Shown here piece by piece: positions 1 to 56,710 of a stretch of DNA of 56,710 nt. The stretch is from Ruminococcus sp. GTDB lineage: Bacteria > Bacillota > Clostridia > Oscillospirales > Ruminococcaceae. A model generated the notes under the pieces. It made no database searches. It was not told the DNA's origin and saw only the letters and a program-made list of their open reading frames with translations. The DNA is taken from NCBI GenBank assembly GCA_015066665.1, contig SVNX01000014.1, positions 1 to 56,710 on the forward strand, given 5' to 3'. The translations under genes and the position numbers were made by a program. Each line of letters begins with the position of its first letter. Position 1 is the stretch's first letter.

Positions 1-9
1 TTTTTCATT

Positions 10-125
10 GCCGGTGCTTATTGCAAAGAGGTCCCACCCGTTCCCATTCCGAACACGGCAGTTAAGCTCTTTCGCGTCGAAAATACTTGGCTGGTGACGG
101 CCCGGGAATTTAGATCTGTGCCGGC
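10..125 (+). rRNA. rrf: 5S ribosomal RNA
   Basis: The segment shows the conserved 5S core (CCCATTCCGAACACGGCAG followed by TTAAGCTC), and its ends pair as GCCGG with CCGGC. The length of about 116 nt is normal. It is followed by an intrinsic terminator, so this is the 3' end of an rRNA operon whose 16S and 23S genes lie before the window. Confidence 0.95.
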
Positions 126-132
126 TTTAATT

Positions 133-164
133 AAACCCTTGAATCAATGATTCAAGGGTTTTTA
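133..164 (+). terminator. Intrinsic terminator of the rRNA operon
   Basis: A 12-bp stem (AAACCCTTGAAT with ATTCAAGGGTTT) is followed by a T-rich tract directly after the 5S rRNA. Confidence 0.85.
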
Positions 165-208
165 TTTATGCTTACAAAAAAATCATGCATTTTTTGTTCA
201 TTTCGTCC

Positions 209-238
209 ATGACATTTTCTTGTAAAAAATGGTATAAT
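209..238 (+). promoter_or_regulatory. Probable sigma-A promoter of the CarD-family gene
   Basis: An ATGACA -35 element (209-214) and a perfect TATAAT -10 element (233-238) are separated by 18 bp. Transcription would start about 30 bp before the GGAGG of the downstream gene. Confidence 0.6.
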
Positions 239-275
239 AATAAAGGAAACATGTTGTAACGGAGGAACTTTCATA

Positions 276-782
276 ATGAATCAAAATGATTATATCGTTT
301 ACCGCACTGCAGGCGTTTGTCAGATTGTTGAGATTGCGCCTCAGAGCATGGATGGCGTGAATACCATGCTTTACTATAAACTGAAGCCTATTGCGGATCC
401 GAATTCTACATATTATATCCCGGCCGATCATGCGGAAAGCAAACTCCGCCCCCTTCTTACGAAAGAGGAGGTGCTCTCTCTGATTGACTCCATGCCCACC
501 GAAGCGCAGGATGATGCACTATGGACGGATAACCGCCGGGAGCGCAAGGAAATGTATGCGCAGATCCTTAAAGGGGATGATCAATATGCTCTCGTCCGCC
601 TGATTTCTTCGCTCTATTTCCGAAAACAATTCTCAGAGCAACAAGGAAAACGTTTTTCTGCCATGGATGAATCCGCAATGAAAAACGCAGAGACACTTAT
701 GCTGCAGGAATTCGGTTTTGTTCTGGGCAAAAATCAGGACGAACTGCGAGCCTTTATTGCCTCACGTGTGGAGGAAAAATAG
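276..782 (+). CDS. CarD/CdnL-family transcriptional regulator
   Basis: The 168-residue protein starts with the typical CarD_CdnL_TRCF RNA-polymerase interaction domain: residues 1-60 carry the NDYIVYRTAGVCQIVEI pattern and a later YYIPAD segment. The remainder (about 65-165) is predicted helical, as in the DNA-binding half of CdnL. Family members bind the RNAP beta subunit and stabilise open complexes, often at rRNA promoters. The ATG is preceded by GGAGG at 8-10 bp. It forms a single-gene unit with its own promoter and terminator, next to an rRNA operon. The particular target genes cannot be told from the sequence. Confidence 0.85.
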   Translation: MNQNDYIVYRTAGVCQIVEIAPQSMDGVNTMLYYKLKPIADPNSTYYIPADHAESKLRPLLTKEEVLSLIDSMPTEAQDDALWTDNRRERKEMYAQILKGDDQYALVRLISSLYFRKQFSEQQGKRFSAMDESAMKNAETLMLQEFGFVLGKNQDELRAFIASRVEEK

Positions 783-794
783 TTGATTTTAACC

Positions 795-829
795 AATAAC
801 GCCTCAGATAGTGGGGCGTTATTTCTTTT
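795..829 (+). terminator. Intrinsic terminator after the CarD-family gene
   Basis: Inverted repeat AATAACGCC / GGCGTTATT followed by TTTCTTTT. Confidence 0.8.
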
Positions 830-854
830 CTGCACAAAAAGTCGATGAAATCTA

Positions 855-883
855 TTGACTTCTTGTAGCATTTGTGATAAAAT
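855..883 (+). promoter_or_regulatory. Sigma-A promoter of the GGDEF/EAL gene
   Basis: TTGACT (855-860), a 17-bp spacer and TAAAAT (878-883), about 30 bp upstream of the ribosome-binding site. Confidence 0.7.
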
Positions 884-915
884 AATAATAACCGATAAAA
901 AAGGAGGTGTGGGCC

Positions 916-2556
916 TTGCCTATGCAATCGAACCGGATGCTTTCTCTGATGCATCGTATGCCGATCACATATTTTTATATTAACTTTGCCGATCATGCAT
1001 GGTGCGTGGAGGAGAGCGAGGCACTGCCTTCCGTACTTCAGTCTGAGAAAATGCATCCCTTGAATGCACTCTGTTCTTCTTCTCTCGTGTATGAAGAGGA
1101 TCGTCCGCATCTGATCGGATTCCGTGATCGTGTCATGGAAGCCATGGGAAACGGCAGTCATGACTCCTGTTTTCGCGTTCAGTTTCGTCTGGTGGAACAG
1201 AATATGCCCGTATGGTACGCAGTCGAGATTTATCCGGAAATGTCTGAATCCCGCCTCTTTTGTGAGTGTACAGGGCAGTTTCGGAGATTATCCGACCGAG
1301 ATGTCATGGCCTACCAGATGCTTCGTTCCTGTTATGATGATATGAATCCGGTGCCTTTCACAGATGTCATCGAGGCACATATGGCACGCGAACCGGAAAC
1401 CCCTTTCGCATTCATTCAGTTCGATGTTGTCCGCTTCAAGCTGATCAACGATAACTACGGCGAAGCAACGGGAACAGCACTTTTGCATCATTTCCTCGAT
1501 GTACTCGGATCGTTCTGCAGTGACGAGCAGCATTACATCCGGCTGAGTTCGGATATTTTCATGATCGTCATGCCATGTGGTTCAAAGGAGGAAATCTGCA
1601 ATTATATCCGACGACTTGAGGCACGCCTGAGCGGATATCAGGACATGGAGTATTCCTTTGCTTTCGGTGTCAATATTGTCACAGACCGAAGTGTTTCGAC
1701 ACGCATTATGGGTGATTCTGCGGCCATTGCTCGTCTTTCGGTCAAGGGTAAGGTCATTGACAACATTGGTTTTTACCATGCCGGTCTTCGTGAGAAGATC
1801 CGTTCTAAGAAAAATATTGAGGATTATATGCGCATTGCTCTCGACGAGGGACAATTCTGTATGTATCTTCAGCCCAAATACAGCATTGCTTCCGATCGTG
1901 TGATCGGTGCCGAGGCACTTGCAAGGTGGATTCATCCCAAACGAGGTATGATTTCCCCGATGGATTTCATCCCTGTGTTCGAACAGAATGGATTCATTGT
2001 TAAGCTTGACCGTTTCATCTGGGAGTGTGCCTGCCGGAAACTTGACGAGTGGCGCAGACTCCGGATGCCCATGCTCCCCATTTCTGTGAATGTATCAAGA
2101 GTGCACCTGAACCGTGATACTCTTGCGGATGAGCTTGAAGCACTGCTTGCCAAGTATGACATTCCGCATCGTTATTTTGAACTTGAAATCACTGAGAGTG
2201 TTGAGAATGTCAATTCCGATCAGACCATCCGTGAACTGAAAAAACGCGGTTTTACGCTGCTGATGGACGATTTCGGATCCGGCTATTCGTCTCTGAATAT
2301 GCTTAACAGTACGCCGTTTGACATCATCAAGATCGACAAGGACTTCCTCTCGAGCCTTCTCGACTCCGGACGTGGTCAGAATATCATCCGCCATACCATT
2401 GCCATGTCCCGTGAAATCGGACTGGAACTGATTGCTGAGGGCGTGGAAACGAAGGAACAGGCAGAGTTTCTTTCGTCCTGCGGATGCGATCAGGCACAGG
2501 GATACTATTACTCCCGTCCCGTTCCGGTTGCGGAATTCGATCGCTTACTGAGATAA
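916..2556 (+). CDS. Cyclic-di-GMP signalling protein: degenerate GGDEF plus intact EAL phosphodiesterase
   Basis: I place the start at TTG 916, eight bases after AAGGAGG (901-907); ATG 922 is the alternative. The 546-residue protein has no obvious membrane segment. The N-terminal part (to about residue 140) is an unassigned sensory region. The central GGDEF-type domain has SSDIF where the GG[DE]EF active site should be, so it probably makes no c-di-GMP. The C-terminal EAL domain keeps the EALAR signature, ELEITES, MDDFGSGYSS, the catalytic lysine in KIDKDF, EGVET and QGYYYSRP, so it should hydrolyse c-di-GMP. This is the usual layout in which a dead GGDEF serves as a regulatory GTP sensor. 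It is a single-gene unit. Confidence 0.9.
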   Translation: MPMQSNRMLSLMHRMPITYFYINFADHAWCVEESEALPSVLQSEKMHPLNALCSSSLVYEEDRPHLIGFRDRVMEAMGNGSHDSCFRVQFRLVEQNMPVWYAVEIYPEMSESRLFCECTGQFRRLSDRDVMAYQMLRSCYDDMNPVPFTDVIEAHMAREPETPFAFIQFDVVRFKLINDNYGEATGTALLHHFLDVLGSFCSDEQHYIRLSSDIFMIVMPCGSKEEICNYIRRLEARLSGYQDMEYSFAFGVNIVTDRSVSTRIMGDSAAIARLSVKGKVIDNIGFYHAGLREKIRSKKNIEDYMRIALDEGQFCMYLQPKYSIASDRVIGAEALARWIHPKRGMISPMDFIPVFEQNGFIVKLDRFIWECACRKLDEWRRLRMPMLPISVNVSRVHLNRDTLADELEALLAKYDIPHRYFELEITESVENVNSDQTIRELKKRGFTLLMDDFGSGYSSLNMLNSTPFDIIKIDKDFLSSLLDSGRGQNIIRHTIAMSREIGLELIAEGVETKEQAEFLSSCGCDQAQGYYYSRPVPVAEFDRLLR

Positions 2557-2560
2557 TATC

Positions 2561-2590
2561 CAGCCCCCATAGTTATATGGGGGCTGTTTT
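2561..2590 (+). terminator. Intrinsic terminator after the GGDEF/EAL gene
   Basis: An 11-bp stem CAGCCCCCATA / TATGGGGGCTG followed by TTTTGTT. Confidence 0.85.
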
Positions 2591-2606
2591 GTTGGGAAAC
2601 GCACTT

Positions 2607-2635
2607 GACAAATACCCCATGGGGGTATATAATAA
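2607..2635 (+). promoter_or_regulatory. Copper-operon promoter with CsoR operator in the spacer
   Basis: TTGACA (2607-2612) and TATAAT (2630-2635) are exactly 17 bp apart. The spacer holds a perfect 7-bp inverted repeat, ATACCCC-ATG-GGGGTAT (2614-2630), which has the form of known CsoR operators (TACCC..GGGTA). Bound CsoR would cover the region between the -35 and -10 elements and block RNA polymerase until Cu(I) releases it. Confidence 0.85.
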
Positions 2636-2661
2636 AGATAGAATCAAATGGAGGTGAGTGC

Positions 2662-2970
2662 ATGTCTGAGGAAAAAATGTGCCACGGCTGCGTGAAATCG
2701 AAGGAACGTACCGCCGAGGAGCAGCGTAAGCTGATTCATCGCCTGAACCGTATGGAGGGGCAGATCCGCGGCATCCGCACGATGGTCGAACAGGACGCGT
2801 ATTGTACGGATATTATGATACAGGTGAATGCTGTGAATGCGGCACTGCAGTCTTTCAACCGTGCATTGCTTGCCGATCATGTCCGTACCTGTGTGGCACA
2901 GGATATCCGAGATGGCAGGGACGAAGTGATTGATGAGCTGCTGGAAACGCTCCGGAAGCTCATGAAATAG
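2662..2970 (+). CDS. csoR: CsoR-type copper-sensing repressor
   Basis: This 102-residue, all-helical DUF156 (CsoR/RcnR) protein carries the Cu(I) ligand set of CsoR: a cysteine in DAYCTD, and a His and a Cys spaced four apart in HVRTC. The extra N-terminal CHGC may add thiols. I chose ATG 2662, preceded by GGAGGTGAG; the frame is open further upstream but without a ribosome-binding site. It is followed eight bases later by the copA-type pump and lies directly behind a CsoR-like operator. It should therefore autoregulate the operon and derepress it when cytosolic Cu(I) rises. Confidence 0.92.
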
Positions 2971-2978
2971 GAGGCACT

Positions 2979-5474
2979 ATGAAACAATTCGATGTTACAG
3001 GCATGAGCTGTGCCGCTTGCAGTGCCCGTGTTGAGCGTGCTGTGAATCAGGTGGAGGGTGTCACGTCCTGTTCAGTGAGTCTGCTCACCAATTCGATGGG
3101 TGTTGAGGGGACAGCATCGCCGAAGGACATTATTTCTGCGGTGGAAACAGCGGGCTACGGCTGTGCAGAAAAAGGGGCAGTGAAGCAGGTACATGCGGAG
3201 GATCCGCTTGCTGACAGGGAAACACCCCTTCTGAAGCGCCGTCTCTTCTGGTCACTTGGATTTCTGCTGGTTCTGATGTATATTTCGATGGGACATTCAA
3301 TGCTCGGACTGCCGCTGCCGCCTTTTTTGAATACGCCGGTTGGTATCGGCCTTGCTGAGCTTCTGCTTGCGGCCATCGTCATGGTCATCAACCAGAAATT
3401 CTTCATCAGTGGTTTTATGTCCCTGTGGCGACGGGCACCGAATATGGATACCCTTGTTGCACTTGGTTCATCCGCAGCGTTTGTCTACAGCACAGTCCTG
3501 CTTTTTGTGATGACGGATGCCGGGCAGATGGGAAATGTCCCGCATGATGCATCCGGTCATCATTTCTATTTTGAATCCGCTGCCATGATCCTCACGCTGA
3601 TCACCGTCGGCAAGATGCTTGAAGCACGCTCAAAAGGAAAAACAACCGATGCACTGCGCAGCCTGATGCAGCTCTCGCCCAAAACGGCGGTCGTACTCCG
3701 TGGTGATGTGGAAATCACCATACCCGCGGAAGACGTGCAGAAAGGCGATGTCTTCGTTGTCCGCCCCGGTGAGAGTATTCCGGCCGATGGAAGGATTCTG
3801 GAGGGGCACAGTGCCGTCAACGAATCCGCTCTTACGGGCGAAAGCATTCCAGTGGATAAAGAGATCGGCGATGCGGTATCTGCGGGTACAGTCAATCAGT
3901 CAGGATTTCTCAAGTGTGAGGCCACCGGCGTCGGCGAGGATATGGCTCTTTCGAAGATCATCCGCATGGTCAGTGATGCGGCAGCGACAAAGGCACCCAT
4001 CGCCAAGGCGGCTGACCGTATCTCGGGTGTATTTGTACCGGCAGTGATCGGTATCGCCATCGTAACAACTGCCATCTGGCTGATTGCAGGGGAGAGCGTT
4101 GGTTTTGCACTGGCAAGAGGCATTTCCGTCCTTGTGATCAGCTGTCCTTGTGCACTGGGACTTGCAACACCTGTGGCGATCATGGTTGGCAGCGGCAAGG
4201 GCGCACGAAACGGCGTGCTCTTCAAAACCGCAGCCTCCCTTGAAGAAACAGGACGTGTGGAGATCGTCGCACTCGACAAAACCGGTACCATTACGCAGGG
4301 TGAGCCGAAGGTAACGGATGTGCTGCCGGCAGACGGCGTTGCGGAGGAAATACTGCTGCGCACGGCACTGTCACTTGAAAAGAAAAGTGAGCATCCTCTT
4401 GGCAGAGCCATCCTTGCCCATGCGGAAGCGATGGGAATCGTGGCGGATGAGATCACCGATTTTCAGGCACTTTCCGGTCATGGCCTGCGTGCAAGACAGC
4501 AGGATGCACTGCTCTTCGGCGGCAGTCAGGCCTTCATTTCCCGTAAGACATCGCTTTCCGATGAAACCATTGCAATGTCCGAATCCCTTGCAGAAGCCGG
4601 TAAGACACCGTTGTTTTTCTGCCGTGACAGGCAGTTTCTCGGCATCATTGCCGTGGCCGATGTCATCAAGGAGGAAAGCCCGCAGGCTGTGCAGGAACTG
4701 CGGAGAATGGGCATCCGTGTTGTGATGCTTACCGGAGACACTCCCCGTACTGCAAATGCCATCGGGCGGCAGGCAGGTGTCGACGAGGTCATCGCCGGCG
4801 TTCTTCCCGACGGCAAGGAAGCCGTCATCCGTAAGCTCTCCGCAGCCGGAAAGGTCGCCATGGTCGGTGACGGCATCAACGATGCACCCGCACTCACAAG
4901 AGCGGACATCGGCATGGCCATCGGCACGGGAACGGATGTGGCGATCGATGCGGCAGATGTGGTCATCATGAAGAGCCGCCTGACCGATGTGCCAGCCGCG
5001 ATCCGGCTCAGCAGAGCAACCCTTCGCAATATTCACCAGAATCTGTTCTGGGCGTTCATTTACAATGTCGTAGGCATTCCGCTGGCAGCCGGCCTCTGGA
5101 TCCCGATTCTCGGCTGGGAGATGGATCCCATGTTCGGCGCCGCTGCCATGAGCCTTTCGAGCTTCTGCGTGGTGACCAATGCGCTGCGGCTGAACTTTTT
5201 CGGTATGCACCGGTCAGATCGTGACCGGCCAATCAAATATCAACGTAAAAAGGAGAAGATGATTATGAAAAAGACAATGAAAATTGAAGGCATGATGTGC
5301 GGTCACTGCGAGGCTGCTGTCAAAAAGGCACTCGAGGCAATGGATACTGTTGTGGCTGCGAATGTAAGCTACAAGACCGGCACAGCGGTTGTGACACTGT
5401 CTGCACCGACGGATGATGCACTGCTGAAGAAGATGGTGGAGGCAGAGGATTTCACCGTAACTGAAATCCAGTAA
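2979..5474 (+). CDS. copA: Cu(I)-exporting P1B-type ATPase CopA with fused C-terminal CopZ-like domain
   Basis: The 831-residue pump has an N-terminal heavy-metal domain (GMSCAAC, residues 1-66), the CPC transmembrane metal site (residues 389-391), the phosphorylated Asp433 in DKTGT, HPLG in the nucleotide-binding domain, GDGINDAP, and MSLSS near the last helix, as in Cu(I) exporters. It pumps Cu(I) out of the cytosol. Unusually, residues 763-831 form a second full HMA domain (GMMCGHC) joined through a basic linker at the C terminus. That segment has its own ribosome-binding site and ATG inside the gene and is listed separately. The gene follows csoR by eight bases and shares its promoter. 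No frameshift or stop separates pump and chaperone. Confidence 0.95.
5265..5474 (+). CDS. copZ: Nested in-frame CopZ-like copper chaperone (internal start within copA)
   Basis: Inside the copA frame, AAAAGGAGA (5247-5255) stands nine bases before ATG 5265. Initiation there would give a 69-residue free protein beginning [15 protein letters not shown], the size and fold signature of CopZ, with the CxxC Cu(I) site near residue 12. No stop codon lies between the pump and this start. The cell could therefore make both a full-length fusion and a free chaperone from one reading frame. The fusion and the motif are seen directly; use of the internal start is inferred from the near-ideal Shine-Dalgarno and spacing. 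The alternative is that an ancestral separate copZ was fused by loss of the copA stop codon and its old start is now silent. Confidence 0.65.
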
Positions 5475-5484
5475 GGCAGGCCAT

Positions 5485-6237
5485 ATGATCGATCAGTTTT
5501 CCAGAACGGCACTGTTTTTCGGTGAGGAGGGCATGCAGAAGCTGGCGTCGGCCAGAGTTGCGGTGTTTGGCATCGGCGGTGTCGGCGGTCATACTGCGGA
5601 GGCGCTTGTGCGCAGCGGTATCGGTGCACTTGACATTATCGATAACGATACGGTCAGCATTACCAATGTGAACCGCCAGCTCTTTGCCACACTTGAAACC
5701 GTCGGTCGATATAAGACCGAGGTTGCCTGTGAACGTCTTGCACAGCTCAATCCCGCTTGCCGCATCACGCCGCATACACTGTTTTATCTCCCCGAAACGG
5801 CCGATGAAATCGATCTGTCCCGATACGATTATATCGTCGATGCCATCGACACCATCTCCGGCAAGATCATGCTGGCAGAGCGTGCCGCTGCCTGCGGCGT
5901 GCCGCTCATCAGTTCCATGGGGGCAGGGAACAAGCTCGATCCCACAGCCTTCCGGGTGGCAGACATCTATCAGACATCGGTCTGTCCCCTTGCAAAGGTT
6001 ATGCGTCATGAGCTGAAAAAACGCGGCATCCGCAAGCTCAAGGTGGTCTATTCCGAAGAGCTGCCCATCAGTCCCGATCCTGAAACGCTGTCCCGCCTCA
6101 TGGCGGAGGAAAATCCGGATGGCGAAGTGAAGAAACGCATTCCGGCAAGCAATGCCTTTGTCCCGTCCGTGGTGGGGCTGATCATTGCCGGAGAAGTCAT
6201 CAAGGATCTGACCGACATTCGTGAACGAAAAGGATAA
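5485..6237 (+). CDS. tcdA: tRNA threonylcarbamoyladenosine dehydratase (TcdA/YgdL), ThiF/E1-like
   Basis: The 250-residue E1-like protein has the nucleotide-binding loop GIGGVGG (about residues 31-37), DNDTV and the NRQ segment. It also has the TcdA-specific stretch SSMGAGNKLDP followed by ADIYQTSVCPLAKVMR. TcdA uses ATP to cyclise t6A37 to ct6A in ANN-decoding tRNAs. The start ATG 5485 follows AAGGCAGG and lies 10 bases after the copA stop. It may be co-transcribed with the copper operon, but no functional link is evident. The second E1-like gene in the window (thiF at 37512) lacks these TcdA signatures. Confidence 0.9.
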   Translation: MIDQFSRTALFFGEEGMQKLASARVAVFGIGGVGGHTAEALVRSGIGALDIIDNDTVSITNVNRQLFATLETVGRYKTEVACERLAQLNPACRITPHTLFYLPETADEIDLSRYDYIVDAIDTISGKIMLAERAAACGVPLISSMGAGNKLDPTAFRVADIYQTSVCPLAKVMRHELKKRGIRKLKVVYSEELPISPDPETLSRLMAEENPDGEVKKRIPASNAFVPSVVGLIIAGEVIKDLTDIRERKG

Positions 6238-6240
6238 CAA

Positions 6241-6278
6241 AAAACAGCCGTACCCAATGGGTACGGCTGTTATGTTTT
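6241..6278. terminator. Bidirectional terminator between tcdA and the ferredoxin gene
   Basis: A 13-bp stem AACAGCCGTACCC / GGGTACGGCTGTT has A-runs on its left side and T-runs on its right, so it can end transcription from both converging genes. Confidence 0.85.
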
Positions 6279-6291
6279 GCTTTAAAAAAGC

Positions 6292-6462
6292 TTAGCCTGC
6301 CTGAGGAGCCTCAACAGGACATGCAGCTGCACATGCACCGCAATCCAGGCATGCATCAGCATCGATCTCGTACTTGCCATCGCCAGCGGAAATTGCGCTT
6401 ACAGGGCACTCAGCCTCACATGCACCGCAGCTGATGCAAGCATCAGAAATTGTATATGCCAT
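6292..6462 (-). CDS. Small 2[4Fe-4S] ferredoxin
   Basis: The minus strand encodes a 56-residue protein beginning MAYTISDACISCGAC. It has two classic CxxCxxCxxxCP cluster motifs (ACISCGACEAECP and ACLDCGACAAACP) and little else, the standard clostridial ferredoxin used as a low-potential electron carrier. The ATG at 6460-6462 is preceded by GGAGGTGT at good spacing. It is monocistronic, with its own promoter, and converges on tcdA. It is a real gene although shorter than usual ORF cut-offs. Confidence 0.95.
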   Translation of the reverse strand: MAYTISDACISCGACEAECPVSAISAGDGKYEIDADACLDCGACAAACPVEAPQAG

Positions 6463-6517
6463 ATCTCTTTACACCTCCGATAAGTAGTACCGAAGCGCGC
6501 TTGCACTTCATACTTCT

Positions 6518-6545
6518 ATTTTATCACATTTTCAAAAAAAATCAA
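6518..6545 (-). promoter_or_regulatory. Probable ferredoxin promoter
   Basis: On the minus strand TTGATT (6545-6540) and TAAAAT (6523-6518) are 16 bp apart, about 50 bp before the start codon. Confidence 0.5.
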
Positions 6546-6787
6546 GTCCTTTTCAGAAAAAAGCATGACTTTTTCAGAAAATTTTTTTCCAAATCTGGCA
6601 GTTTCAACAGAAACGTGCCAAATGGCGATTCCTGTAAAATGAAATATGCCCGAAAAAACGCCATTTTAAACAAAGAAAGATTTTGTTTGCAGATTTAAAT
6701 AATGCAAACATGTCGGAAAAATTATCAGAATTGTGCATACCTATGAATTCGTGACATATGTTTTTGTGTGAACTGTTGAAAAATCCC
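6546..6787. other. AT-rich divergent intergenic region
   Basis: About 240 bp lie between the ferredoxin promoter and the promoter of the large ABC operon. The stretch is A/T-rich with T- and A-runs and short open frames that lack ribosome-binding sites. I see no gene or recognisable RNA in it; binding sites for regulators of either promoter may be present. Confidence 0.4.
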
Positions 6788-6816
6788 TTGACAGAATCCA
6801 AAATTTCCTGTATAAT
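6788..6816 (+). promoter_or_regulatory. Sigma-A promoter of the solute-binding protein/DUF5696 operon
   Basis: A consensus TTGACA (6788-6793) and TATAAT (6811-6816) with 17-bp spacing. The first gene starts about 165 nt downstream of the predicted transcription start, so the mRNA has a long leader. A palindrome TTTGC-N6-GCAAA (6872-6887) lies in that leader and could be a LacI-type operator or a small hairpin. Confidence 0.8.
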
Positions 6817-6988
6817 ATATATGTATTTGTGCGCTCTGACAAGGGGTCATTCTGTGCAATGCTGTTCCAGCTTTGCGTTAAAGCAAATGGGACAGTTTGA
6901 ATTTTGCCTGTTTTCCTTTGTTTTAGAGGCATTGATGTGGATATTACGGCTTTCCGCAGGGCGGAAGGCGCAGAAAGGCGGAGATGAT

Positions 6989-9967
6989 TTGAAAGGCAGA
7001 AGATTGTCTGTGCGGCTGATGAGTCTGCTTCTTGCGGCACTTCTTTCTTCGCAGGCGGCGATGCTGTCGGCGTATGCTGACGAGGCACCTGTTGTGGATA
7101 CAGCGGTGCTGACCATGGCAGACGATGCATCGGTGCCGCTCTATGTGGAGCAGGAGACTTACAGCGACTATTATGATATGTATGCAGGGGAACACCGCCC
7201 CGATCAGGAGGTGCTTATCCCCGGTACGGATACACTCAGCATGAATTTTGCTGAAGGCGATGCGGTATCGACAGGCAGCTGCGGTGCCGAATATGGCCAG
7301 GAAAACAAGGATGATGTCCTGATCTGGAACGCAGCCGAGGGCAGCGTGTCCTATCAGCTCGATGTGCCGGAGACAGGTGTCTATTGTCTGGAGGCCTCCT
7401 ATCTTCCGATTCCCTCCAACATGGCCAACATTGAGTTCAGCATTCTGATCGACGGCAAGGTTCCCTATGATACGGCTTCCCGTGCGACCCTGAATAAGGT
7501 TTACGAAAACGAAGGTGAAATCGAAGTTGATTCCCGCGGCAATCAGGTGCGTCCGGCGCAGAAGCAGGTGGGCATGTGGATGAAGACCCCGCTGCGTGAT
7601 GTGGATGGTCTGTTCAATGAACCGCTGTTCTTCTATCTCGAAGAAGGCAGCCATGAGCTGACTCTTGATATTAAGAAGGGGTATTTTGCACTTGAATCCC
7701 TCAGATTCTTTAACCCGGATTCTCTCCCGAGCTATGCGGATTACAAAAACAGCGTATCCGCAGGGACAAGCGTCGAGGCAACGCCCTCCACACTGATCCG
7801 TATTGAGGGTGAGGCGGCTGCTTATAAGAGCGATTCCACACTCTATCCGACAACGGATAATTCCAGCTATCTGGCATCGCCTTCCAATCCCGCCAAGACG
7901 GTGTATAACACCATCGGTTCCGGCAACTGGACCAAAGCAATGCAGACCATCACCTGGACGATTCCCGCTTCGGAGCTGACAAGTGACGGCTGGTATAAGA
8001 TCGGTATGAAGGCACGTCAGGCCACCATGCGAGGCCTCTATTCCAACCGCCGCATTTATGTGGATGGCGAAGTACTCTGCAATGAGATGGATCAGGTCAA
8101 GTTCTACTATGATACGGACTGGCAGCTGGTTTCTCCGACCGATGCAAACGGCGAGGAACTGTACATCTATCTTGAGGGCGGTCAGGATCATACCATTACC
8201 ATGGAAGTCATGCCCGGTGAGATCGGCGAATCCATGCGTGTGCTGGATGCGGCTGTGCTCGACATCAATACATATTACAGAAAGATCCTGATGATCACCG
8301 GCCCTTCTCCCGACAAGTATACCGATTACTATGTGCATGAGAAGATTCCGGAGCTGCTCGATGAGTTCAAGCGTCTCTCCGCAGATCTCAAGCAGATCAA
8401 GAACGACATTGAGACCATGGCAGGCTCCGAGGGTTCGGAAGCCGCTTCCCTCGAAAGAATGTATCTCGTTCTGGACAACTGTGTCAAGGAACCGCTGAAG
8501 ATTCCGGATTACCAGTCCCAGATCAAGGACAATATCACAGCCCTGTCCGCATGGATGTATGACTACCGCGGACAGCCCCTGGAGCTGGACTACATTGAGA
8601 TCGCATCGGCAGACCGTGAATTCAGCTCCGTGAAGGAGAATGCCTTCAAGAGCTTCGGCTTCGGCTGCAAGCGTTTCTTCAGCTCCTTCTTTGAGGACTA
8701 CACCAACCTTTCCGATGAGACGGATGAGGAAGCCATCAACGTATGGGTTTCCCTCGGCCGTGATCAGGCACTGGTGGTCAAGTCCCTCGTGGATTCCGAA
8801 TTCTCCCCGAATCACGATGCCAACGTGTCCGTCAACCTTGTCGTGGGCGGCGTTGTGGAAGCAACACTTGCCGGCAAGGGCCCCGATGTGGCACTTTTCC
8901 TCGGCGGTGAATTCCCCGTTAACCTCGCTGCAAGAGGCCTGCTTGTGGATATGAAGCAATATCCCGATTATGATGAAGTGGCCTCCCGCTTCCAGCAGTA
9001 TGCAACCGTGCCCTATCAGTATGACGGCGGTACCTATGGCATGCCCCTGACACAGAGCTGGGCAATGATGTTCTACCGTAAGGACATCCTCACAGAGCTG
9101 GGCTTTGATGCACCGCCTGAGACATGGGACGATGTGATCGACATGCTGCCGGCACTCCAGAGAAACTATATGTACATGGGTCTGGTGCTGCCCGTTGTAT
9201 CCGGTACCAATGCCACCATCTCCGCGGCAACGGAATCCGGCCACACCTTTGCAACCTTCATGCTCCAGCGCGGCATGAACTACTACAATCCTGCACAGAC
9301 CGTGACGAACTTCGACAGCATCGAGGCCGTACAGGCATTCGAGCAGTGGACGGATCTGTACACCAAGTATGGCTTTGAACAGAGCTATGACGGCTTCAGC
9401 CGATTCAGAACCGGTGAGTATCCGCTTGTGATCTCCGACTATTCGTTCTTCAATCAGCTGACCGTGGCTTCTCCGGAAATCAAGGGCCTTTGGGGCTTCA
9501 CCCAGATCCCCGGCACAGTCCGTGAGGACGGCACAATTTCCCATGCGGTCAACTCCACCTCCTCCGGTGCGGTCATCTTTGACAAGTGCAAGGATAAGGA
9601 AGGTGCATGGGATTTCATCAAGTGGTTCACATCCACCGAAACACAGGTGGCATACGGTACCCAGATCGAAGGCCTTCTCGGTCAGCTGGGACGCTACACC
9701 ACAGCCAATACTGAGGCACTGCAGCAGCTCGCCTGGTCCAAGTCCGAACAGGCAACGCTTCTGGAAGCACAGAGTGAACTGGAAGAAATTCCGATTATCC
9801 CCGCTTCCTATGCCGTGACCCGCAACATCATGAACGCATTCCGTGAAACGGTCAACAATTCTGAGAATCCCCGTGATACACTGCTCTGGTATAACCGTGA
9901 CATCAACACCGAAATCACCAGAAAGCGTGAGAATCTGGGACTTCCCACTGACGAAGAATCCAAGTAA
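6989..9967 (+). CDS. Very large extracellular solute-binding protein with N-terminal jelly-roll-like modules
   Basis: I start it at TTG 6989, behind GGCGGAG; the frame is open further upstream but without a ribosome-binding site. The 992-residue protein has a Sec signal ending near AYA-DEA and no lipobox cysteine. Residues about 115-240 and 270-425 look like two carbohydrate-binding jelly-roll modules (inferred from beta-rich, aromatic, Gly-rich repeats such as EAAAYKS and IYLEGG). A helical linker follows (about 430-545). Residues about 580-940 are a family-1 (MalE-type) binding domain with NVWVSLGR, GPDVALFLGGE, GMPLTQSW and MMFYRKDIL. Usual binding proteins of this family are about 450 residues. 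It leads an operon with two permease pairs, so it probably captures a polysaccharide fragment or glycan; the ligand is unknown. Confidence 0.85.
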   Translation: MKGRRLSVRLMSLLLAALLSSQAAMLSAYADEAPVVDTAVLTMADDASVPLYVEQETYSDYYDMYAGEHRPDQEVLIPGTDTLSMNFAEGDAVSTGSCGAEYGQENKDDVLIWNAAEGSVSYQLDVPETGVYCLEASYLPIPSNMANIEFSILIDGKVPYDTASRATLNKVYENEGEIEVDSRGNQVRPAQKQVGMWMKTPLRDVDGLFNEPLFFYLEEGSHELTLDIKKGYFALESLRFFNPDSLPSYADYKNSVSAGTSVEATPSTLIRIEGEAAAYKSDSTLYPTTDNSSYLASPSNPAKTVYNTIGSGNWTKAMQTITWTIPASELTSDGWYKIGMKARQATMRGLYSNRRIYVDGEVLCNEMDQVKFYYDTDWQLVSPTDANGEELYIYLEGGQDHTITMEVMPGEIGESMRVLDAAVLDINTYYRKILMITGPSPDKYTDYYVHEKIPELLDEFKRLSADLKQIKNDIETMAGSEGSEAASLERMYLVLDNCVKEPLKIPDYQSQIKDNITALSAWMYDYRGQPLELDYIEIASADREFSSVKENAFKSFGFGCKRFFSSFFEDYTNLSDETDEEAINVWVSLGRDQALVVKSLVDSEFSPNHDANVSVNLVVGGVVEATLAGKGPDVALFLGGEFPVNLAARGLLVDMKQYPDYDEVASRFQQYATVPYQYDGGTYGMPLTQSWAMMFYRKDILTELGFDAPPETWDDVIDMLPALQRNYMYMGLVLPVVSGTNATISAATESGHTFATFMLQRGMNYYNPAQTVTNFDSIEAVQAFEQWTDLYTKYGFEQSYDGFSRFRTGEYPLVISDYSFFNQLTVASPEIKGLWGFTQIPGTVREDGTISHAVNSTSSGAVIFDKCKDKEGAWDFIKWFTSTETQVAYGTQIEGLLGQLGRYTTANTEALQQLAWSKSEQATLLEAQSELEEIPIIPASYAVTRNIMNAFRETVNNSENPRDTLLWYNRDINTEITRKRENLGLPTDEESK

Positions 9968-10007
9968 CGGCCGAGCGCCGATCAATTAAAATAAGGAGGG
10001 GTTTCAT

Positions 10008-10940
10008 TTGGATCCTGCTGAAATCGGCAAGCGCAGCAAGCAAGAAAACAGACGTCTGATCTGGCTGCAAATGAAACAGAATAAGGAATGCTACTTCATG
10101 ATGCTCCCGTTCATGCTGGTATTCCTGGTATTTACCATCATCCCCGTTGTGATGTCCCTGCCCATGGGCTTTACGGACTTTGACATGGTACAGCTTCCGA
10201 AGTTCGTCGGACTGTCCAATTTCACTACGCTGTTCCTGAATGACAGCATCTTCATTCAGTCCATCCGCGTGACGCTGGTATTCGCCATCTTCACCGGCCC
10301 CCTCAGCTATGTGCTCTGCTTCCTGCTGGCTTGGCTGATCAACGAACTGCATCCCAAGCTCAAGACCATCTTCACCCTGATCTTTTATGCGCCGTCCATG
10401 GCCAATGTCTATACTGTATGGCAGCTGATCTTCAGCGGTGACAACTATGGTTATCTCAACTCCGTCCTGCTGAATCTGGGCATCATCAATGCCCCCATTC
10501 AGTGGCTGACCGACAGCTCCTATGTTCTGGGCGTGACCATCGTTGTACAGCTCTGGCTGTCCCTCGGTGCAGGCTTCCTGTCCCTCCGTGCGGGCTTCCA
10601 GAACATCGACCGCTCCCAGTACGAGGCCGGTGCCATTGAGGGCATCAAGAACCGCTGGCAGGAACTGATCTACATTACCATTCCTTCCATGGGACCGCAG
10701 CTGATGTTTGCGGCAGTAATGCAGATCGTCAGCTCCTTCACAGCCGGTACCGTGGCACAGAGCCTGGTCGGCTTCCCCAGCACGGATTACAAGGCGCATA
10801 CCGTCATGACCCATGCCTATGACTACGGCTGGGTGCGTTATGAGATGGGTTATGCATCAGCCATCTGTCTGATTCTGTTCGTTGCCATGTTCATCGTGGA
10901 GAAACTCATCAGCAAAGTGCTGAGCAAATATATGGACTAA
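10008..10940 (+). CDS. ABC sugar-type permease, MalF/LplB-like (pair 1)
   Basis: The 310-residue protein has six predicted membrane segments and the cytoplasmic EAA loop (YEAGAIEGIKNRWQELIYIT, around residues 205-225) that docks with the ATPase. The start is TTG 10008, seven bases after AAGGAGGGG. It follows the binding-protein gene by 40 bp and precedes the second permease by 12 bp, so the two should form a heterodimeric channel. No ATP-binding subunit is encoded nearby. As with many clostridial and Bacillus carbohydrate importers, a shared MsmX-type ATPase elsewhere in the genome is likely (inference). Confidence 0.9.
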   Translation: MDPAEIGKRSKQENRRLIWLQMKQNKECYFMMLPFMLVFLVFTIIPVVMSLPMGFTDFDMVQLPKFVGLSNFTTLFLNDSIFIQSIRVTLVFAIFTGPLSYVLCFLLAWLINELHPKLKTIFTLIFYAPSMANVYTVWQLIFSGDNYGYLNSVLLNLGIINAPIQWLTDSSYVLGVTIVVQLWLSLGAGFLSLRAGFQNIDRSQYEAGAIEGIKNRWQELIYITIPSMGPQLMFAAVMQIVSSFTAGTVAQSLVGFPSTDYKAHTVMTHAYDYGWVRYEMGYASAICLILFVAMFIVEKLISKVLSKYMD

Positions 10941-10952
10941 GGAGGTGCAGGA

Positions 10953-11858
10953 ATGTCGAAAACCAAAACAAAAAAGAAGATTGCCGCTACAAACCCCGAT
11001 AAACTGAAGGCCTCCAATAAGCAGGCCGGCAAGAAGATCGGCGGTACGGTTGCCATCTTTGCCTTTCTGACGATCCTGGGCCTGTTTATGGCGCTGCCGA
11101 TTTACCTCGCATGCGTAATGTCCATCAAGCCCGTGCATGAGCTGTTCGTCTTCCCCCCGAAGCTCTATGTCATCGATCCCACACTCGATAACTTCCGGGA
11201 TATGTTCGCCACCCTTTCCGATATGTGGGTGCCCTTCTCCCGCTATGTATTCAACAGCGTATTCGTGACCGTCTGCGTAACCGTGGCACAGTGCGTGTTT
11301 GCCTCCATGGCAGCCTTTGTTCTGGCAAAGGGACGCTTCCCGGGCAACAAGCTGCTGAATAATATCATCGTGATCTCCCTGCTGTACCAGAGCAATGTTA
11401 TCTATATCATGCAGTACATCGTTATGGCACAGCTTGGTATGATCAATACCTACTGGGCACTGATCCTGCCCTCCGTTGCATCCCCCATGTGTCTCTTCCT
11501 GATGCGTCAGTCCATGAGCACCGTGCCCGATGCGATGATCGAGGCAGCCAAGGTGGATGGTGCCAACATCTTCACCATCTGCTGGCGGATCGTAATGCCC
11601 AACCAGAAGCCCGCACTGATGACAATGATCATCTTTGCCTTCCAGGCAGCCTGGAACATCCAGGGCGGTACACTGGTGTACAAGGAATCCCTGAAGACCC
11701 TGCCCACTGTGGTACAGCAGGCAGCCAGCTCCGGTCTTGCAAGAGCCGGCGTTGCGATGGCAGCAGCCGTGTTCATGCTGATTCCGCCGATCGTTGTATT
11801 CATGTTTGCACAGAAGAACGTCATCGAGACCATGGCGCATTCCGGTATCAAGGATTAA
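10953..11858 (+). CDS. ABC sugar-type permease, MalG/YtcP-like (pair 1)
   Basis: The 301-residue protein has a basic, lysine-rich cytoplasmic N terminus (residues 1-30), six membrane segments and an EAA loop reading IEAAKVDGANIFTICWRIVMP. It is typical of the second permease (MalG/LplC side) in CUT1-type importers. ATG 10953 follows AAGGAGGTG. It is the partner of the permease at 10008. Confidence 0.9.
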   Translation: MSKTKTKKKIAATNPDKLKASNKQAGKKIGGTVAIFAFLTILGLFMALPIYLACVMSIKPVHELFVFPPKLYVIDPTLDNFRDMFATLSDMWVPFSRYVFNSVFVTVCVTVAQCVFASMAAFVLAKGRFPGNKLLNNIIVISLLYQSNVIYIMQYIVMAQLGMINTYWALILPSVASPMCLFLMRQSMSTVPDAMIEAAKVDGANIFTICWRIVMPNQKPALMTMIIFAFQAAWNIQGGTLVYKESLKTLPTVVQQAASSGLARAGVAMAAAVFMLIPPIVVFMFAQKNVIETMAHSGIKD

Positions 11859-11873
11859 GAAAGGGTGGTAATT

Positions 11874-13379
11874 GTGCAGCAAAAATGGAAAAAACTTGTT
11901 GTAGCGTCCCTTGCCGGAATGATGACCGCCGTGTTCAGCATGAACCTTGCGGTATCCGCCGATGAGCATTATGACGTGTACAATTATGACCGCTGGAGCG
12001 AGGCCATTCCCTCGCAGGCCGGTTATCTGGCTGAACGTTCCGTATCCGGTGAGGATCTTGGTATCGGTGATTTTGCCGAGCCAAGTGACATCTTCCGAGA
12101 TGCACACGATCAGCTGCTGATCGTCGATACCAAGAACAACCGTATCGTCATTACCGACAGCAAGCTTGAAACAGTTGTAGGCGTACTCGATGAGTTCACC
12201 TATGAGGACGGTTCGACCACAACCCTCAAGGAACCCGAGGGTATCTATGTTTCACCTGAGACCGACACCATCTACATTGCCGACTACAATAATTCCCGTG
12301 TCCTGGTCTGCGACTATGAAGGCAATGTCTCTCTTGAGATCACAAAGCCCCAGTCCGAGCTGTTTGCACAGGAGCTGACCTTCCTGCCGCAGCGTGTAAT
12401 TGCAGACAAGGCCGGCAACATCTATGTGGTGCTCGGCAATATTACCACCGGTGCCGCTATGTTCACAAGTGACGGTGAATTCCAGGGCTACTACGGTGCC
12501 AATACCGTTGAGCAGACATCCACTGTAATTGCCAACTATTTCTGGAAGATGATTTCCACGGATGAGATGCGTTCGAAGGCATCCCGTACCGTACCTTCCG
12601 GTATCACAAGCTTCGATCTGGACGATGAGGGCTTCATCTACACCTGTACCCAGTCCACATCCCAGAAGACCGATACCATCAAGAAGCTGAACCCCGCCGG
12701 CAAGAACCTGTTTACAGGTCTCGAGACCACATGGGGCGATATTGAGTCGGTGTATGACACCAACACCAACAAGAACTACCAGTCCATGATCTGCGATATC
12801 GAAATTGCAGATGACGGCAACATCAACTGTCTGGATCTGACCTCCGGCCGTATCTTCCAGTATGATAAGGAAGGCAACCTGCTGTTTGTATTCGGCAGCT
12901 CTTCCGACCAGCTGGGCGGCTTTACCGAGGTGGCAGCCATCGAATCCATTGGCGATGAGATCATGGTTGTGGATACCCGCAAGAATACCATCACCGTATT
13001 CGTGGAAACGGATTTCGGCGATATCGTTCACAGAGCCACCAATCTCTATAATGATGGCTATTATGAGGAAGCACTGGAGCCCTGGTATGAAGTGCTGCAG
13101 TATGACGGCAACTACCGCCGTGCCTTCCTTGGTATTTCCGCAGCACTGCTGATTGAGGGCGATTATGAAGGCTCCATGAAGTATGCAAAGCTTGCGGATT
13201 CGCCCTATCGCTACAACAGAGCCTTTGAGGGCTGGCGTACCGAGTTCCTCAGTGACAATCTCAACACGATCGTGATCATTGTTGTGGTGGTCGTTCTGGT
13301 TGTGGGCGTGCTGGTGTTCCTTTGGAAACGACACAAGAAAAATGTGGCTTATGCTGCAACAGTAGGAAAGGAGGAATAG
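11874..13379 (+). CDS. Extracellular NHL-repeat protein with C-terminal membrane anchor
   Basis: The start is GTG 11874, behind AAAGGGTGG; GTG 11865 is too close to that site. The 501-residue protein begins with a Sec signal (cleavage near VSA-DEH). It then carries a beta-propeller region of NHL-type repeats (residues about 55-380; recurring patterns such as [26 protein letters not shown] and [14 protein letters not shown]), a TPR-like helical stretch (about 390-460, [13 protein letters not shown]) and one Val-rich transmembrane helix with a basic cytoplasmic tail (KRHKK). It is displayed outside the cell next to the permeases. A role as scaffold, or in receiving glycan for the importer, is conceivable but unproven. 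Confidence 0.85.
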
Positions 13380-13383
13380 CATT

Positions 13384-14013
13384 ATGATGGATCTGACTGA
13401 CCGTCAATGGGTCAAGCATGCGATTACGCATCCCTTTGAAGGCTTTGAGGATATGCGGTGGAAAAAAGCAGGATCGATCAAATACTCCATCATCATCATT
13501 CTGCTCTGGTTCGTCGCCTCCATTTTCTATAACAGACTCTACGGCTTCCAGTTCTATGTGGAAGCGGATAAGATGTTCAACATCATCCCCTACATCGTCC
13601 AGACTATTGTGCTGTTCCTGACATGGGTTGTCGGCAACTGGGCTGTATGTACGCTGCTCGATGGTGAGGGTACCATGCGCAACATCTTCATTTATAGTGC
13701 CTATGCCCTGATCCCTTATGTGGCCAGCATCTATATTGAGGTGTTCCTGTCCCATATTCTGATCCGTGATGAGTATATTTTCATCGAAGCCATTTCCTAT
13801 CTGGGACTCGGCTGGAGCGTGGTGCTGGTGTTCTCCGCCATCAAGTCGGTGCATCAGTACACATTCACCAAGACGATTTTTGCGATTCTTCTGACGATTG
13901 CGGCAATGCTGATCATACTGTTCCTTCTGGTACTGCTGCTTTCTCTGTTCCAGCAGGTGTATGTATTTGCATACTCCATCTATACAGAGCTGGCATATCG
14001 ACTGAAGGTATAA
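13384..14013 (+). CDS. YIP1-family integral membrane protein
   Basis: The 209-residue protein has a short cytoplasmic N terminus starting near [21 protein letters not shown], then five predicted membrane helices. The layout, with the pattern [10 protein letters not shown] before the first helix, resembles Yip1-domain proteins of Firmicutes. The function of bacterial YIP1 proteins is not established. ATG 13384 follows AAAGGAGG and lies four bases after the NHL gene, so the two are probably translationally coupled. Confidence 0.8.
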
Positions 14014-14029
14014 AGGAGGCAGTGAACGA

Positions 14030-16849
14030 ATGCAGATTGTAAAAATGAAACGTGTGCTGGCGTGTCTGCTGGCAGCAGTCCTGGCACTGCCTGTGACGGC
14101 ACTGCCCGTCAGCTCGGACAACGAGCAGGAGACAGTCGCAGATGCCGCAGAAGGCGAGACCACTGAAGAGGGAGACGCCGCTGAAGAAACCATCGAAATC
14201 GAGGAAGAACAGGAAGAGGTCGACATTGATGCCGACACCGTTCAGAAGTATATGACTTCCGTTGGTGCCAAGGATGGCTACGCCGTTTATCTTCGCAGCA
14301 AGGAGTATAAGGATGAGGTTGAGGCAGAATTCCTCGCCAAGGTTGGCAGTACCTATGCGGATGAAGATGAGGCCGAGGATGCGGCTGATGAGATCATCGA
14401 TCTTCTGAAGAAGGCTGAGATGGCCATCATCGAGGAAGCCTCCGGAAAGGTTGCCGCAGTTGCCGAGGAGCTGACCGATACTAAGGAAAGCGTCATCTAC
14501 CTCAGCGATGCCGGACGTTATCTGATTCATCTGAATGCAGATCAGACTTCCGTGCAGCAGATCCGCTTCCGTGTGTCCACTCTGGACAGTGAATTCCTGT
14601 TCCTGACCAAGGATAAGAAGACTCTGGAGCTGTACTCCCAGGATTATGAAGAGGTCTATGTGACCATGACGCTGGATGAAACAACATCCGAACACTGCAT
14701 CTACCGCAGCAGCGATCAGCTCTGGTGGGCGATGCTCAGCCCCAAGCAGGATCAGGCGTGGGCCTGCGTCCGCAAGGCCGCTGAAAACGACAATTTCACC
14801 ATGTATGTGGATGAATACACCGCCGTTATTGCACTGGAGAACAAGGCGAACGGCTATATCTGGTGGTCTTCTCCCCTGAATGCCAACCGTGATACCCGTG
14901 CAACCGCTACGCTCGTCAATGAGCTGCAGTCCTCCGTTGTGCTTTCCTACGGCGACACTGCTTCCCGCAGCGTGACCAATCAGCGTTCCCGCAATGCTGC
15001 CGAAATCAAGGTGAAGGACATCTCCGATGGTGTGGAAATCACCTACAAGTTCGATAAGAGCAGCATCAGCGTGCCCGTGCGTTACACGCTCGAGGATACT
15101 TATCTCGATGTAAGCCTTGACTGCTCGGCCATCAAGGAAGGCAAGTTCGAGGAAGGCAAGATTGCCACAAAGATCACAATGCTCGGTGCTTTTGGCGCCG
15201 GTGCATCCGATGAGGAAGGCTACTTCGTTCTTCCTGACGGCTGCGGCACACTTGTGAACTTCAATAATGGCAAGGAAACCACCAAGGCCTATTCCCAGCC
15301 CGTTTACGGCAGGGACATCACCGTGGTGCCGACTACGAAGCCCGCTGTGACCGAAAAGGTGCTCATGCCCGTTTATGGCATCGTCAAGGACGGCAACGCC
15401 ATGGCTGTGGTAATTGCAGAGGGTGACGGCAATGCCGATCTCAATGCAAGCGTCAGCGGCCAGTCCCTGAGCAGCTATAACATCGCAAACTTTTCTTTCC
15501 GCCTGCGCGGTAATGATAATGTTGCCATGCCCGGTGATGCCGGTACCCTGACGCTGTTCGAGGACGGCCCCATCAAAACCGAAAAGATCAGCATGCGTTA
15601 TTATCCCATCGCCAAGGAAGACGCTGATTATGTCGATGTGGCCGAGGCTTACCGCAGCTATCTCCTCGAGGACGGCGGCGTGAAGGCCAAGGCACCGGCC
15701 GACACTACAGAAATGTACCTTGATCTGTACGGCGGCACCATGAAGGCCCGCTCCGTGCTCGGTATTCCGGTAACAATGAAAACCTCCATGACGACCTTTG
15801 ACGAGGCAAAGGAAATTGTCGGCAACCTGAGTGACAGAGGCGTGGATGACATGGTTGTTGTCTACAACAACTGGACAAATGAAGGCATCTCCGGCAAGGT
15901 CGACAACAAGGCCAAGCCCTCGGGTACACTCGGCGGCAACGGCGACTTCAAGAAGCTCAAAAAGTTCCTGGAGGAGAAGAATTTCGATTTTTATCCCTCC
16001 GTCAACAACACGACATTCAAGTCCGGTAACGGCTACTTCACCTTTACCGACACCACCATCCGCATTACCGGTTCCTACTCCAGACAGATGACCTATAATC
16101 TGTCCTATGGTGTGCAGGATACTTCCATGGACACCCTCTCCCTGCTGTCGCCCGGAACCTTCACCAAGGTCTATGACAAGCTGGCATCCCGCTACAGCAA
16201 GAAGGGCATTCAGGGCGTGTCCCTGGGTGATATGACTTCTACACTCTATGGTGATTACGGCAAGCAGAATATGTCCCGTGACAACACCAAGGAAGTGCTG
16301 CAGGAATCCTATCAGTCCATTAACGATTCCGGTCTGTCTATTCTGGCCGATACCTGTGCAGCCTATGCGTTCCCCTATGTGGATCGTATCTCCGATGTGC
16401 CCCTGCAGTCGAGCGGCTTTGATGTATTCGATGAGGATATTCCGTTCTATCAGATCGTCATGCACGGTGTGATTCCGTATTCCGGTACGGCGATCAATGC
16501 CAGTGCCGACAGCACGGAGACTCTGCTGGATACCATCGCCACCGGCTGTAATCCCGCCTATGACATGATCTATGCCGAGGCAAGTGACCTGAAGGATACC
16601 GACCTTGATACGCTGTTCTACTCGCATTATGCCTTCTGGCAGGATGCCGCAGCAGAGAAATATCAGCTCGTGTCCGAGATTCTCTCCGGCGTGAGCGATC
16701 AGACCATCACAGATTACTCCCGCACTGGTGATACAGCTGTGACGGTTTATGCCGACGGTACAGAAATCCAGGTGGATTATGCAGCAGAAACCATTACCGT
16801 GAACGGCACGGTATACAGCCTTGATCAGGCGGAAAAGGAAGGGGAGTGA
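14030..16849 (+). CDS. Secreted DUF5696-type protein, possible glycosidase-like barrel
   Basis: The 939-residue protein has a signal peptide (residues 1-26), then a strongly acidic low-complexity stretch (about 27-75), a beta-rich middle part, and a C-terminal half (about 565-880) with alternating strands and helices. That half includes MKTSMTTFDEAKEIV, DDMVVVYNNWTNEG and FDFYPSVNNT, resembling a TIM-barrel glycoside hydrolase. I assign it to DUF5696 from its size, order of regions and neighbours; the catalytic role is inference. There is no lipobox and no C-terminal anchor, so it is either free or held by partners. ATG 14030 follows AAAGGAGG. It lies between the two permease pairs and may process or present the imported glycan. 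Confidence 0.75.
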   Translation: MQIVKMKRVLACLLAAVLALPVTALPVSSDNEQETVADAAEGETTEEGDAAEETIEIEEEQEEVDIDADTVQKYMTSVGAKDGYAVYLRSKEYKDEVEAEFLAKVGSTYADEDEAEDAADEIIDLLKKAEMAIIEEASGKVAAVAEELTDTKESVIYLSDAGRYLIHLNADQTSVQQIRFRVSTLDSEFLFLTKDKKTLELYSQDYEEVYVTMTLDETTSEHCIYRSSDQLWWAMLSPKQDQAWACVRKAAENDNFTMYVDEYTAVIALENKANGYIWWSSPLNANRDTRATATLVNELQSSVVLSYGDTASRSVTNQRSRNAAEIKVKDISDGVEITYKFDKSSISVPVRYTLEDTYLDVSLDCSAIKEGKFEEGKIATKITMLGAFGAGASDEEGYFVLPDGCGTLVNFNNGKETTKAYSQPVYGRDITVVPTTKPAVTEKVLMPVYGIVKDGNAMAVVIAEGDGNADLNASVSGQSLSSYNIANFSFRLRGNDNVAMPGDAGTLTLFEDGPIKTEKISMRYYPIAKEDADYVDVAEAYRSYLLEDGGVKAKAPADTTEMYLDLYGGTMKARSVLGIPVTMKTSMTTFDEAKEIVGNLSDRGVDDMVVVYNNWTNEGISGKVDNKAKPSGTLGGNGDFKKLKKFLEEKNFDFYPSVNNTTFKSGNGYFTFTDTTIRITGSYSRQMTYNLSYGVQDTSMDTLSLLSPGTFTKVYDKLASRYSKKGIQGVSLGDMTSTLYGDYGKQNMSRDNTKEVLQESYQSINDSGLSILADTCAAYAFPYVDRISDVPLQSSGFDVFDEDIPFYQIVMHGVIPYSGTAINASADSTETLLDTIATGCNPAYDMIYAEASDLKDTDLDTLFYSHYAFWQDAAAEKYQLVSEILSGVSDQTITDYSRTGDTAVTVYADGTEIQVDYAAETITVNGTVYSLDQAEKEGE

Positions 16850-16856
16850 GCATAGC

Positions 16857-17750
16857 ATGAAAATTCCATATGAAAAAAGAAAAGGCCTTTACGGCTATGG
16901 ATTCATTGCCATCTGGCTGATCGGCACACTGCTCTTCTTTGTGTATCCGCTGATTGAATCCCTCCGGTACTCCTTTATGGACGTCCGCCCTGAGGTCGGC
17001 GGCATGCAGGGTACCTGGATCGGCCTTGACAACTACAAGTATGTCTTCCTGGAGGATCAGAACTACAGCAAGTATCTGGTCAGTGTTCTGGGTGATACCC
17101 TGTGGAAAACACCGCTGATCATCATCTTCTCGCTGTTCATTGCGGTTATCCTGAACCAGAAGTTCAAGGGCAGAGCCTTTGCCAGAGCTGTTTTCTTCCT
17201 GCCGGTTATCATCGCCACAGGTCCTGTGTACAGCATCATCAACGGCAACATCTCCAGCTCCGGTGCCAGCAGTGCCGGTCAGTTCTCCACCATGTTCTCC
17301 ACCGACCTCATGGGCGAGCTGTTCCAGTTCATCGGCATCTATGGCCTGAGCGACAATATGCAGACCATGGTTGAGACCGTATCGAACAACATCTTCAGCA
17401 TCATCTGGAGTACAGGTATCCAGATCCTGATCTTCCTTGCGGCATTGCAGAATATTCCGCCCTCTGCAAAGGAAGCTGCCCAGATGGAAGGCGCAACGGC
17501 TTGGGAGTATTTCTGGAAGATCACCCTGCCGTATGTCAGCCCCATGATTCTGGCAAATCTTATCTTTACTGTCATTGACTCCTTTACTGCGCCTGATAAC
17601 CTGGTTATGGGTCGTGTACTGGATATGCAGAGAGACTGGCAGTATGGCCACGCCGCTGCGATGGCATGGGTTTACTTCGTCATCGTGCTGGCAGCAGTCG
17701 GTCTGATCACTGTGATCATGAACCGCTTCATCTACTACGAAGTTGATTAA
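16857..17750 (+). CDS. ABC sugar-type permease, MalF-like (pair 2)
   Basis: The 297-residue protein has six predicted membrane helices and the EAA loop AKEAAQMEGATAWEYFWKIT near residues 200-220. ATG 16857 lies seven bases after the DUF5696 stop, with GGGGAGTG as ribosome-binding site. It is not a close copy of the permease at 10008: this protein has an extended, Ser/Gly-rich extracytoplasmic loop (ISSSGASSAGQFSTM). It pairs with the next gene. No second solute-binding protein is encoded in the operon. Confidence 0.9.
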   Translation: MKIPYEKRKGLYGYGFIAIWLIGTLLFFVYPLIESLRYSFMDVRPEVGGMQGTWIGLDNYKYVFLEDQNYSKYLVSVLGDTLWKTPLIIIFSLFIAVILNQKFKGRAFARAVFFLPVIIATGPVYSIINGNISSSGASSAGQFSTMFSTDLMGELFQFIGIYGLSDNMQTMVETVSNNIFSIIWSTGIQILIFLAALQNIPPSAKEAAQMEGATAWEYFWKITLPYVSPMILANLIFTVIDSFTAPDNLVMGRVLDMQRDWQYGHAAAMAWVYFVIVLAAVGLITVIMNRFIYYEVD

Positions 17751-17766
17751 AAGGAGGGAAACGGCT

Positions 17767-18828
17767 ATGGCAAAAAAAGAAAAAAAGCCTGCTGAAGGCG
17801 AAAAAGTCATTGGCAACGGTCTCTCCAAAAGAGAAATCCGTAAGATCCATATGCAGAATATGAACAAGACGGAGATTGCATATCTGCGCCGTAAGGAAGC
17901 CATCGAAAAGGTATGGCCGATCATGCGATTCTTCATTCTGTTCGGTTTGTGCTTCATCATTCTCTATCCGCTCATCTATATGATCAGCTGTTCCTTCCGT
18001 GCACAGGCGGACATGAACGATCCCACAGTTATGTGGATTCCGCGTCATTTTACGCTGAAGATCCTGGAACAGACCATGACGGCGATGGATTACTGGAAGA
18101 CACTGGGCAATACGCTTCTGCTGAACATCGGCTGTTCTCTGGTGCAGGTTGTGACCTGTGCTGTGACCGGCTACGGCTTTGCCCGCTTCAAGTTTAAGTT
18201 CAAGAACCTGCTGTTTGGTCTGGTTATCATGATGATTCTGGTGCCCAATCAGATCATTGCCATTCCGCAGTACATGGAATTCCGTTATTTCTTCGGACTG
18301 CAGCCCCTGATTGAGGATCTGTTCGGTACAAAGGCCGGCAGCGTTTTCAATCTGATCGACAGCCCGCTGACCATGTACCTGCCGGCACTGACCGCCAACG
18401 GCATCCGCTCGGGTCTGATGATCTTCATCTTCCGTCAGTTCTTTAAAGGCTTGCCCAAGGAGCTGGAGGATGCTGCTTACCTCGACGGCTGCGGCCCGTT
18501 CAAGACCTTCATCAAGGTTATGGTTCCCAATGCTGCATCTTCCTTTCTGACCGTATTCCTGTTCTCCGTAGTTTGGTATTGGAACGATTACTATGTAAGC
18601 TCCACCTTCTTCACAGAGAATTCTACCATGGCGCTGATGCTGAAGAACCTCAGCTCCACGCTGAATATGGTGCTCTTCAACAGTGCTACGGTACAGGTAT
18701 CGCCCCGTGAACAGATCCTCTGGATGGAGGCCGGCTGTCTTCTGGCAGTCTTCCCGCTCCTCCTGATGTATGTCTGCCTGCAGAAATACTTCACCGAGGG
18801 TATCGAGCGTTCCGGTCTGGTTGGATAA
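17767..18828 (+). CDS. ABC sugar-type permease, MalG-like (pair 2)
   Basis: The 353-residue protein begins with about 55 charged cytoplasmic residues (KKEKKPAEGEKVIG and a KREIRKIHMQ helix), longer than usual for this family. Six membrane helices follow, with the EAA loop reading LEDAAYLDGCGPFKTFIKVM. ATG 17767 follows AAGGAGGG. It is the last gene of the operon and is followed at once by a terminator. Confidence 0.9.
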   Translation: MAKKEKKPAEGEKVIGNGLSKREIRKIHMQNMNKTEIAYLRRKEAIEKVWPIMRFFILFGLCFIILYPLIYMISCSFRAQADMNDPTVMWIPRHFTLKILEQTMTAMDYWKTLGNTLLLNIGCSLVQVVTCAVTGYGFARFKFKFKNLLFGLVIMMILVPNQIIAIPQYMEFRYFFGLQPLIEDLFGTKAGSVFNLIDSPLTMYLPALTANGIRSGLMIFIFRQFFKGLPKELEDAAYLDGCGPFKTFIKVMVPNAASSFLTVFLFSVVWYWNDYYVSSTFFTENSTMALMLKNLSSTLNMVLFNSATVQVSPREQILWMEAGCLLAVFPLLLMYVCLQKYFTEGIERSGLVG

Positions 18829-18837
18829 TTGAAAAAC

Positions 18838-18872
18838 AAAGCATCGTGTCCTTCGGGATACGATGCTTTTCT
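18838..18872 (+). terminator. Terminator of the ABC/DUF5696 operon
   Basis: Stem AAAGCATCGT / ACGATGCTTT with a TTCG-capped loop and a downstream TTTTCTTTG tract, starting 10 bases after the last permease stop. Confidence 0.85.
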
Positions 18873-18900
18873 TTGTCTTTCGGCATGAACGGATGTAAAA

Positions 18901-18930
18901 GAAAAACCACCCGCAAGCGGGTGGTTTTGA
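18901..18930 (-). terminator. Terminator of the SseB-like gene
   Basis: A 12-bp stem AAAACCACCCGC / GCGGGTGGTTTT; on the minus strand it is followed by TTTCTTTT, just past the stop of the minus-strand gene. It may work in both directions. Confidence 0.8.
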
Positions 18931-18940
18931 TATGTTTCTC

Positions 18941-19729
18941 TTATGCCTCGTAGAAGGGCTCTGCATCCTGTACAGCAGCCTCGCCGAGCTTGTTGTTTGC
19001 CGGAACAATAGCAAGCTCCATGCCGCGCAGGTGGGGCTTTGCAGATTCTGCCAGACCATCATACAGTGCCTTTGTTGCAACACCGTCATTCGGAACGTCA
19101 GCATCCACAACGAGCAGGAAGTTCGGTCTTTCCTTATCTTCACGCTTCATCACACGGAGGAATACCTTGCGTACCTCGGGCTTACCGGAGAGGTAAGCTC
19201 TCATTGCATCAAGCAGCTCTGTCGGCTCTTCCTTCAGGGAACCAAGCTGAATCTTGGTGCCGGGTGCCAGTGCTTCCGTATTGTTCACACGGAACAGTGT
19301 CTCGGTGGGGATCATGATGTTCTGACCGAAGGGATTCACAACCGCACCTGCAGCATCGGGATTGGGATTCTTCTGGAGAATCTGGCAAAGATCACGGAAT
19401 GTGATGGCAGCCATCTGTGCCTCGGTGTGCTTGTCCCACTTGCGGTATTCGTCGATGTCTGTGAACAGGGGGAAGTACTTCTTGCCCTCCTGATTGTTGA
19501 ACAGCAGGAAACGGATCTGGGGCTGTTCCTTCAACTCCACTGTACCGTCATCATTTGCTGCGGCCTGCTGTACCTTACTGATATTTGCAGGAACGAAGAA
19601 ACGAGCTGTCTTCAGTGTGTTGACAAAAGCAACCTCACTCTTCTGGCTGCGTTCCTTCTTCATTTCATTCATTGCTTCGACCAGTGCCGGATTTGTAATC
19701 GGCGGCTGGGTATTTTTCTGTTCTGCCAA
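18941..19729 (-). CDS. SseB-family protein
   Basis: I start it at TTG (19729-19727), behind GAGGTGAA; the frame is open 18 codons further but that part has no ribosome-binding site and lies in the promoter. The 262-residue soluble protein has an N-terminal SseB domain (residues about 12-130: NPALVEAMN, ARFFVPANI, YFPLFTDIDEYRKW, DLCQIL, VVNPFGQNIMIP). It ends in a SseB C-terminal-type domain (about 145-255: PTELLDAMRAYL, VFLRVMK, HLRGMELAIVP). SseB was named for enhanced serine sensitivity in E. coli. Its biochemical role is not known. It is monocistronic. Confidence 0.8.
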   Translation of the reverse strand: MAEQKNTQPPITNPALVEAMNEMKKERSQKSEVAFVNTLKTARFFVPANISKVQQAAANDDGTVELKEQPQIRFLLFNNQEGKKYFPLFTDIDEYRKWDKHTEAQMAAITFRDLCQILQKNPNPDAAGAVVNPFGQNIMIPTETLFRVNNTEALAPGTKIQLGSLKEEPTELLDAMRAYLSGKPEVRKVFLRVMKREDKERPNFLLVVDADVPNDGVATKALYDGLAESAKPHLRGMELAIVPANNKLGEAAVQDAEPFYEA

Positions 19730-19794
19730 AATATTCACCTCATTTAAACTTTTACAGCAGCGGTGCATCACCGCTCGTATCAACTGCTATAGAC

Positions 19795-19823
19795 ATTATA
19801 ACATAAAAAAATCATAAAGTCAA
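19795..19823 (-). promoter_or_regulatory. Promoter of the SseB-like gene
   Basis: On the minus strand TTGACT (19823-19818) and TATAAT (19800-19795) are 17 bp apart. Confidence 0.75.
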
Positions 19824-19885
19824 CCATATTTTTATAAAATTCCACGGGGAGAAGAATTTGGAGGGGGAGGGCCGAAAAAAATGAA

Positions 19886-19913
19886 GAAAGCGTGTTTTTG
19901 CAAACACGCTTTC
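19886..19913. terminator. Hairpin between the SseB-like gene and rpmB
   Basis: Stem GAAAGCGTGTTT / AAACACGCTTTC with a four-base loop, in the gap upstream of the SseB-like promoter. It may be a second terminator for rpmB, whose transcript runs away from it; its job is uncertain. Confidence 0.5.
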
Positions 19914-19937
19914 ACTCTTTGCTGCATCATTCCGCAT

Positions 19938-19985
19938 AAAAATGAAAAATCAGGAGCATAACCGGATAACCGGTTTCTCCTGATC
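19938..19985 (-). terminator. Terminator of rpmB
   Basis: TCAGGAG / CTCCTGA enclose an inner AACCGG / CCGGTT pair; on the minus strand the hairpin is followed by TTTTTCATTTTT, 27 bases past the rpmB stop. Confidence 0.75.
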
Positions 19986-20011
19986 GCTTTTCATTTCATT
20001 GTCATATGTCC

Positions 20012-20197
20012 TTACGCACGCTCAACCTTACCGGAACGCAGGCATCTGGAACATACATTGATGTGACAGGGAGCGCCCTTAACAATTGCCTTAACGCGCT
20101 GTACGTTGGGCTTCCATGTTCTGTTGGTCAGTCTATGGGAATGGGAAACCTTGTTACCGAATGTAACGCCCTTGCCGCATACTTCACACTTTGCCAT
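20012..20197 (-). CDS. rpmB: 50S ribosomal protein L28
   Basis: The 61-residue basic protein begins [10 protein letters not shown] and contains the L28 signature [13 protein letters not shown], with CxxC pairs at both ends (CEVC, CSRC), so it is the zinc-binding form. L28 is part of the large ribosomal subunit. The ribosome-binding site AAGGAGG precedes the ATG. It is a single-gene unit transcribed away from the site-2 protease gene. Confidence 0.97.
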
Positions 20198-20241
20198 CTG
20201 GGATACACCTCCTTAAACATGTAAAAAACACCTATGGACTA

Positions 20242-20270
20242 ATTATATCACGTTCCGAGAAAAAAAGCAA
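20242..20270 (-). promoter_or_regulatory. Promoter of rpmB
   Basis: On the minus strand TTGCTT (20270-20265), a 17-bp spacer and TATAAT (20247-20242). Confidence 0.75.
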
Positions 20271-20329
20271 GTCTTTTTTTCAAGTTTTTTAAAATTATTT
20301 TTTACTGGGCGTAATTGTACAAAATAGGC

Positions 20330-20358
20330 TTGCAAATAGTCCTGTTTTGTAGTATAAT
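20330..20358 (+). promoter_or_regulatory. Promoter of the site-2 protease/scpAB operon
   Basis: TTGCAA (20330-20335), a 17-bp spacer and TATAAT (20353-20358), divergent from the rpmB promoter. Confidence 0.75.
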
Positions 20359-20392
20359 AAGAAGTGTATATTTTTTATCCGGGAGTGATAGT

Positions 20393-21076
20393 ATGTCAGA
20401 TTTCTTTTCGACCACCACACTGCTTGAGATTTTTGTCAAGATCATGATGATTTTGCTGATTCTGCCGCTGCATGAATTTGCCCATGCCTGGACAGCGAAT
20501 AAGCTGGGGGATGACACCGCCAAATACATGGGGCGCATGACGGTCAATCCATTTGCTCATATCGATCCGATCGGTGCGCTGCTGCTGCTGTTCTGCGGCT
20601 TCGGCTGGGCAAAGCCCGTACCGGTTAATCCGCTTCGCTTCAAGAATTCCAGCCGCGGCATGATGCTCACAGCTCTGGCTGGCCCCGTATCCAATCTGCT
20701 TGCAGCCATTGTCGGCATGATCGCCTGGCAGCTGCTTGACGGTGGTGCCTATGTTATCGAAGAGGCTGGCAGCTACATGGTTGTGTCGAATACCATGGGC
20801 TATGCCATGTGGATGCTCCACTGCTTTATTGTGATCAATGTCAATCTGGCGCTGTTCAATCTGATTCCGGTGCCGCCTCTGGATGGTTCGCGCATTCTCA
20901 GCCATTTTCTGCCCCATGGTGCACAGGTGTGGCTTGCAAAGAATGAGCAGATCTGTCATCTTGTCGTGATGGCACTGATGGTGACCGGCGTGCTTGCAGT
21001 GCCGCTGCGTCTTCTCAATCAGGTAGTTATGTTTGTTCTGCATCTTCTTCTGGGCTGGATCCCTCCGGTACTGTAA
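20393..21076 (+). CDS. Site-2 protease family (M50) membrane metalloprotease
   Basis: The 227-residue multi-pass protein has the zinc motif HEFAH in its first helix and the second metal site in PPLDGSR near residue 160, as in the short Rip/YwhC-type M50 proteases. These cut membrane proteins within the bilayer; the substrate is unknown. I chose ATG 20393 behind GGGAGTG; the frame is open further upstream but covers the promoter. It heads the segregation operon: scpA starts four bases after its stop, the usual clostridial arrangement. Confidence 0.92.
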   Translation: MSDFFSTTTLLEIFVKIMMILLILPLHEFAHAWTANKLGDDTAKYMGRMTVNPFAHIDPIGALLLLFCGFGWAKPVPVNPLRFKNSSRGMMLTALAGPVSNLLAAIVGMIAWQLLDGGAYVIEEAGSYMVVSNTMGYAMWMLHCFIVINVNLALFNLIPVPPLDGSRILSHFLPHGAQVWLAKNEQICHLVVMALMVTGVLAVPLRLLNQVVMFVLHLLLGWIPPVL

Positions 21077-21079
21077 GCG

Positions 21080-21787
21080 ATGCAGGCGATTCAATTTAAA
21101 CTCGATGTCTTCGAAGGGCCGCTGGATCTTCTGCTTCATCTGATTGCCAAGCATAAGCTCAATATCAATGACATCGAGATCACCAAGCTCCTAGAGCAAT
21201 ACCTTCTTTATATGGAAGCGGCTCGTTCACAGGATCTGGAGCTGGCCGGCGAATTTCTGGAGATGGCCGCCCGCCTTGTCTACATCAAAAGCGCATCCCT
21301 TCTGCCAAAGCCGGAGGAAGCCGAGCGCATCAAGCAGGAGCTTCAGGGTGCACTGATCGAGTATGCGCTCTGTCAGGCAGCAGCCGGCAAGCTGCGTGAG
21401 CTGTTTCAGGCGGATGATATCTTTGTGCGAAAGCCCATGAAGATCAAGGTTGATCAGACCTATCGGCTGCAGCATCCTGCCTCAAAGCTGGCGGATGTCT
21501 ATGCACAGGTCGGAAAGGGGCGTACAAACGGAGAGAAGCTCTCCGAAAAAATCAGTGATACGGTCATTCAGCCAAAAACCGTATCCGTGATTTCAAAGGT
21601 TGTGTTTGTGCTTCGCAGACTTTATGCGGGTCACAGCGTGACGGTGGAATCGCTCTATGAAGGCATCACCGACCGTTCCGCCAGAGTGGCAACGTTCCTT
21701 GCGGTGCTGGAACTGACAAGATTTGGCAGGATTGCTCTCAATGAGGATAACACCCTGCTGACAAGATGTGAGAAGAAGGAGGGCTGA
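21080..21787 (+). CDS. scpA: Segregation and condensation protein A
   Basis: The 235-residue kleisin starts with the ScpA signature FKLDVFEGPLDLLLHLI and continues with ITKLLEQYL and the LVYIKSASLLP segment. The C-terminal winged helix lies at about 155-230. ScpA bridges SMC heads with ScpB and takes part in chromosome segregation. ATG 21080 sits four bases after the protease stop, with no strong ribosome-binding site, suggesting translational coupling. It is followed by scpB. Confidence 0.95.
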   Translation: MQAIQFKLDVFEGPLDLLLHLIAKHKLNINDIEITKLLEQYLLYMEAARSQDLELAGEFLEMAARLVYIKSASLLPKPEEAERIKQELQGALIEYALCQAAAGKLRELFQADDIFVRKPMKIKVDQTYRLQHPASKLADVYAQVGKGRTNGEKLSEKISDTVIQPKTVSVISKVVFVLRRLYAGHSVTVESLYEGITDRSARVATFLAVLELTRFGRIALNEDNTLLTRCEKKEG

Positions 21788-21791
21788 CACA

Positions 21792-22367
21792 GTGGAAGAA
21801 CAGAATATGTCTGCCCTTGCGGAAGCGATTCTCTTTGCGGCAGGTGAACCGGTTGAGACAGAACGTCTTGCCATGGTACTTGGCATACTGGATCGGGATG
21901 TCCCTCTGATCATGGAGCAGCTTCAGGCACGATATACGGAAACGGGCAGTGCCCTGCAGGTGCTGCACCTTGAGAATTGCTGGCAGCTCGGCACCAGAAC
22001 GGAGCTTGCCCCCCTGATCCGGACAGCGCTTGAAACCAAGCGCATGACACCCCTTTCAAATGCCGCAATGGAGGCTCTGACCATCATTGCCTACAATCAG
22101 CCCGTCAGCAAGGGCTTTGTGGAACGGGTAAGGGGCATCGACAGCTCTTCCGTCGTAAATTCTCTTGTGGATAAGGGGCTTCTGGAAGAGGCGGGGCGCA
22201 TTGATGTGCCCGGCAGACCCATTGCCTATAGAACGACACCGTTGTTCCTGCGTACATTCGGGCTTTCTTCACTGGATGACCTGCCCGAACCCAAACGCGC
22301 GGGACAGGAAGATTTTGCCGGCGAGCTGGCCGGTGACGCCATGGAAGGCACGGACGAAGAAGCATAG
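21792..22367 (+). CDS. scpB: Segregation and condensation protein B
   Basis: The 191-residue protein has two winged-helix domains and the conserved ALTIIAYNQPVSK and RGIDSS patterns, followed by LLEEAGRIDVPGRP. It binds ScpA and regulates SMC. I chose GTG 21792, which follows GGAGGG (the end of scpA) by nine bases and lies four bases after the scpA stop. The acidic C-terminal tail is variable in this family. Confidence 0.95.
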   Translation: MEEQNMSALAEAILFAAGEPVETERLAMVLGILDRDVPLIMEQLQARYTETGSALQVLHLENCWQLGTRTELAPLIRTALETKRMTPLSNAAMEALTIIAYNQPVSKGFVERVRGIDSSSVVNSLVDKGLLEEAGRIDVPGRPIAYRTTPLFLRTFGLSSLDDLPEPKRAGQEDFAGELAGDAMEGTDEEA

Positions 22368-22387
22368 AAAGGCAGGTGAGAATCAGC

Positions 22388-23062
22388 GTGAAGATTTTTC
22401 TGATCATACTTTTGATACTGATACTGATTCTTGCCATTATCATGCGAACAAGTCTCGTGGTTGAGGCGGAATTCTGGGATGGAAAATTCCAGTGGGCTGT
22501 GAAATACTTCGGGTTCAAAATTTTCCCAAGGAAGGAAAAGGAAACGGACGAGGAAGAGGAAGCCCGTAAGAAAGCTGAAAAAAAGCAAAAAAAAGAAGAA
22601 AATAAGAGAAAGAAAAAAGAGGAAAAGGCTGCTGAAAAGCGCAAACGTCTTTGGCCCGATCGCTTGGCAAGAAAGCTTGAGGAGCTGTGGGAGAATGCGG
22701 ATATGGTATCCGATATTCTTGCAGCATCTCCAGGGTTGTTCCGCCGCCTGGCAAAAGGAATGACCCTTGATCGGGTGGAAACGGATATTGTCATAGCAAA
22801 TGATGATGCCGCCGATTGTGCCATTACCTATGGGCGGATGCAGATTGCCATCCAGAATCTGCTGGCACAGCTTGGCAGAGCCATTCGTGTGAAGCGGAAA
22901 AAGATCGCCATTGCTTGCGATTTTGCCGCAGACAAGAGCGTTTTCAATGCCCGCGGCCGCCTGAAGCTGCGGATCGGTTCCACGCTCTGGGCTGCCCTCT
23001 GCTTCGGCTGCCATTATCTGTGGCACAGCCGGAAAATGGCAAAACTGACACAAAACAGATAG
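22388..23062 (+). CDS. DUF2953 family membrane-anchored protein
   Basis: I use GTG 22388, seven bases after AGGTGAG; GTG 22376 is less well placed. The 224-residue protein has one N-terminal hydrophobic helix (residues 2-20). A highly charged Lys/Glu linker follows (about 50-90, with repeated KKAEKKQKKEE-like blocks), then a C-terminal domain (about 120-215). DUF2953 genes often sit next to scpB and the GerW/YtfJ gene in clostridia, as here. The function is unknown; a sporulation or envelope role is suggested only by neighbourhood. Confidence 0.8.
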   Translation: MKIFLIILLILILILAIIMRTSLVVEAEFWDGKFQWAVKYFGFKIFPRKEKETDEEEEARKKAEKKQKKEENKRKKKEEKAAEKRKRLWPDRLARKLEELWENADMVSDILAASPGLFRRLAKGMTLDRVETDIVIANDDAADCAITYGRMQIAIQNLLAQLGRAIRVKRKKIAIACDFAADKSVFNARGRLKLRIGSTLWAALCFGCHYLWHSRKMAKLTQNR

Positions 23063-23134
23063 TCACTAATCCATGCGAAGCATGGTTTCATAGCAAACAA
23101 ATACGCAGCGGCACTGCCGCGGAAGGAGTATAGT

Positions 23135-23554
23135 ATGAGTGAAGTAATCAACGGCTTTATGGGCGTGAGCATGGAGAAAATCCGCAGTATGGTCGATGCC
23201 AACACCATGATGGGCAGCCCCATCAATTGTGCAGACGGTACAACTGTGATTCCTGTCTCCAAGGTCTCTCTGGGCTTTGCGTCCGGCGGTTCCGACCTTC
23301 CCACAAGAACCAGCAAGGAGTATTTTGCAGGCGGTGCCGGTGCCGGCATCACTGTGAAGCCCCAGGGATTTCTGGTCATCAAGGATGGCGATGTGCGTCT
23401 GGTACAGCTGTCCATGGATGCGGATAAGGGCAATGTAATGCTCAACATGATTCCTGAGGTTGTCGACAAGATCACAGCCCTGATTCCCAAGAAAAAGAAG
23501 AAGGGCGAGGAAGAAGCACCCGCTGAAGAAGAGGCGGAGACTTCCGAAGAATAA
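23135..23554 (+). CDS. ytfJ: GerW/YtfJ-family sporulation protein
   Basis: The 139-residue protein has the YtfJ core: MEKIRSMVDANTMMGSPI, then GTTVIPVSKVSLGF, and a Gly-rich AGGAGAGITVKP stretch, ending with an acidic tail (EEEAPAEEEAETSEE). In Bacillus this family is linked to sporulation and germination. AAGGAG precedes ATG 23135. A short hairpin (CCATGC..GCATGG, 23072-23086) lies in the 72-bp gap after the DUF2953 gene. Its presence with spoIIP supports a spore-forming host. Confidence 0.92.
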   Translation: MSEVINGFMGVSMEKIRSMVDANTMMGSPINCADGTTVIPVSKVSLGFASGGSDLPTRTSKEYFAGGAGAGITVKPQGFLVIKDGDVRLVQLSMDADKGNVMLNMIPEVVDKITALIPKKKKKGEEEAPAEEEAETSEE

Positions 23555-23616
23555 GGACTAATCCGGGCATTTTTCGCATAGAATAGCAGTAAATGCTGAA
23601 TATGGGAGGAATTGCC

Positions 23617-24762
23617 TTGAAACGATGGTTCGGTATGCTTCTGGCAGCGGTCATGCTGCTGGGGCAAGGATTGCAGATGCCCGTTCATGCGGAAATGCCC
23701 GCAGTCTCGGCCGCAGCCTGCGTACTGATGGAGGCGGCAACGGGACGCGTGCTCTGTGAAAAAGCATCCGGTGAGAAACGCCCGATGGCGAGCACCACCA
23801 AGATCATGACGACACTGCTGTGTCTTGAGAGCGGCGGCCTGGACGAGGCCTTCGCTGTGGACAATGCAGCGATTCATGTGGAAGGCTCGTCCATGGGACT
23901 GCAGGAAAATGACATCGTCACAAAGCGTGCGCTGTGCTTTGGCATGCTCTTGCCCTCGGGCAATGATGCAGCAAATGCGGCAGCGGTGGCTGTGGCGGGA
24001 AGTATTCCCGATTTTCTGACACTTATGAATGCACGGGCAGCCGAAATTGGCATGACGCAGACTTATTTTGCCACTCCCTCGGGTCTCGAAGGGGAAGGGC
24101 ATGGTGCGTCCGCTTACGATATGGCACTGCTGACACGGGAAGCGCTGCGCAATGAGGACTTCCGTGATCTCTGCGGCAGGACTTCGGCGACGGTGAATTT
24201 CGGCAATCCCCCCTATGCAAGGACGCTGTACAACACCAACAAACTGCTCGGCATGTACGAGGGAGTGATTGGCGTCAAAACCGGCTTTACGGATGAGGCA
24301 GGGCGATGCCTTGTGTCCGCCTGTGAGCGTGACGGCATTACGCTCATCTGCGTGACGCTGGGTGCACCGGATGACTGGAATGACCATATGAAGCTGTATG
24401 ATTATGGCTTTTCGGCTGTCCGACCGACTGTGCTCGATGAGCCCGCCGATCTGTGTCAGAAAGTGGCCGGCGGCACACAGGGACAGGTGCGCCTTGCTGT
24501 CGGTGAGACGGTCTGTATTGGCGTGCCCGAGGGTGCATCGGATGATGTGACATGCCGTGTCAGTCAGGCTCCCTTTGTCTTTGCGCCCGTTGCAAAGGGC
24601 GATCGGCTCGGGACACTGACCTATTTATATGAAAACAGAATCGTTGCCGAGGTGCCGCTTTGTGCGGCAGAATCTGCGGCAGCGATGGAAAAGAAGCAGC
24701 CCTCCGGCAGCCCGCTTGAACGGTTTGCCGCATGGGTGAAGGGATTGTGGAAGGCAGAATAA
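23617..24762 (+). CDS. D-alanyl-D-alanine carboxypeptidase (PBP5/DacF-like, S11)
   Basis: I choose TTG 23617 behind GGGAGGA; the 381-residue protein then starts MKRWFGML with a clean signal peptide ending near VHA-EM. The three active-site motifs of S11 peptidases are present: STTK (catalytic Ser near residue 57), SGNDAA and VKTGFT. A C-terminal beta-rich domain follows (about 275-355). It trims the terminal D-Ala from peptidoglycan stem peptides outside the membrane. No C-terminal amphipathic anchor is obvious, though a short tail with WVKGLW may play that part. A link to spore cortex is possible but not shown. Confidence 0.92.
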   Translation: MKRWFGMLLAAVMLLGQGLQMPVHAEMPAVSAAACVLMEAATGRVLCEKASGEKRPMASTTKIMTTLLCLESGGLDEAFAVDNAAIHVEGSSMGLQENDIVTKRALCFGMLLPSGNDAANAAAVAVAGSIPDFLTLMNARAAEIGMTQTYFATPSGLEGEGHGASAYDMALLTREALRNEDFRDLCGRTSATVNFGNPPYARTLYNTNKLLGMYEGVIGVKTGFTDEAGRCLVSACERDGITLICVTLGAPDDWNDHMKLYDYGFSAVRPTVLDEPADLCQKVAGGTQGQVRLAVGETVCIGVPEGASDDVTCRVSQAPFVFAPVAKGDRLGTLTYLYENRIVAEVPLCAAESAAAMEKKQPSGSPLERFAAWVKGLWKAE

Positions 24763-24772
24763 GGAGGAAACT

Positions 24773-25501
24773 GTGGCAGATATCAGAATTCAGAAATTAC
24801 TGGCGGATGCAGGGTACTGCTCCCGCCGCAAAGCGGAAGCACTCATCAGCGCAGGAAAAGTGAAGCGCAACGGCCGTCCCGTCAAGCTCGGTGATAAGGC
24901 ATCCCCTAAGGATCTCATTACCGTCGACGGCGAACGTGTCTATGTACCGAAGAAAAAGAATTTCCGCTATATTATGCTCCATAAGCCCCGCGGCTATGTG
25001 ACGACGGTGTCCGATGAACTGGAGCGCAGATGTGTAATGGATCTACTGGAGGATGTGGAGGAGCGTGTCTATCCGATCGGCCGTCTTGACCGTAATTCCG
25101 AAGGCTTGCTGCTTCTGACCAATGACGGCAATTTTGCAAACGGCATTATGCATCCCAGCCGTCATGTGACCAAGACCTACCGTGTAACGGTGCGTCCTGC
25201 GGTTACGGACGATCAGCTCGTGCAGCTCTCCGACGGCGTGGATCTCGATGGCAGAAAGACTCTGCCGGCATCCGTTGTCGTGATGAACAATGAGCCGGGC
25301 CGTGTGGTGCTCCAGATCACCATCAAGGAAGGCCGCAATCGCCAGATCCGCCGCATGTGCGAGGCGGTGGGACTGGAAGTCGCAAGACTGCGCCGAACTT
25401 CCATCGGCCCGCTGAAGCTCGGCATGCTCAAGCCCGGTGCCTATCGTGATCTGACTGCGGAGGAACTGCGTGCCATCCGCAATGCCATGGGAAAGGAATG
25501 A
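24773..25501 (+). CDS. rluB: Ribosomal large-subunit pseudouridine synthase, RluB/RsuA family
   Basis: The 242-residue enzyme has an N-terminal S4 RNA-binding domain (RIQKLLADAGYCSRRKAEALI), then the RsuA-type catalytic domain with GRLDRNSEGLLLLTND, where the catalytic Asp follows GRL, and KEGRNRQIRRM. It isomerises uridines in 23S rRNA. The start is GTG 24773 behind GGAGGAAA. It is 10 bases after the carboxypeptidase gene and followed four bases later by a small hypothetical gene. Confidence 0.92.
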   Translation: MADIRIQKLLADAGYCSRRKAEALISAGKVKRNGRPVKLGDKASPKDLITVDGERVYVPKKKNFRYIMLHKPRGYVTTVSDELERRCVMDLLEDVEERVYPIGRLDRNSEGLLLLTNDGNFANGIMHPSRHVTKTYRVTVRPAVTDDQLVQLSDGVDLDGRKTLPASVVVMNNEPGRVVLQITIKEGRNRQIRRMCEAVGLEVARLRRTSIGPLKLGMLKPGAYRDLTAEELRAIRNAMGKE

Positions 25502-25505
25502 TACC

Positions 25506-25901
25506 ATGCTGACAATTGTAGAGCAAAAGGATCTGTCCGGCTATGCGTCCCTGCTTGACAGCCTTCATGCACCGGCCGGTACACAGCTCTATCTCACAGA
25601 AGCTCTGGAAGGAGAGCATGTGACAGGTTATATCGTCTACGCCTACGAGTCGGAGCGTGTTGCGGTCTATGCTGTTGATGACGGGGACGATCTGTACCTC
25701 TGTGATGGACTTGTCCGCTCTGTGCTTTTCAAGGGAATGCTGCGTGGTTTGGATGCAGCCGTCTTTTATCTGCAGGATGAGGCAATGATGGCGAAAATGA
25801 AAAAACTGCGTTTTGTTGAAAATGACGAAAACACGCTGGAAAGCATAGTGAAAATTATGGACAACTGCAAAAGTTGTCGCGGAAATGCAACAAAGGCTTG
25901 A
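25506..25901 (+). CDS. Hypothetical protein, 131 residues
   Basis: I do not recognise this protein. It is soluble, rich in acidic residues and Tyr, and its pattern (a VTGYIVYAYESERVAVYAVD strand pair, then DLYLCDGLVRSVLFKGMLRGLD) recalls the core of a small GNAT acetyltransferase, but no clear acetyl-CoA P-loop (RxxGxGxA) is visible. The C-terminal motif DNCKSCRGN has two Cys close together. ATG 25506 follows AAAGGA and lies four bases after the rluB stop. It ends the operon. Confidence 0.7.
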   Translation: MLTIVEQKDLSGYASLLDSLHAPAGTQLYLTEALEGEHVTGYIVYAYESERVAVYAVDDGDDLYLCDGLVRSVLFKGMLRGLDAAVFYLQDEAMMAKMKKLRFVENDENTLESIVKIMDNCKSCRGNATKA

Positions 25902-25926
25902 AAAAATATGAAAAAAAGAGTATTAT
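25898..25926 (+). promoter_or_regulatory. Promoter of the carboxyltransferase cluster
   Basis: TTGAAA (25898-25903) and TATTAT (25921-25926) with a 17-bp spacer; a TATAAT at 25927-25932 overlaps but leaves a 23-bp spacer. Confidence 0.6.
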
Positions 25927-25964
25927 TATAATGTATATAGTTTAAGTTAGGAAGGAACGATACT

Positions 25965-27314
25965 ATGCAAACCGAGAAAAACCTTAATAGCCCCGCAAGA
26001 GTGCGCCTTGCAGCATTGTTTGACGAGGCATCCTATAAGGAGATCGGCTCCTATGTGATGGAGAAAAATGCCCCCGCCGGCGTTGTCTCCGCATATGGCT
26101 ATGTGAACGGCAACCCTGTTTATGCATTTGCGCAGGATCAGAGCGCAGAGAATGCAGCAGTGGGCGCAGCACAGGCTGAAAAGATCGCCAAGGTTTATGA
26201 TCTGGCTGCCAAGACCGGTGTACCGGTTGTTGGTATTTATGATTCCAACGGTGCATTCATGGACGGTACCGCCGCTTCCCTGAATGCTTACAGCACAATG
26301 ATGAGCAAGGTTTCTGCGCTGTCCGGCGTAGTTCCGCAGATTGCAGTTGTAGCCGGCCCCTGCGCAGGCAGTGCTGCAATGCTCGCATGTGCTGCTGATT
26401 TTGTCGTAATGGCAGAGGATGCAGAGCTGTATCTGACCCCCTCCTGCGGCAAGGGCAGTGCAAAGGATGCAGCTGCAAACGGCATCGCAGCACTGATCGC
26501 TGAAGATGACAAGGCAGCCATTGCACAGGCAAGAACCCTGATCAACCTGCTCCCCGTGAATAACATGGCAACCGTACCCTGCATGGAATACGACGCTCCC
26601 GCTGCCGCATCCGGTAAGGATCTTGAGGCACTGGTAGCTTCCGTAACAGATGCAGGCAGTGCAGTAGAGCTGGGTGCTGCTTATGCAGGTGCCGCTTACA
26701 CAGCACTGGCTACCGTATGCGGTTCCACTGTTGGTATCGCAGCAACAAACAAGACAGCGGACAAGCTGACTGAGGCTGATTGCGTGAAGCTGGCACGTTT
26801 TGCCCGCACATGCGATGCTTTCTCCATTCCGCTGATCACATTCGTTGATACACTCGGCTTTGACGGCAATGCTGAGACAGAAGCAGCAGGTGCAGTCAGA
26901 GCACTGGCAAGACTGGCAGGCAGCTACGCAGAGGCAACCACCGCCAAGATCTCCGTGATCACCGGCAAGGCAGTTGGCCCTGTATTCGTTGCACTGGCAG
27001 GCAAGGGCAGCAATGCTGACTTTGCATATGCGCTTGAGGATGCCTACATTGCCCCCCTCGCTCCTGAGGCAGCTGTTGAATTCCTGTGGCACGATCAGCT
27101 CGCAGGTGCTGAGAATCTGGCTGCTAAGCGTACAGAGCTTGCAAAGGAATACACTGAGACACTGGCATCTGCTATGTCCGCTGCACAGCTTGGCTGTGTG
27201 GATGAGATCGTTGCAGCTGCGGATCTCAGAGCAGTCATCAGTGCAGGTCTCGCAATGCTCGAGGGCAAGCGCGTGACAAATCTCCCCAAGAAGCACAGCA
27301 ATTTCCCGTTCTAA
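25965..27314 (+). CDS. Carboxyl transferase, 12S-transcarboxylase/decarboxylase-alpha-like
   Basis: The 449-residue protein belongs to the acyl-CoA carboxyltransferase group. It has two crotonase-like halves, an oxyanion-type GPCAGSAA in the first half (residues about 127-134), and TGKAVGPVFVALAG in the second. Family ends such as KRVTNLPKKHSNFPF are kept. The usual 12S subunit or MmdA is about 510-520 residues, so this is a short, divergent member. Its acyl-CoA specificity (methylmalonyl, malonyl or other) cannot be read from the sequence. ATG 25965 follows GGAAGG. Next come a biotin carrier and a 5S-like subunit. Confidence 0.8.
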   Translation: MQTEKNLNSPARVRLAALFDEASYKEIGSYVMEKNAPAGVVSAYGYVNGNPVYAFAQDQSAENAAVGAAQAEKIAKVYDLAAKTGVPVVGIYDSNGAFMDGTAASLNAYSTMMSKVSALSGVVPQIAVVAGPCAGSAAMLACAADFVVMAEDAELYLTPSCGKGSAKDAAANGIAALIAEDDKAAIAQARTLINLLPVNNMATVPCMEYDAPAAASGKDLEALVASVTDAGSAVELGAAYAGAAYTALATVCGSTVGIAATNKTADKLTEADCVKLARFARTCDAFSIPLITFVDTLGFDGNAETEAAGAVRALARLAGSYAEATTAKISVITGKAVGPVFVALAGKGSNADFAYALEDAYIAPLAPEAAVEFLWHDQLAGAENLAAKRTELAKEYTETLASAMSAAQLGCVDEIVAAADLRAVISAGLAMLEGKRVTNLPKKHSNFPF

Positions 27315-27357
27315 GAAAACGGTCAAACAGAAATTTATAGATTGGTGGTACATAAAA

Positions 27358-27735
27358 ATGAAAAGATTCAGTGTTACAGTTAACGGCAAGGCATATGACG
27401 TTGCAGTAGAAGAGCTGGGCGCAGGCGCTCCCGCTCCCGTAGCTGCTGCTCCCGCACCGGCTGCTGCTCCTGCAGCTGCCCCCGCTCCCGCACCGGCTGC
27501 TGCTCCCGCTGCTGCAGGCGCAGGTGAGAAGGTTGCTGCTCCCATGCCCGGCACCATCCTGGATGTAAAGGTATCCAACGGCGATACTGTTACCAAGGGC
27601 CAGTGCATCATGATTCTGGAGGCTATGAAGATGGAGAACGATATCGTTGCTCCCTGCGACGGTACCATTACCAGCCTGCTCGCTAAGAAGGGCGACACCG
27701 TAAACGCCGGCGATGCTCTGGCAACAGTAGGCTAA
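27358..27735 (+). CDS. Biotin carboxyl carrier protein (1.3S-like)
   Basis: The 125-residue protein has a short N-terminal segment, a long Ala/Pro hinge (residues about 22-54) and a biotinyl domain (about 58-125). The biotinylation motif EAMKMEN is intact, with the lysine carrying biotin. The flexible hinge moves biotin between the two carboxyltransferase subunits encoded on either side. ATG 27358 is preceded by GGTGG. A holo form requires a biotin-protein ligase encoded elsewhere. Confidence 0.95.
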   Translation: MKRFSVTVNGKAYDVAVEELGAGAPAPVAAAPAPAAAPAAAPAPAPAAAPAAAGAGEKVAAPMPGTILDVKVSNGDTVTKGQCIMILEAMKMENDIVAPCDGTITSLLAKKGDTVNAGDALATVG

Positions 27736-27795
27736 ACTGTTCTCATCAATTCTAAATGAAAGGAAGATTTTACAGCTGTAAAATCAGGTAATATT

Positions 27796-29193
27796 ATGGC
27801 AAAGGTAAAAGTTACTGAAACCGTCCTCCGTGATGCGCACCAGTCTCTGCTGGCTACCCGTATGCGCATGGAGGAAATGCTCCCCATTCTCCCGCTGATG
27901 GACAAGGTTGGCTTCCATTCTGTAGAGTGCTGGGGCGGTGCGACATTCGATTCCTGTCTGCGTTTCTTGGATGAAGACCCTTGGGAGAGACTGCGTACCA
28001 TCAAGAAGAACATGCCCAACACCAAGCTCCAGATGCTGTTCCGTGGTCAGAACATGCTGGGCTATCGTCACTATGCTGACGATGTGCTGGAGTACTTCGT
28101 ACAGAAGTCCGTTGCAAACGGTATCGACATCATCCGTATTTTCGATGCTCTGAACGATATGCGCAACCTTGAGTCCGCCATCAAGGCAGCCAAGAAGGAA
28201 GGCGCACATACACAGATTGCATTCTCCTATACACTCGGTGAAGTGTTCACAACGGATTATTATGTAGACTATGCGAAGAAGATCGAAGCTGCAGGTGCAG
28301 ATTCCATCTGTATCAAGGATATGGCTGCTCTGCTGACTCCCTATGAGACTGAAAAGCTCGTTCGTGCACTTAAGTCCGCTGTCAGCGTTCCGATCCAGCT
28401 GCACACGCACTATACTTCCGGTCTCGCTTCCATGTGCCTGTTGAAGGGTATCGAAGCAGGCGTGGATGTTATTGATACTGCCATGTCCCCTCTGGCTCTG
28501 GGTACATCCCATGCGCCCACAGAGTCCATGGTTGCTGCACTGCAGGGTACAGAGTATGACACCGGTCTCGACCTCGTTCTGCTGACCGAGATCCGTGACT
28601 ACTTCATGACACTTCGTGAGAAGTACATCAAGGAAGGCCTCCTTGATCCCAAGATGCTGGCTGTTGATGCCAACGCCCTGATTTATCAGGTGCCCGGCGG
28701 CATGCTGTCCAACCTCCTCTCCCAGCTCAAGCAGGCTGGCAAGGAAGATCAGCTGACTGAAGTACTCAAGGAAGTACCGAGAGTGCGTAAGGATGCAGGC
28801 TATCCGCCTCTGGTAACACCGTCCTCCCAGATCGTTGGTACACAGGCTGTATTCAACGTCATTATGGGCGAGCGTTACAAGATGGTAACCAAGGAATTCA
28901 AGGGTATTGTTCGCGGCGAATACGGTCAGACACCGGTTCCGATCGATCCTGAGTTCCGCAAGAAGATCATCGGTGATGAGGCACCCATCGACTGCCGTCC
29001 TGCTGACCTGATCGAGCCTGAGCTCGAGAAGCTCCGCAAGGAATGTGCTGAGTGGACTGAGCAGGAAGAGGACGTACTGAGCTATGCACAGTTCGGCCAG
29101 GTTGCTGTGAAGTTCTTCGAGAATCGCCGCAATAAGAAGTTCGGCCTCGATGGCAAGCTCGGCGATGCCGATAAGCAGGTTCATCCCGTTTAA
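27796..29193 (+). CDS. Pyruvate/oxaloacetate carboxyltransferase (5S-like, OadA catalytic part)
   Basis: The 465-residue protein has the pyruvate carboxylase CT-domain signature [16 protein letters not shown], a [12 protein letters not shown] segment, CIKDMAALL (the lysine that is carbamylated in this family) and HTHYTSG with metal-binding histidines. The PYC_OADA C-terminal domain follows (about 300-460). It lacks a fused biotinyl domain, which matches the separate carrier gene upstream. It transfers a carboxyl group between carboxybiotin and pyruvate/oxaloacetate. With no membrane beta subunit nearby, a soluble transcarboxylase is the simplest reading. Confidence 0.9.
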
Positions 29194-29210
29194 TCAGAGA
29201 TTTTAGCGAC

Positions 29211-29246
29211 AGTCTGCCATTTCCTTTTGGGGATGGCAGACTTTTG
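29211..29246 (+). terminator. Terminator of the carboxyltransferase cluster
   Basis: Stem AGTCTGCCAT / ATGGCAGACT followed by TTTTG, 18 bases past the last stop. Confidence 0.75.
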
Positions 29247-29285
29247 TGGACGCAAGGGATTTGTTTCCTGATTCTCCTGAAGAAT

Positions 29286-29401
29286 GGATTGCTTGCAATC
29301 CAAGCGTTTTGCCTTTGCCCCATTAGGGGCATTGGCAAAACGACTCGGGATTCCAAAGGGATGACATCCCTTTGGCGGGGGTCGGGGGGTAGAGCCCCCT
29401 T
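29286..29401. repeat. Palindromic intergenic repeat element (REP/MITE-like)
   Basis: This 116-bp stretch consists of back-to-back inverted repeats: GGATTGC-TT-GCAATCC (29286-29301); CGTTTTGCC..GGCAAAACG with an inner GCCCC-ATTA-GGGGC (29305-29342); CCAAAGGGAT-GAC-ATCCCTTTGG (29353-29375); and a G-run/C-run block (29376-29400) containing GGGGG..CCCCC. It has no coding potential. The unrelated dense palindromes suggest a mobile or REP-like element rather than a metA control region. Only one copy lies in this window, so dispersal is inferred. Confidence 0.65.
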
Positions 29402-29441
29402 GCAGCCACACAAGTACACCACCAGAAAGGAGAGGGGCAGA

Positions 29442-30380
29442 ATGCCGATCAGAATTCCGGAGAATTTACCCGCATACCAGACATTGGAGGAGGAGAACAT
29501 CTTCGTCATGCCGAAGGATCGGGCTGAGCATCAGGACATCCGTCCGCTGAAGGTGCTGATTCTCAATCTGATGCCGAAGAAAATCGAAACGGAATGCCAG
29601 CTTATGCGGCTTCTGAGCAATACCCCCCTGCAGGTGGACGTGGATCTGCTGCAGGTAGACCGTGTTTCGAAGAATACATCCAAGGCACATCTGAGCACAT
29701 TTTATAAGACGTTTCCGCAGATTCGTGAGGACTTCTATGACGGCATGATCATCACCGGTGCTCCCGTCGAGCAGATGGAGTTTGAACAGGTGGACTATTG
29801 GGAAGAACTTTGTACCATCATGGAATGGACAAAGACCCATGTGTATTCCACCATGCATATCTGCTGGGCTGCGCAGGCCGGTCTGTATTATCATTTCGGC
29901 GTGCCGAAGTACCAGCTTGACAGAAAGCTGTTCGGCATTTTTCCGCATAAGGCGGAAGTGGAAAATACGCCTCTGCTGCGTGGCTTTGATGATATCTTCC
30001 CCGTGCCGCATTCCCGCCATACAGAGACACGCCGTGCCGATATCGAGAAGGTGCCGGAACTTGAGGTGCTGTCCTATTCGCCGCTTGCGGGTGTCTATAT
30101 CGTCGGCAATAAGAACGGCAGACAGTTCTTCCTGACCGGTCACAACGAGTATGTCCGTGATACACTCAAAGATGAGTATTTCCGCGACCTTGACAAGGGA
30201 CTGCCGATTGATGTGCCGTTCAATTATTTCCCTGGCGACAACCCGAACTGTACGCCCGTCTTTTCCTGGCGCAGCCATGCGAATCTGATGTATTCCAACT
30301 GGCTGAACTACTGCGTGTACCAGGAAACACCCTTCCATCTTGAGGAACTGCCGAAGATGGTGGAGGATGGGATTGCATAA
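29442..30380 (+). CDS. metAA: Homoserine O-acetyltransferase (MetA type, acetyl-CoA-specific)
   Basis: The 312-residue protein is a standard MetA enzyme of the glutamine-amidotransferase-like fold, with the catalytic Cys141 in HICWAAQAG and the PHSRHTE and FLTGHNEY segments with active-site histidines. Residue 110 is Glu in [10 protein letters not shown]; at the equivalent of residue 111 in the Bacillus enzyme Glu favours acetyl-CoA, while Gly (E. coli) favours succinyl-CoA, so the product is probably O-acetylhomoserine. I chose ATG 29442 behind AAAGGAGAGG; the frame is open further up but runs into the repeat. No SAM riboswitch or T-box is seen before it. Confidence 0.95.
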
Positions 30381-30385
30381 ATAGG

Positions 30386-30418
30386 AAACCCTCAGTCTTT
30401 GCGGGACTGAGGGTTTTG
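30386..30418. terminator. Bidirectional terminator between metA and the anti-sigma gene
   Basis: A 12-bp stem AAACCCTCAGTC / GACTGAGGGTTT with T-runs on both strands, between converging genes. Confidence 0.85.
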
Positions 30419-30434
30419 ATTGTTATGGAGGAAA

Positions 30435-31808
30435 TTACTGCAAATCGCAAAGGTCGAGCACGGGGAACTTCTCATCAAAGACTGTCAGGGTGAAATTCAG
30501 ATGCATGTTCATATAGAGACTATCCAGCATATCATCCCCGACAAGGTATGCAAGCTGTACATCGACTGATTCGCCAGCCGGAATCGTGATGGTATTTTTA
30601 TGCATACCGCTTTCAGACTGAATGGAGAAGAAACAGCCGTCCGGTTTCAGAGGATGGAGGAATTCTGTGTTCCGTTCTGCAATGTCGGACTCCAGATTAC
30701 CGTTTCGATATGCCTTGTTATCCTGGATCGTGAACAGCGTCGGGAAAATCGTATGCTCCACCGCATGATCGGAATCATTGGTATAGGTCGCCTTTACCAC
30801 CAGTACATTCTGCGGAATGGTTTCGGAAAGGACTTCCTCATCCAGTGTGTCCACGCCGTTGCCGGGGTTGTACCATGTGCGGACAAGATCGGCAACATTG
30901 CCGCTTTCATCCAGATATTCGCTGTAGTCCCCGTCAATGCCGTCAAAATTCTTTTGCAGCCATGCGTCCGTCACTGTCATGGAGATGGTATCCTCAGTAT
31001 CAATTCCTGTGTGATTGAGCTCTGCGGATTCTCCGATCGAAACGAGATTCAGCTCCTCACGCAGAACCTTCGGTGCAGCCGATTGTGCGGATCCACCACC
31101 GCCGCCGGTCTCCTCCGGCAGATAATTTCCGGCTGTTTCTGTCTCAGAGGGCGTGAGCGTCAGACTTTCCGCAAACTTCTTCACATCCGCTTCACTCAGA
31201 TCCGAGGTCAGCCACGCACGGACAGCATAGTTTGTTCCGTCAAACACAACCCAAAGCTCACGGTTAAAGCTGAGCCTTTCTCCTTGCTCACCAATACGGT
31301 CAGCTTTTTGTGCAATCAGAATCTGCTTGCCGTCCTCTGTATACTGCTCGCTGGATACAGTATAGCGCAGCTGCTCGGTGACAGTCATATTCTCAGGCAG
31401 AATCAGAAACTGATAACTGATGCCGCCGCCTGCCTCGCTGAAGTATTTGCCCTCGATTTCATTGAAGACATACCCATCCGGCAGCCAGCCGATGTTCAGT
31501 GCCATGAACTGTGCGTGTGTTTCCTCCGCTGCCGTGGAAGCATCCGTGGGCTGCGGGGTGATGATGACGGTATTTTCATAGTTGCCGGTCTGTTCCATTC
31601 TGGCGTGCAGATATTCATAGGCCATGGCAGAGGTCGGCACGATGATCAGTGCCGCTGCCGCACAAGCCGCAATGATATGGGATTTTTTCATTTTAATGGT
31701 GCGCTTTGTCTTCATAGCTTCACACTCCTTATAGATCTGTGCATAGGCCGCCTGACATTTTGCATTTACAATTTCAGGTACTTCCGTATCAAATCCGATC
31801 TGTCTCAT
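30435..31808 (-). CDS. Membrane-anchored anti-sigma-type protein (DUF4367-like extracellular domain)
   Basis: The 457-residue protein has a short cytoplasmic part (about 1-40), one membrane helix (about 45-63, AACAAAALIIVPTSAMA) and a large extracytoplasmic region. That region includes a DUF4367-like domain (about 95-225, WLPDGYVFNEIEGKYF), a Gly-rich linker (GGGGGS) and a second beta-rich domain (about 270-450). It overlaps the sigma-factor gene by four bases, typical of ECF sigma/anti-sigma pairs. It likely sequesters the sigma factor at the membrane until an envelope signal arrives. No ZAS zinc motif is visible. Confidence 0.85.
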   Translation of the reverse strand: MRQIGFDTEVPEIVNAKCQAAYAQIYKECEAMKTKRTIKMKKSHIIAACAAAALIIVPTSAMAYEYLHARMEQTGNYENTVIITPQPTDASTAAEETHAQFMALNIGWLPDGYVFNEIEGKYFSEAGGGISYQFLILPENMTVTEQLRYTVSSEQYTEDGKQILIAQKADRIGEQGERLSFNRELWVVFDGTNYAVRAWLTSDLSEADVKKFAESLTLTPSETETAGNYLPEETGGGGGSAQSAAPKVLREELNLVSIGESAELNHTGIDTEDTISMTVTDAWLQKNFDGIDGDYSEYLDESGNVADLVRTWYNPGNGVDTLDEEVLSETIPQNVLVVKATYTNDSDHAVEHTIFPTLFTIQDNKAYRNGNLESDIAERNTEFLHPLKPDGCFFSIQSESGMHKNTITIPAGESVDVQLAYLVGDDMLDSLYMNMHLNFTLTVFDEKFPVLDLCDLQ

Positions 31809-32326
31809 AGGGAAAGTGCCTCCTCGTCACAATATTGTTTCCGGAATTCCTTCCGTCCTCTTGCAAGTCGTGTCTTGACGGTGTTTTCATTCATAGAAAG
31901 GAGCGATGCGATCTCCTTCACCGTCAGACCCTGCATATAATGCAGCGTGAAAATGAGCCGATGATTCTCGCTCAGTCCGTCGATGCATTCCTGCACACGC
32001 CGGTCGGATAAGCTCGTATCACTGCCGGCCGGTACGCCGTCATAGCTTTCCAGATAGATGATTGGTCCGTTTTTACGGATGATCTCCTTGCAGCAGTTGA
32101 TCAGAATTCTGGTCAGCCATGTCTTGAAATACGAATCGTTCTGCAGTGTCCCGATGCTCTGCCAGCATCTCAGAATGGCTTCCTGCATAGCATCCGCCGC
32201 ATCAGCGTCATTATGCAGAATGGAAACAGCCGTCCGGTACATGGCCGCTTTATGCCGTTCCATGAGTGCAACAAAGGCATCCGGATCGCCGCGTTTCGCA
32301 CGGCGTACCAGAAGAATCTCCGTCAT
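31805..32326 (-). CDS. ECF-type RNA polymerase sigma factor
   Basis: The 173-residue protein has sigma region 2 (AFVALMERHKAAMYRTA, DADAADAMQEAILRCWQ) and region 4 (RLIFTLHYMQGLTVKEIASLL followed by NTVKTRLARGR). It lacks regions 1 and 3. The ATG at 32326 follows GGAGGGAG. It is the first gene of a two-gene unit with the anti-sigma protein and probably controls its own promoter (see the ECF-type promoter). Confidence 0.93.
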   Translation of the reverse strand: MTEILLVRRAKRGDPDAFVALMERHKAAMYRTAVSILHNDADAADAMQEAILRCWQSIGTLQNDSYFKTWLTRILINCCKEIIRKNGPIIYLESYDGVPAGSDTSLSDRRVQECIDGLSENHRLIFTLHYMQGLTVKEIASLLSMNENTVKTRLARGRKEFRKQYCDEEALSL

Positions 32327-32370
32327 GTCCGCTCCCTCCTTTTTGACTTCATCAAAGCTCTGATTCGTCT

Positions 32371-32401
32371 ATTAGATGCATCAGAGGCGCCAAAGGTTTC
32401 A
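32371..32401 (-). promoter_or_regulatory. Probable ECF-dependent autoregulatory promoter
   Basis: On the minus strand TGAAACCTTT (32401-32392) and CATCTAAT (32378-32371) are 13 bp apart, similar to promoters read by ECF sigma factors of Firmicutes (a TGAAAC-type -35 and a CGTC-type -10). It lies directly upstream of the sigma gene, so autoregulation is likely; a single mismatch at the -10 (CATC for CGTC) lowers confidence. Confidence 0.5.
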
Positions 32402-32410
32402 TCTGGATTT

Positions 32411-32439
32411 ATCATAGCACATTTTTTCTGCAAGTGCAA
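32411..32439 (-). promoter_or_regulatory. Second, sigma-A-type promoter of the sigma/anti-sigma operon
   Basis: On the minus strand TTGCAC (32439-32434), a 17-bp spacer and TATGAT (32416-32411), upstream of the ECF-type promoter. Confidence 0.6.
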
Positions 32440-32441
32440 TG

Positions 32442-32469
32442 CATACACACGGCCGTATCCGCATAGAAT
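32442..32469 (+). promoter_or_regulatory. Possible sigma-E-type promoter of spoIIP
   Basis: CATACAC (32442-32448), 13 bp and CATAGAAT (32462-32469) loosely match the sporulation sigma-E pattern (CATACAAT -10). The placement is right for spoIIP, which is sigma-E dependent in Bacillus, but the -35 is weak. Confidence 0.35.
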
Positions 32470-32501
32470 GGAACAAACAGGCTCATACTGGAGGTGAGGA
32501 C

Positions 32502-33596
32502 GTGCGCAGAAGGAGACGACACTGGAAGATCGGGGCAGTGCTGGCAGGACTGCTCATGCTGCCGCTGGCCGCTGCTGCATTCAGCCGGATGCCGTCCATC
32601 GGTACGACAGCGGAATTCTTGTTTACGGAAACGGACGAGCATCCGGAACTGACCATCCCCGAGACGCTCCCGTGGGAAGAATCCCTCTTCCTGTCCGAGG
32701 GATTCGGAACGGAGGCGGCATTGCCGGCACTGGTGCCGCAGACGGCTGCACCGTCGGATCCCGGCCCAAAGCCTTATCCTGAAAGCTGGAATCTGACCGG
32801 CGGCAAAGTCGTGCCGACGACCTATCTGCCCTATACGGGGGAGCGTTTCTTCTCTCTTAAAAAGGCCGGACAGGTACAGAATCTGTCTCATATTTCACAT
32901 GAGGAACTGCTTGCGGAAAGTGAAAAGCTGCCGGATTTCGACATTTTCACGAATGGCGAACCGCAGGTGCTCATCATGCATACACATACGACGGAAACCT
33001 TCGAGCCGTATGAACGTGAGGCCTTTGATGCGGGATTCAACTACCGTACAACCGATCCTTCGCTCAATATGGTAATGGTGGGCGAGGCCATTGCGAAAGA
33101 GCTGCAGCAGGGCGGCATCGGCGTGATTCACGATGTTACGATCCATGATTACCCATCCTACACCGGCTCCTATGAGCGCAGCCGTGCCACCGTGCAGGCG
33201 ATTCTGGCGGAACATCCGTCCATCAAGGTGGTGCTCGACATCCATCGGGATGCCATCAGCCGGGACGGCACGATTGCCCAGCCCGTCATTGAGATCGACG
33301 GCCGCAAGGCCGCGCAGGTCATGATCATCTCCGGTTGTGATGACGGCACGCTCGGCATGCCGGACTTCCGGAAGAATTTCCGCTTTGCCGCCCTGCTTCA
33401 GCAGCAGATGGAAACGGATTACCCGGGACTGACACGTCCCATATTGTTCGACTATCGCAAATACAATCAGGATCTGAGGACGGGGAGTCTCCTGATCGAG
33501 GTCGGCTCGCATGGCAATACGCTCGATCAGGCGGCCTATGCGGGGGAGCTGATCGGTGCCTCTCTGCGCCGGGCTCTGCTCAGGCTGAAGCCCTGA
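32502..33596 (+). CDS. spoIIP: Stage II sporulation protein P
   Basis: The 364-residue protein has one N-terminal membrane helix (residues about 9-27), a Pro-rich stalk and a C-terminal SpoIIP amidase/endopeptidase domain (about 150-362). The latter has HTHTTETFEPYE, KVVLDIHRDAISRDG and LLIEVGSHGNT, i.e. the His/Glu zinc and catalytic residues of the family. With SpoIID it degrades peptidoglycan during engulfment. I chose GTG 32502 behind GGAGGTGAGG. It is strong evidence for sporulation in this organism. Confidence 0.95.
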   Translation: MRRRRRHWKIGAVLAGLLMLPLAAAAFSRMPSIGTTAEFLFTETDEHPELTIPETLPWEESLFLSEGFGTEAALPALVPQTAAPSDPGPKPYPESWNLTGGKVVPTTYLPYTGERFFSLKKAGQVQNLSHISHEELLAESEKLPDFDIFTNGEPQVLIMHTHTTETFEPYEREAFDAGFNYRTTDPSLNMVMVGEAIAKELQQGGIGVIHDVTIHDYPSYTGSYERSRATVQAILAEHPSIKVVLDIHRDAISRDGTIAQPVIEIDGRKAAQVMIISGCDDGTLGMPDFRKNFRFAALLQQQMETDYPGLTRPILFDYRKYNQDLRTGSLLIEVGSHGNTLDQAAYAGELIGASLRRALLRLKP

Positions 33597-33612
33597 CCGG
33601 AAAGGAATGCAA

Positions 33613-33918
33613 ATGAAACGAAAAATTCTTCTCATGCTGAGTATGCACATCATGCTCAGCTGGATGCTCTGGGGCGGTCTGCGGGTGTATCAGCAGGGAT
33701 ATAATGCAACACACAGCAAGCCGATTGCAATGGCGAGTGCATCTCTTGATGAGAGCCGCATGCAGATCACGGTGCTGCATGAGCGGCTGACGCTGCCGGC
33801 CGCATGGTTTGCCGAAGACAGTCCGCTGCATGGGGCGGCGTTCTGGCTGAATGACGCATCCGTGCAGCTGTGGCATTATTTGTGTGCACAGGCGGAGACG
33901 TATTTGAAAGACATATAA
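33613..33918 (+). CDS. Hypothetical small membrane-anchored protein after spoIIP
   Basis: I do not recognise this 101-residue protein. It begins with a hydrophobic helix (about residues 4-20, rich in Leu/Met) likely to be a signal anchor, followed by a short, helix-prone soluble part. ATG 33613 stands seven bases after AAAGGA and 16 bases after the spoIIP stop; ATG 33607 is too close to that site. Co-transcription with spoIIP suggests a sporulation role, without further support. Confidence 0.65.
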   Translation: MKRKILLMLSMHIMLSWMLWGGLRVYQQGYNATHSKPIAMASASLDESRMQITVLHERLTLPAAWFAEDSPLHGAAFWLNDASVQLWHYLCAQAETYLKDI

Positions 33919-33957
33919 TATTCACATTTTGTTCATGGAATATTGCGGAAATCGCTC

Positions 33958-33986
33958 TTGCAAAGATATGAAAAATCTGTTATAAT
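33958..33986 (+). promoter_or_regulatory. Promoter of tRNA-Arg/tRNA-Pro
   Basis: TTGCAA (33958-33963), a 17-bp spacer and TATAAT (33981-33986), about 28 bp before tRNA-Arg. Confidence 0.75.
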
Positions 33987-34014
33987 AATAAGTACTGTGG
34001 TGACACAGTGAGAA

Positions 34015-34091
34015 GCGCCTGTAGTTTAGTTGGATAAAACAGGGGACTCCGACTCCCCAGAGCGCAGATTCGAGTTCTGTCAGGCGCACCA
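34015..34091 (+). tRNA. tRNA-Arg (anticodon CCG)
   Basis: The 77-nt cloverleaf has acceptor GCGCCTG/CAGGCGC, D stem GTTT/AAAC, anticodon stem GGGGA/TCCCC with loop CTCCGAC (anticodon CCG) and a TTCGAGT T-loop; the terminal CCA is encoded. It reads CGG codons. Confidence 0.95.
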
Positions 34092-34094
34092 TAC

Positions 34095-34121
34095 AGCATC
34101 GCTGGGAAAGCGATGCTTTTT
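34095..34121 (+). terminator. Hairpin between the two tRNA genes
   Basis: AGCATCGCT / AGCGATGCT followed by TTTTT. It looks like an intrinsic terminator, yet tRNA-Pro begins right after it and has no separate promoter in the gap; partial read-through or a processing hairpin is likely. Confidence 0.6.
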
Positions 34122-34198
34122 CGGGATGTAGCTCAGTTTGGTAGAGTGCTTGGTTTGGGACCAAGATGCCGCAGGTTCGAGTCCTGTCATCCCGACCA
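34122..34198 (+). tRNA. tRNA-Pro (anticodon TGG)
   Basis: The 77-nt cloverleaf has acceptor CGGGATG/CATCCCG (C1-G72 as in tRNA-Pro), anticodon stem CTTGG/CCAAG, loop TTTGGGA (anticodon TGG), a GGTTCGAGTCC T-arm and an encoded CCA end. Confidence 0.95.
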
Positions 34199-34229
34199 GG
34201 CCGGCGTCCGGCCGAATGGACGCATTATG

Positions 34230-34261
34230 AGAACTTCCGAGAAATCGGAAGTTCTTTTTTT
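34230..34261 (+). terminator. Terminator after tRNA-Pro
   Basis: An 11-bp stem AGAACTTCCGA / TCGGAAGTTCT followed by a run of T. Confidence 0.85.
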
Positions 34262-34306
34262 TATGGTGTGGTTTTGCATTTGGTGATTTAAGAAAGGAAG
34301 ATTAAA

Positions 34307-34699
34307 ATGGGTTTTCTTTTAGGAAGAGATGAAATATTTTGGAGATTGGGACACGAGAAATCGGATGACCTGTTAATTCGACTTAGAAATCTCGAAAACG
34401 TCAATTTTCAAGATGAAACGGGAATTTCTTATTTATTTATGGCATGTTCATCACATTATCTGGAAGCCATCATGATCTTGTTGGAAAACGGTGCAGACCC
34501 AAATCTCACTGATAGTAGCGGGCGTGAACCAATTTTGGCTGCAATAGGTCAAAAAAGTGATAATAATGCTAAAATCTTGGAAGCTTTTCTGAATTATGGA
34601 CTTGATGTAAACAGAATTAAGGGAGGGGGGACTCTTAAGGAGTTGATTCAATCATTTGAAGATGAATCATTAAATGATGTGTTGAAAAAATTTATGTGA
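34307..34699 (+). CDS. Ankyrin-repeat protein (probable immunity-type)
   Basis: The 130-residue protein is AT-rich in DNA, unlike its neighbours. It contains ankyrin-repeat helices (residues about 33-100: NFQDETGISYLFMACSSHYLE, ILLENGADPNLTDSSGREP, FLNYGLDVN). ATG 34307 follows GAAAGGAAG. Ankyrin proteins of this small size occur among immunity proteins for contact-dependent and polymorphic toxins. The adjacent SMI1/KNR4 gene and toxin remnant support this role; no target is known. Confidence 0.7.
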   Translation: MGFLLGRDEIFWRLGHEKSDDLLIRLRNLENVNFQDETGISYLFMACSSHYLEAIMILLENGADPNLTDSSGREPILAAIGQKSDNNAKILEAFLNYGLDVNRIKGGGTLKELIQSFEDESLNDVLKKFM

Positions 34700-34767
34700 T
34701 TGATGCTAAATTGTATTGTGACTTTATGAAAGGTGCTCTGAATGGCAAAAAATTATGAGGTGAAATG

Positions 34768-35193
34768 ATGTATAATTTTTTGAAAAACGATCAACCATTA
34801 TCAGTTACTTCAAATGATGTAGAATTGGTGGAAGTGAGATTTGGTATAAAATTCCCTCAAATTCTTAAAGAGTATTATCTTAAGTATAATGGAATGGGGA
34901 TCAATTTGTGTAAATTTAAAATTAATGGAAACGAGTACGAAGTTGCGGAAATCATTGCGTTATGTGCAGGAGAAGACTCGTTTGAAGATATAAAAATGGA
35001 TGAATTAGAGGATGATTTTATTCCAAAGGAATTTATGCCATTAGCGTACGATAGGGGAGGGGATTATTACTATTGGAATAGTGAAACTGAATTTGTATAT
35101 TTAGTTTATCCTGATTGTATAGAGAATCCCATTCTTATATGCCATAGTATACAAGCTTTTTTTAACTTGCTCGAAAATGCAGAAATTGAATAA
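34768..35193 (+). CDS. SMI1/KNR4 (SUKH) family immunity-type protein
   Basis: The protein of about 141 residues has the SUKH pattern: an N-terminal helix (DVELVEVRFGIKFPQILKEYY with LKYNGMG), strand patterns such as FIPKEFMPLAYDRGGDYYYW, and an ending that is typical of the family. SUKH proteins are immunity proteins against many nuclease and other toxins. Its DNA is AT-rich like the ankyrin gene. ATG 34768 (or 34765) follows GAGG. No intact toxin gene remains beside it. Confidence 0.8.
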   Translation: MYNFLKNDQPLSVTSNDVELVEVRFGIKFPQILKEYYLKYNGMGINLCKFKINGNEYEVAEIIALCAGEDSFEDIKMDELEDDFIPKEFMPLAYDRGGDYYYWNSETEFVYLVYPDCIENPILICHSIQAFFNLLENAEIE

Positions 35194-35244
35194 AGGGTTA
35201 AAATAATCTCTGCGTCAGTTTGATCGACCAGTTGTCAAATTTGA

Positions 35245-35655
35245 GGACTCAGTCCTTCGCTGAACTGGCTTGGTCATGCGGCACTGGACGTGCTGGGTCT
35301 GATTCCCGGCATCGGCATTGCGTTTGATATTGTCAATGCAATCTGGTATTTCGCAGAGGGTGACATCTTTGGCGGCATCTGCAGCCTGATCGGCATTCTT
35401 CCGTTTGTGGGAGATGCCATTGGCCTGATGGGTAAAGCAGGCAGCTGGGCATGCAAGGTTGCGAAATTTGTAAACACAGCCACCTACGCTGTTTCCATGC
35501 TCAAGAGTACCTACGTCATTGGCAACGTCATAAAGGACAATATCGAACGTTACCTGATCAATGGCGAGGAATTCAGCTTGGCTGGACAAGAGCCGCTTTA
35601 CTGTTCCAAAAAGACAAGGGAATCAATTTCAAAATATAATTATAACCCAAAATAA
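35245..35655 (+). pseudogene. Fragment of a polymorphic toxin (pre-toxin transmembrane region)
   Basis: The frame from 35245 reads PSLNWLGHAALDVLGLIPG, then GIAFDIVNAIWYFAEGD and similar hydrophobic, Gly-rich segments up to residue 55. This is typical of the linker before the toxin domain in large polymorphic toxins. An in-frame TGA (35242-35244) and no ribosome-binding site stand before it, and the rest of the toxin is missing; GTG 35290 is the first possible start. The base composition (about half G+C) differs from the AT-rich immunity genes just upstream. I read it as the relic of a decayed toxin gene. Whether any peptide is made is unknown. Confidence 0.55.
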
Positions 35656-35666
35656 GGAGGAAAAAC

Positions 35667-37112
35667 ATGCTCGATACGATCATATCCGGCCTCAACGATG
35701 CCCTGTACAGTTACATACTCATCATCCTGCTGGTGGCAGGTGGTCTTTATTTTACCGTCCGCACAAAATTTGCGGCGTTCCGTCTGTTCGGTGAGCAGCT
35801 GCGTGCCGTAATGGAAAAACCCAAGGACGGTAAGGGCGTCTCCTCGTTTCAGGCACTGATGGTTTCGACCGCATCCCGTGTGGGCACAGGTAATATTGTG
35901 GGCGTTTCGACCGCTCTGTGTCTGGGCGGCTTCGGATCCGTCTTCTGGATGTGGGTGATTGCCATCATCGGCAGTGCATCCGCCTTCATTGAGAGCACAC
36001 TCGCCCAGATCTACAAAAAAAGAGGCCCCGAGGGCAGCTACGGCGGCCCCGCCTATTACATCGAAGCGGCACTGCACAGCCGTCCGCTCGCCATCGTCTT
36101 TTCCGTTCTGCTGATCCTGACATACGGCCTGGGTTTCAACATGCTTGCATCCTATAATCTGCAGTCGACTTTCTCGGGATATGGCTTCTACAATGAAACA
36201 TCCTCCCCCTGGATCATCGGCCTGATTCTTGCGGTCATTGTCTGCTACTGCCTGATGGGCGGCGGCTCCCGCATCATCAAGACCACAACATTCCTTGTAC
36301 CGGTTATGGGTGTTGCCTATATTTTCGTATCGCTGCTGATCATTCTCCTGAACATCACAAGCCTTCCCGGCGTGTTTGTGACCATCTTCACCGAGGCGTT
36401 CGATTTCGAAGCGATTTTCGGCGGATTCAGCGGTTCCTGTGTGATGTACGGCATCAAGCGCGGCCTGTTCAGCAACGAGGCCGGCGTCGGCTCCGCTCCG
36501 AATGCTTCTGCCTCTGCTGAGGTCACCCATCCGGCCAAGCAGGGTCTGGTACAGGTATTGTCCGTATTCATCGATACGATTCTCGTGTGCAGTGCGACAG
36601 CCTTCATGTGCATGTGCTCCGGCGTGGAGCCGACCAGGGAGCTGTCCGGTGCCCCCTATGTGCAGGCTGCACTCCGTGAGACGCTCGGTGCCTTCGGCCC
36701 GATCTTCATCACTGTGGCGATGCTTCTCTTCGCCTTTACCACACTCCTCGGCAACCTCTTCTATGTGGACAAGTGCATCAGCTACATTATGGGCCGTGTC
36801 CCCGGCAAGACTTTTATGCGTGTGTACCATGTGATTGCCTCGCTGGTGGTACTGCTGGGTGCGGGTCTGAGTGCGGATCTTCTCTGGAACATTTCCGATA
36901 TTTTGATGGGCGGTATGACGCTGATCAACATTCCGGTCATCTTCATTCTTGGCAAGTACGCACTGCGTGCTCTGAAAAATTATGAAATGCAGCGCAAGCA
37001 GGGGCTTGAACCGAAATTCTGTGCAAAAGACATCGGCCTGCCGCACGAGGTCGACTACTGGCAGGAAGAAAACGCTGCGAAGGAGCAGCCGGAAGTTTGT
37101 GTCACAATGTAG
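35667..37112 (+). CDS. Sodium:alanine symporter family (AGCS) amino-acid transporter
   Basis: The 481-residue protein has about ten membrane helices. It shows the AGCS signature regions: STASRVGTGNIVGVSTAL near residues 70-85, GPEGSYGGPAYYIE, and KRGLFSNEAGVGSAPNASA. It imports alanine or glycine with Na+. ATG 35667 follows AAGGAGGAA. The stop is immediately followed by the promoter of the thiamin operon. It is unlikely to share function with its neighbours. Confidence 0.93.
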   Translation: MLDTIISGLNDALYSYILIILLVAGGLYFTVRTKFAAFRLFGEQLRAVMEKPKDGKGVSSFQALMVSTASRVGTGNIVGVSTALCLGGFGSVFWMWVIAIIGSASAFIESTLAQIYKKRGPEGSYGGPAYYIEAALHSRPLAIVFSVLLILTYGLGFNMLASYNLQSTFSGYGFYNETSSPWIIGLILAVIVCYCLMGGGSRIIKTTTFLVPVMGVAYIFVSLLIILLNITSLPGVFVTIFTEAFDFEAIFGGFSGSCVMYGIKRGLFSNEAGVGSAPNASASAEVTHPAKQGLVQVLSVFIDTILVCSATAFMCMCSGVEPTRELSGAPYVQAALRETLGAFGPIFITVAMLLFAFTTLLGNLFYVDKCISYIMGRVPGKTFMRVYHVIASLVVLLGAGLSADLLWNISDILMGGMTLINIPVIFILGKYALRALKNYEMQRKQGLEPKFCAKDIGLPHEVDYWQEENAAKEQPEVCVTM

Positions 37113-37141
37113 TTGACAAACGCTGCAGAATGTGATATAAT
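37113..37141 (+). promoter_or_regulatory. Promoter of the thiamin operon
   Basis: TTGACA (37113-37118), a 17-bp spacer and TATAAT (37136-37141), beginning one base after the stop codon of the AGCS gene. Confidence 0.85.
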
Positions 37142-37159
37142 ATTCATGTAAAATTGAAC

Positions 37160-37245
37160 AGACGGGAGCTTGTATACAGGCTGAGAGGAAGGTGTGACCT
37201 TCGACCGAGAACCTGATTTGGATAATGCCAACGTAGGGATGCCTG
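37160..37245 (+). ncRNA. TPP riboswitch (THI-box)
   Basis: The leader shows the conserved THI-box: ACGGGAGC at the start, CTGAGAGGAA with a following GTGTGACCTTCGACCG, then the core ACCTGATTTGGATAATGCCA and ACGTAGGGA. It binds thiamin pyrophosphate and lies between promoter and terminator upstream of thiS. Confidence 0.95.
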
Positions 37246-37259
37246 GATATCATGATATC

Positions 37260-37296
37260 AACGGAAGCGATCGAAATCGGTCGCTTCCGTTTTTTA
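37260..37296 (+). terminator. Riboswitch-controlled terminator
   Basis: Stem AACGGAAGCGA / TCGCTTCCGTT followed by TTTTTT, 15 bases after the THI-box. TPP binding would favour this hairpin and stop transcription before thiS. Confidence 0.85.
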
Positions 37297-37314
37297 TGCA
37301 AAAGGAGGAAAAAT

Positions 37315-37509
37315 ATGGTAGAAATCAATGGTGCCCCGCAGGATGTGCAGGGGAGGACACTGACGGATGTGCTTGTGGATTTAGGCTTCGATCCAATGAA
37401 AATTGCGGTCGAGCGCAATGGGGATATTGTCCCCCGTGCAATGTACGGGCACACGATTCTGGAGGATGACGATCATCTCGAGGTCGTGCGCTTTGTAGGA
37501 GGGGGCTGA
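37315..37509 (+). CDS. thiS: Sulfur carrier protein ThiS
   Basis: The 64-residue protein has a ubiquitin-like fold pattern (MVEINGAPQDV, TLTDVLVDLGFD, IAVERNGDIVPR) and ends with the obligatory Gly-Gly (VVRFVGGG). ThiF adenylates the C-terminal carboxylate and it is then converted to a thiocarboxylate that gives sulfur to the thiazole. ATG 37315 follows AAAGGAGGAA. It is the first gene of the operon. Confidence 0.95.
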   Translation: MVEINGAPQDVQGRTLTDVLVDLGFDPMKIAVERNGDIVPRAMYGHTILEDDDHLEVVRFVGGG

Positions 37510-37511
37510 TT

Positions 37512-38141
37512 ATGGGACTGACGAAGGAGATGCTTGACAGGGCATGGGCGGAGCGGCATGGCATTGCACTGCAGCAGCGGTTTGCCGAGGGAAGGATTGC
37601 GGTCTGCGGCCTTGGCGGACTTGGTTCGCATATTGCGATGGTGCTGGCAAGAGCGGGTGTCGGTCGGCTTCATCTGATCGATGATGACCGTGTGGAGCTG
37701 TCCAATCTGCATCGTCAGCATTACGAAATCGCTCAGATCGGGCAGTACAAGACCGATGCGACGGCCGATCTGCTGCACAGAATTGCGCCATTCTGCAAGG
37801 TGAAAACGGACTGTGTGCATGTGACGCCGGAGAATCTGGATTCACTTCTTTCAGAGGATACCATCATCTGCGAAGCGTTTGACAAAGCGGAAAGCAAGGC
37901 CATGCTGGTCGATGGGGTACTCACCAAGATGCCGGAGAAATATGTGGTCGCCGCATCGGGCATGGCGGGGCTTGGCGATGCGCAGCGCATCCGGACACGA
38001 TGTGTGACACCGCATTTCTGGCTCTGCGGTGACGAAGCAAGCGGAATTGAGACGGAAGGCTCTTTGTTTGCCACCGGTGCCATGCTCTGTGCGGCACATC
38101 AGGCACATGCCGTTCTGCGGATTCTTGCGGGAGAAATATAA
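37512..38141 (+). CDS. thiF: ThiS adenylyltransferase ThiF
   Basis: The 209-residue E1-like enzyme has a nucleotide-binding CGLGGLGS (residues about 32-39), [15 protein letters not shown], and QIGQYKTDA. It activates ThiS. The CxxC zinc pairs seen in E. coli ThiF are not obvious here. ATG 37512 is two bases after the thiS stop. Confidence 0.93.
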
Positions 38142-38160
38142 AACAGAAAGGAAAACTGAT

Positions 38161-38931
38161 ATGAACAACGATGTATTGATGCTGGGCGGGCGGGCTTTTC
38201 ATTCCCGTTTCATTCTTGGCTCGGGAAAGTATTCGCTCCATCTGATTGAGGCAGCGGTGCGGGATGCGGGCGCCGAAATCATCACCCTTGCGGTACGCCG
38301 TGCGAATACGGGAGAGCAGGAGAATATTCTCGACTATATTCCTGAGGGTGTGACGCTGCTGCCCAATACCTCCGGTGCACGGACGGCGGAGGAGGCCGTC
38401 CGTATTGCACGCCTTGCCAGAGAGCTTGGCTGCGGCAATTTTGTGAAGATCGAGATCATGCGGGATACAAAATATCTCTTCCCGGATAATCGTGAGACCA
38501 TCCGTGCCACCGAGATCCTCGCCCGGGAGGGCTTTGTTGTGCTGCCGTACATGTTCCCCGATCTGTATGCAGCAAGAGATCTCGTGCAAGCGGGTGCTGC
38601 TGCTGTGATGCCGCTGGCAGCGCCCATCGGCTCGAACCGAGGGCTTTCCGCACGGGATTTTATCCAGATCCTTGTGGATGAGATTGACCTCCCTGTGATT
38701 GTCGATGCCGGCATCGGCCGTCCTTCGCAGGCCTGCGAAGCGATGGAAATGGGCGCAGCGGCTGTGATGGCCAATACGGCCCTTGCCACAGCCGGTGATC
38801 TGCCGCTTATGGCAGCGGCATTCCGGCAGGCGGTGGAAGCAGGACGAAAGGCATGGCTTTCGGGCGTCGGCCGTGTACTGGAACGTGGGGCGGCCGCATC
38901 GGATCCGTTGACCGGATTCCTTCGGGACTGA
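38161..38931 (+). CDS. thiG: Thiazole synthase ThiG
   Basis: The 256-residue TIM-barrel enzyme has [54 protein letters not shown] and [13 protein letters not shown], i.e. the ThiG active-site and phosphate-binding loops. It builds the thiazole phosphate from DXP, dehydroglycine and ThiS-thiocarboxylate. ATG 38161 stands behind AAAGGAAAA; an open frame further up overlaps thiF. Confidence 0.95.
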
Positions 38932-38941
38932 GGTGAAGCGG

Positions 38942-40195
38942 ATGGAAACACAATTCTTTACCGATGATGCGCATCTTTCTGAGAAAGCAAGGGAAAAGAA
39001 ACACAGACTGGAATCCGATCCTGCCAGCCGAACCGATCCTATGACCTATCTGCCCGGCATGGAGCAGATTGATTCCGACATCCGCAGATGGGTTCTCTCG
39101 CATATGGAGGCATACAATCCGGACGATTATACCGCAGACGATGTACGGGCAGCGCTGTCCCGCACACGGTGCAGCATCGAGGACTTTGCCGCGCTGCTTT
39201 CACCTGCGGCAGAGCCCTTCCTCGAGCAGATGGCACAGCGTGCGCGTCAGGAAACAAGCCGGCATTTCGGCAATACGGTGTATCTGTTCACACCGCTGTA
39301 TCTGGCTAATTATTGCGAGAATTACTGCGTTTACTGCGGATTCAACTGTTATCAGAACATCCGCAGACGAAAGCTTGACAGAGCACAGATCGAGCATGAG
39401 ATGCAGGTGATCGCCCAGAGCGGTATGGAAGAAATCCTGCTGCTGACGGGGGAGAGCCGTGCACAGAGTGACCTTGACTACATCGGAGAAGCGTGCCGTC
39501 TTGCAAGAAAATATTTCCGGATGGTGGGGCTGGAAATTTATCCGGTCAATACAGAGGAATACCGCTATCTCCATGCATGCGGTGCGGATTATGTCACGGT
39601 ATTTCAGGAGACATATGATGCAAAACGCTATGGAGAGCTGCATCTGCTGGGACATAAGCGGGTGTATCCTTACCGGTTCGATGCACAGGAGCGGGCACTT
39701 ATGGCGGGCATGCGGGGTGTGGCATGTTCGGCACTGCTGGGGCTTTCGGATTTCCGGAAGGATGCCTTAGCCGGTGCCCTTCATGTATACGCATTGCAGC
39801 GAAAGTATCCCCATGCGGAGCTGTCCCTGTCCTGTCCTCGTCTGCGGCCGATTGCCGGCAACCGCAGTCTCCATTCGGAGGATGTGCAGGAACGGCAGCT
39901 TTGTCAGGTGCTGAGTGCCTACAGGATTTTTCTCCCGTATGTCGGCATAACCGTGTCCTCCCGTGAGAGCGCACAGTTCCGAAACGGCATTGTCAGGATT
40001 GCGGCCACAAAGGTTTCGGCGGGCGTGTCAACGGGCATTGGCGATCACGAAAGCAAATACGCCGGTACGGACGATGAGACAGCGGGCGGCGAGCAGTTCG
40101 AGATCGATGATGCACGCAGTCTGGAGACGATGTGCACGGACATGCAGCAAAGCGGACTGCAGCCTGTACGGAATGATTATTTGTATCTGGAATAA
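38942..40195 (+). CDS. thiH: 2-iminoacetate synthase ThiH (radical SAM)
   Basis: The 417-residue protein has the radical-SAM cluster motif CENYCVYCGF (CxxxCxxC, near residue 125), the LLTGESRAQSDLDY segment, and a C-terminal CxxC-free barrel as in ThiH. It splits tyrosine to dehydroglycine for ThiG. ATG 38942 lies eight bases after GAGG, 10 bases past the thiG stop. Presence of ThiH instead of ThiO fits an anaerobe. Confidence 0.95.
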   Translation: METQFFTDDAHLSEKAREKKHRLESDPASRTDPMTYLPGMEQIDSDIRRWVLSHMEAYNPDDYTADDVRAALSRTRCSIEDFAALLSPAAEPFLEQMAQRARQETSRHFGNTVYLFTPLYLANYCENYCVYCGFNCYQNIRRRKLDRAQIEHEMQVIAQSGMEEILLLTGESRAQSDLDYIGEACRLARKYFRMVGLEIYPVNTEEYRYLHACGADYVTVFQETYDAKRYGELHLLGHKRVYPYRFDAQERALMAGMRGVACSALLGLSDFRKDALAGALHVYALQRKYPHAELSLSCPRLRPIAGNRSLHSEDVQERQLCQVLSAYRIFLPYVGITVSSRESAQFRNGIVRIAATKVSAGVSTGIGDHESKYAGTDDETAGGEQFEIDDARSLETMCTDMQQSGLQPVRNDYLYLE

Positions 40196-40206
40196 GGGAG
40201 GCGTTC

Positions 40207-40866
40207 ATGAAAGAATTTGATACAACACTCTATTTTATCACTGACAGCACGGGCTTTTCCGAAGAGGAATTCCTCGCCCGTGTGGAAGCGGCATGTCAGG
40301 GCGGCGTGACGCTGCTGCAGCTGCGTGAAAAGGAACGCACCACAAGGGAATACATCACCCTTGCCGAGCGGGTGCATGCCATTACAAGAAAGTACGGCAT
40401 TCCTCTGATCATCGATGACAGGGCGGATGTGGCGCTGGCGGTGGATGCGGAGGGCGTCCATGTGGGACAGTCCGATCTTCCGGTTGCGGTGGCAAGACGG
40501 CTGCTCGGCGAGAATAAAATCGTCGGTGCCACGGCAAAAACTGTTCCACAGGCAAGAGAAGCCCATGCACAGGGTGCGGATTATCTTGGTGTGGGTGCCA
40601 TTTATCCCACGACCACAAAGGTGAAAACTGTACTGACATCCGTCGATACACTGAAGGAAATTGTGGAGGCCGTGCCTATCTGCGTTAATGCCATCGGCGG
40701 CCTGCAGAAGGAGAATCTTCATGTACTGCGGGGAAGCGGCATTGCGGGAATCTGCGCAGTATCTGCGATCATGAAGGCAGCGGATCCGGCAGCCGCAGCA
40801 AGGGAACTGAAGGAGGCGTTCTATGAGCTTGAAACTGAACACAGCACTGACGATTGCGGGCAGTGA
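40207..40866 (+). CDS. thiE: Thiamin phosphate synthase ThiE
   Basis: The 219-residue TIM barrel has LQLREKERTTREYI, LIIDDRADVALAVDAEGVHVGQ, GADYLGVGAIYPTTTK and the INAIGGL-type loop. It joins HMP-PP and thiazole phosphate to thiamin phosphate. ATG 40207 follows GGGAGG. Its C-terminal 44 bases overlap the start of thiD, indicating coupled translation. Confidence 0.95.
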   Translation: MKEFDTTLYFITDSTGFSEEEFLARVEAACQGGVTLLQLREKERTTREYITLAERVHAITRKYGIPLIIDDRADVALAVDAEGVHVGQSDLPVAVARRLLGENKIVGATAKTVPQAREAHAQGADYLGVGAIYPTTTKVKTVLTSVDTLKEIVEAVPICVNAIGGLQKENLHVLRGSGIAGICAVSAIMKAADPAAAARELKEAFYELETEHSTDDCGQ

Positions 40867-41647
40867 CAGCAGCGGCGGTGCGGGTATACAGGCGGACATC
40901 AAAACGATGACCGCAAACGGGGTCTATGCGATGAGTGCGGTGACCGCTCTGACTGCCCAGAATACGATGGGCGTCAGCGGTATCCTGGAAGTGACACCGG
41001 AGTTCCTTGCACTGCAGATCGATGCGGTTTTTGCAGATATCCGTCCGGATGCGGTGAAAATCGGGATGACGGCCTCAGCAAGCCTTGTCAATGTGATTGC
41101 CGACAAGCTCCGCATGCATCGGGCAGAATGCATTGTGCTCGATCCTGTTATGATCGCCACAAGCGGTGCGCAGCTCATGGACCCTTCGGCTGTGGCGTGC
41201 CTGCGGACAAAACTGCTTCCGCTCGCCTCGCTCGTTACCCCAAATCTACCCGAGGCGGAGGTGCTTGCGGGCATGGCCATCCATGAGAAAGTGGACATGC
41301 TGCGTGCTGCTGAAATGATTGCACAGGCCCATGGCTGTGCCGTGCTCATCAAGGGCGGCCACAGCGCCGACAATGCCGATGATCTTCTGTACGCAGACGG
41401 GACGGCACAGTGGTTCGGGAGCCATCGTATCGACAACCCCAATACCCACGGCACGGGCTGCACGCTGTCGAGTGCCATTGCTTCCAATCTTGCCAAGGGC
41501 TATAATATGGTCGAATCCGTGGCAAGAGCCAAGGAATATGTCTCGGGTACGTTGTCAGCCATGCTTGATCTTGGTCACGGCAGCGGGCCGCTGCATCATG
41601 GGTATGATCTGAAAAGTACGTTTATCCAATCAAGGAGGAGTTTATGA
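40823..41647 (+). CDS. thiD: Hydroxymethylpyrimidine (phosphate) kinase ThiD
   Basis: The 274-residue ribokinase-fold kinase has [29 protein letters not shown], and the anion-hole [14 protein letters not shown] with its catalytic region. It phosphorylates HMP-P to HMP-PP. ATG 40823 follows AAGGAGGCG inside thiE. The stop overlaps the thiC start (ATGA at 41644). Confidence 0.95.
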
Positions 41648-42960
41648 GGGAATACAGCACACAGAGAGAGGCCGCCCGAAAGGGCATCATCACGCCGGAA
41701 ATGCAGGCTGCCGCCAAAAAGGAAGGCATCCAGCCGGAGACTCTTCGCATGCGGATGGCAAAGGGCGAGGCAGTCATTCCCTGCAATATCCGGCATACCA
41801 GCATTTCGCCCGAAGCGATCGGGACGGGGCTGTCCACCAAAATCAACGTGAATCTCGGCATATCGGGCGATTGCTGCGATTATACGATGGAAATGCAGAA
41901 AGCACAGCTTGCGGTGCAGCTCGGTGCACATGCCATCATGGATCTGAGCAATTACGGCAAGACGAGCACATTCCGGAAGGAACTCATTGCCATGTCACCG
42001 GCAAGCATCGGCACAGTACCGATGTACGATGCCATCGGCTATCTCGAGAAGGAACTGACGGACATGACGGCGCAGGATTTTCTTTCTGTGGTTCGTGCTC
42101 ATGCAGAGGAGGGTGTGGATTTTGTGACGATTCATGCCGGCATCAACAGACGCACTGTGGAGGCCTTCATGCGTGACAAGCGTCGGATGAATATTGTATC
42201 CCGCGGGGGCTCGCTGCTCTTTGCATGGATGATGATGACGGGAAATGAGAATCCCTTCTACGAATATTATGACGAGGTGCTCGAGATCCTGCGGGAATAT
42301 GATGTCACCATTTCTCTGGGCGATGCCCTGCGGCCGGGCTGCATCGATGATGCCACGGATGCCGGACAGATTGCCGAACTCATTGAACTGGGTGCCCTGA
42401 CAAAACGTGCATGGGAGCGGGATGTGCAGGTCATGGTGGAAGGCCCGGGACATATGGCCATGAATGAAATCGCTGCAAATATGACGCTTCAGAAGCGGCT
42501 TTGCCACAATGCCCCGTTCTATGTGCTCGGGCCGCTGGTGACGGACATTGCACCGGGCTATGATCATATCACATCGGCCATCGGCGGTGCGATTGCTGCG
42601 GCAAACGGTGCGGATTTCCTGTGTTATGTAACCCCTGCGGAGCACTTGCGTCTGCCCGATCTGCAGGATGTGCGTGAGGGCATCATTGCAAGCCGCATTG
42701 CCGCCCATGCCGCCGACATTGCCAAGGGCATTCCGCAGGCAAGGGAATGGGACAATGCAATGAGCGACGCCCGTCATAAAACGGACTGGGAGGAGATGTT
42801 CCGGCTGGCGCTTGACGGCGAAAAGGCACGCGCCTATTTCGAGAGCACCCCGCCCGCCGATCGTCACACCTGCTCGATGTGCGGGAAGATGTGCGCTGTG
42901 CGGACGACCAATATGATTCTGGACGGACAGAAGACGGCATTTTTGCCCGAGGAAAAATAG
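41644..42960 (+). CDS. thiC: Phosphomethylpyrimidine synthase ThiC
   Basis: The 438-residue protein is the short form of ThiC, as usual in clostridia, without the N-terminal domain of E. coli ThiC. It has [43 protein letters not shown] and the C-terminal [4Fe-4S] motif [11 protein letters not shown]. It converts AIR to HMP-P with SAM. The start overlaps thiD by four bases. It is the last gene of the operon; no terminator hairpin follows clearly before the dtd promoter. Confidence 0.96.
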
Positions 42961-42973
42961 CGCATCACAGCAC

Positions 42974-43002
42974 TTGCATTTTCCATCGGATTCTGGTATA
43001 AT
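42974..43002 (+). promoter_or_regulatory. Promoter of dtd
   Basis: TTGCAT (42974-42979), a 17-bp spacer and TATAAT (42997-43002), 14 bases after the thiC stop. Confidence 0.75.
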
Positions 43003-43032
43003 GAACACAGATCAAATCGATGGAGGCATCAT

Positions 43033-43467
43033 ATGAAATTAGTGGTACAGCGTGTGACGCATGCATCCGTCACCGTCGAAGAAAAATTAGTCGGCAAAAT
43101 CGGCAAGGGCTATCTCGTTCTGCTCGGCGTGGGTGAAAATGATACCGAAGCGACCGCAAAACAGCTTGCGGACAAGCTTGTGAAGCTCCGCATCTTTTCT
43201 GATGAAAATGATAAAACCAATCTCTCGATCAACGATGTGGAGGGCGAAGTGCTGGTGATCTCCCAGTTCACGCTCTACGCCGACTGCAAGAAGAACCGCC
43301 CCAGCTTCTGCCACGCCGGAAAGCCCGATCTTGCGGAGCATCTCTATGAATACTTCATGGACTGTCTGCGCGGGCAGGTGAAGAACGTAGAACACGGCAT
43401 ATTCGGTGCGATGATGCAGGTGAGCCTTTGCAATGACGGGCCGTTTACGGTGATTCTGGAGGGATGA
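43033..43467 (+). CDS. dtd: D-aminoacyl-tRNA deacylase
   Basis: The 144-residue protein has the Dtd patterns: [30 protein letters not shown], the active-site loop SQFTLYAD and the C-terminal [10 protein letters not shown], corresponding to the Gly-cisPro region (NXGPVT), with Phe here. It removes D-amino acids from mischarged tRNAs. ATG 43033 follows TGGAGG. Confidence 0.95.
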
Positions 43468-43496
43468 TATGCCCCGCTGCATAAGCATCTCCCGAT

Positions 43497-43534
43497 CCTC
43501 CCATACTCCCTCAAAAGAGTATGGGAGGTTTTTT
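43497..43534 (+). terminator. Terminator whose stem holds the next gene's Shine-Dalgarno
   Basis: A perfect 12-bp stem CCTCCCATACTC (43497-43508) / GAGTATGGGAGG (43517-43528) with an eight-base loop is followed by TTTTTT. The GGGAGG at the end of the stem is also the only plausible ribosome-binding site for the penicillin-binding protein starting at 43537. Confidence 0.85.
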
Positions 43535-43536
43535 CT

Positions 43537-45123
43537 ATGATGAACCGTGCAACAATGCTGGCGGCTGTGCTGGTCATTGGCTTCACTCTGCTTGTCATGC
43601 AGCTTGCATCCCTCATGCAGGATGGCAGCTATGCCGATGCGGCGATGAGCCAGCGGCAGTATACGGTTACATGCGGACAGGCGGGCGGCACCATCTTTGA
43701 TCGTGCTTTGCGGCCGCTCACCAATGCGGGTACCGCGATCTATGCCGTCACCTATCCGGAGCCTGATGCCATTGCTGAGCTGCTGCCCCATATTACCGAG
43801 ATGACTCCTCTTGTGGAGGGACTGCGATGGAACCGCCCCTTTGCCTGCCGGGTCGATACGGCAGCTTTTTCCTCGCCATCCATTACCATTGTGAAAGTGC
43901 CGGAGCGGTATGGGATGGAAATCCCCGCACAGCATGTGCTCGGCTATCTGGTCGATGGAAGGGGTGTAGCGGGACTGGAAGCGGATTATGACCGCATTTT
44001 GCGGGGAACTTTGGATACAGCAAGCGTGACGTACATGATGGATGCAAGGGGAGGGGTGCTCTCGGGTGAAGTGCCGGTCGTAGAGGAGATTGCGTGTACG
44101 AATGCGGATGTTGTGACATCGCTTGACAGCCGCATCCAGCGCATCTGCGAGGAAGCGGGCGCAGGGATCGAAAAGGGAGCCATTGTCGTGATGAATGCGG
44201 AAACCGGCGATGTGCTTGCCATGGTAAGCTTCCCGTCTTATTCCCCCGCTCGTCTGGGAGAGGCCCTTGTCGATGAGAACAGCCCGTTCATCAACCGCTG
44301 TCTTTATACCTACAGTGTCGGCTCGATCTTCAAGCTCGTGACAGCAGCTGCTGCTTATGAGCAGGGACTGACGGATTTTGTCACCGAGTGCACGGGCAAA
44401 ACCGAGGTGTCCGGTCAGGTGTTCCGCTGCCATGACCATGAGGGTCATGGTGAAGTGGACATGAAGCAGGCGATGATCTGTTCTTGCAATGTCTATTTCA
44501 TCGAGCTGAGCCGTCAGCTCGATGCAGGGAAAATGCGGCAGAAAGCGCAGGATCTTGGATTTGGCACGCAGATCGCCCTGTCGGCGGGACTGGTGTCACA
44601 GTCGGGCACGCTTCCGTCGGAAAAGCAGCTGCGTCTGCCGGCGGAAATGGCAAATTTCACGTTCGGACAGGGACTTCTGACTGCAAGCCCCCTGCAGATC
44701 TGCCAGATGACCTGCGGCATTGCCAATGATGGTGAGATGCCCGTGGCACGGCTCATCCTCGGACTGCGTCAGGAAGGCATGCTGCCGGAACAGGGAAAGC
44801 CCCCCATCCATGCCAAGGCTCTGCCGAAGAATGCGGCATATTACCTGCAGAATCTCATGATTGCAGCGGTGCATGAAAATGAGGAATCCCGTGCCGTGCC
44901 GGAGAATGTCTATGCGGCAGCCAAAACATCCACCGCCCAGACAGGACGCTATGACGAAAAGGGCGTGGAATACTGCCATGCGTGGATTACGGGCTACATC
45001 CCCATCGAGGCACCGCAGTACGCCATCACGGTTCTGGTTGAGGATGGGGGATATGGCAATGATGCGGCAGCGCCGATCTTTCGGGAAATTGCAGATCGTA
45101 TCGCTCTGGAATGCATGGAATGA
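43537..45123 (+). CDS. Penicillin-binding transpeptidase (FtsI/SpoVD-like class B PBP)
   Basis: The 528-residue protein has one N-terminal membrane helix (about residues 5-27), a PBP dimerisation region (about 45-150, with IFDRALRPLTN) and a transpeptidase domain (about 190-520). The three active-site motifs are present: SIFK with catalytic Ser263, SCN and KTS (AKTSTAQTG). It crosslinks peptidoglycan. Division, elongation or sporulation use cannot be told apart here. ATG 43537 follows GGGAGG, which is locked in the hairpin upstream. It is a short class B enzyme without PASTA domains. Confidence 0.92.
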   Translation: MMNRATMLAAVLVIGFTLLVMQLASLMQDGSYADAAMSQRQYTVTCGQAGGTIFDRALRPLTNAGTAIYAVTYPEPDAIAELLPHITEMTPLVEGLRWNRPFACRVDTAAFSSPSITIVKVPERYGMEIPAQHVLGYLVDGRGVAGLEADYDRILRGTLDTASVTYMMDARGGVLSGEVPVVEEIACTNADVVTSLDSRIQRICEEAGAGIEKGAIVVMNAETGDVLAMVSFPSYSPARLGEALVDENSPFINRCLYTYSVGSIFKLVTAAAAYEQGLTDFVTECTGKTEVSGQVFRCHDHEGHGEVDMKQAMICSCNVYFIELSRQLDAGKMRQKAQDLGFGTQIALSAGLVSQSGTLPSEKQLRLPAEMANFTFGQGLLTASPLQICQMTCGIANDGEMPVARLILGLRQEGMLPEQGKPPIHAKALPKNAAYYLQNLMIAAVHENEESRAVPENVYAAAKTSTAQTGRYDEKGVEYCHAWITGYIPIEAPQYAITVLVEDGGYGNDAAAPIFREIADRIALECME

Positions 45124-45142
45124 ACTGTTGCCGGATTCGACC

Positions 45143-45172
45143 TTGACAATGTGGAATCTTCCGTGTTATAAT
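45143..45172 (+). promoter_or_regulatory. Promoter of the hypothetical gene at 45198
   Basis: TTGACA (45143-45148), an 18-bp spacer and TATAAT (45167-45172). Confidence 0.75.
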
Positions 45173-45197
45173 GAAAAAAACGAACGGAGGTATTCCG

Positions 45198-45752
45198 ATG
45201 GATGAACAGAATACAAGTAATCCCTATGATGGAACAGATGCCCCAATCCGCAGAAGGTTTCCTGCATTTCTGAAAGGCACAGCCATTGTACTGACAATTC
45301 TGCTGCTTTTTATGATAGTTCTGCGCTTTTTAACACCGGGGATCTATTATCGCTTTTATTTCGGCGATCGTGTCAAGGGCACAGTCACGGTCATGATCGA
45401 CGGAGAACCGGCAGTGATTCTGAAGGACAGCCTTTCTGATTCCCAAACCCGTGCTGAAGGCAATGTGCTCCATATCTCTGCGAGAGCAAATGCCTATGGA
45501 AGCTATCCGTTTTCTTTCTCTGTGGAGGAACTGCCAGATATTACATTTCATTTCTATTCTTTTCAGTTCAACTGGTGGAATGTCACAAGATTTGATCTGC
45601 GTTACAATGTCAACACTGAGGAGCGGATCGTGGAATACAGGGTGGAGCATACGGAGCTGGAGGAATCAGGACGAAAGAGCGCCCCGATCATATGGGAAGG
45701 CTCCTATCCGCTGGAAGAACACTGGACGGAAGTTTCTGTCTGCTCACCGTAA
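45198..45752 (+). CDS. Hypothetical single-pass membrane protein, 184 residues
   Basis: I do not recognise this protein. It has a 27-residue cytoplasmic N terminus, one membrane helix (about 28-47, IVLTILLLFMIVLRFL) and an extracytoplasmic beta-rich part with FHFYSFQFNWWNV and YRVEH patterns. No enzyme motif is visible. ATG 45198 follows CGGAGG. It is monocistronic with its own promoter. Confidence 0.75.
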   Translation: MDEQNTSNPYDGTDAPIRRRFPAFLKGTAIVLTILLLFMIVLRFLTPGIYYRFYFGDRVKGTVTVMIDGEPAVILKDSLSDSQTRAEGNVLHISARANAYGSYPFSFSVEELPDITFHFYSFQFNWWNVTRFDLRYNVNTEERIVEYRVEHTELEESGRKSAPIIWEGSYPLEEHWTEVSVCSP

Positions 45753-45793
45753 TGCTGTCTGACAGAACTGGCTGAAAAAATTTCTCAAAACAA

Positions 45794-45822
45794 TTGACTT
45801 TTTGCCGAAAATCTGCTATACT
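45794..45822 (+). promoter_or_regulatory. Promoter of alaS
   Basis: TTGACT (45794-45799), a 17-bp spacer and TATACT (45817-45822). The transcript leader is about 110 nt long. Confidence 0.8.
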
Positions 45823-45836
45823 GTATTTGTATCACA

Positions 45837-45912
45837 ACAGGACAGCTGTGTGCAGAATCCGGTCTTGCCTTGTCCCGGACGGTGGCGAGGCTTTCTTTTT
45901 GTGCAGTCCTGT
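45837..45912 (+). promoter_or_regulatory. Structured alaS leader with possible attenuator
   Basis: ACAGGAC (45837-45843) can pair with GTCCTGT (45906-45912), closing a 62-nt interior. Inside it CTTGCC and GGCGAG (about 45864-45890) form a hairpin with an inner GTC/GAC pair, followed by CTTTCTTTTT (45891-45900), the look of an intrinsic terminator. There is no T-box sequence. The two folds could compete and give transcriptional control of alaS; this is inferred from base pairing only. Confidence 0.45.
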
Positions 45913-45941
45913 AGAAATTTAAGATTTTGGAGTGAATTTTT

Positions 45942-48584
45942 ATGGAATGGCGTGGACTCAATGACCTGCGTGAGCAGTATCTGTCCTTTTTTGAAAGCAA
46001 GAATCACACAAGAATGGCAAGTGCCTCCCTCGTACCGCAGGGCGACAAGAGCCTTCTGCTGATCAATTCCGGTATGGCACCGCTGAAGAAGTTCTTCCTG
46101 GGTCAGGCTGTACCGCCGAACAAGCGTGTCACCACCTGTCAGAAGTGCATCCGTACTCCCGATATCGAGAACGTTGGTAAGACCGCAAGACACGGTACAT
46201 ATTTCGAGATGCTCGGCAACTTCTCCTTCGGCGATTACTTCAAGCATGAGGCCATTGCATGGGCATGGGAATTCTTTACAAAGGTGCTCGAAATGCCCGA
46301 GGAGCTGCTCTATGTCTCCGTTTTCATGGATGATGACGAGGCCTATGACATCTGGACAAAGGAAATCGGCGTTGCCCCCGAGCACATGGTAAGAATGGGC
46401 AGAGAGGACAATTTCTGGGAGCATGGCTCCGGTCCCTGCGGCCCCTGCTCCGAGATCTATTTCGATCGCGGTGAAGCACACGGCTGCGGTTCTCCCGATT
46501 GTAAGGTCGGCTGCGAGTGCGACCGCTTTGTTGAAGTATGGAATCTGGTATTCAGCCAGTTCGACAGCGACGGCAACGGCAACTACACCGAGATGGAACA
46601 CAAGAACATCGACACTGGTATGGGTCTGGAACGTCTTGCCTGCGTAATGCAGGGCGTGGACAACCTCTTCGAGGTGGATACTGTGCAGAATATCATGAAG
46701 CACATTCAGAAGCTGTCCGGCGTGACCTATAAGGAGGGCAACGAGAATACGGACGTTTCCCTGCGTGTCATCACCGACCATATCAGAAGCACCACATTCA
46801 TGGTCGGTGACGGCGTTCTTCCGTCCAATGAGGGCAGAGGCTATGTACTCCGCCGTCTGCTGAGAAGAGCGGCAAGACACGGCAGAATGATCGGTATCGA
46901 GGGTACATTCCTGCATGAAGTATGCGATACCGTGATCAACGAAAACAAGAACGCATATCCGGAACTGGATGAAAAGCGTGCATACATCAAGAAGATCATC
47001 AAGGTTGAGGAAGAGGCTTTTGCAAAGACCGTTGACAAGGGTCTGGAGCTGCTCAATCAGGTGATGGACAAGGCCGAAGCAGAGGGCAGCAAGACCCTCG
47101 CTGGCGAAGATATCTTCAAGCTGAGCGACACCTACGGCTTCCCTTTCGATCTGACCGTGGAAATCGCAGCAGAGCGTGGCTTTGCAGTGGATGAAGAGGG
47201 CTACAGAGCACTCGTGAAGCAGCAGCGTGAAACCGCAAAGGCAGACCATCTTGCCAAGGCAAGCTCCTCCTGGGCGGACAACAGCGTGAAGATCGACGCT
47301 CCGGCAACTGTATTTGTCGGCTACAAGGAATATACCGCTGAGGCAAAGATCCTTGCCGTCATCAAGGATCAGGCAGTGGTGGATTATGCCATTGCAGATG
47401 ATGCCGCAGCAATCGTACTCGATACCACACCTTTCTATGCGGAGAGCGGCGGTCAGGTGAATGACTTCGGTACCATCACCACAAACGAGGGCGAGTTCAA
47501 GGTAACGGCTGTTACCAAGGACGAGGACGGTCACTACCTGCACTTCGGTACGGTAGAATCCGGCAGCGTACGCACTGGTGATGCAGCTAAGGCTGAAATC
47601 TGCACCTGCACACGTCAGGCAACTATGAGAAACCATACTGCGGCACATCTGCTGCAGGCGGCTCTGCGTCAGGTTCTGGGCGATCATGTGCATCAGGCCG
47701 GTCAGCTGGTCAATGCCAAGGCATGCCGCTTCGACTTCTCCCACTTCAGTGCAATGAGCACCGAGGAGATCGAGAAGGTAGAACAGCTCGTTAACGGTTG
47801 GATTCTTGCGGCAACGCCTGTGGATGTTCAGGAAATGCCCATTGAAGAGGCAAAGAAGCTGGGTGCCATGGCTCTGTTCGGCGAAAAGTACGGCGACGTG
47901 GTACGCGTTGTCAAGGCCGGCGAGCAGTCCATTGAATTCTGCGGCGGTACCCATGTCTCCAATACAGCCAATATCGGTCTTCTGAAGATCGTTTCCGAAA
48001 GCTCCGTAGCCTCCGGCGTACGCCGTATTGAGGCTGTGACCGGTGCGGGCGTACTCGCACTGCTCGAGAGCTACAAGAATACCGTGCTTGAAAGTGCCAA
48101 GGCACTGAAGCTGAATAATCCCGCCGAGCTGCCTGCCCGCTGCACAGTCATGACAGCACAGCTCAAGGATGCGGAAAAGCAGGTGGAACAGCTGCGCCAG
48201 AAGATGGCAGGCGGTGTCATCGATACTCTGTTTGAGAATGCCAAGGAAGTATGCGGCGTGCAGATCGTATCCGCAATGCTCAATGGCGCAGCACCCGATA
48301 TGCTCCGTAAGCTGGGCGATCAGGTCAAGAGTATGGACAGAGCCATCATTGCCGTATTTGCAGGCGTGAACGACGACAAGGGCACATTCTACTGCGTATG
48401 CACAAAGTCCGCAGTCGAGGCCGGTGCACATGCCGGTAAGATCGTACAGCGTGTGGCTGCCATCACCGGCGGTAAGGGCGGCGGCCGTCCTGACAATGCT
48501 ATGGCCGGCATCGGCAAGAATTACATGGTGGATGAAGCACTGCTGAGCCTCGAGAGCATCGCAGGCGATGTGCTTGCGCACTAA
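45942..48584 (+). CDS. alaS: Alanyl-tRNA synthetase
   Basis: The 880-residue enzyme has the AlaRS N-terminal signature (FFESKNHTRMASASLVP, SGMAPLKKFF), an editing domain with the HTAAHLLQAALR (HxxxH) motif and CGGTHV, and a C-terminal DHHA1-type Gly-rich end (ITGGKGGGRPDNAMAG). It charges tRNA-Ala and clears mischarged Ser and Gly. ATG 45942 follows TTGGAGTG. The gene opens a long operon with HIT, PRTase, comEC and holA. Confidence 0.97.
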   Translation: MEWRGLNDLREQYLSFFESKNHTRMASASLVPQGDKSLLLINSGMAPLKKFFLGQAVPPNKRVTTCQKCIRTPDIENVGKTARHGTYFEMLGNFSFGDYFKHEAIAWAWEFFTKVLEMPEELLYVSVFMDDDEAYDIWTKEIGVAPEHMVRMGREDNFWEHGSGPCGPCSEIYFDRGEAHGCGSPDCKVGCECDRFVEVWNLVFSQFDSDGNGNYTEMEHKNIDTGMGLERLACVMQGVDNLFEVDTVQNIMKHIQKLSGVTYKEGNENTDVSLRVITDHIRSTTFMVGDGVLPSNEGRGYVLRRLLRRAARHGRMIGIEGTFLHEVCDTVINENKNAYPELDEKRAYIKKIIKVEEEAFAKTVDKGLELLNQVMDKAEAEGSKTLAGEDIFKLSDTYGFPFDLTVEIAAERGFAVDEEGYRALVKQQRETAKADHLAKASSSWADNSVKIDAPATVFVGYKEYTAEAKILAVIKDQAVVDYAIADDAAAIVLDTTPFYAESGGQVNDFGTITTNEGEFKVTAVTKDEDGHYLHFGTVESGSVRTGDAAKAEICTCTRQATMRNHTAAHLLQAALRQVLGDHVHQAGQLVNAKACRFDFSHFSAMSTEEIEKVEQLVNGWILAATPVDVQEMPIEEAKKLGAMALFGEKYGDVVRVVKAGEQSIEFCGGTHVSNTANIGLLKIVSESSVASGVRRIEAVTGAGVLALLESYKNTVLESAKALKLNNPAELPARCTVMTAQLKDAEKQVEQLRQKMAGGVIDTLFENAKEVCGVQIVSAMLNGAAPDMLRKLGDQVKSMDRAIIAVFAGVNDDKGTFYCVCTKSAVEAGAHAGKIVQRVAAITGGKGGGRPDNAMAGIGKNYMVDEALLSLESIAGDVLAH

Positions 48585-48597
48585 TGGAGGTAAGAAT

Positions 48598-48942
48598 ATG
48601 GATTGCCTGTTTTGTAAGATCATCGCCGGAGAGATTCCCTCCGGCAAGGTATATGAGGATGAATTCGTTTACGCATTCAAGGATATCAGCCCGATTGCAC
48701 CGTTCCATGTGCTGATCGTGCCGAAACAGCATATTGCAAAGGCCACCGAGATCAACGCTGAGAATTCTGCTGTTGTGGCAAAGATCTTTGAGGCGGCTGC
48801 AAAGATTGCGGCACAGGAGGGCATTGAGAGCTACCGCATCATCAACAACTGCGGTGAGGATGCCGGACAGACAGTCATGCACCTGCATTTCCACATGGTT
48901 GCCGGTGTGAAGATGGGCTGGGGAGAGCAGTCCCTGGGATAA
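48598..48942 (+). CDS. HIT-family nucleotide hydrolase (HinT-like)
   Basis: The 114-residue protein has CLFCKIIAGEIPSGKVYEDE at the start and the histidine triad HLHFHMV near residue 98. HinT proteins hydrolyse aminoacyl-adenylates and AMP-lysine-type substrates. ATG 48598 follows TGGAGG and lies 13 bases after the alaS stop, fitting clean-up of adenylates. Confidence 0.95.
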   Translation: MDCLFCKIIAGEIPSGKVYEDEFVYAFKDISPIAPFHVLIVPKQHIAKATEINAENSAVVAKIFEAAAKIAAQEGIESYRIINNCGEDAGQTVMHLHFHMVAGVKMGWGEQSLG

Positions 48943-48953
48943 GGAGTCGGATT

Positions 48954-49496
48954 ATGACGGACGTTTACAAGATGAAGATTGCCGGACTCGAGCGCGAACT
49001 GCGCCTGTGTCCGATCAATGAAAAGATCGATATTGCGGCATTTATTATGTTTTCCGATGTGGAGATCACTGTGGAAAGTGCAAAGCTTCTGCTGGAACGG
49101 GCACCGGAATTTGATGTGATCCTGACAGCGGAAAGCAAGGGCATTCCGCTCGCCTATGAAATGGCAAGACAGAGCGGCAAACCCTATGTGGTGGCAAGAA
49201 AATCCGTCAAGCTGTATATGCGTGATGTGGTGTCTGTTACTGTGCAGTCCATCACAACAGCAGGGGAGCAGGTGCTCTATCTCGATGGCGAAAAGGCTGC
49301 AATGCTCAAGGGCAAGCGTGTTCTGCTGGCGGATGATGTCATCAGCACAGGCGAATCCCTGAACGCACTCGAGAAGCTGACTGCAGTGGCCGGCGGCGAG
49401 ATCGTGGGAAAGACTGCCGTACTGGCTGAGGGTGAAGCTGCCGAACGCAAGGATCTGATCTTCCTCGAACCTCTTCCGCTTTTCTTCAAGGATTGA
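48954..49496 (+). CDS. Phosphoribosyltransferase (adenine PRTase-like)
   Basis: The 180-residue protein has the type-I PRTase fold with the PRPP-binding motif VLLADDVISTGES (near residue 122) and the ESKGIPLAYEMA segment, resembling Apt-type enzymes. A purine base is the likely substrate but the identity is not certain. ATG 48954 lies 11 bases after the HIT gene, and the stop overlaps the comEC start. Confidence 0.8.
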   Translation: MTDVYKMKIAGLERELRLCPINEKIDIAAFIMFSDVEITVESAKLLLERAPEFDVILTAESKGIPLAYEMARQSGKPYVVARKSVKLYMRDVVSVTVQSITTAGEQVLYLDGEKAAMLKGKRVLLADDVISTGESLNALEKLTAVAGGEIVGKTAVLAEGEAAERKDLIFLEPLPLFFKD

Positions 49497-51571
49497 TGAA
49501 ACGGACAGCCATCTGGATCGGAATTTCCTATACTGCGGGACTGCTGATCGCTTCTTTGCTGAGCTGGCGGTTCTGGCCCACCCTTCTTGGCGTAACGGCT
49601 CTGACAGTGTGGCTTCTGATCATGTGGAAGAAATCGGTTCGCAAATATGTATGTATCAGCACGCTGTCATTTCTGACGGCGTGCTGTGTCTATTGGGGGT
49701 ATGATGCGGTCAGCATAGAGCCGCAGCTTGCCTTTGCAGGACAGCAGAATGTCCTGTTTACGGGAAAAGTGAGGGAAATCAGGGAATATGACAGCGGCTA
49801 TGCCGGCTATCTGCTGGAGGGAAAGCTCGAGAATGCCGTGAATGCGAAGCTCTGGTATACCTGCGAGGGCGGGGACTATGTTTATGGAGACACCCTGACA
49901 GTCTGCGGCAATCCGGAAGCTATGACATCGGGCTACCTGTTCGATGCCAGTACATATTACCGCGGCAGAGGGATTTTTCTGCGGATGTTCGGCGGTGAGG
50001 TGACTGAACGGGTGCCACGGCCGCACCATACATTACGCAGCCTCTTATATGAGTGGCGTATGACCATGAGCGAACGGCTCCTTGCCCAGACCGGAGAACG
50101 CAGCGGCCCGATGCTTGTGGGCATGCTCTTCGGCGATACGTGCAGGATGGACAGTATATCGGAGACGGCCATGTACCGGATGGGTATCGGCCATGTGCTG
50201 GCGGTTTCGGGGCTGCATCTCGATTTTCTGGCACTTTGTGCCGCATGGCTGCTCAGACGTCTCAAAGCGGACAAGCGACTTGTGTTTGCCTCCGTGGCAG
50301 TGCTCTCGGTGCTGTTCGTGCTGTGTGTGGGTGAGCCGGTTTCGGCAAGACGTGCCCTCATTATGATCCTGCTTTCGCAGAGTGCAGGGCTCTTCGGACG
50401 CAAGGCGGATGCCTTCAATTCCCTGAGCATTGCCATGCTTCTGCTGGAACTTCATAACCCCATGGTGATTCACAGTGCCGCTTTCTGGCTGACCAGTACG
50501 GCCACATTCGGCATAGCTGTGTTTGCGGTGTATATGACAAAGCCCATGCCGCAGACATCCTTCTGGGAGAAGCAGAAAAAGAGTTTTGCAATGTTCTTCT
50601 GCGCATCCCTTGCACTGTTCCCGGTGCTGATTCTGTATTTTCATGAGGTATCGCTGATTTCACCGCTGAGTAATCTTCTGCTTGTGCCTCTGTGCATGGC
50701 AGCCTTTGGCCTTTCGGCGGTATCGCTGCTCTTTGGTGCACAGGGATTTCTGGCAGGCATGCTGCTCTGGACAGCTGAGCTTCTTGCCGAAGCCGTACTC
50801 GCTGTATCCGGCTTCGTTTCGTCCCTGCCATTGACCTATACCGGAACGGGCAGTGCCATGCTGCGGGTATCCGTTTTCGTTGGTACAGTGGCCATTATGC
50901 TGTGTTATTTGTTCTGCCGTGACCGAAGATTCCTTGGCACAATGATTGCTGGAGTGATTGCGGTGACATCCGCCGCAGCGGAATGGGAGAACGGGTGGCA
51001 GCGGGATCATCTTCGGATCGCCGTGCTGGGAGAAGAACGGGACTGCGTCCTTGTGATCGCAAAGGCGGATGAAGCTGTGGCCATCGATCTCACCGGCGAC
51101 AGCAGGGCGGCGGATTATGTGCGTAATTATCTCGAATCGGCGGGAACGGCAAGGCTTGATGCACTGATTTTCTGCAACGCAGAAGAGACAGCGGTGTCAT
51201 CGTATACGCACATTACCCATGTCTACCGCCCTGCACGCACGATGACGGTATATGATGAAGAAAATGCCGGTACGATCGAATTTGCGTTCCATGATGCCCT
51301 CATTCGTGTGGAAGGGGAGTGCGTGAATGTTTCGTACGGCATGACGGACTACCTTTGCTGCAGAGAAACAGAGGCACGGGCGGATTGCGATGTGCTGACC
51401 GTATTCGGGCGCAGCAGGGATGTGCTGCCGGCTTGCGGTGTGCTGCACATTCTTGATGAGGAAACATGCTACAGACCGGATGCACAGACGTGGATCGGAG
51501 AAAATAATCTGGAACTGACCCTTGCCATGGACGGCAGGTGCAGAGTGAGGAGACTTTATGGCGACAGTTGA
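49496..51571 (+). CDS. comEC: ComEC/Rec2-family DNA-uptake channel with degenerate C-terminal domain
   Basis: The 691-residue protein has an N-terminal DUF4131-like region (about 1-190), then the ComEC membrane domain (about 215-480) with GHVLAVSGLHL and many helices. The C-terminal 190 residues occupy the place of the metallo-beta-lactamase domain but lack HxHxDH; the expected lines read LRIAVLGEERDC and LIFCNAEETAVSS. It could still form the DNA channel without nuclease activity. ATG 49496 overlaps the preceding stop. Its last 14 bases overlap holA. Confidence 0.88.
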   Translation: MKRTAIWIGISYTAGLLIASLLSWRFWPTLLGVTALTVWLLIMWKKSVRKYVCISTLSFLTACCVYWGYDAVSIEPQLAFAGQQNVLFTGKVREIREYDSGYAGYLLEGKLENAVNAKLWYTCEGGDYVYGDTLTVCGNPEAMTSGYLFDASTYYRGRGIFLRMFGGEVTERVPRPHHTLRSLLYEWRMTMSERLLAQTGERSGPMLVGMLFGDTCRMDSISETAMYRMGIGHVLAVSGLHLDFLALCAAWLLRRLKADKRLVFASVAVLSVLFVLCVGEPVSARRALIMILLSQSAGLFGRKADAFNSLSIAMLLLELHNPMVIHSAAFWLTSTATFGIAVFAVYMTKPMPQTSFWEKQKKSFAMFFCASLALFPVLILYFHEVSLISPLSNLLLVPLCMAAFGLSAVSLLFGAQGFLAGMLLWTAELLAEAVLAVSGFVSSLPLTYTGTGSAMLRVSVFVGTVAIMLCYLFCRDRRFLGTMIAGVIAVTSAAAEWENGWQRDHLRIAVLGEERDCVLVIAKADEAVAIDLTGDSRAADYVRNYLESAGTARLDALIFCNAEETAVSSYTHITHVYRPARTMTVYDEENAGTIEFAFHDALIRVEGECVNVSYGMTDYLCCRETEARADCDVLTVFGRSRDVLPACGVLHILDEETCYRPDAQTWIGENNLELTLAMDGRCRVRRLYGDS

Positions 51572-52607
51572 TGCCAGAGGGCTGGCGGAACAGCTCAAAT
51601 CGAATCAGATTTCCAATCTGTACTACCTGTACGGCAGCGACGTGCTGCAGGTGGAACAGTGCACGAAGAAAATCCTGAAGAAACTGACGGGGGAAACCGA
51701 CAGTGATGCGGTCACAAAGCTGAACGGACAGAATCTGAATCTGAGCGAACTCGCCGATGAGGCGGAGTTATGCCCGATGTTTGCTGAGTACAACTGCATT
51801 CTGATTCATGACTGCAATCTGGAAAGCCTGCGGGAGGATGCCCGCAAGCAGCTGATGGAGATCGTGGCGTCCCTTCCGGATTCGACCGTACTGATTTTCT
51901 ATATCACCGGTTTTGACATCTATGGCGGCAAGACCGGTAAGAATAAAAAGCCCACCCCGAAAAACAAGACTCTTGCCGATTATGCCGCAAAGCATGGCAC
52001 GGCCTGCTGTCTTGAGACCAAGACACCGGCTGTGATGGCGACGGAAATCATTGCAGCGGCAAAAAAACGTGGCTGCGATATGGAACGCGGTGCGGCACAG
52101 CTTCTGGCGGTGCAGTGCGGCTGTCAGAGCCTTGCGGTATCGCAGGAGCTGGGCAAGCTCTGCGCTTTTGCTGACGGCGGGACGATCACTGAGGCGCTCG
52201 TCCGGGACATGGTCGTGCCCCAGCTGGAAACAACGGTGTATGCCCTGACAAAGGCCGTCATCCGCAGAAAACAAGCCGATGCCATGCGTGCGGTGGATGA
52301 GCTGCTCTCGCTCCGTGTGGAGATGCCCTATCTGATGGCAACGCTCTCCGGCTGTTTCATTGATCTGCAGCGGGCGGCAGCGGCCAAGATCAGCGGGAAA
52401 ACGACGCAGGATATGACATCGGATTTTGCCTATCGCTTCGGTTTCCATGTCGACAATGCCTTTCAGGACAGCACGGGACGCACGGTGGAATCCATCTCTG
52501 CCTGCCTGAAGCTCCTCTGCGATGCGGAGAAACGGCTGCATTCCGAGGCTGTGAACGAGCGTGTTCTCTTTGAGCAGACCATCGTTCGCATGCTGCAGCA
52601 ATCATAA
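51558..52607 (+). CDS. holA: DNA polymerase III subunit delta
   Basis: The 349-residue clamp-loader subunit has the HolA pattern: LYYLYGSDVLQVEQ, a CPMFAEYNCILIHDC segment, and a C-terminal helical bundle (about 215-345). It belongs to the sliding-clamp loader. ATG 51558 lies inside the end of comEC. The pair comEC-holA is the usual Firmicute order. Confidence 0.93.
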   Translation: MATVDARGLAEQLKSNQISNLYYLYGSDVLQVEQCTKKILKKLTGETDSDAVTKLNGQNLNLSELADEAELCPMFAEYNCILIHDCNLESLREDARKQLMEIVASLPDSTVLIFYITGFDIYGGKTGKNKKPTPKNKTLADYAAKHGTACCLETKTPAVMATEIIAAAKKRGCDMERGAAQLLAVQCGCQSLAVSQELGKLCAFADGGTITEALVRDMVVPQLETTVYALTKAVIRRKQADAMRAVDELLSLRVEMPYLMATLSGCFIDLQRAAAAKISGKTTQDMTSDFAYRFGFHVDNAFQDSTGRTVESISACLKLLCDAEKRLHSEAVNERVLFEQTIVRMLQQS

Positions 52608-52619
52608 AGGAGGCGTGTT

Positions 52620-53213
52620 ATGCTGCAAATCAGACAGGCCATTATTGTGGAAGGAAAGTACGACAAAATCAAACTCTCCTCCCTTGTGAAGGCTGTCATT
52701 ATTCCAACTCATGGCTTCCGGATATTCAAGGATGAGGAGACACTTGCCCTGATCCGTCATTATGCGGAAACGACGGGCATCCTGATCCTGACCGATTCTG
52801 ACAGGGCGGGCTTCCGGATCCGCAGTTATCTGAAAGGAGCCATCCCGAACGGGAATATCCGGAATCTCTATATTCCCGATGTCTTCGGCAAAGAAAAACG
52901 CAAGGAAAAACCCTCAGCGGAGGGGAAACTCGGCGTTGAGGGCATGGAAGCGGAGGTGCTGCGTGCGGCCTTTGAAAAGGCAGGCGTTCTGACGGCACAT
53001 TCACAGACAGGCGATCCGATCACCAAAACCGATCTGTATCTTGCCGGACTCAGCGGCACCCCTGACAGTGCGGCACGCCGCCGTGCCTTTCAGACGGAAC
53101 TCGGGCTGCCGTCCATGCTGACTGCACCATCGCTTCTGGAGGTGCTCAATTCCATGATGACGCGGGAGGAATTTCTTGCCATGACATCGACATCCGAAAC
53201 GGAGGATGCATAG
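52620..53213 (+). CDS. rnmV: Ribonuclease M5-like Toprim protein
   Basis: The 197-residue protein has a Toprim domain with IIVEGKYDKIKL (catalytic Glu) and ILTDSDRAGFRIR (DxD), as in ribonuclease M5, which matures 5S rRNA. A C-terminal region (about 110-195) follows, with TKTDLYLAGLSG. ATG 52620 follows AAAGGAGGCG and lies 12 bases after holA. Confidence 0.9.
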   Translation: MLQIRQAIIVEGKYDKIKLSSLVKAVIIPTHGFRIFKDEETLALIRHYAETTGILILTDSDRAGFRIRSYLKGAIPNGNIRNLYIPDVFGKEKRKEKPSAEGKLGVEGMEAEVLRAAFEKAGVLTAHSQTGDPITKTDLYLAGLSGTPDSAARRRAFQTELGLPSMLTAPSLLEVLNSMMTREEFLAMTSTSETEDA

Positions 53214-53214
53214 C

Positions 53215-54567
53215 ATGTACTTATCAACAATGACGTTTGTACTGGCGGCACTGCCGCTGATCCTGCTGCTGTACTATCTCGTTCCGCAGAAGTGGAAGCC
53301 CGAATTTATGTTGTGCTGCAGCCTGCTCCTGTATGGCTGGGGGACGCCCGTCCGTGTGTTGTTCTTGGGTGCCTATATCTGTTACGATTACAGTGCCGGT
53401 CTTCTTTTGGAGAAGTTTCGGAAAAAACGGGTGTTCTGCACAGTCCTGCTCATTTTTTCCTGCCTTTTGCAGGCGGCAGCACTGACGGCACTGCGGCTTG
53501 TGACGCAATCTGATGTGCCGGCACTGCTGCCGGTCGGGACTGCATTGTTCACACTGCAGGGGCTTGGCTACCTGATCAGTGTGTATCGGAACGATCACCC
53601 TGCTGCTGTGCGGTTCCGTGATCTTGCATTGTATCTGTCATTCTTTCCGACGATTTATGCAGGTCCCCTGCTCACTTATGGTGAGTTCCAGGAAGCCCTT
53701 TCTGCACGCCGCTCCAATATTCTGACGCTTGGTGCGGGCCTCAGTCATTTTATCCGCGGCCTTGCGGAAAAGGTCATCCTCGGCGATACGCTGTACTACC
53801 TGTTTCTGGAACTGCGACACGCCGATCCTGCGGAGATGAGCGTGCTGACAGCCTGGCTGACTGTGGTGACATTCTGGCTGTTCCTGTACTTTGAGCTGCA
53901 GGGCTATGCCCAGATGGCTCGCGGTCTGGGCGAGTGCTTCGGCATAAAGCTGCCGAAGAATTTCCATCAGCCCTTCCTGTCCGGTTCCATTACTGATTTC
54001 TTCCGGAACTGGAATATGACAGTTTCTGCGTGGTTCCGAAGTTTTTTTCGTTCGTCCATCTCCAAGACCACAAGCCCCGTATGGCAGCGGAGTCTTGCAC
54101 AGGTGCTTTCCGGCTGTGCGATGGGATTCTGGTACGGAACCGGCCCCTGCTTCCTGCTCTGGGGACTGATTATGGGTCTGCTGCTGCTGCTCGAACAGAC
54201 ATCGTTTGCGGGACGCTTGAAGAAGAATTATGTCGGCGGCCTGATCTATGCAATGACGATTCAGCAGTTCACCTGGGTGCTGTTCTTTGCAGATAGTCTG
54301 CAGGAAGCGGCACTGTACTGGAAATGTATGATCGGCTTTGGCAGCGATCTGGTCGATCGTTACAGTTTTTATTTCTTCAATTCTTACATTGTCCTGCTTC
54401 TGATCTGTGCTTATCTCGCCACGGGATTATTCCGTGACCTGGCAGAACGTACATCAAAATCCAAGCCCGGCCGCATAGCTCGGTTCATGATGCCCGCTGT
54501 GGATGTAGTGCTTCTTGTGTTCTGCTTCGCATTTCTGCTCTATCCCGATGTGCCGACGGCTATTTAG
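53215..54567 (+). CDS. MBOAT-family (AlgI-like) membrane protein with replaced catalytic histidines
   Basis: The 450-residue protein has about ten membrane helices and the MBOAT landmarks FFPTIYAGPLLTYGEF and GFWYGTGPCFLLWG. In AlgI/DltB-type enzymes the latter reads GLWHG with the catalytic His; here it is Tyr307 (TAC). The other conserved site, RRWHIS in AlgI, reads RNWNMT with Asn267. Acyl transfer is therefore unlikely by the known mechanism. I chose ATG 53215, eight bases after GGAGGA; ATG 53206 is too close. It precedes a DHHW-like gene, the usual partner. Confidence 0.85.
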   Translation: MYLSTMTFVLAALPLILLLYYLVPQKWKPEFMLCCSLLLYGWGTPVRVLFLGAYICYDYSAGLLLEKFRKKRVFCTVLLIFSCLLQAAALTALRLVTQSDVPALLPVGTALFTLQGLGYLISVYRNDHPAAVRFRDLALYLSFFPTIYAGPLLTYGEFQEALSARRSNILTLGAGLSHFIRGLAEKVILGDTLYYLFLELRHADPAEMSVLTAWLTVVTFWLFLYFELQGYAQMARGLGECFGIKLPKNFHQPFLSGSITDFFRNWNMTVSAWFRSFFRSSISKTTSPVWQRSLAQVLSGCAMGFWYGTGPCFLLWGLIMGLLLLLEQTSFAGRLKKNYVGGLIYAMTIQQFTWVLFFADSLQEAALYWKCMIGFGSDLVDRYSFYFFNSYIVLLLICAYLATGLFRDLAERTSKSKPGRIARFMMPAVDVVLLVFCFAFLLYPDVPTAI

Positions 54568-54598
54568 CCATAGGGTAATACTATGAGGAGGTGCTGCC

Positions 54599-55711
54599 AT
54601 GAAACAAAAATACAGGTATGGAACGGTTGTGCTTGTGATATTGGTGTATGCGGTCGCTATGGTGACAACGATCTGCACAAGCAATTGGCACGTCTTTCCC
54701 GTTCCCACCGTGCAGACAATGATCAATGGCGTCTGGGCATCCCAGTTTGAACAGTTTCTGGCAGAGAATGTCGGATTCCATGACGATCTGTTCCGCTTGA
54801 AAACCAAAACCGACATGCTTGTCGGCGAAAAGATGATCCGCAATGTATATGTCACAGAAGACCGCCTTCTTGAAAAGATCGAGGCCGATCAGAATGACGG
54901 CTATATTCAGGCTTCAGCGGAAAGCCTGAATGCATTTGCAGAAGACTGCGGCGTTCCGGTGTATCTGCTTCTGGTGCCGTCGGCTTCGGAGATCTATGAG
55001 AATCGGCTTCCGGCCAATGTCGTCAAATCCGATCAGGAGGCAGCCATTCGTGAGACTTATGCCCAGGTCATTGGTAAGGTGCGGACGCTGGATGCATATC
55101 ATGTGCTTTCGTCTCTGTCCGATGAGTATATCTATTACCGCACAGATTCCCGCTGGACGAGTTACGGTGCATACTGTGTATACCGCTCAGTGATACAGAA
55201 AATGGGCTTTTCTGCTGTGCCTTATCACAGATATGTGATCTCACACATGAGTACGGAATTCCGCGGTGATCTGTATGAAAAAACACTGTATGATAGTGTA
55301 AAGGCGGATGTACTGGATGATTATCATTATGAAGGCGGCAGCAGTATTACAGGTGTTACGGCCATGTATGCGGACGGCCGTGTGGAATCCCGCGGCACAC
55401 AGCTGAATGATCCGGATGCACTTGCTACGGATGATATGTATCAGTATTATCTTGGCATGCCCTGCGATAAGCTCGTTATACAGACGAATCTGGATAACGG
55501 AAAGAAACTGTTGATTTATAAGGATGGCTTTGGAGACTGCTTTATTCCGTTCCTGCTTCCGCATTACAGTGAGATCTGTGTGGTGGATCTGGAACGCATG
55601 GGGATGGCATATGAAACAGCCGCAAATCCATCGGATTACACGCATGTGCTGTTTCTCAGCAGTATGGAGAACTGGAAAGAGATGTGGTATACAGATACAG
55701 CAGGCTCTTAG
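54599..55711 (+). CDS. DHHW/AlgJ-like SGNH-fold protein with replaced catalytic residues
   Basis: The 370-residue protein has one N-terminal membrane helix (residues about 8-28) and an extracytoplasmic domain. It follows the DHHW family pattern: FEQFLAENVGFHDDLF, VYLLLVPSASEIY, YRTDSRWTSYGAY, and LLIYKDGFGDCFIPFLLPHYSEI. The DHHW motif reads DSRW (Asp183, Arg185), and the catalytic Ser of the KDS.. region is Gly310. Both changes need one base change from the usual codon. It probably acts with the MBOAT protein. ATG 54599 follows GAGGAGG. Confidence 0.85.
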   Translation: MKQKYRYGTVVLVILVYAVAMVTTICTSNWHVFPVPTVQTMINGVWASQFEQFLAENVGFHDDLFRLKTKTDMLVGEKMIRNVYVTEDRLLEKIEADQNDGYIQASAESLNAFAEDCGVPVYLLLVPSASEIYENRLPANVVKSDQEAAIRETYAQVIGKVRTLDAYHVLSSLSDEYIYYRTDSRWTSYGAYCVYRSVIQKMGFSAVPYHRYVISHMSTEFRGDLYEKTLYDSVKADVLDDYHYEGGSSITGVTAMYADGRVESRGTQLNDPDALATDDMYQYYLGMPCDKLVIQTNLDNGKKLLIYKDGFGDCFIPFLLPHYSEICVVDLERMGMAYETAANPSDYTHVLFLSSMENWKEMWYTDTAGS

Positions 55712-55730
55712 GAAGTGAACAGACAAAATG

Positions 55731-55759
55731 CGTCCGGAAGATACGGTTTTCCGGACGCC
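55731..55759 (+). terminator. Hairpin after the DHHW-like gene
   Basis: GCGTCCGGAA / TTCCGGACGC, 20 bases past the stop; the T-tract is weak (CTATAG), so termination is less certain. Confidence 0.45.
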
Positions 55760-55833
55760 TATAGACTAATTGCATAAATGAAACTGGAAGTCGAGGAACA
55801 TAATATGCAAGTTCACGATTTTTTGAAAATGAC

Positions 55834-55862
55834 TTGACTTATGGATTGAAATGTGGTATACT
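55834..55862 (+). promoter_or_regulatory. Promoter of tRNA-fMet
   Basis: TTGACT (55834-55839), a 17-bp spacer and TATACT (55857-55862), 29 bp before the tRNA. Confidence 0.8.
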
Positions 55863-55891
55863 AAATAAGTCGTCAGGAACGATACACAGAA

Positions 55892-55968
<77 letters not shown>

Positions 55969-55999
55969 ACACTGTTATACAAAATAGATGACAGAGCCT

Positions 56000-56026
56000 A
56001 AAACCACGATTTTGCGTGGTTTTTTT
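56000..56026 (+). terminator. Terminator after tRNA-fMet
   Basis: Stem AAAACCACG / CGTGGTTTT followed by TTTTATG. Confidence 0.8.
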
Positions 56027-56132
56027 ATGCTCTGACGCCGAAATTTTTTATACTGAAACCGTAGATGACATTTTGCCTTTTCAGCCTCAAAAGAGGATTT
56101 GAACGGGCGTTTTTTTATTTTCAAGAGATTTG

Positions 56133-56174
56133 AGAGCAGATTTGGAAGATAAATTCCGAAGTCTGCTCTTTTTT
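56133..56174 (+). terminator. Second hairpin/terminator in the gap
   Basis: AGAGCAGA / TCTGCTCT with an inner GGAA/TTCC pair, then TTTTTT. The 56027-56132 stretch before it holds no gene that I can support. Confidence 0.7.
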
Positions 56175-56219
56175 ATTGCGAAAAACTTTCACAAAATTTC
56201 CGACGGTTTCTTGTTCGTT

Positions 56220-56268
56220 ATGCCGAACCCGTTGAGATCAAGTATCTCGATTGGTTCGGCATTTTTTG
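56220..56268 (+). terminator. Third hairpin/terminator before the terminal ORF
   Basis: ATGCCGAACC / GGTTCGGCAT enclosing a GAGAT/ATCTC inner stem, followed by TTTTTTG. It ends 34 bases before the next start codon. Confidence 0.7.
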
Positions 56269-56301
56269 TTTCCCTTATACTATTAAAAAGAAAGGATGGC
56301 G

Positions 56302-56710
56302 ATGCCCATGTCTAAAGACAGGAAGAAAATCACATTCAATGCTCTGCTCAATCACAAGGCTCATAACTATAAGCCGATGCAGATTGAAGTGGAGAAAGTT
56401 ATTCCCCTCTACGGCAAGAGATTCGAACAGATGAGAGATCACCCCTTGGATGACTGTCCCGAAATCATCGAGAACAGAGATCTGATGTATATGGGAGGCA
56501 ACACAGCCCATTGCATTCTCTTCCTTGATGCCAACGGCAGCGATGGAATCCTTGTTGAAGCCGAGGGTGCTGACTACGCCCGCAAGTCACAGTTCATTTC
56601 GAATGCAAGAGCAATCGTTGAGGCGAATGACATTACTGCCGGAGAACAGCAGCTTCACCAAGAGATGAAAAAGATGGCAGATAAAATTGCTGGGCTTGCT
56701 CATAGAGGTG
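56302..56710 (+). CDS. Conserved hypothetical protein, partial (runs off the window); possible mobile-element gene
   Basis: The frame from ATG 56302, behind AAAGGA, is open to the window end (136 codons). It starts MPMSKDRKKITFNALLNHKA and has soluble alpha/beta character, with GGNTAHCILFLDANGSDGIL and a Lys-rich helix near the end. The protein recalls small conserved proteins at the front of clostridial conjugative elements, but I cannot name a family with certainty. Its codon use differs slightly from the neighbours (more AT-rich). The 3' end lies beyond the window. Confidence 0.6.
   Translation, partial: MPMSKDRKKITFNALLNHKAHNYKPMQIEVEKVIPLYGKRFEQMRDHPLDDCPEIIENRDLMYMGGNTAHCILFLDANGSDGILVEAEGADYARKSQFISNARAIVEANDITAGEQQLHQEMKKMADKIAGLAHRG

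Follow-up and report, generated by a model that had tools for sequence, protein, structure and literature searches.

An eight-gene operon with two permease pairs and one giant binding protein

The window analyzed here (56,710 nucleotides of Ruminococcus sp. DNA, contig C4 of the source genome) carries eight co-oriented genes that span positions 6989-18828 in the order giant binding protein, P1F, P1G, NHL, YIP1, DUF5696, P2F, and P2G. They are located between a sigma-70-type promoter-like site (TTGACA-N17-TATAAT, 12/12; 6788-6816, + strand) and an intrinsic-terminator-like hairpin of 14 pairs (18838-18869, + strand), each identified as a consensus match only; the region holds 24 promoter-like sites where shuffles give 15.4, and 18 terminator-like sites where they give 12.3. 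Three gene starts were refined by ribosome-binding sites, the start of the first gene was set at the TTG at 6989, and with these starts the intergenic gaps are ~4-40 bp. The ORFs and refined starts bear out the first-pass annotation of this DNA, which had described eight genes on one strand with gaps of 4-40 bp, and its single promoter and single terminator correspond to the two consensus matches. No Rfam RNA family was found at gathering scores in positions 5000-20500. The source genome (2.03 Mb) is 77 percent complete, and absences from it are therefore weak evidence.

The first gene (6989-9967, +; supported by ORF and Pfam) encodes a giant solute-binding protein of ~992 aa with a TTG start, a length that corrects the 1069 aa given previously. 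Its match to Pfam SBP_bac_8 (E 1.3e-27) and the maltose-binding-like fold in its predicted model (pLDDT 85.9) identify it as an SBP_bac_1/8-type binding protein of the kind found in CUT1 importers. The architecture consists of a signal-like N-terminus, two predicted beta-sandwich regions, a helical segment, and a C-terminal maltose-binding-like domain, and the structural matches of the model mostly align this C-terminal part with oligosaccharide-binding proteins. The window protein itself has no Pfam CBM or Golvesin_C match; among 27 members of its group, Golvesin_C was found in 10, CBM35 in 6, and CBM6 in 1. In addition, the N-terminal profile of these proteins matches part of cycloisomaltooligosaccharide glucanotransferase (E 1.8e-6), which we take to be a CBM35. 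Judged by its relatives, the two beta-sandwich regions of the window protein are predicted to be CBM35-like.

Permeases and the supply of an ATPase

Pair 1 is formed by P1F (MalF/UgpA-type; 10008-10940, +) and P1G (MalG/UgpE-type; 10953-11858, +), and pair 2 by P2F (UgpA-type; 16858-17750, +) and P2G (MalG/GlcU-type; 17768-18828, +), the last two with ATG starts assigned by ribosome-binding sites. All four were recognized from their ORFs and from Pfam matches to BPD_transp_1 above the cut-off (E 5.7e-7 to 5.6e-18); they resemble UgpA, UgpE, and MalG, each under the equivalog cut-offs, and represent MalF/MalG-type pairs as in CUT1. The EAA motif is the ATPase-contact motif of such permeases. 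It occurs in P1F 36/39, P1G 36/39, P2F 32/39, and P2G 35/37 times in family loci, and a simple motif search of distant loci retrieved it in 30/30, 26/31, 16/40, and 36/40, respectively.

By eye, each of the four permeases of the window also shows the EAA motif, and pair 2 has both members of a MalF/MalG-type pair. This speaks against a sensor function, in which pair 2 would not transport and would, together with the NHL, YIP1, and DUF5696 proteins, report glycan to a regulator; moreover, no regulator gene is found among the eight. A signaling role has been reported for a binding protein of Ruminiclostridium cellulolyticum (PMC10384115), and would fit a sensor, which we nonetheless consider very unlikely here.

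No ATPase gene was found among the eight genes (ORF list and Pfam), which rules out a dedicated ATPase inside the operon and agrees with the original count of four permeases, one binding protein, and no ATPase. The accompanying suggestion, that MalF/MalG-type permeases draw on a shared MsmX-type ATPase, is matched by a single OB_MalK ATPase elsewhere in the source genome (C39, 380 aa), which the operon may well use. Since the genome contains two further ATPase-less CUT1-like permease pairs, the C39 ATPase would not be specific to this operon. MalK/MsmX-type ATPases occur in 59/62 module-positive family genomes versus 97/135 others. LolD/MacB-type ATPases lie upstream in 13 of the 34 family loci whose upstream sequence extends for 1 kb or more; an HMM search detected none in 59 named loci, 26 phylum-wide loci, or the window. 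We therefore rejected them as part of the system and treat them as a clade-specific neighbor, seen in family loci only.

NHL and YIP1 proteins

The NHL-repeat protein (11865-13379, +; Pfam NHL E 3.4e-11) displays an N-terminal hydrophobic segment and a C-terminal membrane anchor at residues 468-486 in the hydropathy profile. Of the anchored NHL protein with a TPR stretch described earlier, the NHL repeats and the anchor were recovered, but the TPR stretch has no Pfam match at E 0.1. The next gene (13384-14013, +) encodes a membrane protein with a Yip1 domain (PF04893; E 2e-13, 51 bits vs a cut-off of 28.6) and five hydrophobic segments, as expected of the five-helix YIP1 protein previously proposed. 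NHL and YIP1 are fused in one ORF in 23/40 phylum-wide, 4/38 family, and 3/76 named loci.

The DUF5696 protein and its kinship to GH129

The DUF5696 gene (14030-16849, +) encodes a protein that matches PF18952 with E 1.2e-170 (569 bits vs a cut-off of 25.6). Its only hydrophobic segment is N-terminal, and it is apparently secreted, as had been assumed. A single-sequence search for a solved relative returned weak myosin matches only (E 0.3 or worse). Foldseek with the predicted model (mean pLDDT 82.5) placed GH129 enzymes first (ZgGH129, E 1.1e-27; NagBb, E 8.6e-25), followed by GH101 and others; the matches to 5opq and 5wz* (E 1.1e-27 to 1.7e-23, TMt 0.67-0.74) identify a GH129 fold in the model. 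A profile of 26 sequences likewise finds GH129 enzymes, with whole-sequence E 1.9e-8 to 4.4e-5, single stretches being weak.

We also compared 81 DUF5696 proteins with a set of 11 GH129-type proteins. In that set, L205 and L215 are above the PF11308 cut-off by the whole profile and L211 is slightly above it; the remaining members were drawn from weak DUF5696 matches. The two groups aligned in hhalign with a probability of 99.8-100, and GH129 homology is thus evident at the profile level. One protein, L210, is a close NagBb relative (E 8e-221 to NagBb) that also exceeds the DUF5696 cut-off, so the DUF5696 and NagBb groups are close. Since this NagBb-type protein falls under the cut-off of PF11308, a missing PF11308 match is no argument against GH129.

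We take the aligned acid/base and nucleophile positions to be the GH129 catalytic residues, an assignment partly supported by the D486N label on entry 8rzk. The acid/base position is Glu in 11/11 of the GH129 set and D774 in the window protein, which lacks the Glu; among the 81 DUF5696 proteins, 18 have Glu and 25 have Asp in this column. The nucleophile Asp, again 11/11, faces a four-column gap in hhalign, so its DUF5696 counterpart is uncertain; the acid closest to it is D734, a position with Asp in 32/81. D734 and E774 co-occur in 5/81, and Asp with any acid in 14/81. Across these 81 proteins, the GH129-type acid/base Glu is not conserved and the nucleophile Asp apparently is not either, which led us to reject the protein as a plain GH129 enzyme and leaves the glycan trimming entertained in the first-pass annotation unsupported.

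The operon could nevertheless combine an importer with an enzyme, DUF5696 being an active GH129-related glycosidase that trims the captured glycan and NHL and YIP1 being assembly factors. The GH129 fold, the profile match, and the closeness to the NagBb group are consistent with this idea; the window protein, with acids at both positions (D774 and D734), could be active, and the strongly conserved D742 (71/81) and R750 (78/81) could serve another mechanism. Against the 11/11 seen for each residue in the GH129 set, however, the frequencies of Glu, Asp, and both in DUF5696 make an enzyme unlikely. We favor a DUF5696 protein that binds glycan rather than cleaving it, i.e., an apparent pseudo-glycosidase.

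Conservation and co-inheritance of the operon

The same eight genes, in the same order and on the same strand, were found in 38 of the 40 fetched family loci (taken around DUF5696 genes among the family-genome matches), and the other two, L031 and L066, stop at contig ends. All eight are complete in 66 of 80 named loci, the other 14 being truncated where their contigs stop inside the operon; the two locus sets overlap, L031 and L074 apparently being one contig, to judge by length. Oscillospiraceae and Ruminococcus MAGs, many of them ruminant-derived, account for the best named matches. This conservation of gene order (38/40 and 66/80) is far beyond chance.

DUF5696 was matched in 81 of 197 family genomes (76 above the cut-off, 62 with E < 1e-50), and the giant binding protein was present in 62 of the 197. 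With a long DUF5696 match defined by E < 1e-50, 61 genomes have both markers, 2 have one, and 134 have neither; 19 of the 81 DUF5696 genomes were left out of this count because their matches were weak (E > 1e-50). The ten proteins of this weak type that were retrieved or compared include NagBb-like ones. The single-marker genomes, G034 (DUF5696 only) and G070 (binding protein only), have a completeness of 70 and 78 percent, and in both the match reaches the first bases of a contig. The conserved order and the co-inheritance in 61/63 genomes led us to reject a chance gene cluster. Indeed, the notion of one linked system, which the first-pass annotation had made dependent on NHL, YIP1, and DUF5696 genes staying with the permeases in relatives, holds in all three comparisons (38/40, 66/80, and 61/63).

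Two cassettes across the phylum

Phylum-wide, the DUF5696 cut-off was exceeded in 39 of 398 genomes, including the window genome and one family genome; few candidates were scored, and copy numbers are lower bounds. We analyzed 40 stretches from 28 genomes; a few of these stretches end within 3 kb upstream. NHL, YIP1, DUF5696, P2F, and P2G (cassette B) are together in 40/40, whereas cassette A (the giant binding protein and pair 1) lies upstream of cassette B in 24 stretches, follows it in 6, and is not next to it in 10. Each of 12 chosen DUF5696-positive genomes encodes one or more giant binding proteins. Collectively, the operon consists of two cassettes, [binding protein-pair 1] and [NHL-YIP1-DUF5696-pair 2].

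The rearranged (6) and non-adjacent (10) arrangements would fit two independent transporters sharing one operon, the giant binding protein serving pair 1, a conventional binding protein of pair 2 being lost or encoded elsewhere, and NHL, YIP1, and DUF5696 being merely co-regulated. A further conventional binding protein is found within 33/40 phylum-wide and 5/40 family stretches (the HMM used for this count was built from six of the proteins it counted); none lies beside the window operon, and other binding-protein-like genes of the source genome, at C27 and C23, could fill this role. The original picture of one binding protein serving two channels is accordingly retained for the window but does not extend phylum-wide. 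Two independent transporters are nevertheless improbable in our view, because markers of both cassettes are co-inherited in 61/63 genomes, cassette B is intact in 40/40 stretches, and NHL and YIP1 are often fused.

Glycan context of relatives

Flank tallies were based on the 25 commonest Pfam families. Among the families listed, phylum-wide flank proteins include SBP_bac_1 (19/109 and 16/97), GH26 (3/109 and 2/97), GH3 (2/109 and 4/97), alginate lyase (3/109), GH10 and GH43 (3/97 each), LacI (3/109 and 3/97), and AraC-type regulators (3/109). The 107 family flank proteins include, again among the families listed, GH95 (5), GH130 (2), GH26 (2), GH10 (1), and ABC_tran (19). Given such varied flank enzymes and regulators, the substrate probably differs between copies. 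The glycan role initially proposed gains from the CBM35-like modules and from the glycoside hydrolase and LacI/AraC regulator genes and the further binding proteins near relatives. Import of glycan fragments is likely.

The system might instead salvage glycans from the wall or surface of the cell itself rather than dietary ones. By eye, the neighbors of the window operon in the ORF list resemble housekeeping genes and include no obvious glycoside hydrolase beside it, and, among the families listed, glycoside hydrolases account for the minority of the 107 proteins scanned in family flanks. The GH10, GH26, GH43, GH130, and LacI regulators in the flanks of relatives argue against such recovery, which we regard as very unlikely.

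Proposed mechanism

It is fairly probable, in our view, that the two cassettes of the operon together encode a CUT1-type ABC importer that takes up plant-derived oligosaccharides, lacks an ATPase of its own, and depends on a MalK/MsmX-type ATPase supplied from elsewhere. At its second channel, NHL, YIP1, and DUF5696 would form a surface complex. The giant binding protein would keep glycan near the surface via its CBM35-like modules, and its maltose-binding-like domain would pass oligosaccharides inward through permease pair 1. NHL, anchored outside the membrane, and the YIP1 membrane protein may act as one scaffold, since they form a single fused protein in many relatives. The secreted GH129-fold DUF5696 protein, together with NHL-YIP1, would act at pair 2, where it most likely binds glycan and presents it, and a MalK/MsmX-type ATPase encoded elsewhere would power both permease pairs. 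We regard the accessory complex as a well-founded hypothesis. It is possible, if rather doubtful, that cassette B is an ABC importer of a new class: a catalytically degenerate GH129-fold protein on an NHL-YIP1 scaffold would replace or partner the binding protein of pair 2, so that two channels serve one captured glycan.

If the proposed importer is real, it represents a widespread importer architecture of gut and rumen fiber degraders that has so far been annotated gene by gene as unconnected proteins, and DUF5696 and a bacterial YIP1 protein would gain a function. The system is directly testable through its NHL-YIP1 fusions and its two-cassette structure.

Comparison with known systems

Among the matches listed, we found no publication in the open literature that describes the module as a system, in keeping with its first designation as a candidate undescribed one. 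In their available parts, PMC12838199 and PMC12710961 treat other transporters, a term search of PMC11212667 gave no match to the module, and the module could not be recognized in the R. albus transcriptome of PMC4300822. New here are the two-cassette structure, the NHL-YIP1 fusions, and the DUF5696-GH129 homology. Athe_0085-87 is possibly a counterpart of the P2F-P2G-binding protein part of the module, to which its neighbor genes presumably point. This locus of Caldicellulosiruptor bescii is described in PMC8579813 as a putative oligosaccharide transporter, with no substrate assigned to it there.

As far as the available text of PMC12838199 goes, Athe_0595-0598 of Anaerocellum bescii is a CUT1 ABC importer with a shared MsmX/MsmK ATPase. 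The operon shares with importers of this type a MalF/MalG-type pair, an SBP_bac-type binding protein, and an ATPase encoded elsewhere; unlike Athe_0595-0598, it carries a second permease pair, CBM35-like modules in a binding protein of ~990 aa, and additional NHL, YIP1, and DUF5696 proteins. With the GH129 glycosidases NagBb and ZgGH129 it shares the predicted DUF5696 fold, and Pfam DUF5696 matches NagBb-type proteins, whereas the GH129 catalytic residues are apparently not conserved in DUF5696 and its gene is fixed beside permeases. Sus-type systems of Bacteroidetes couple surface glycan binding to import through a TonB-dependent porin. The operon has only the general plan in common with them, as it would rely on ABC import in place of such a porin; if our proposal is correct, it would provide a Gram-positive counterpart to surface glycan-capture complexes. 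Relative to these known systems, the module is real and co-inherited, a variant of CUT1 import that is apparently undescribed.

ABC ATPases upstream of the giant binding protein

Of the 34 loci around DUF5696 genes in family genomes that have at least 1 kb of sequence upstream, 13 carry a LolD/MacB-type ABC ATPase gene immediately 5' of the giant binding protein gene and in the same orientation. These genes are found at L049:425-1417 and L050:6351-7983, both on the strand of the binding protein, as well as in 11 further family loci; in 11 of the 13 loci, the ATPase nearer to the binding protein is itself preceded by a second one. No LolD/MacB-type ATPase is present next to the window operon (6989-18828, + strand). 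By eye, the nearer ATPase carries a C-terminal stretch resembling an AbrB/SpoVT-type domain in 12 of the 13 loci.

Copy number and gene disruption

Several genomes contain multiple matches to the giant binding protein: 4 in G176, 6 in G187, at least 4 in G089, and 11, part of which are fragments, in G278. Lone internal stops occur in some copies from G187, G331, G531, G001, and G122. Separately, the pair-1 permease gene P1G of one locus (L161:3859-6718) is in two pieces, between which lies a 442-aa open reading frame on the opposite strand.

Other loci in the same genome

Elsewhere in the window's own genome, contig C23 encodes a binding protein-like product (L197:6207-7634) that matches both SBP_bac_8 (3e-9) and dockerin type I (4.3e-5). 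Contig C11 hosts a run of four lipoprotein-like proteins of ~740 aa each (L198:5188-14161), the first with weak SBP_bac_1 and SGL matches. On contig C8, a CUT1-like permease pair adjoins two further genes, one for a MacB_PCD protein and one for an HlyD-like protein (L203:2354-8548), an unusual mix of importer and exporter genes.

DUF5696 and GH129 annotation

Because the NagBb-type proteins (GH129-type; L206-L214) match the Pfam DUF5696 profile more strongly than Glyco_hydro_129, true GH129 enzymes may be concealed under DUF5696 annotations.
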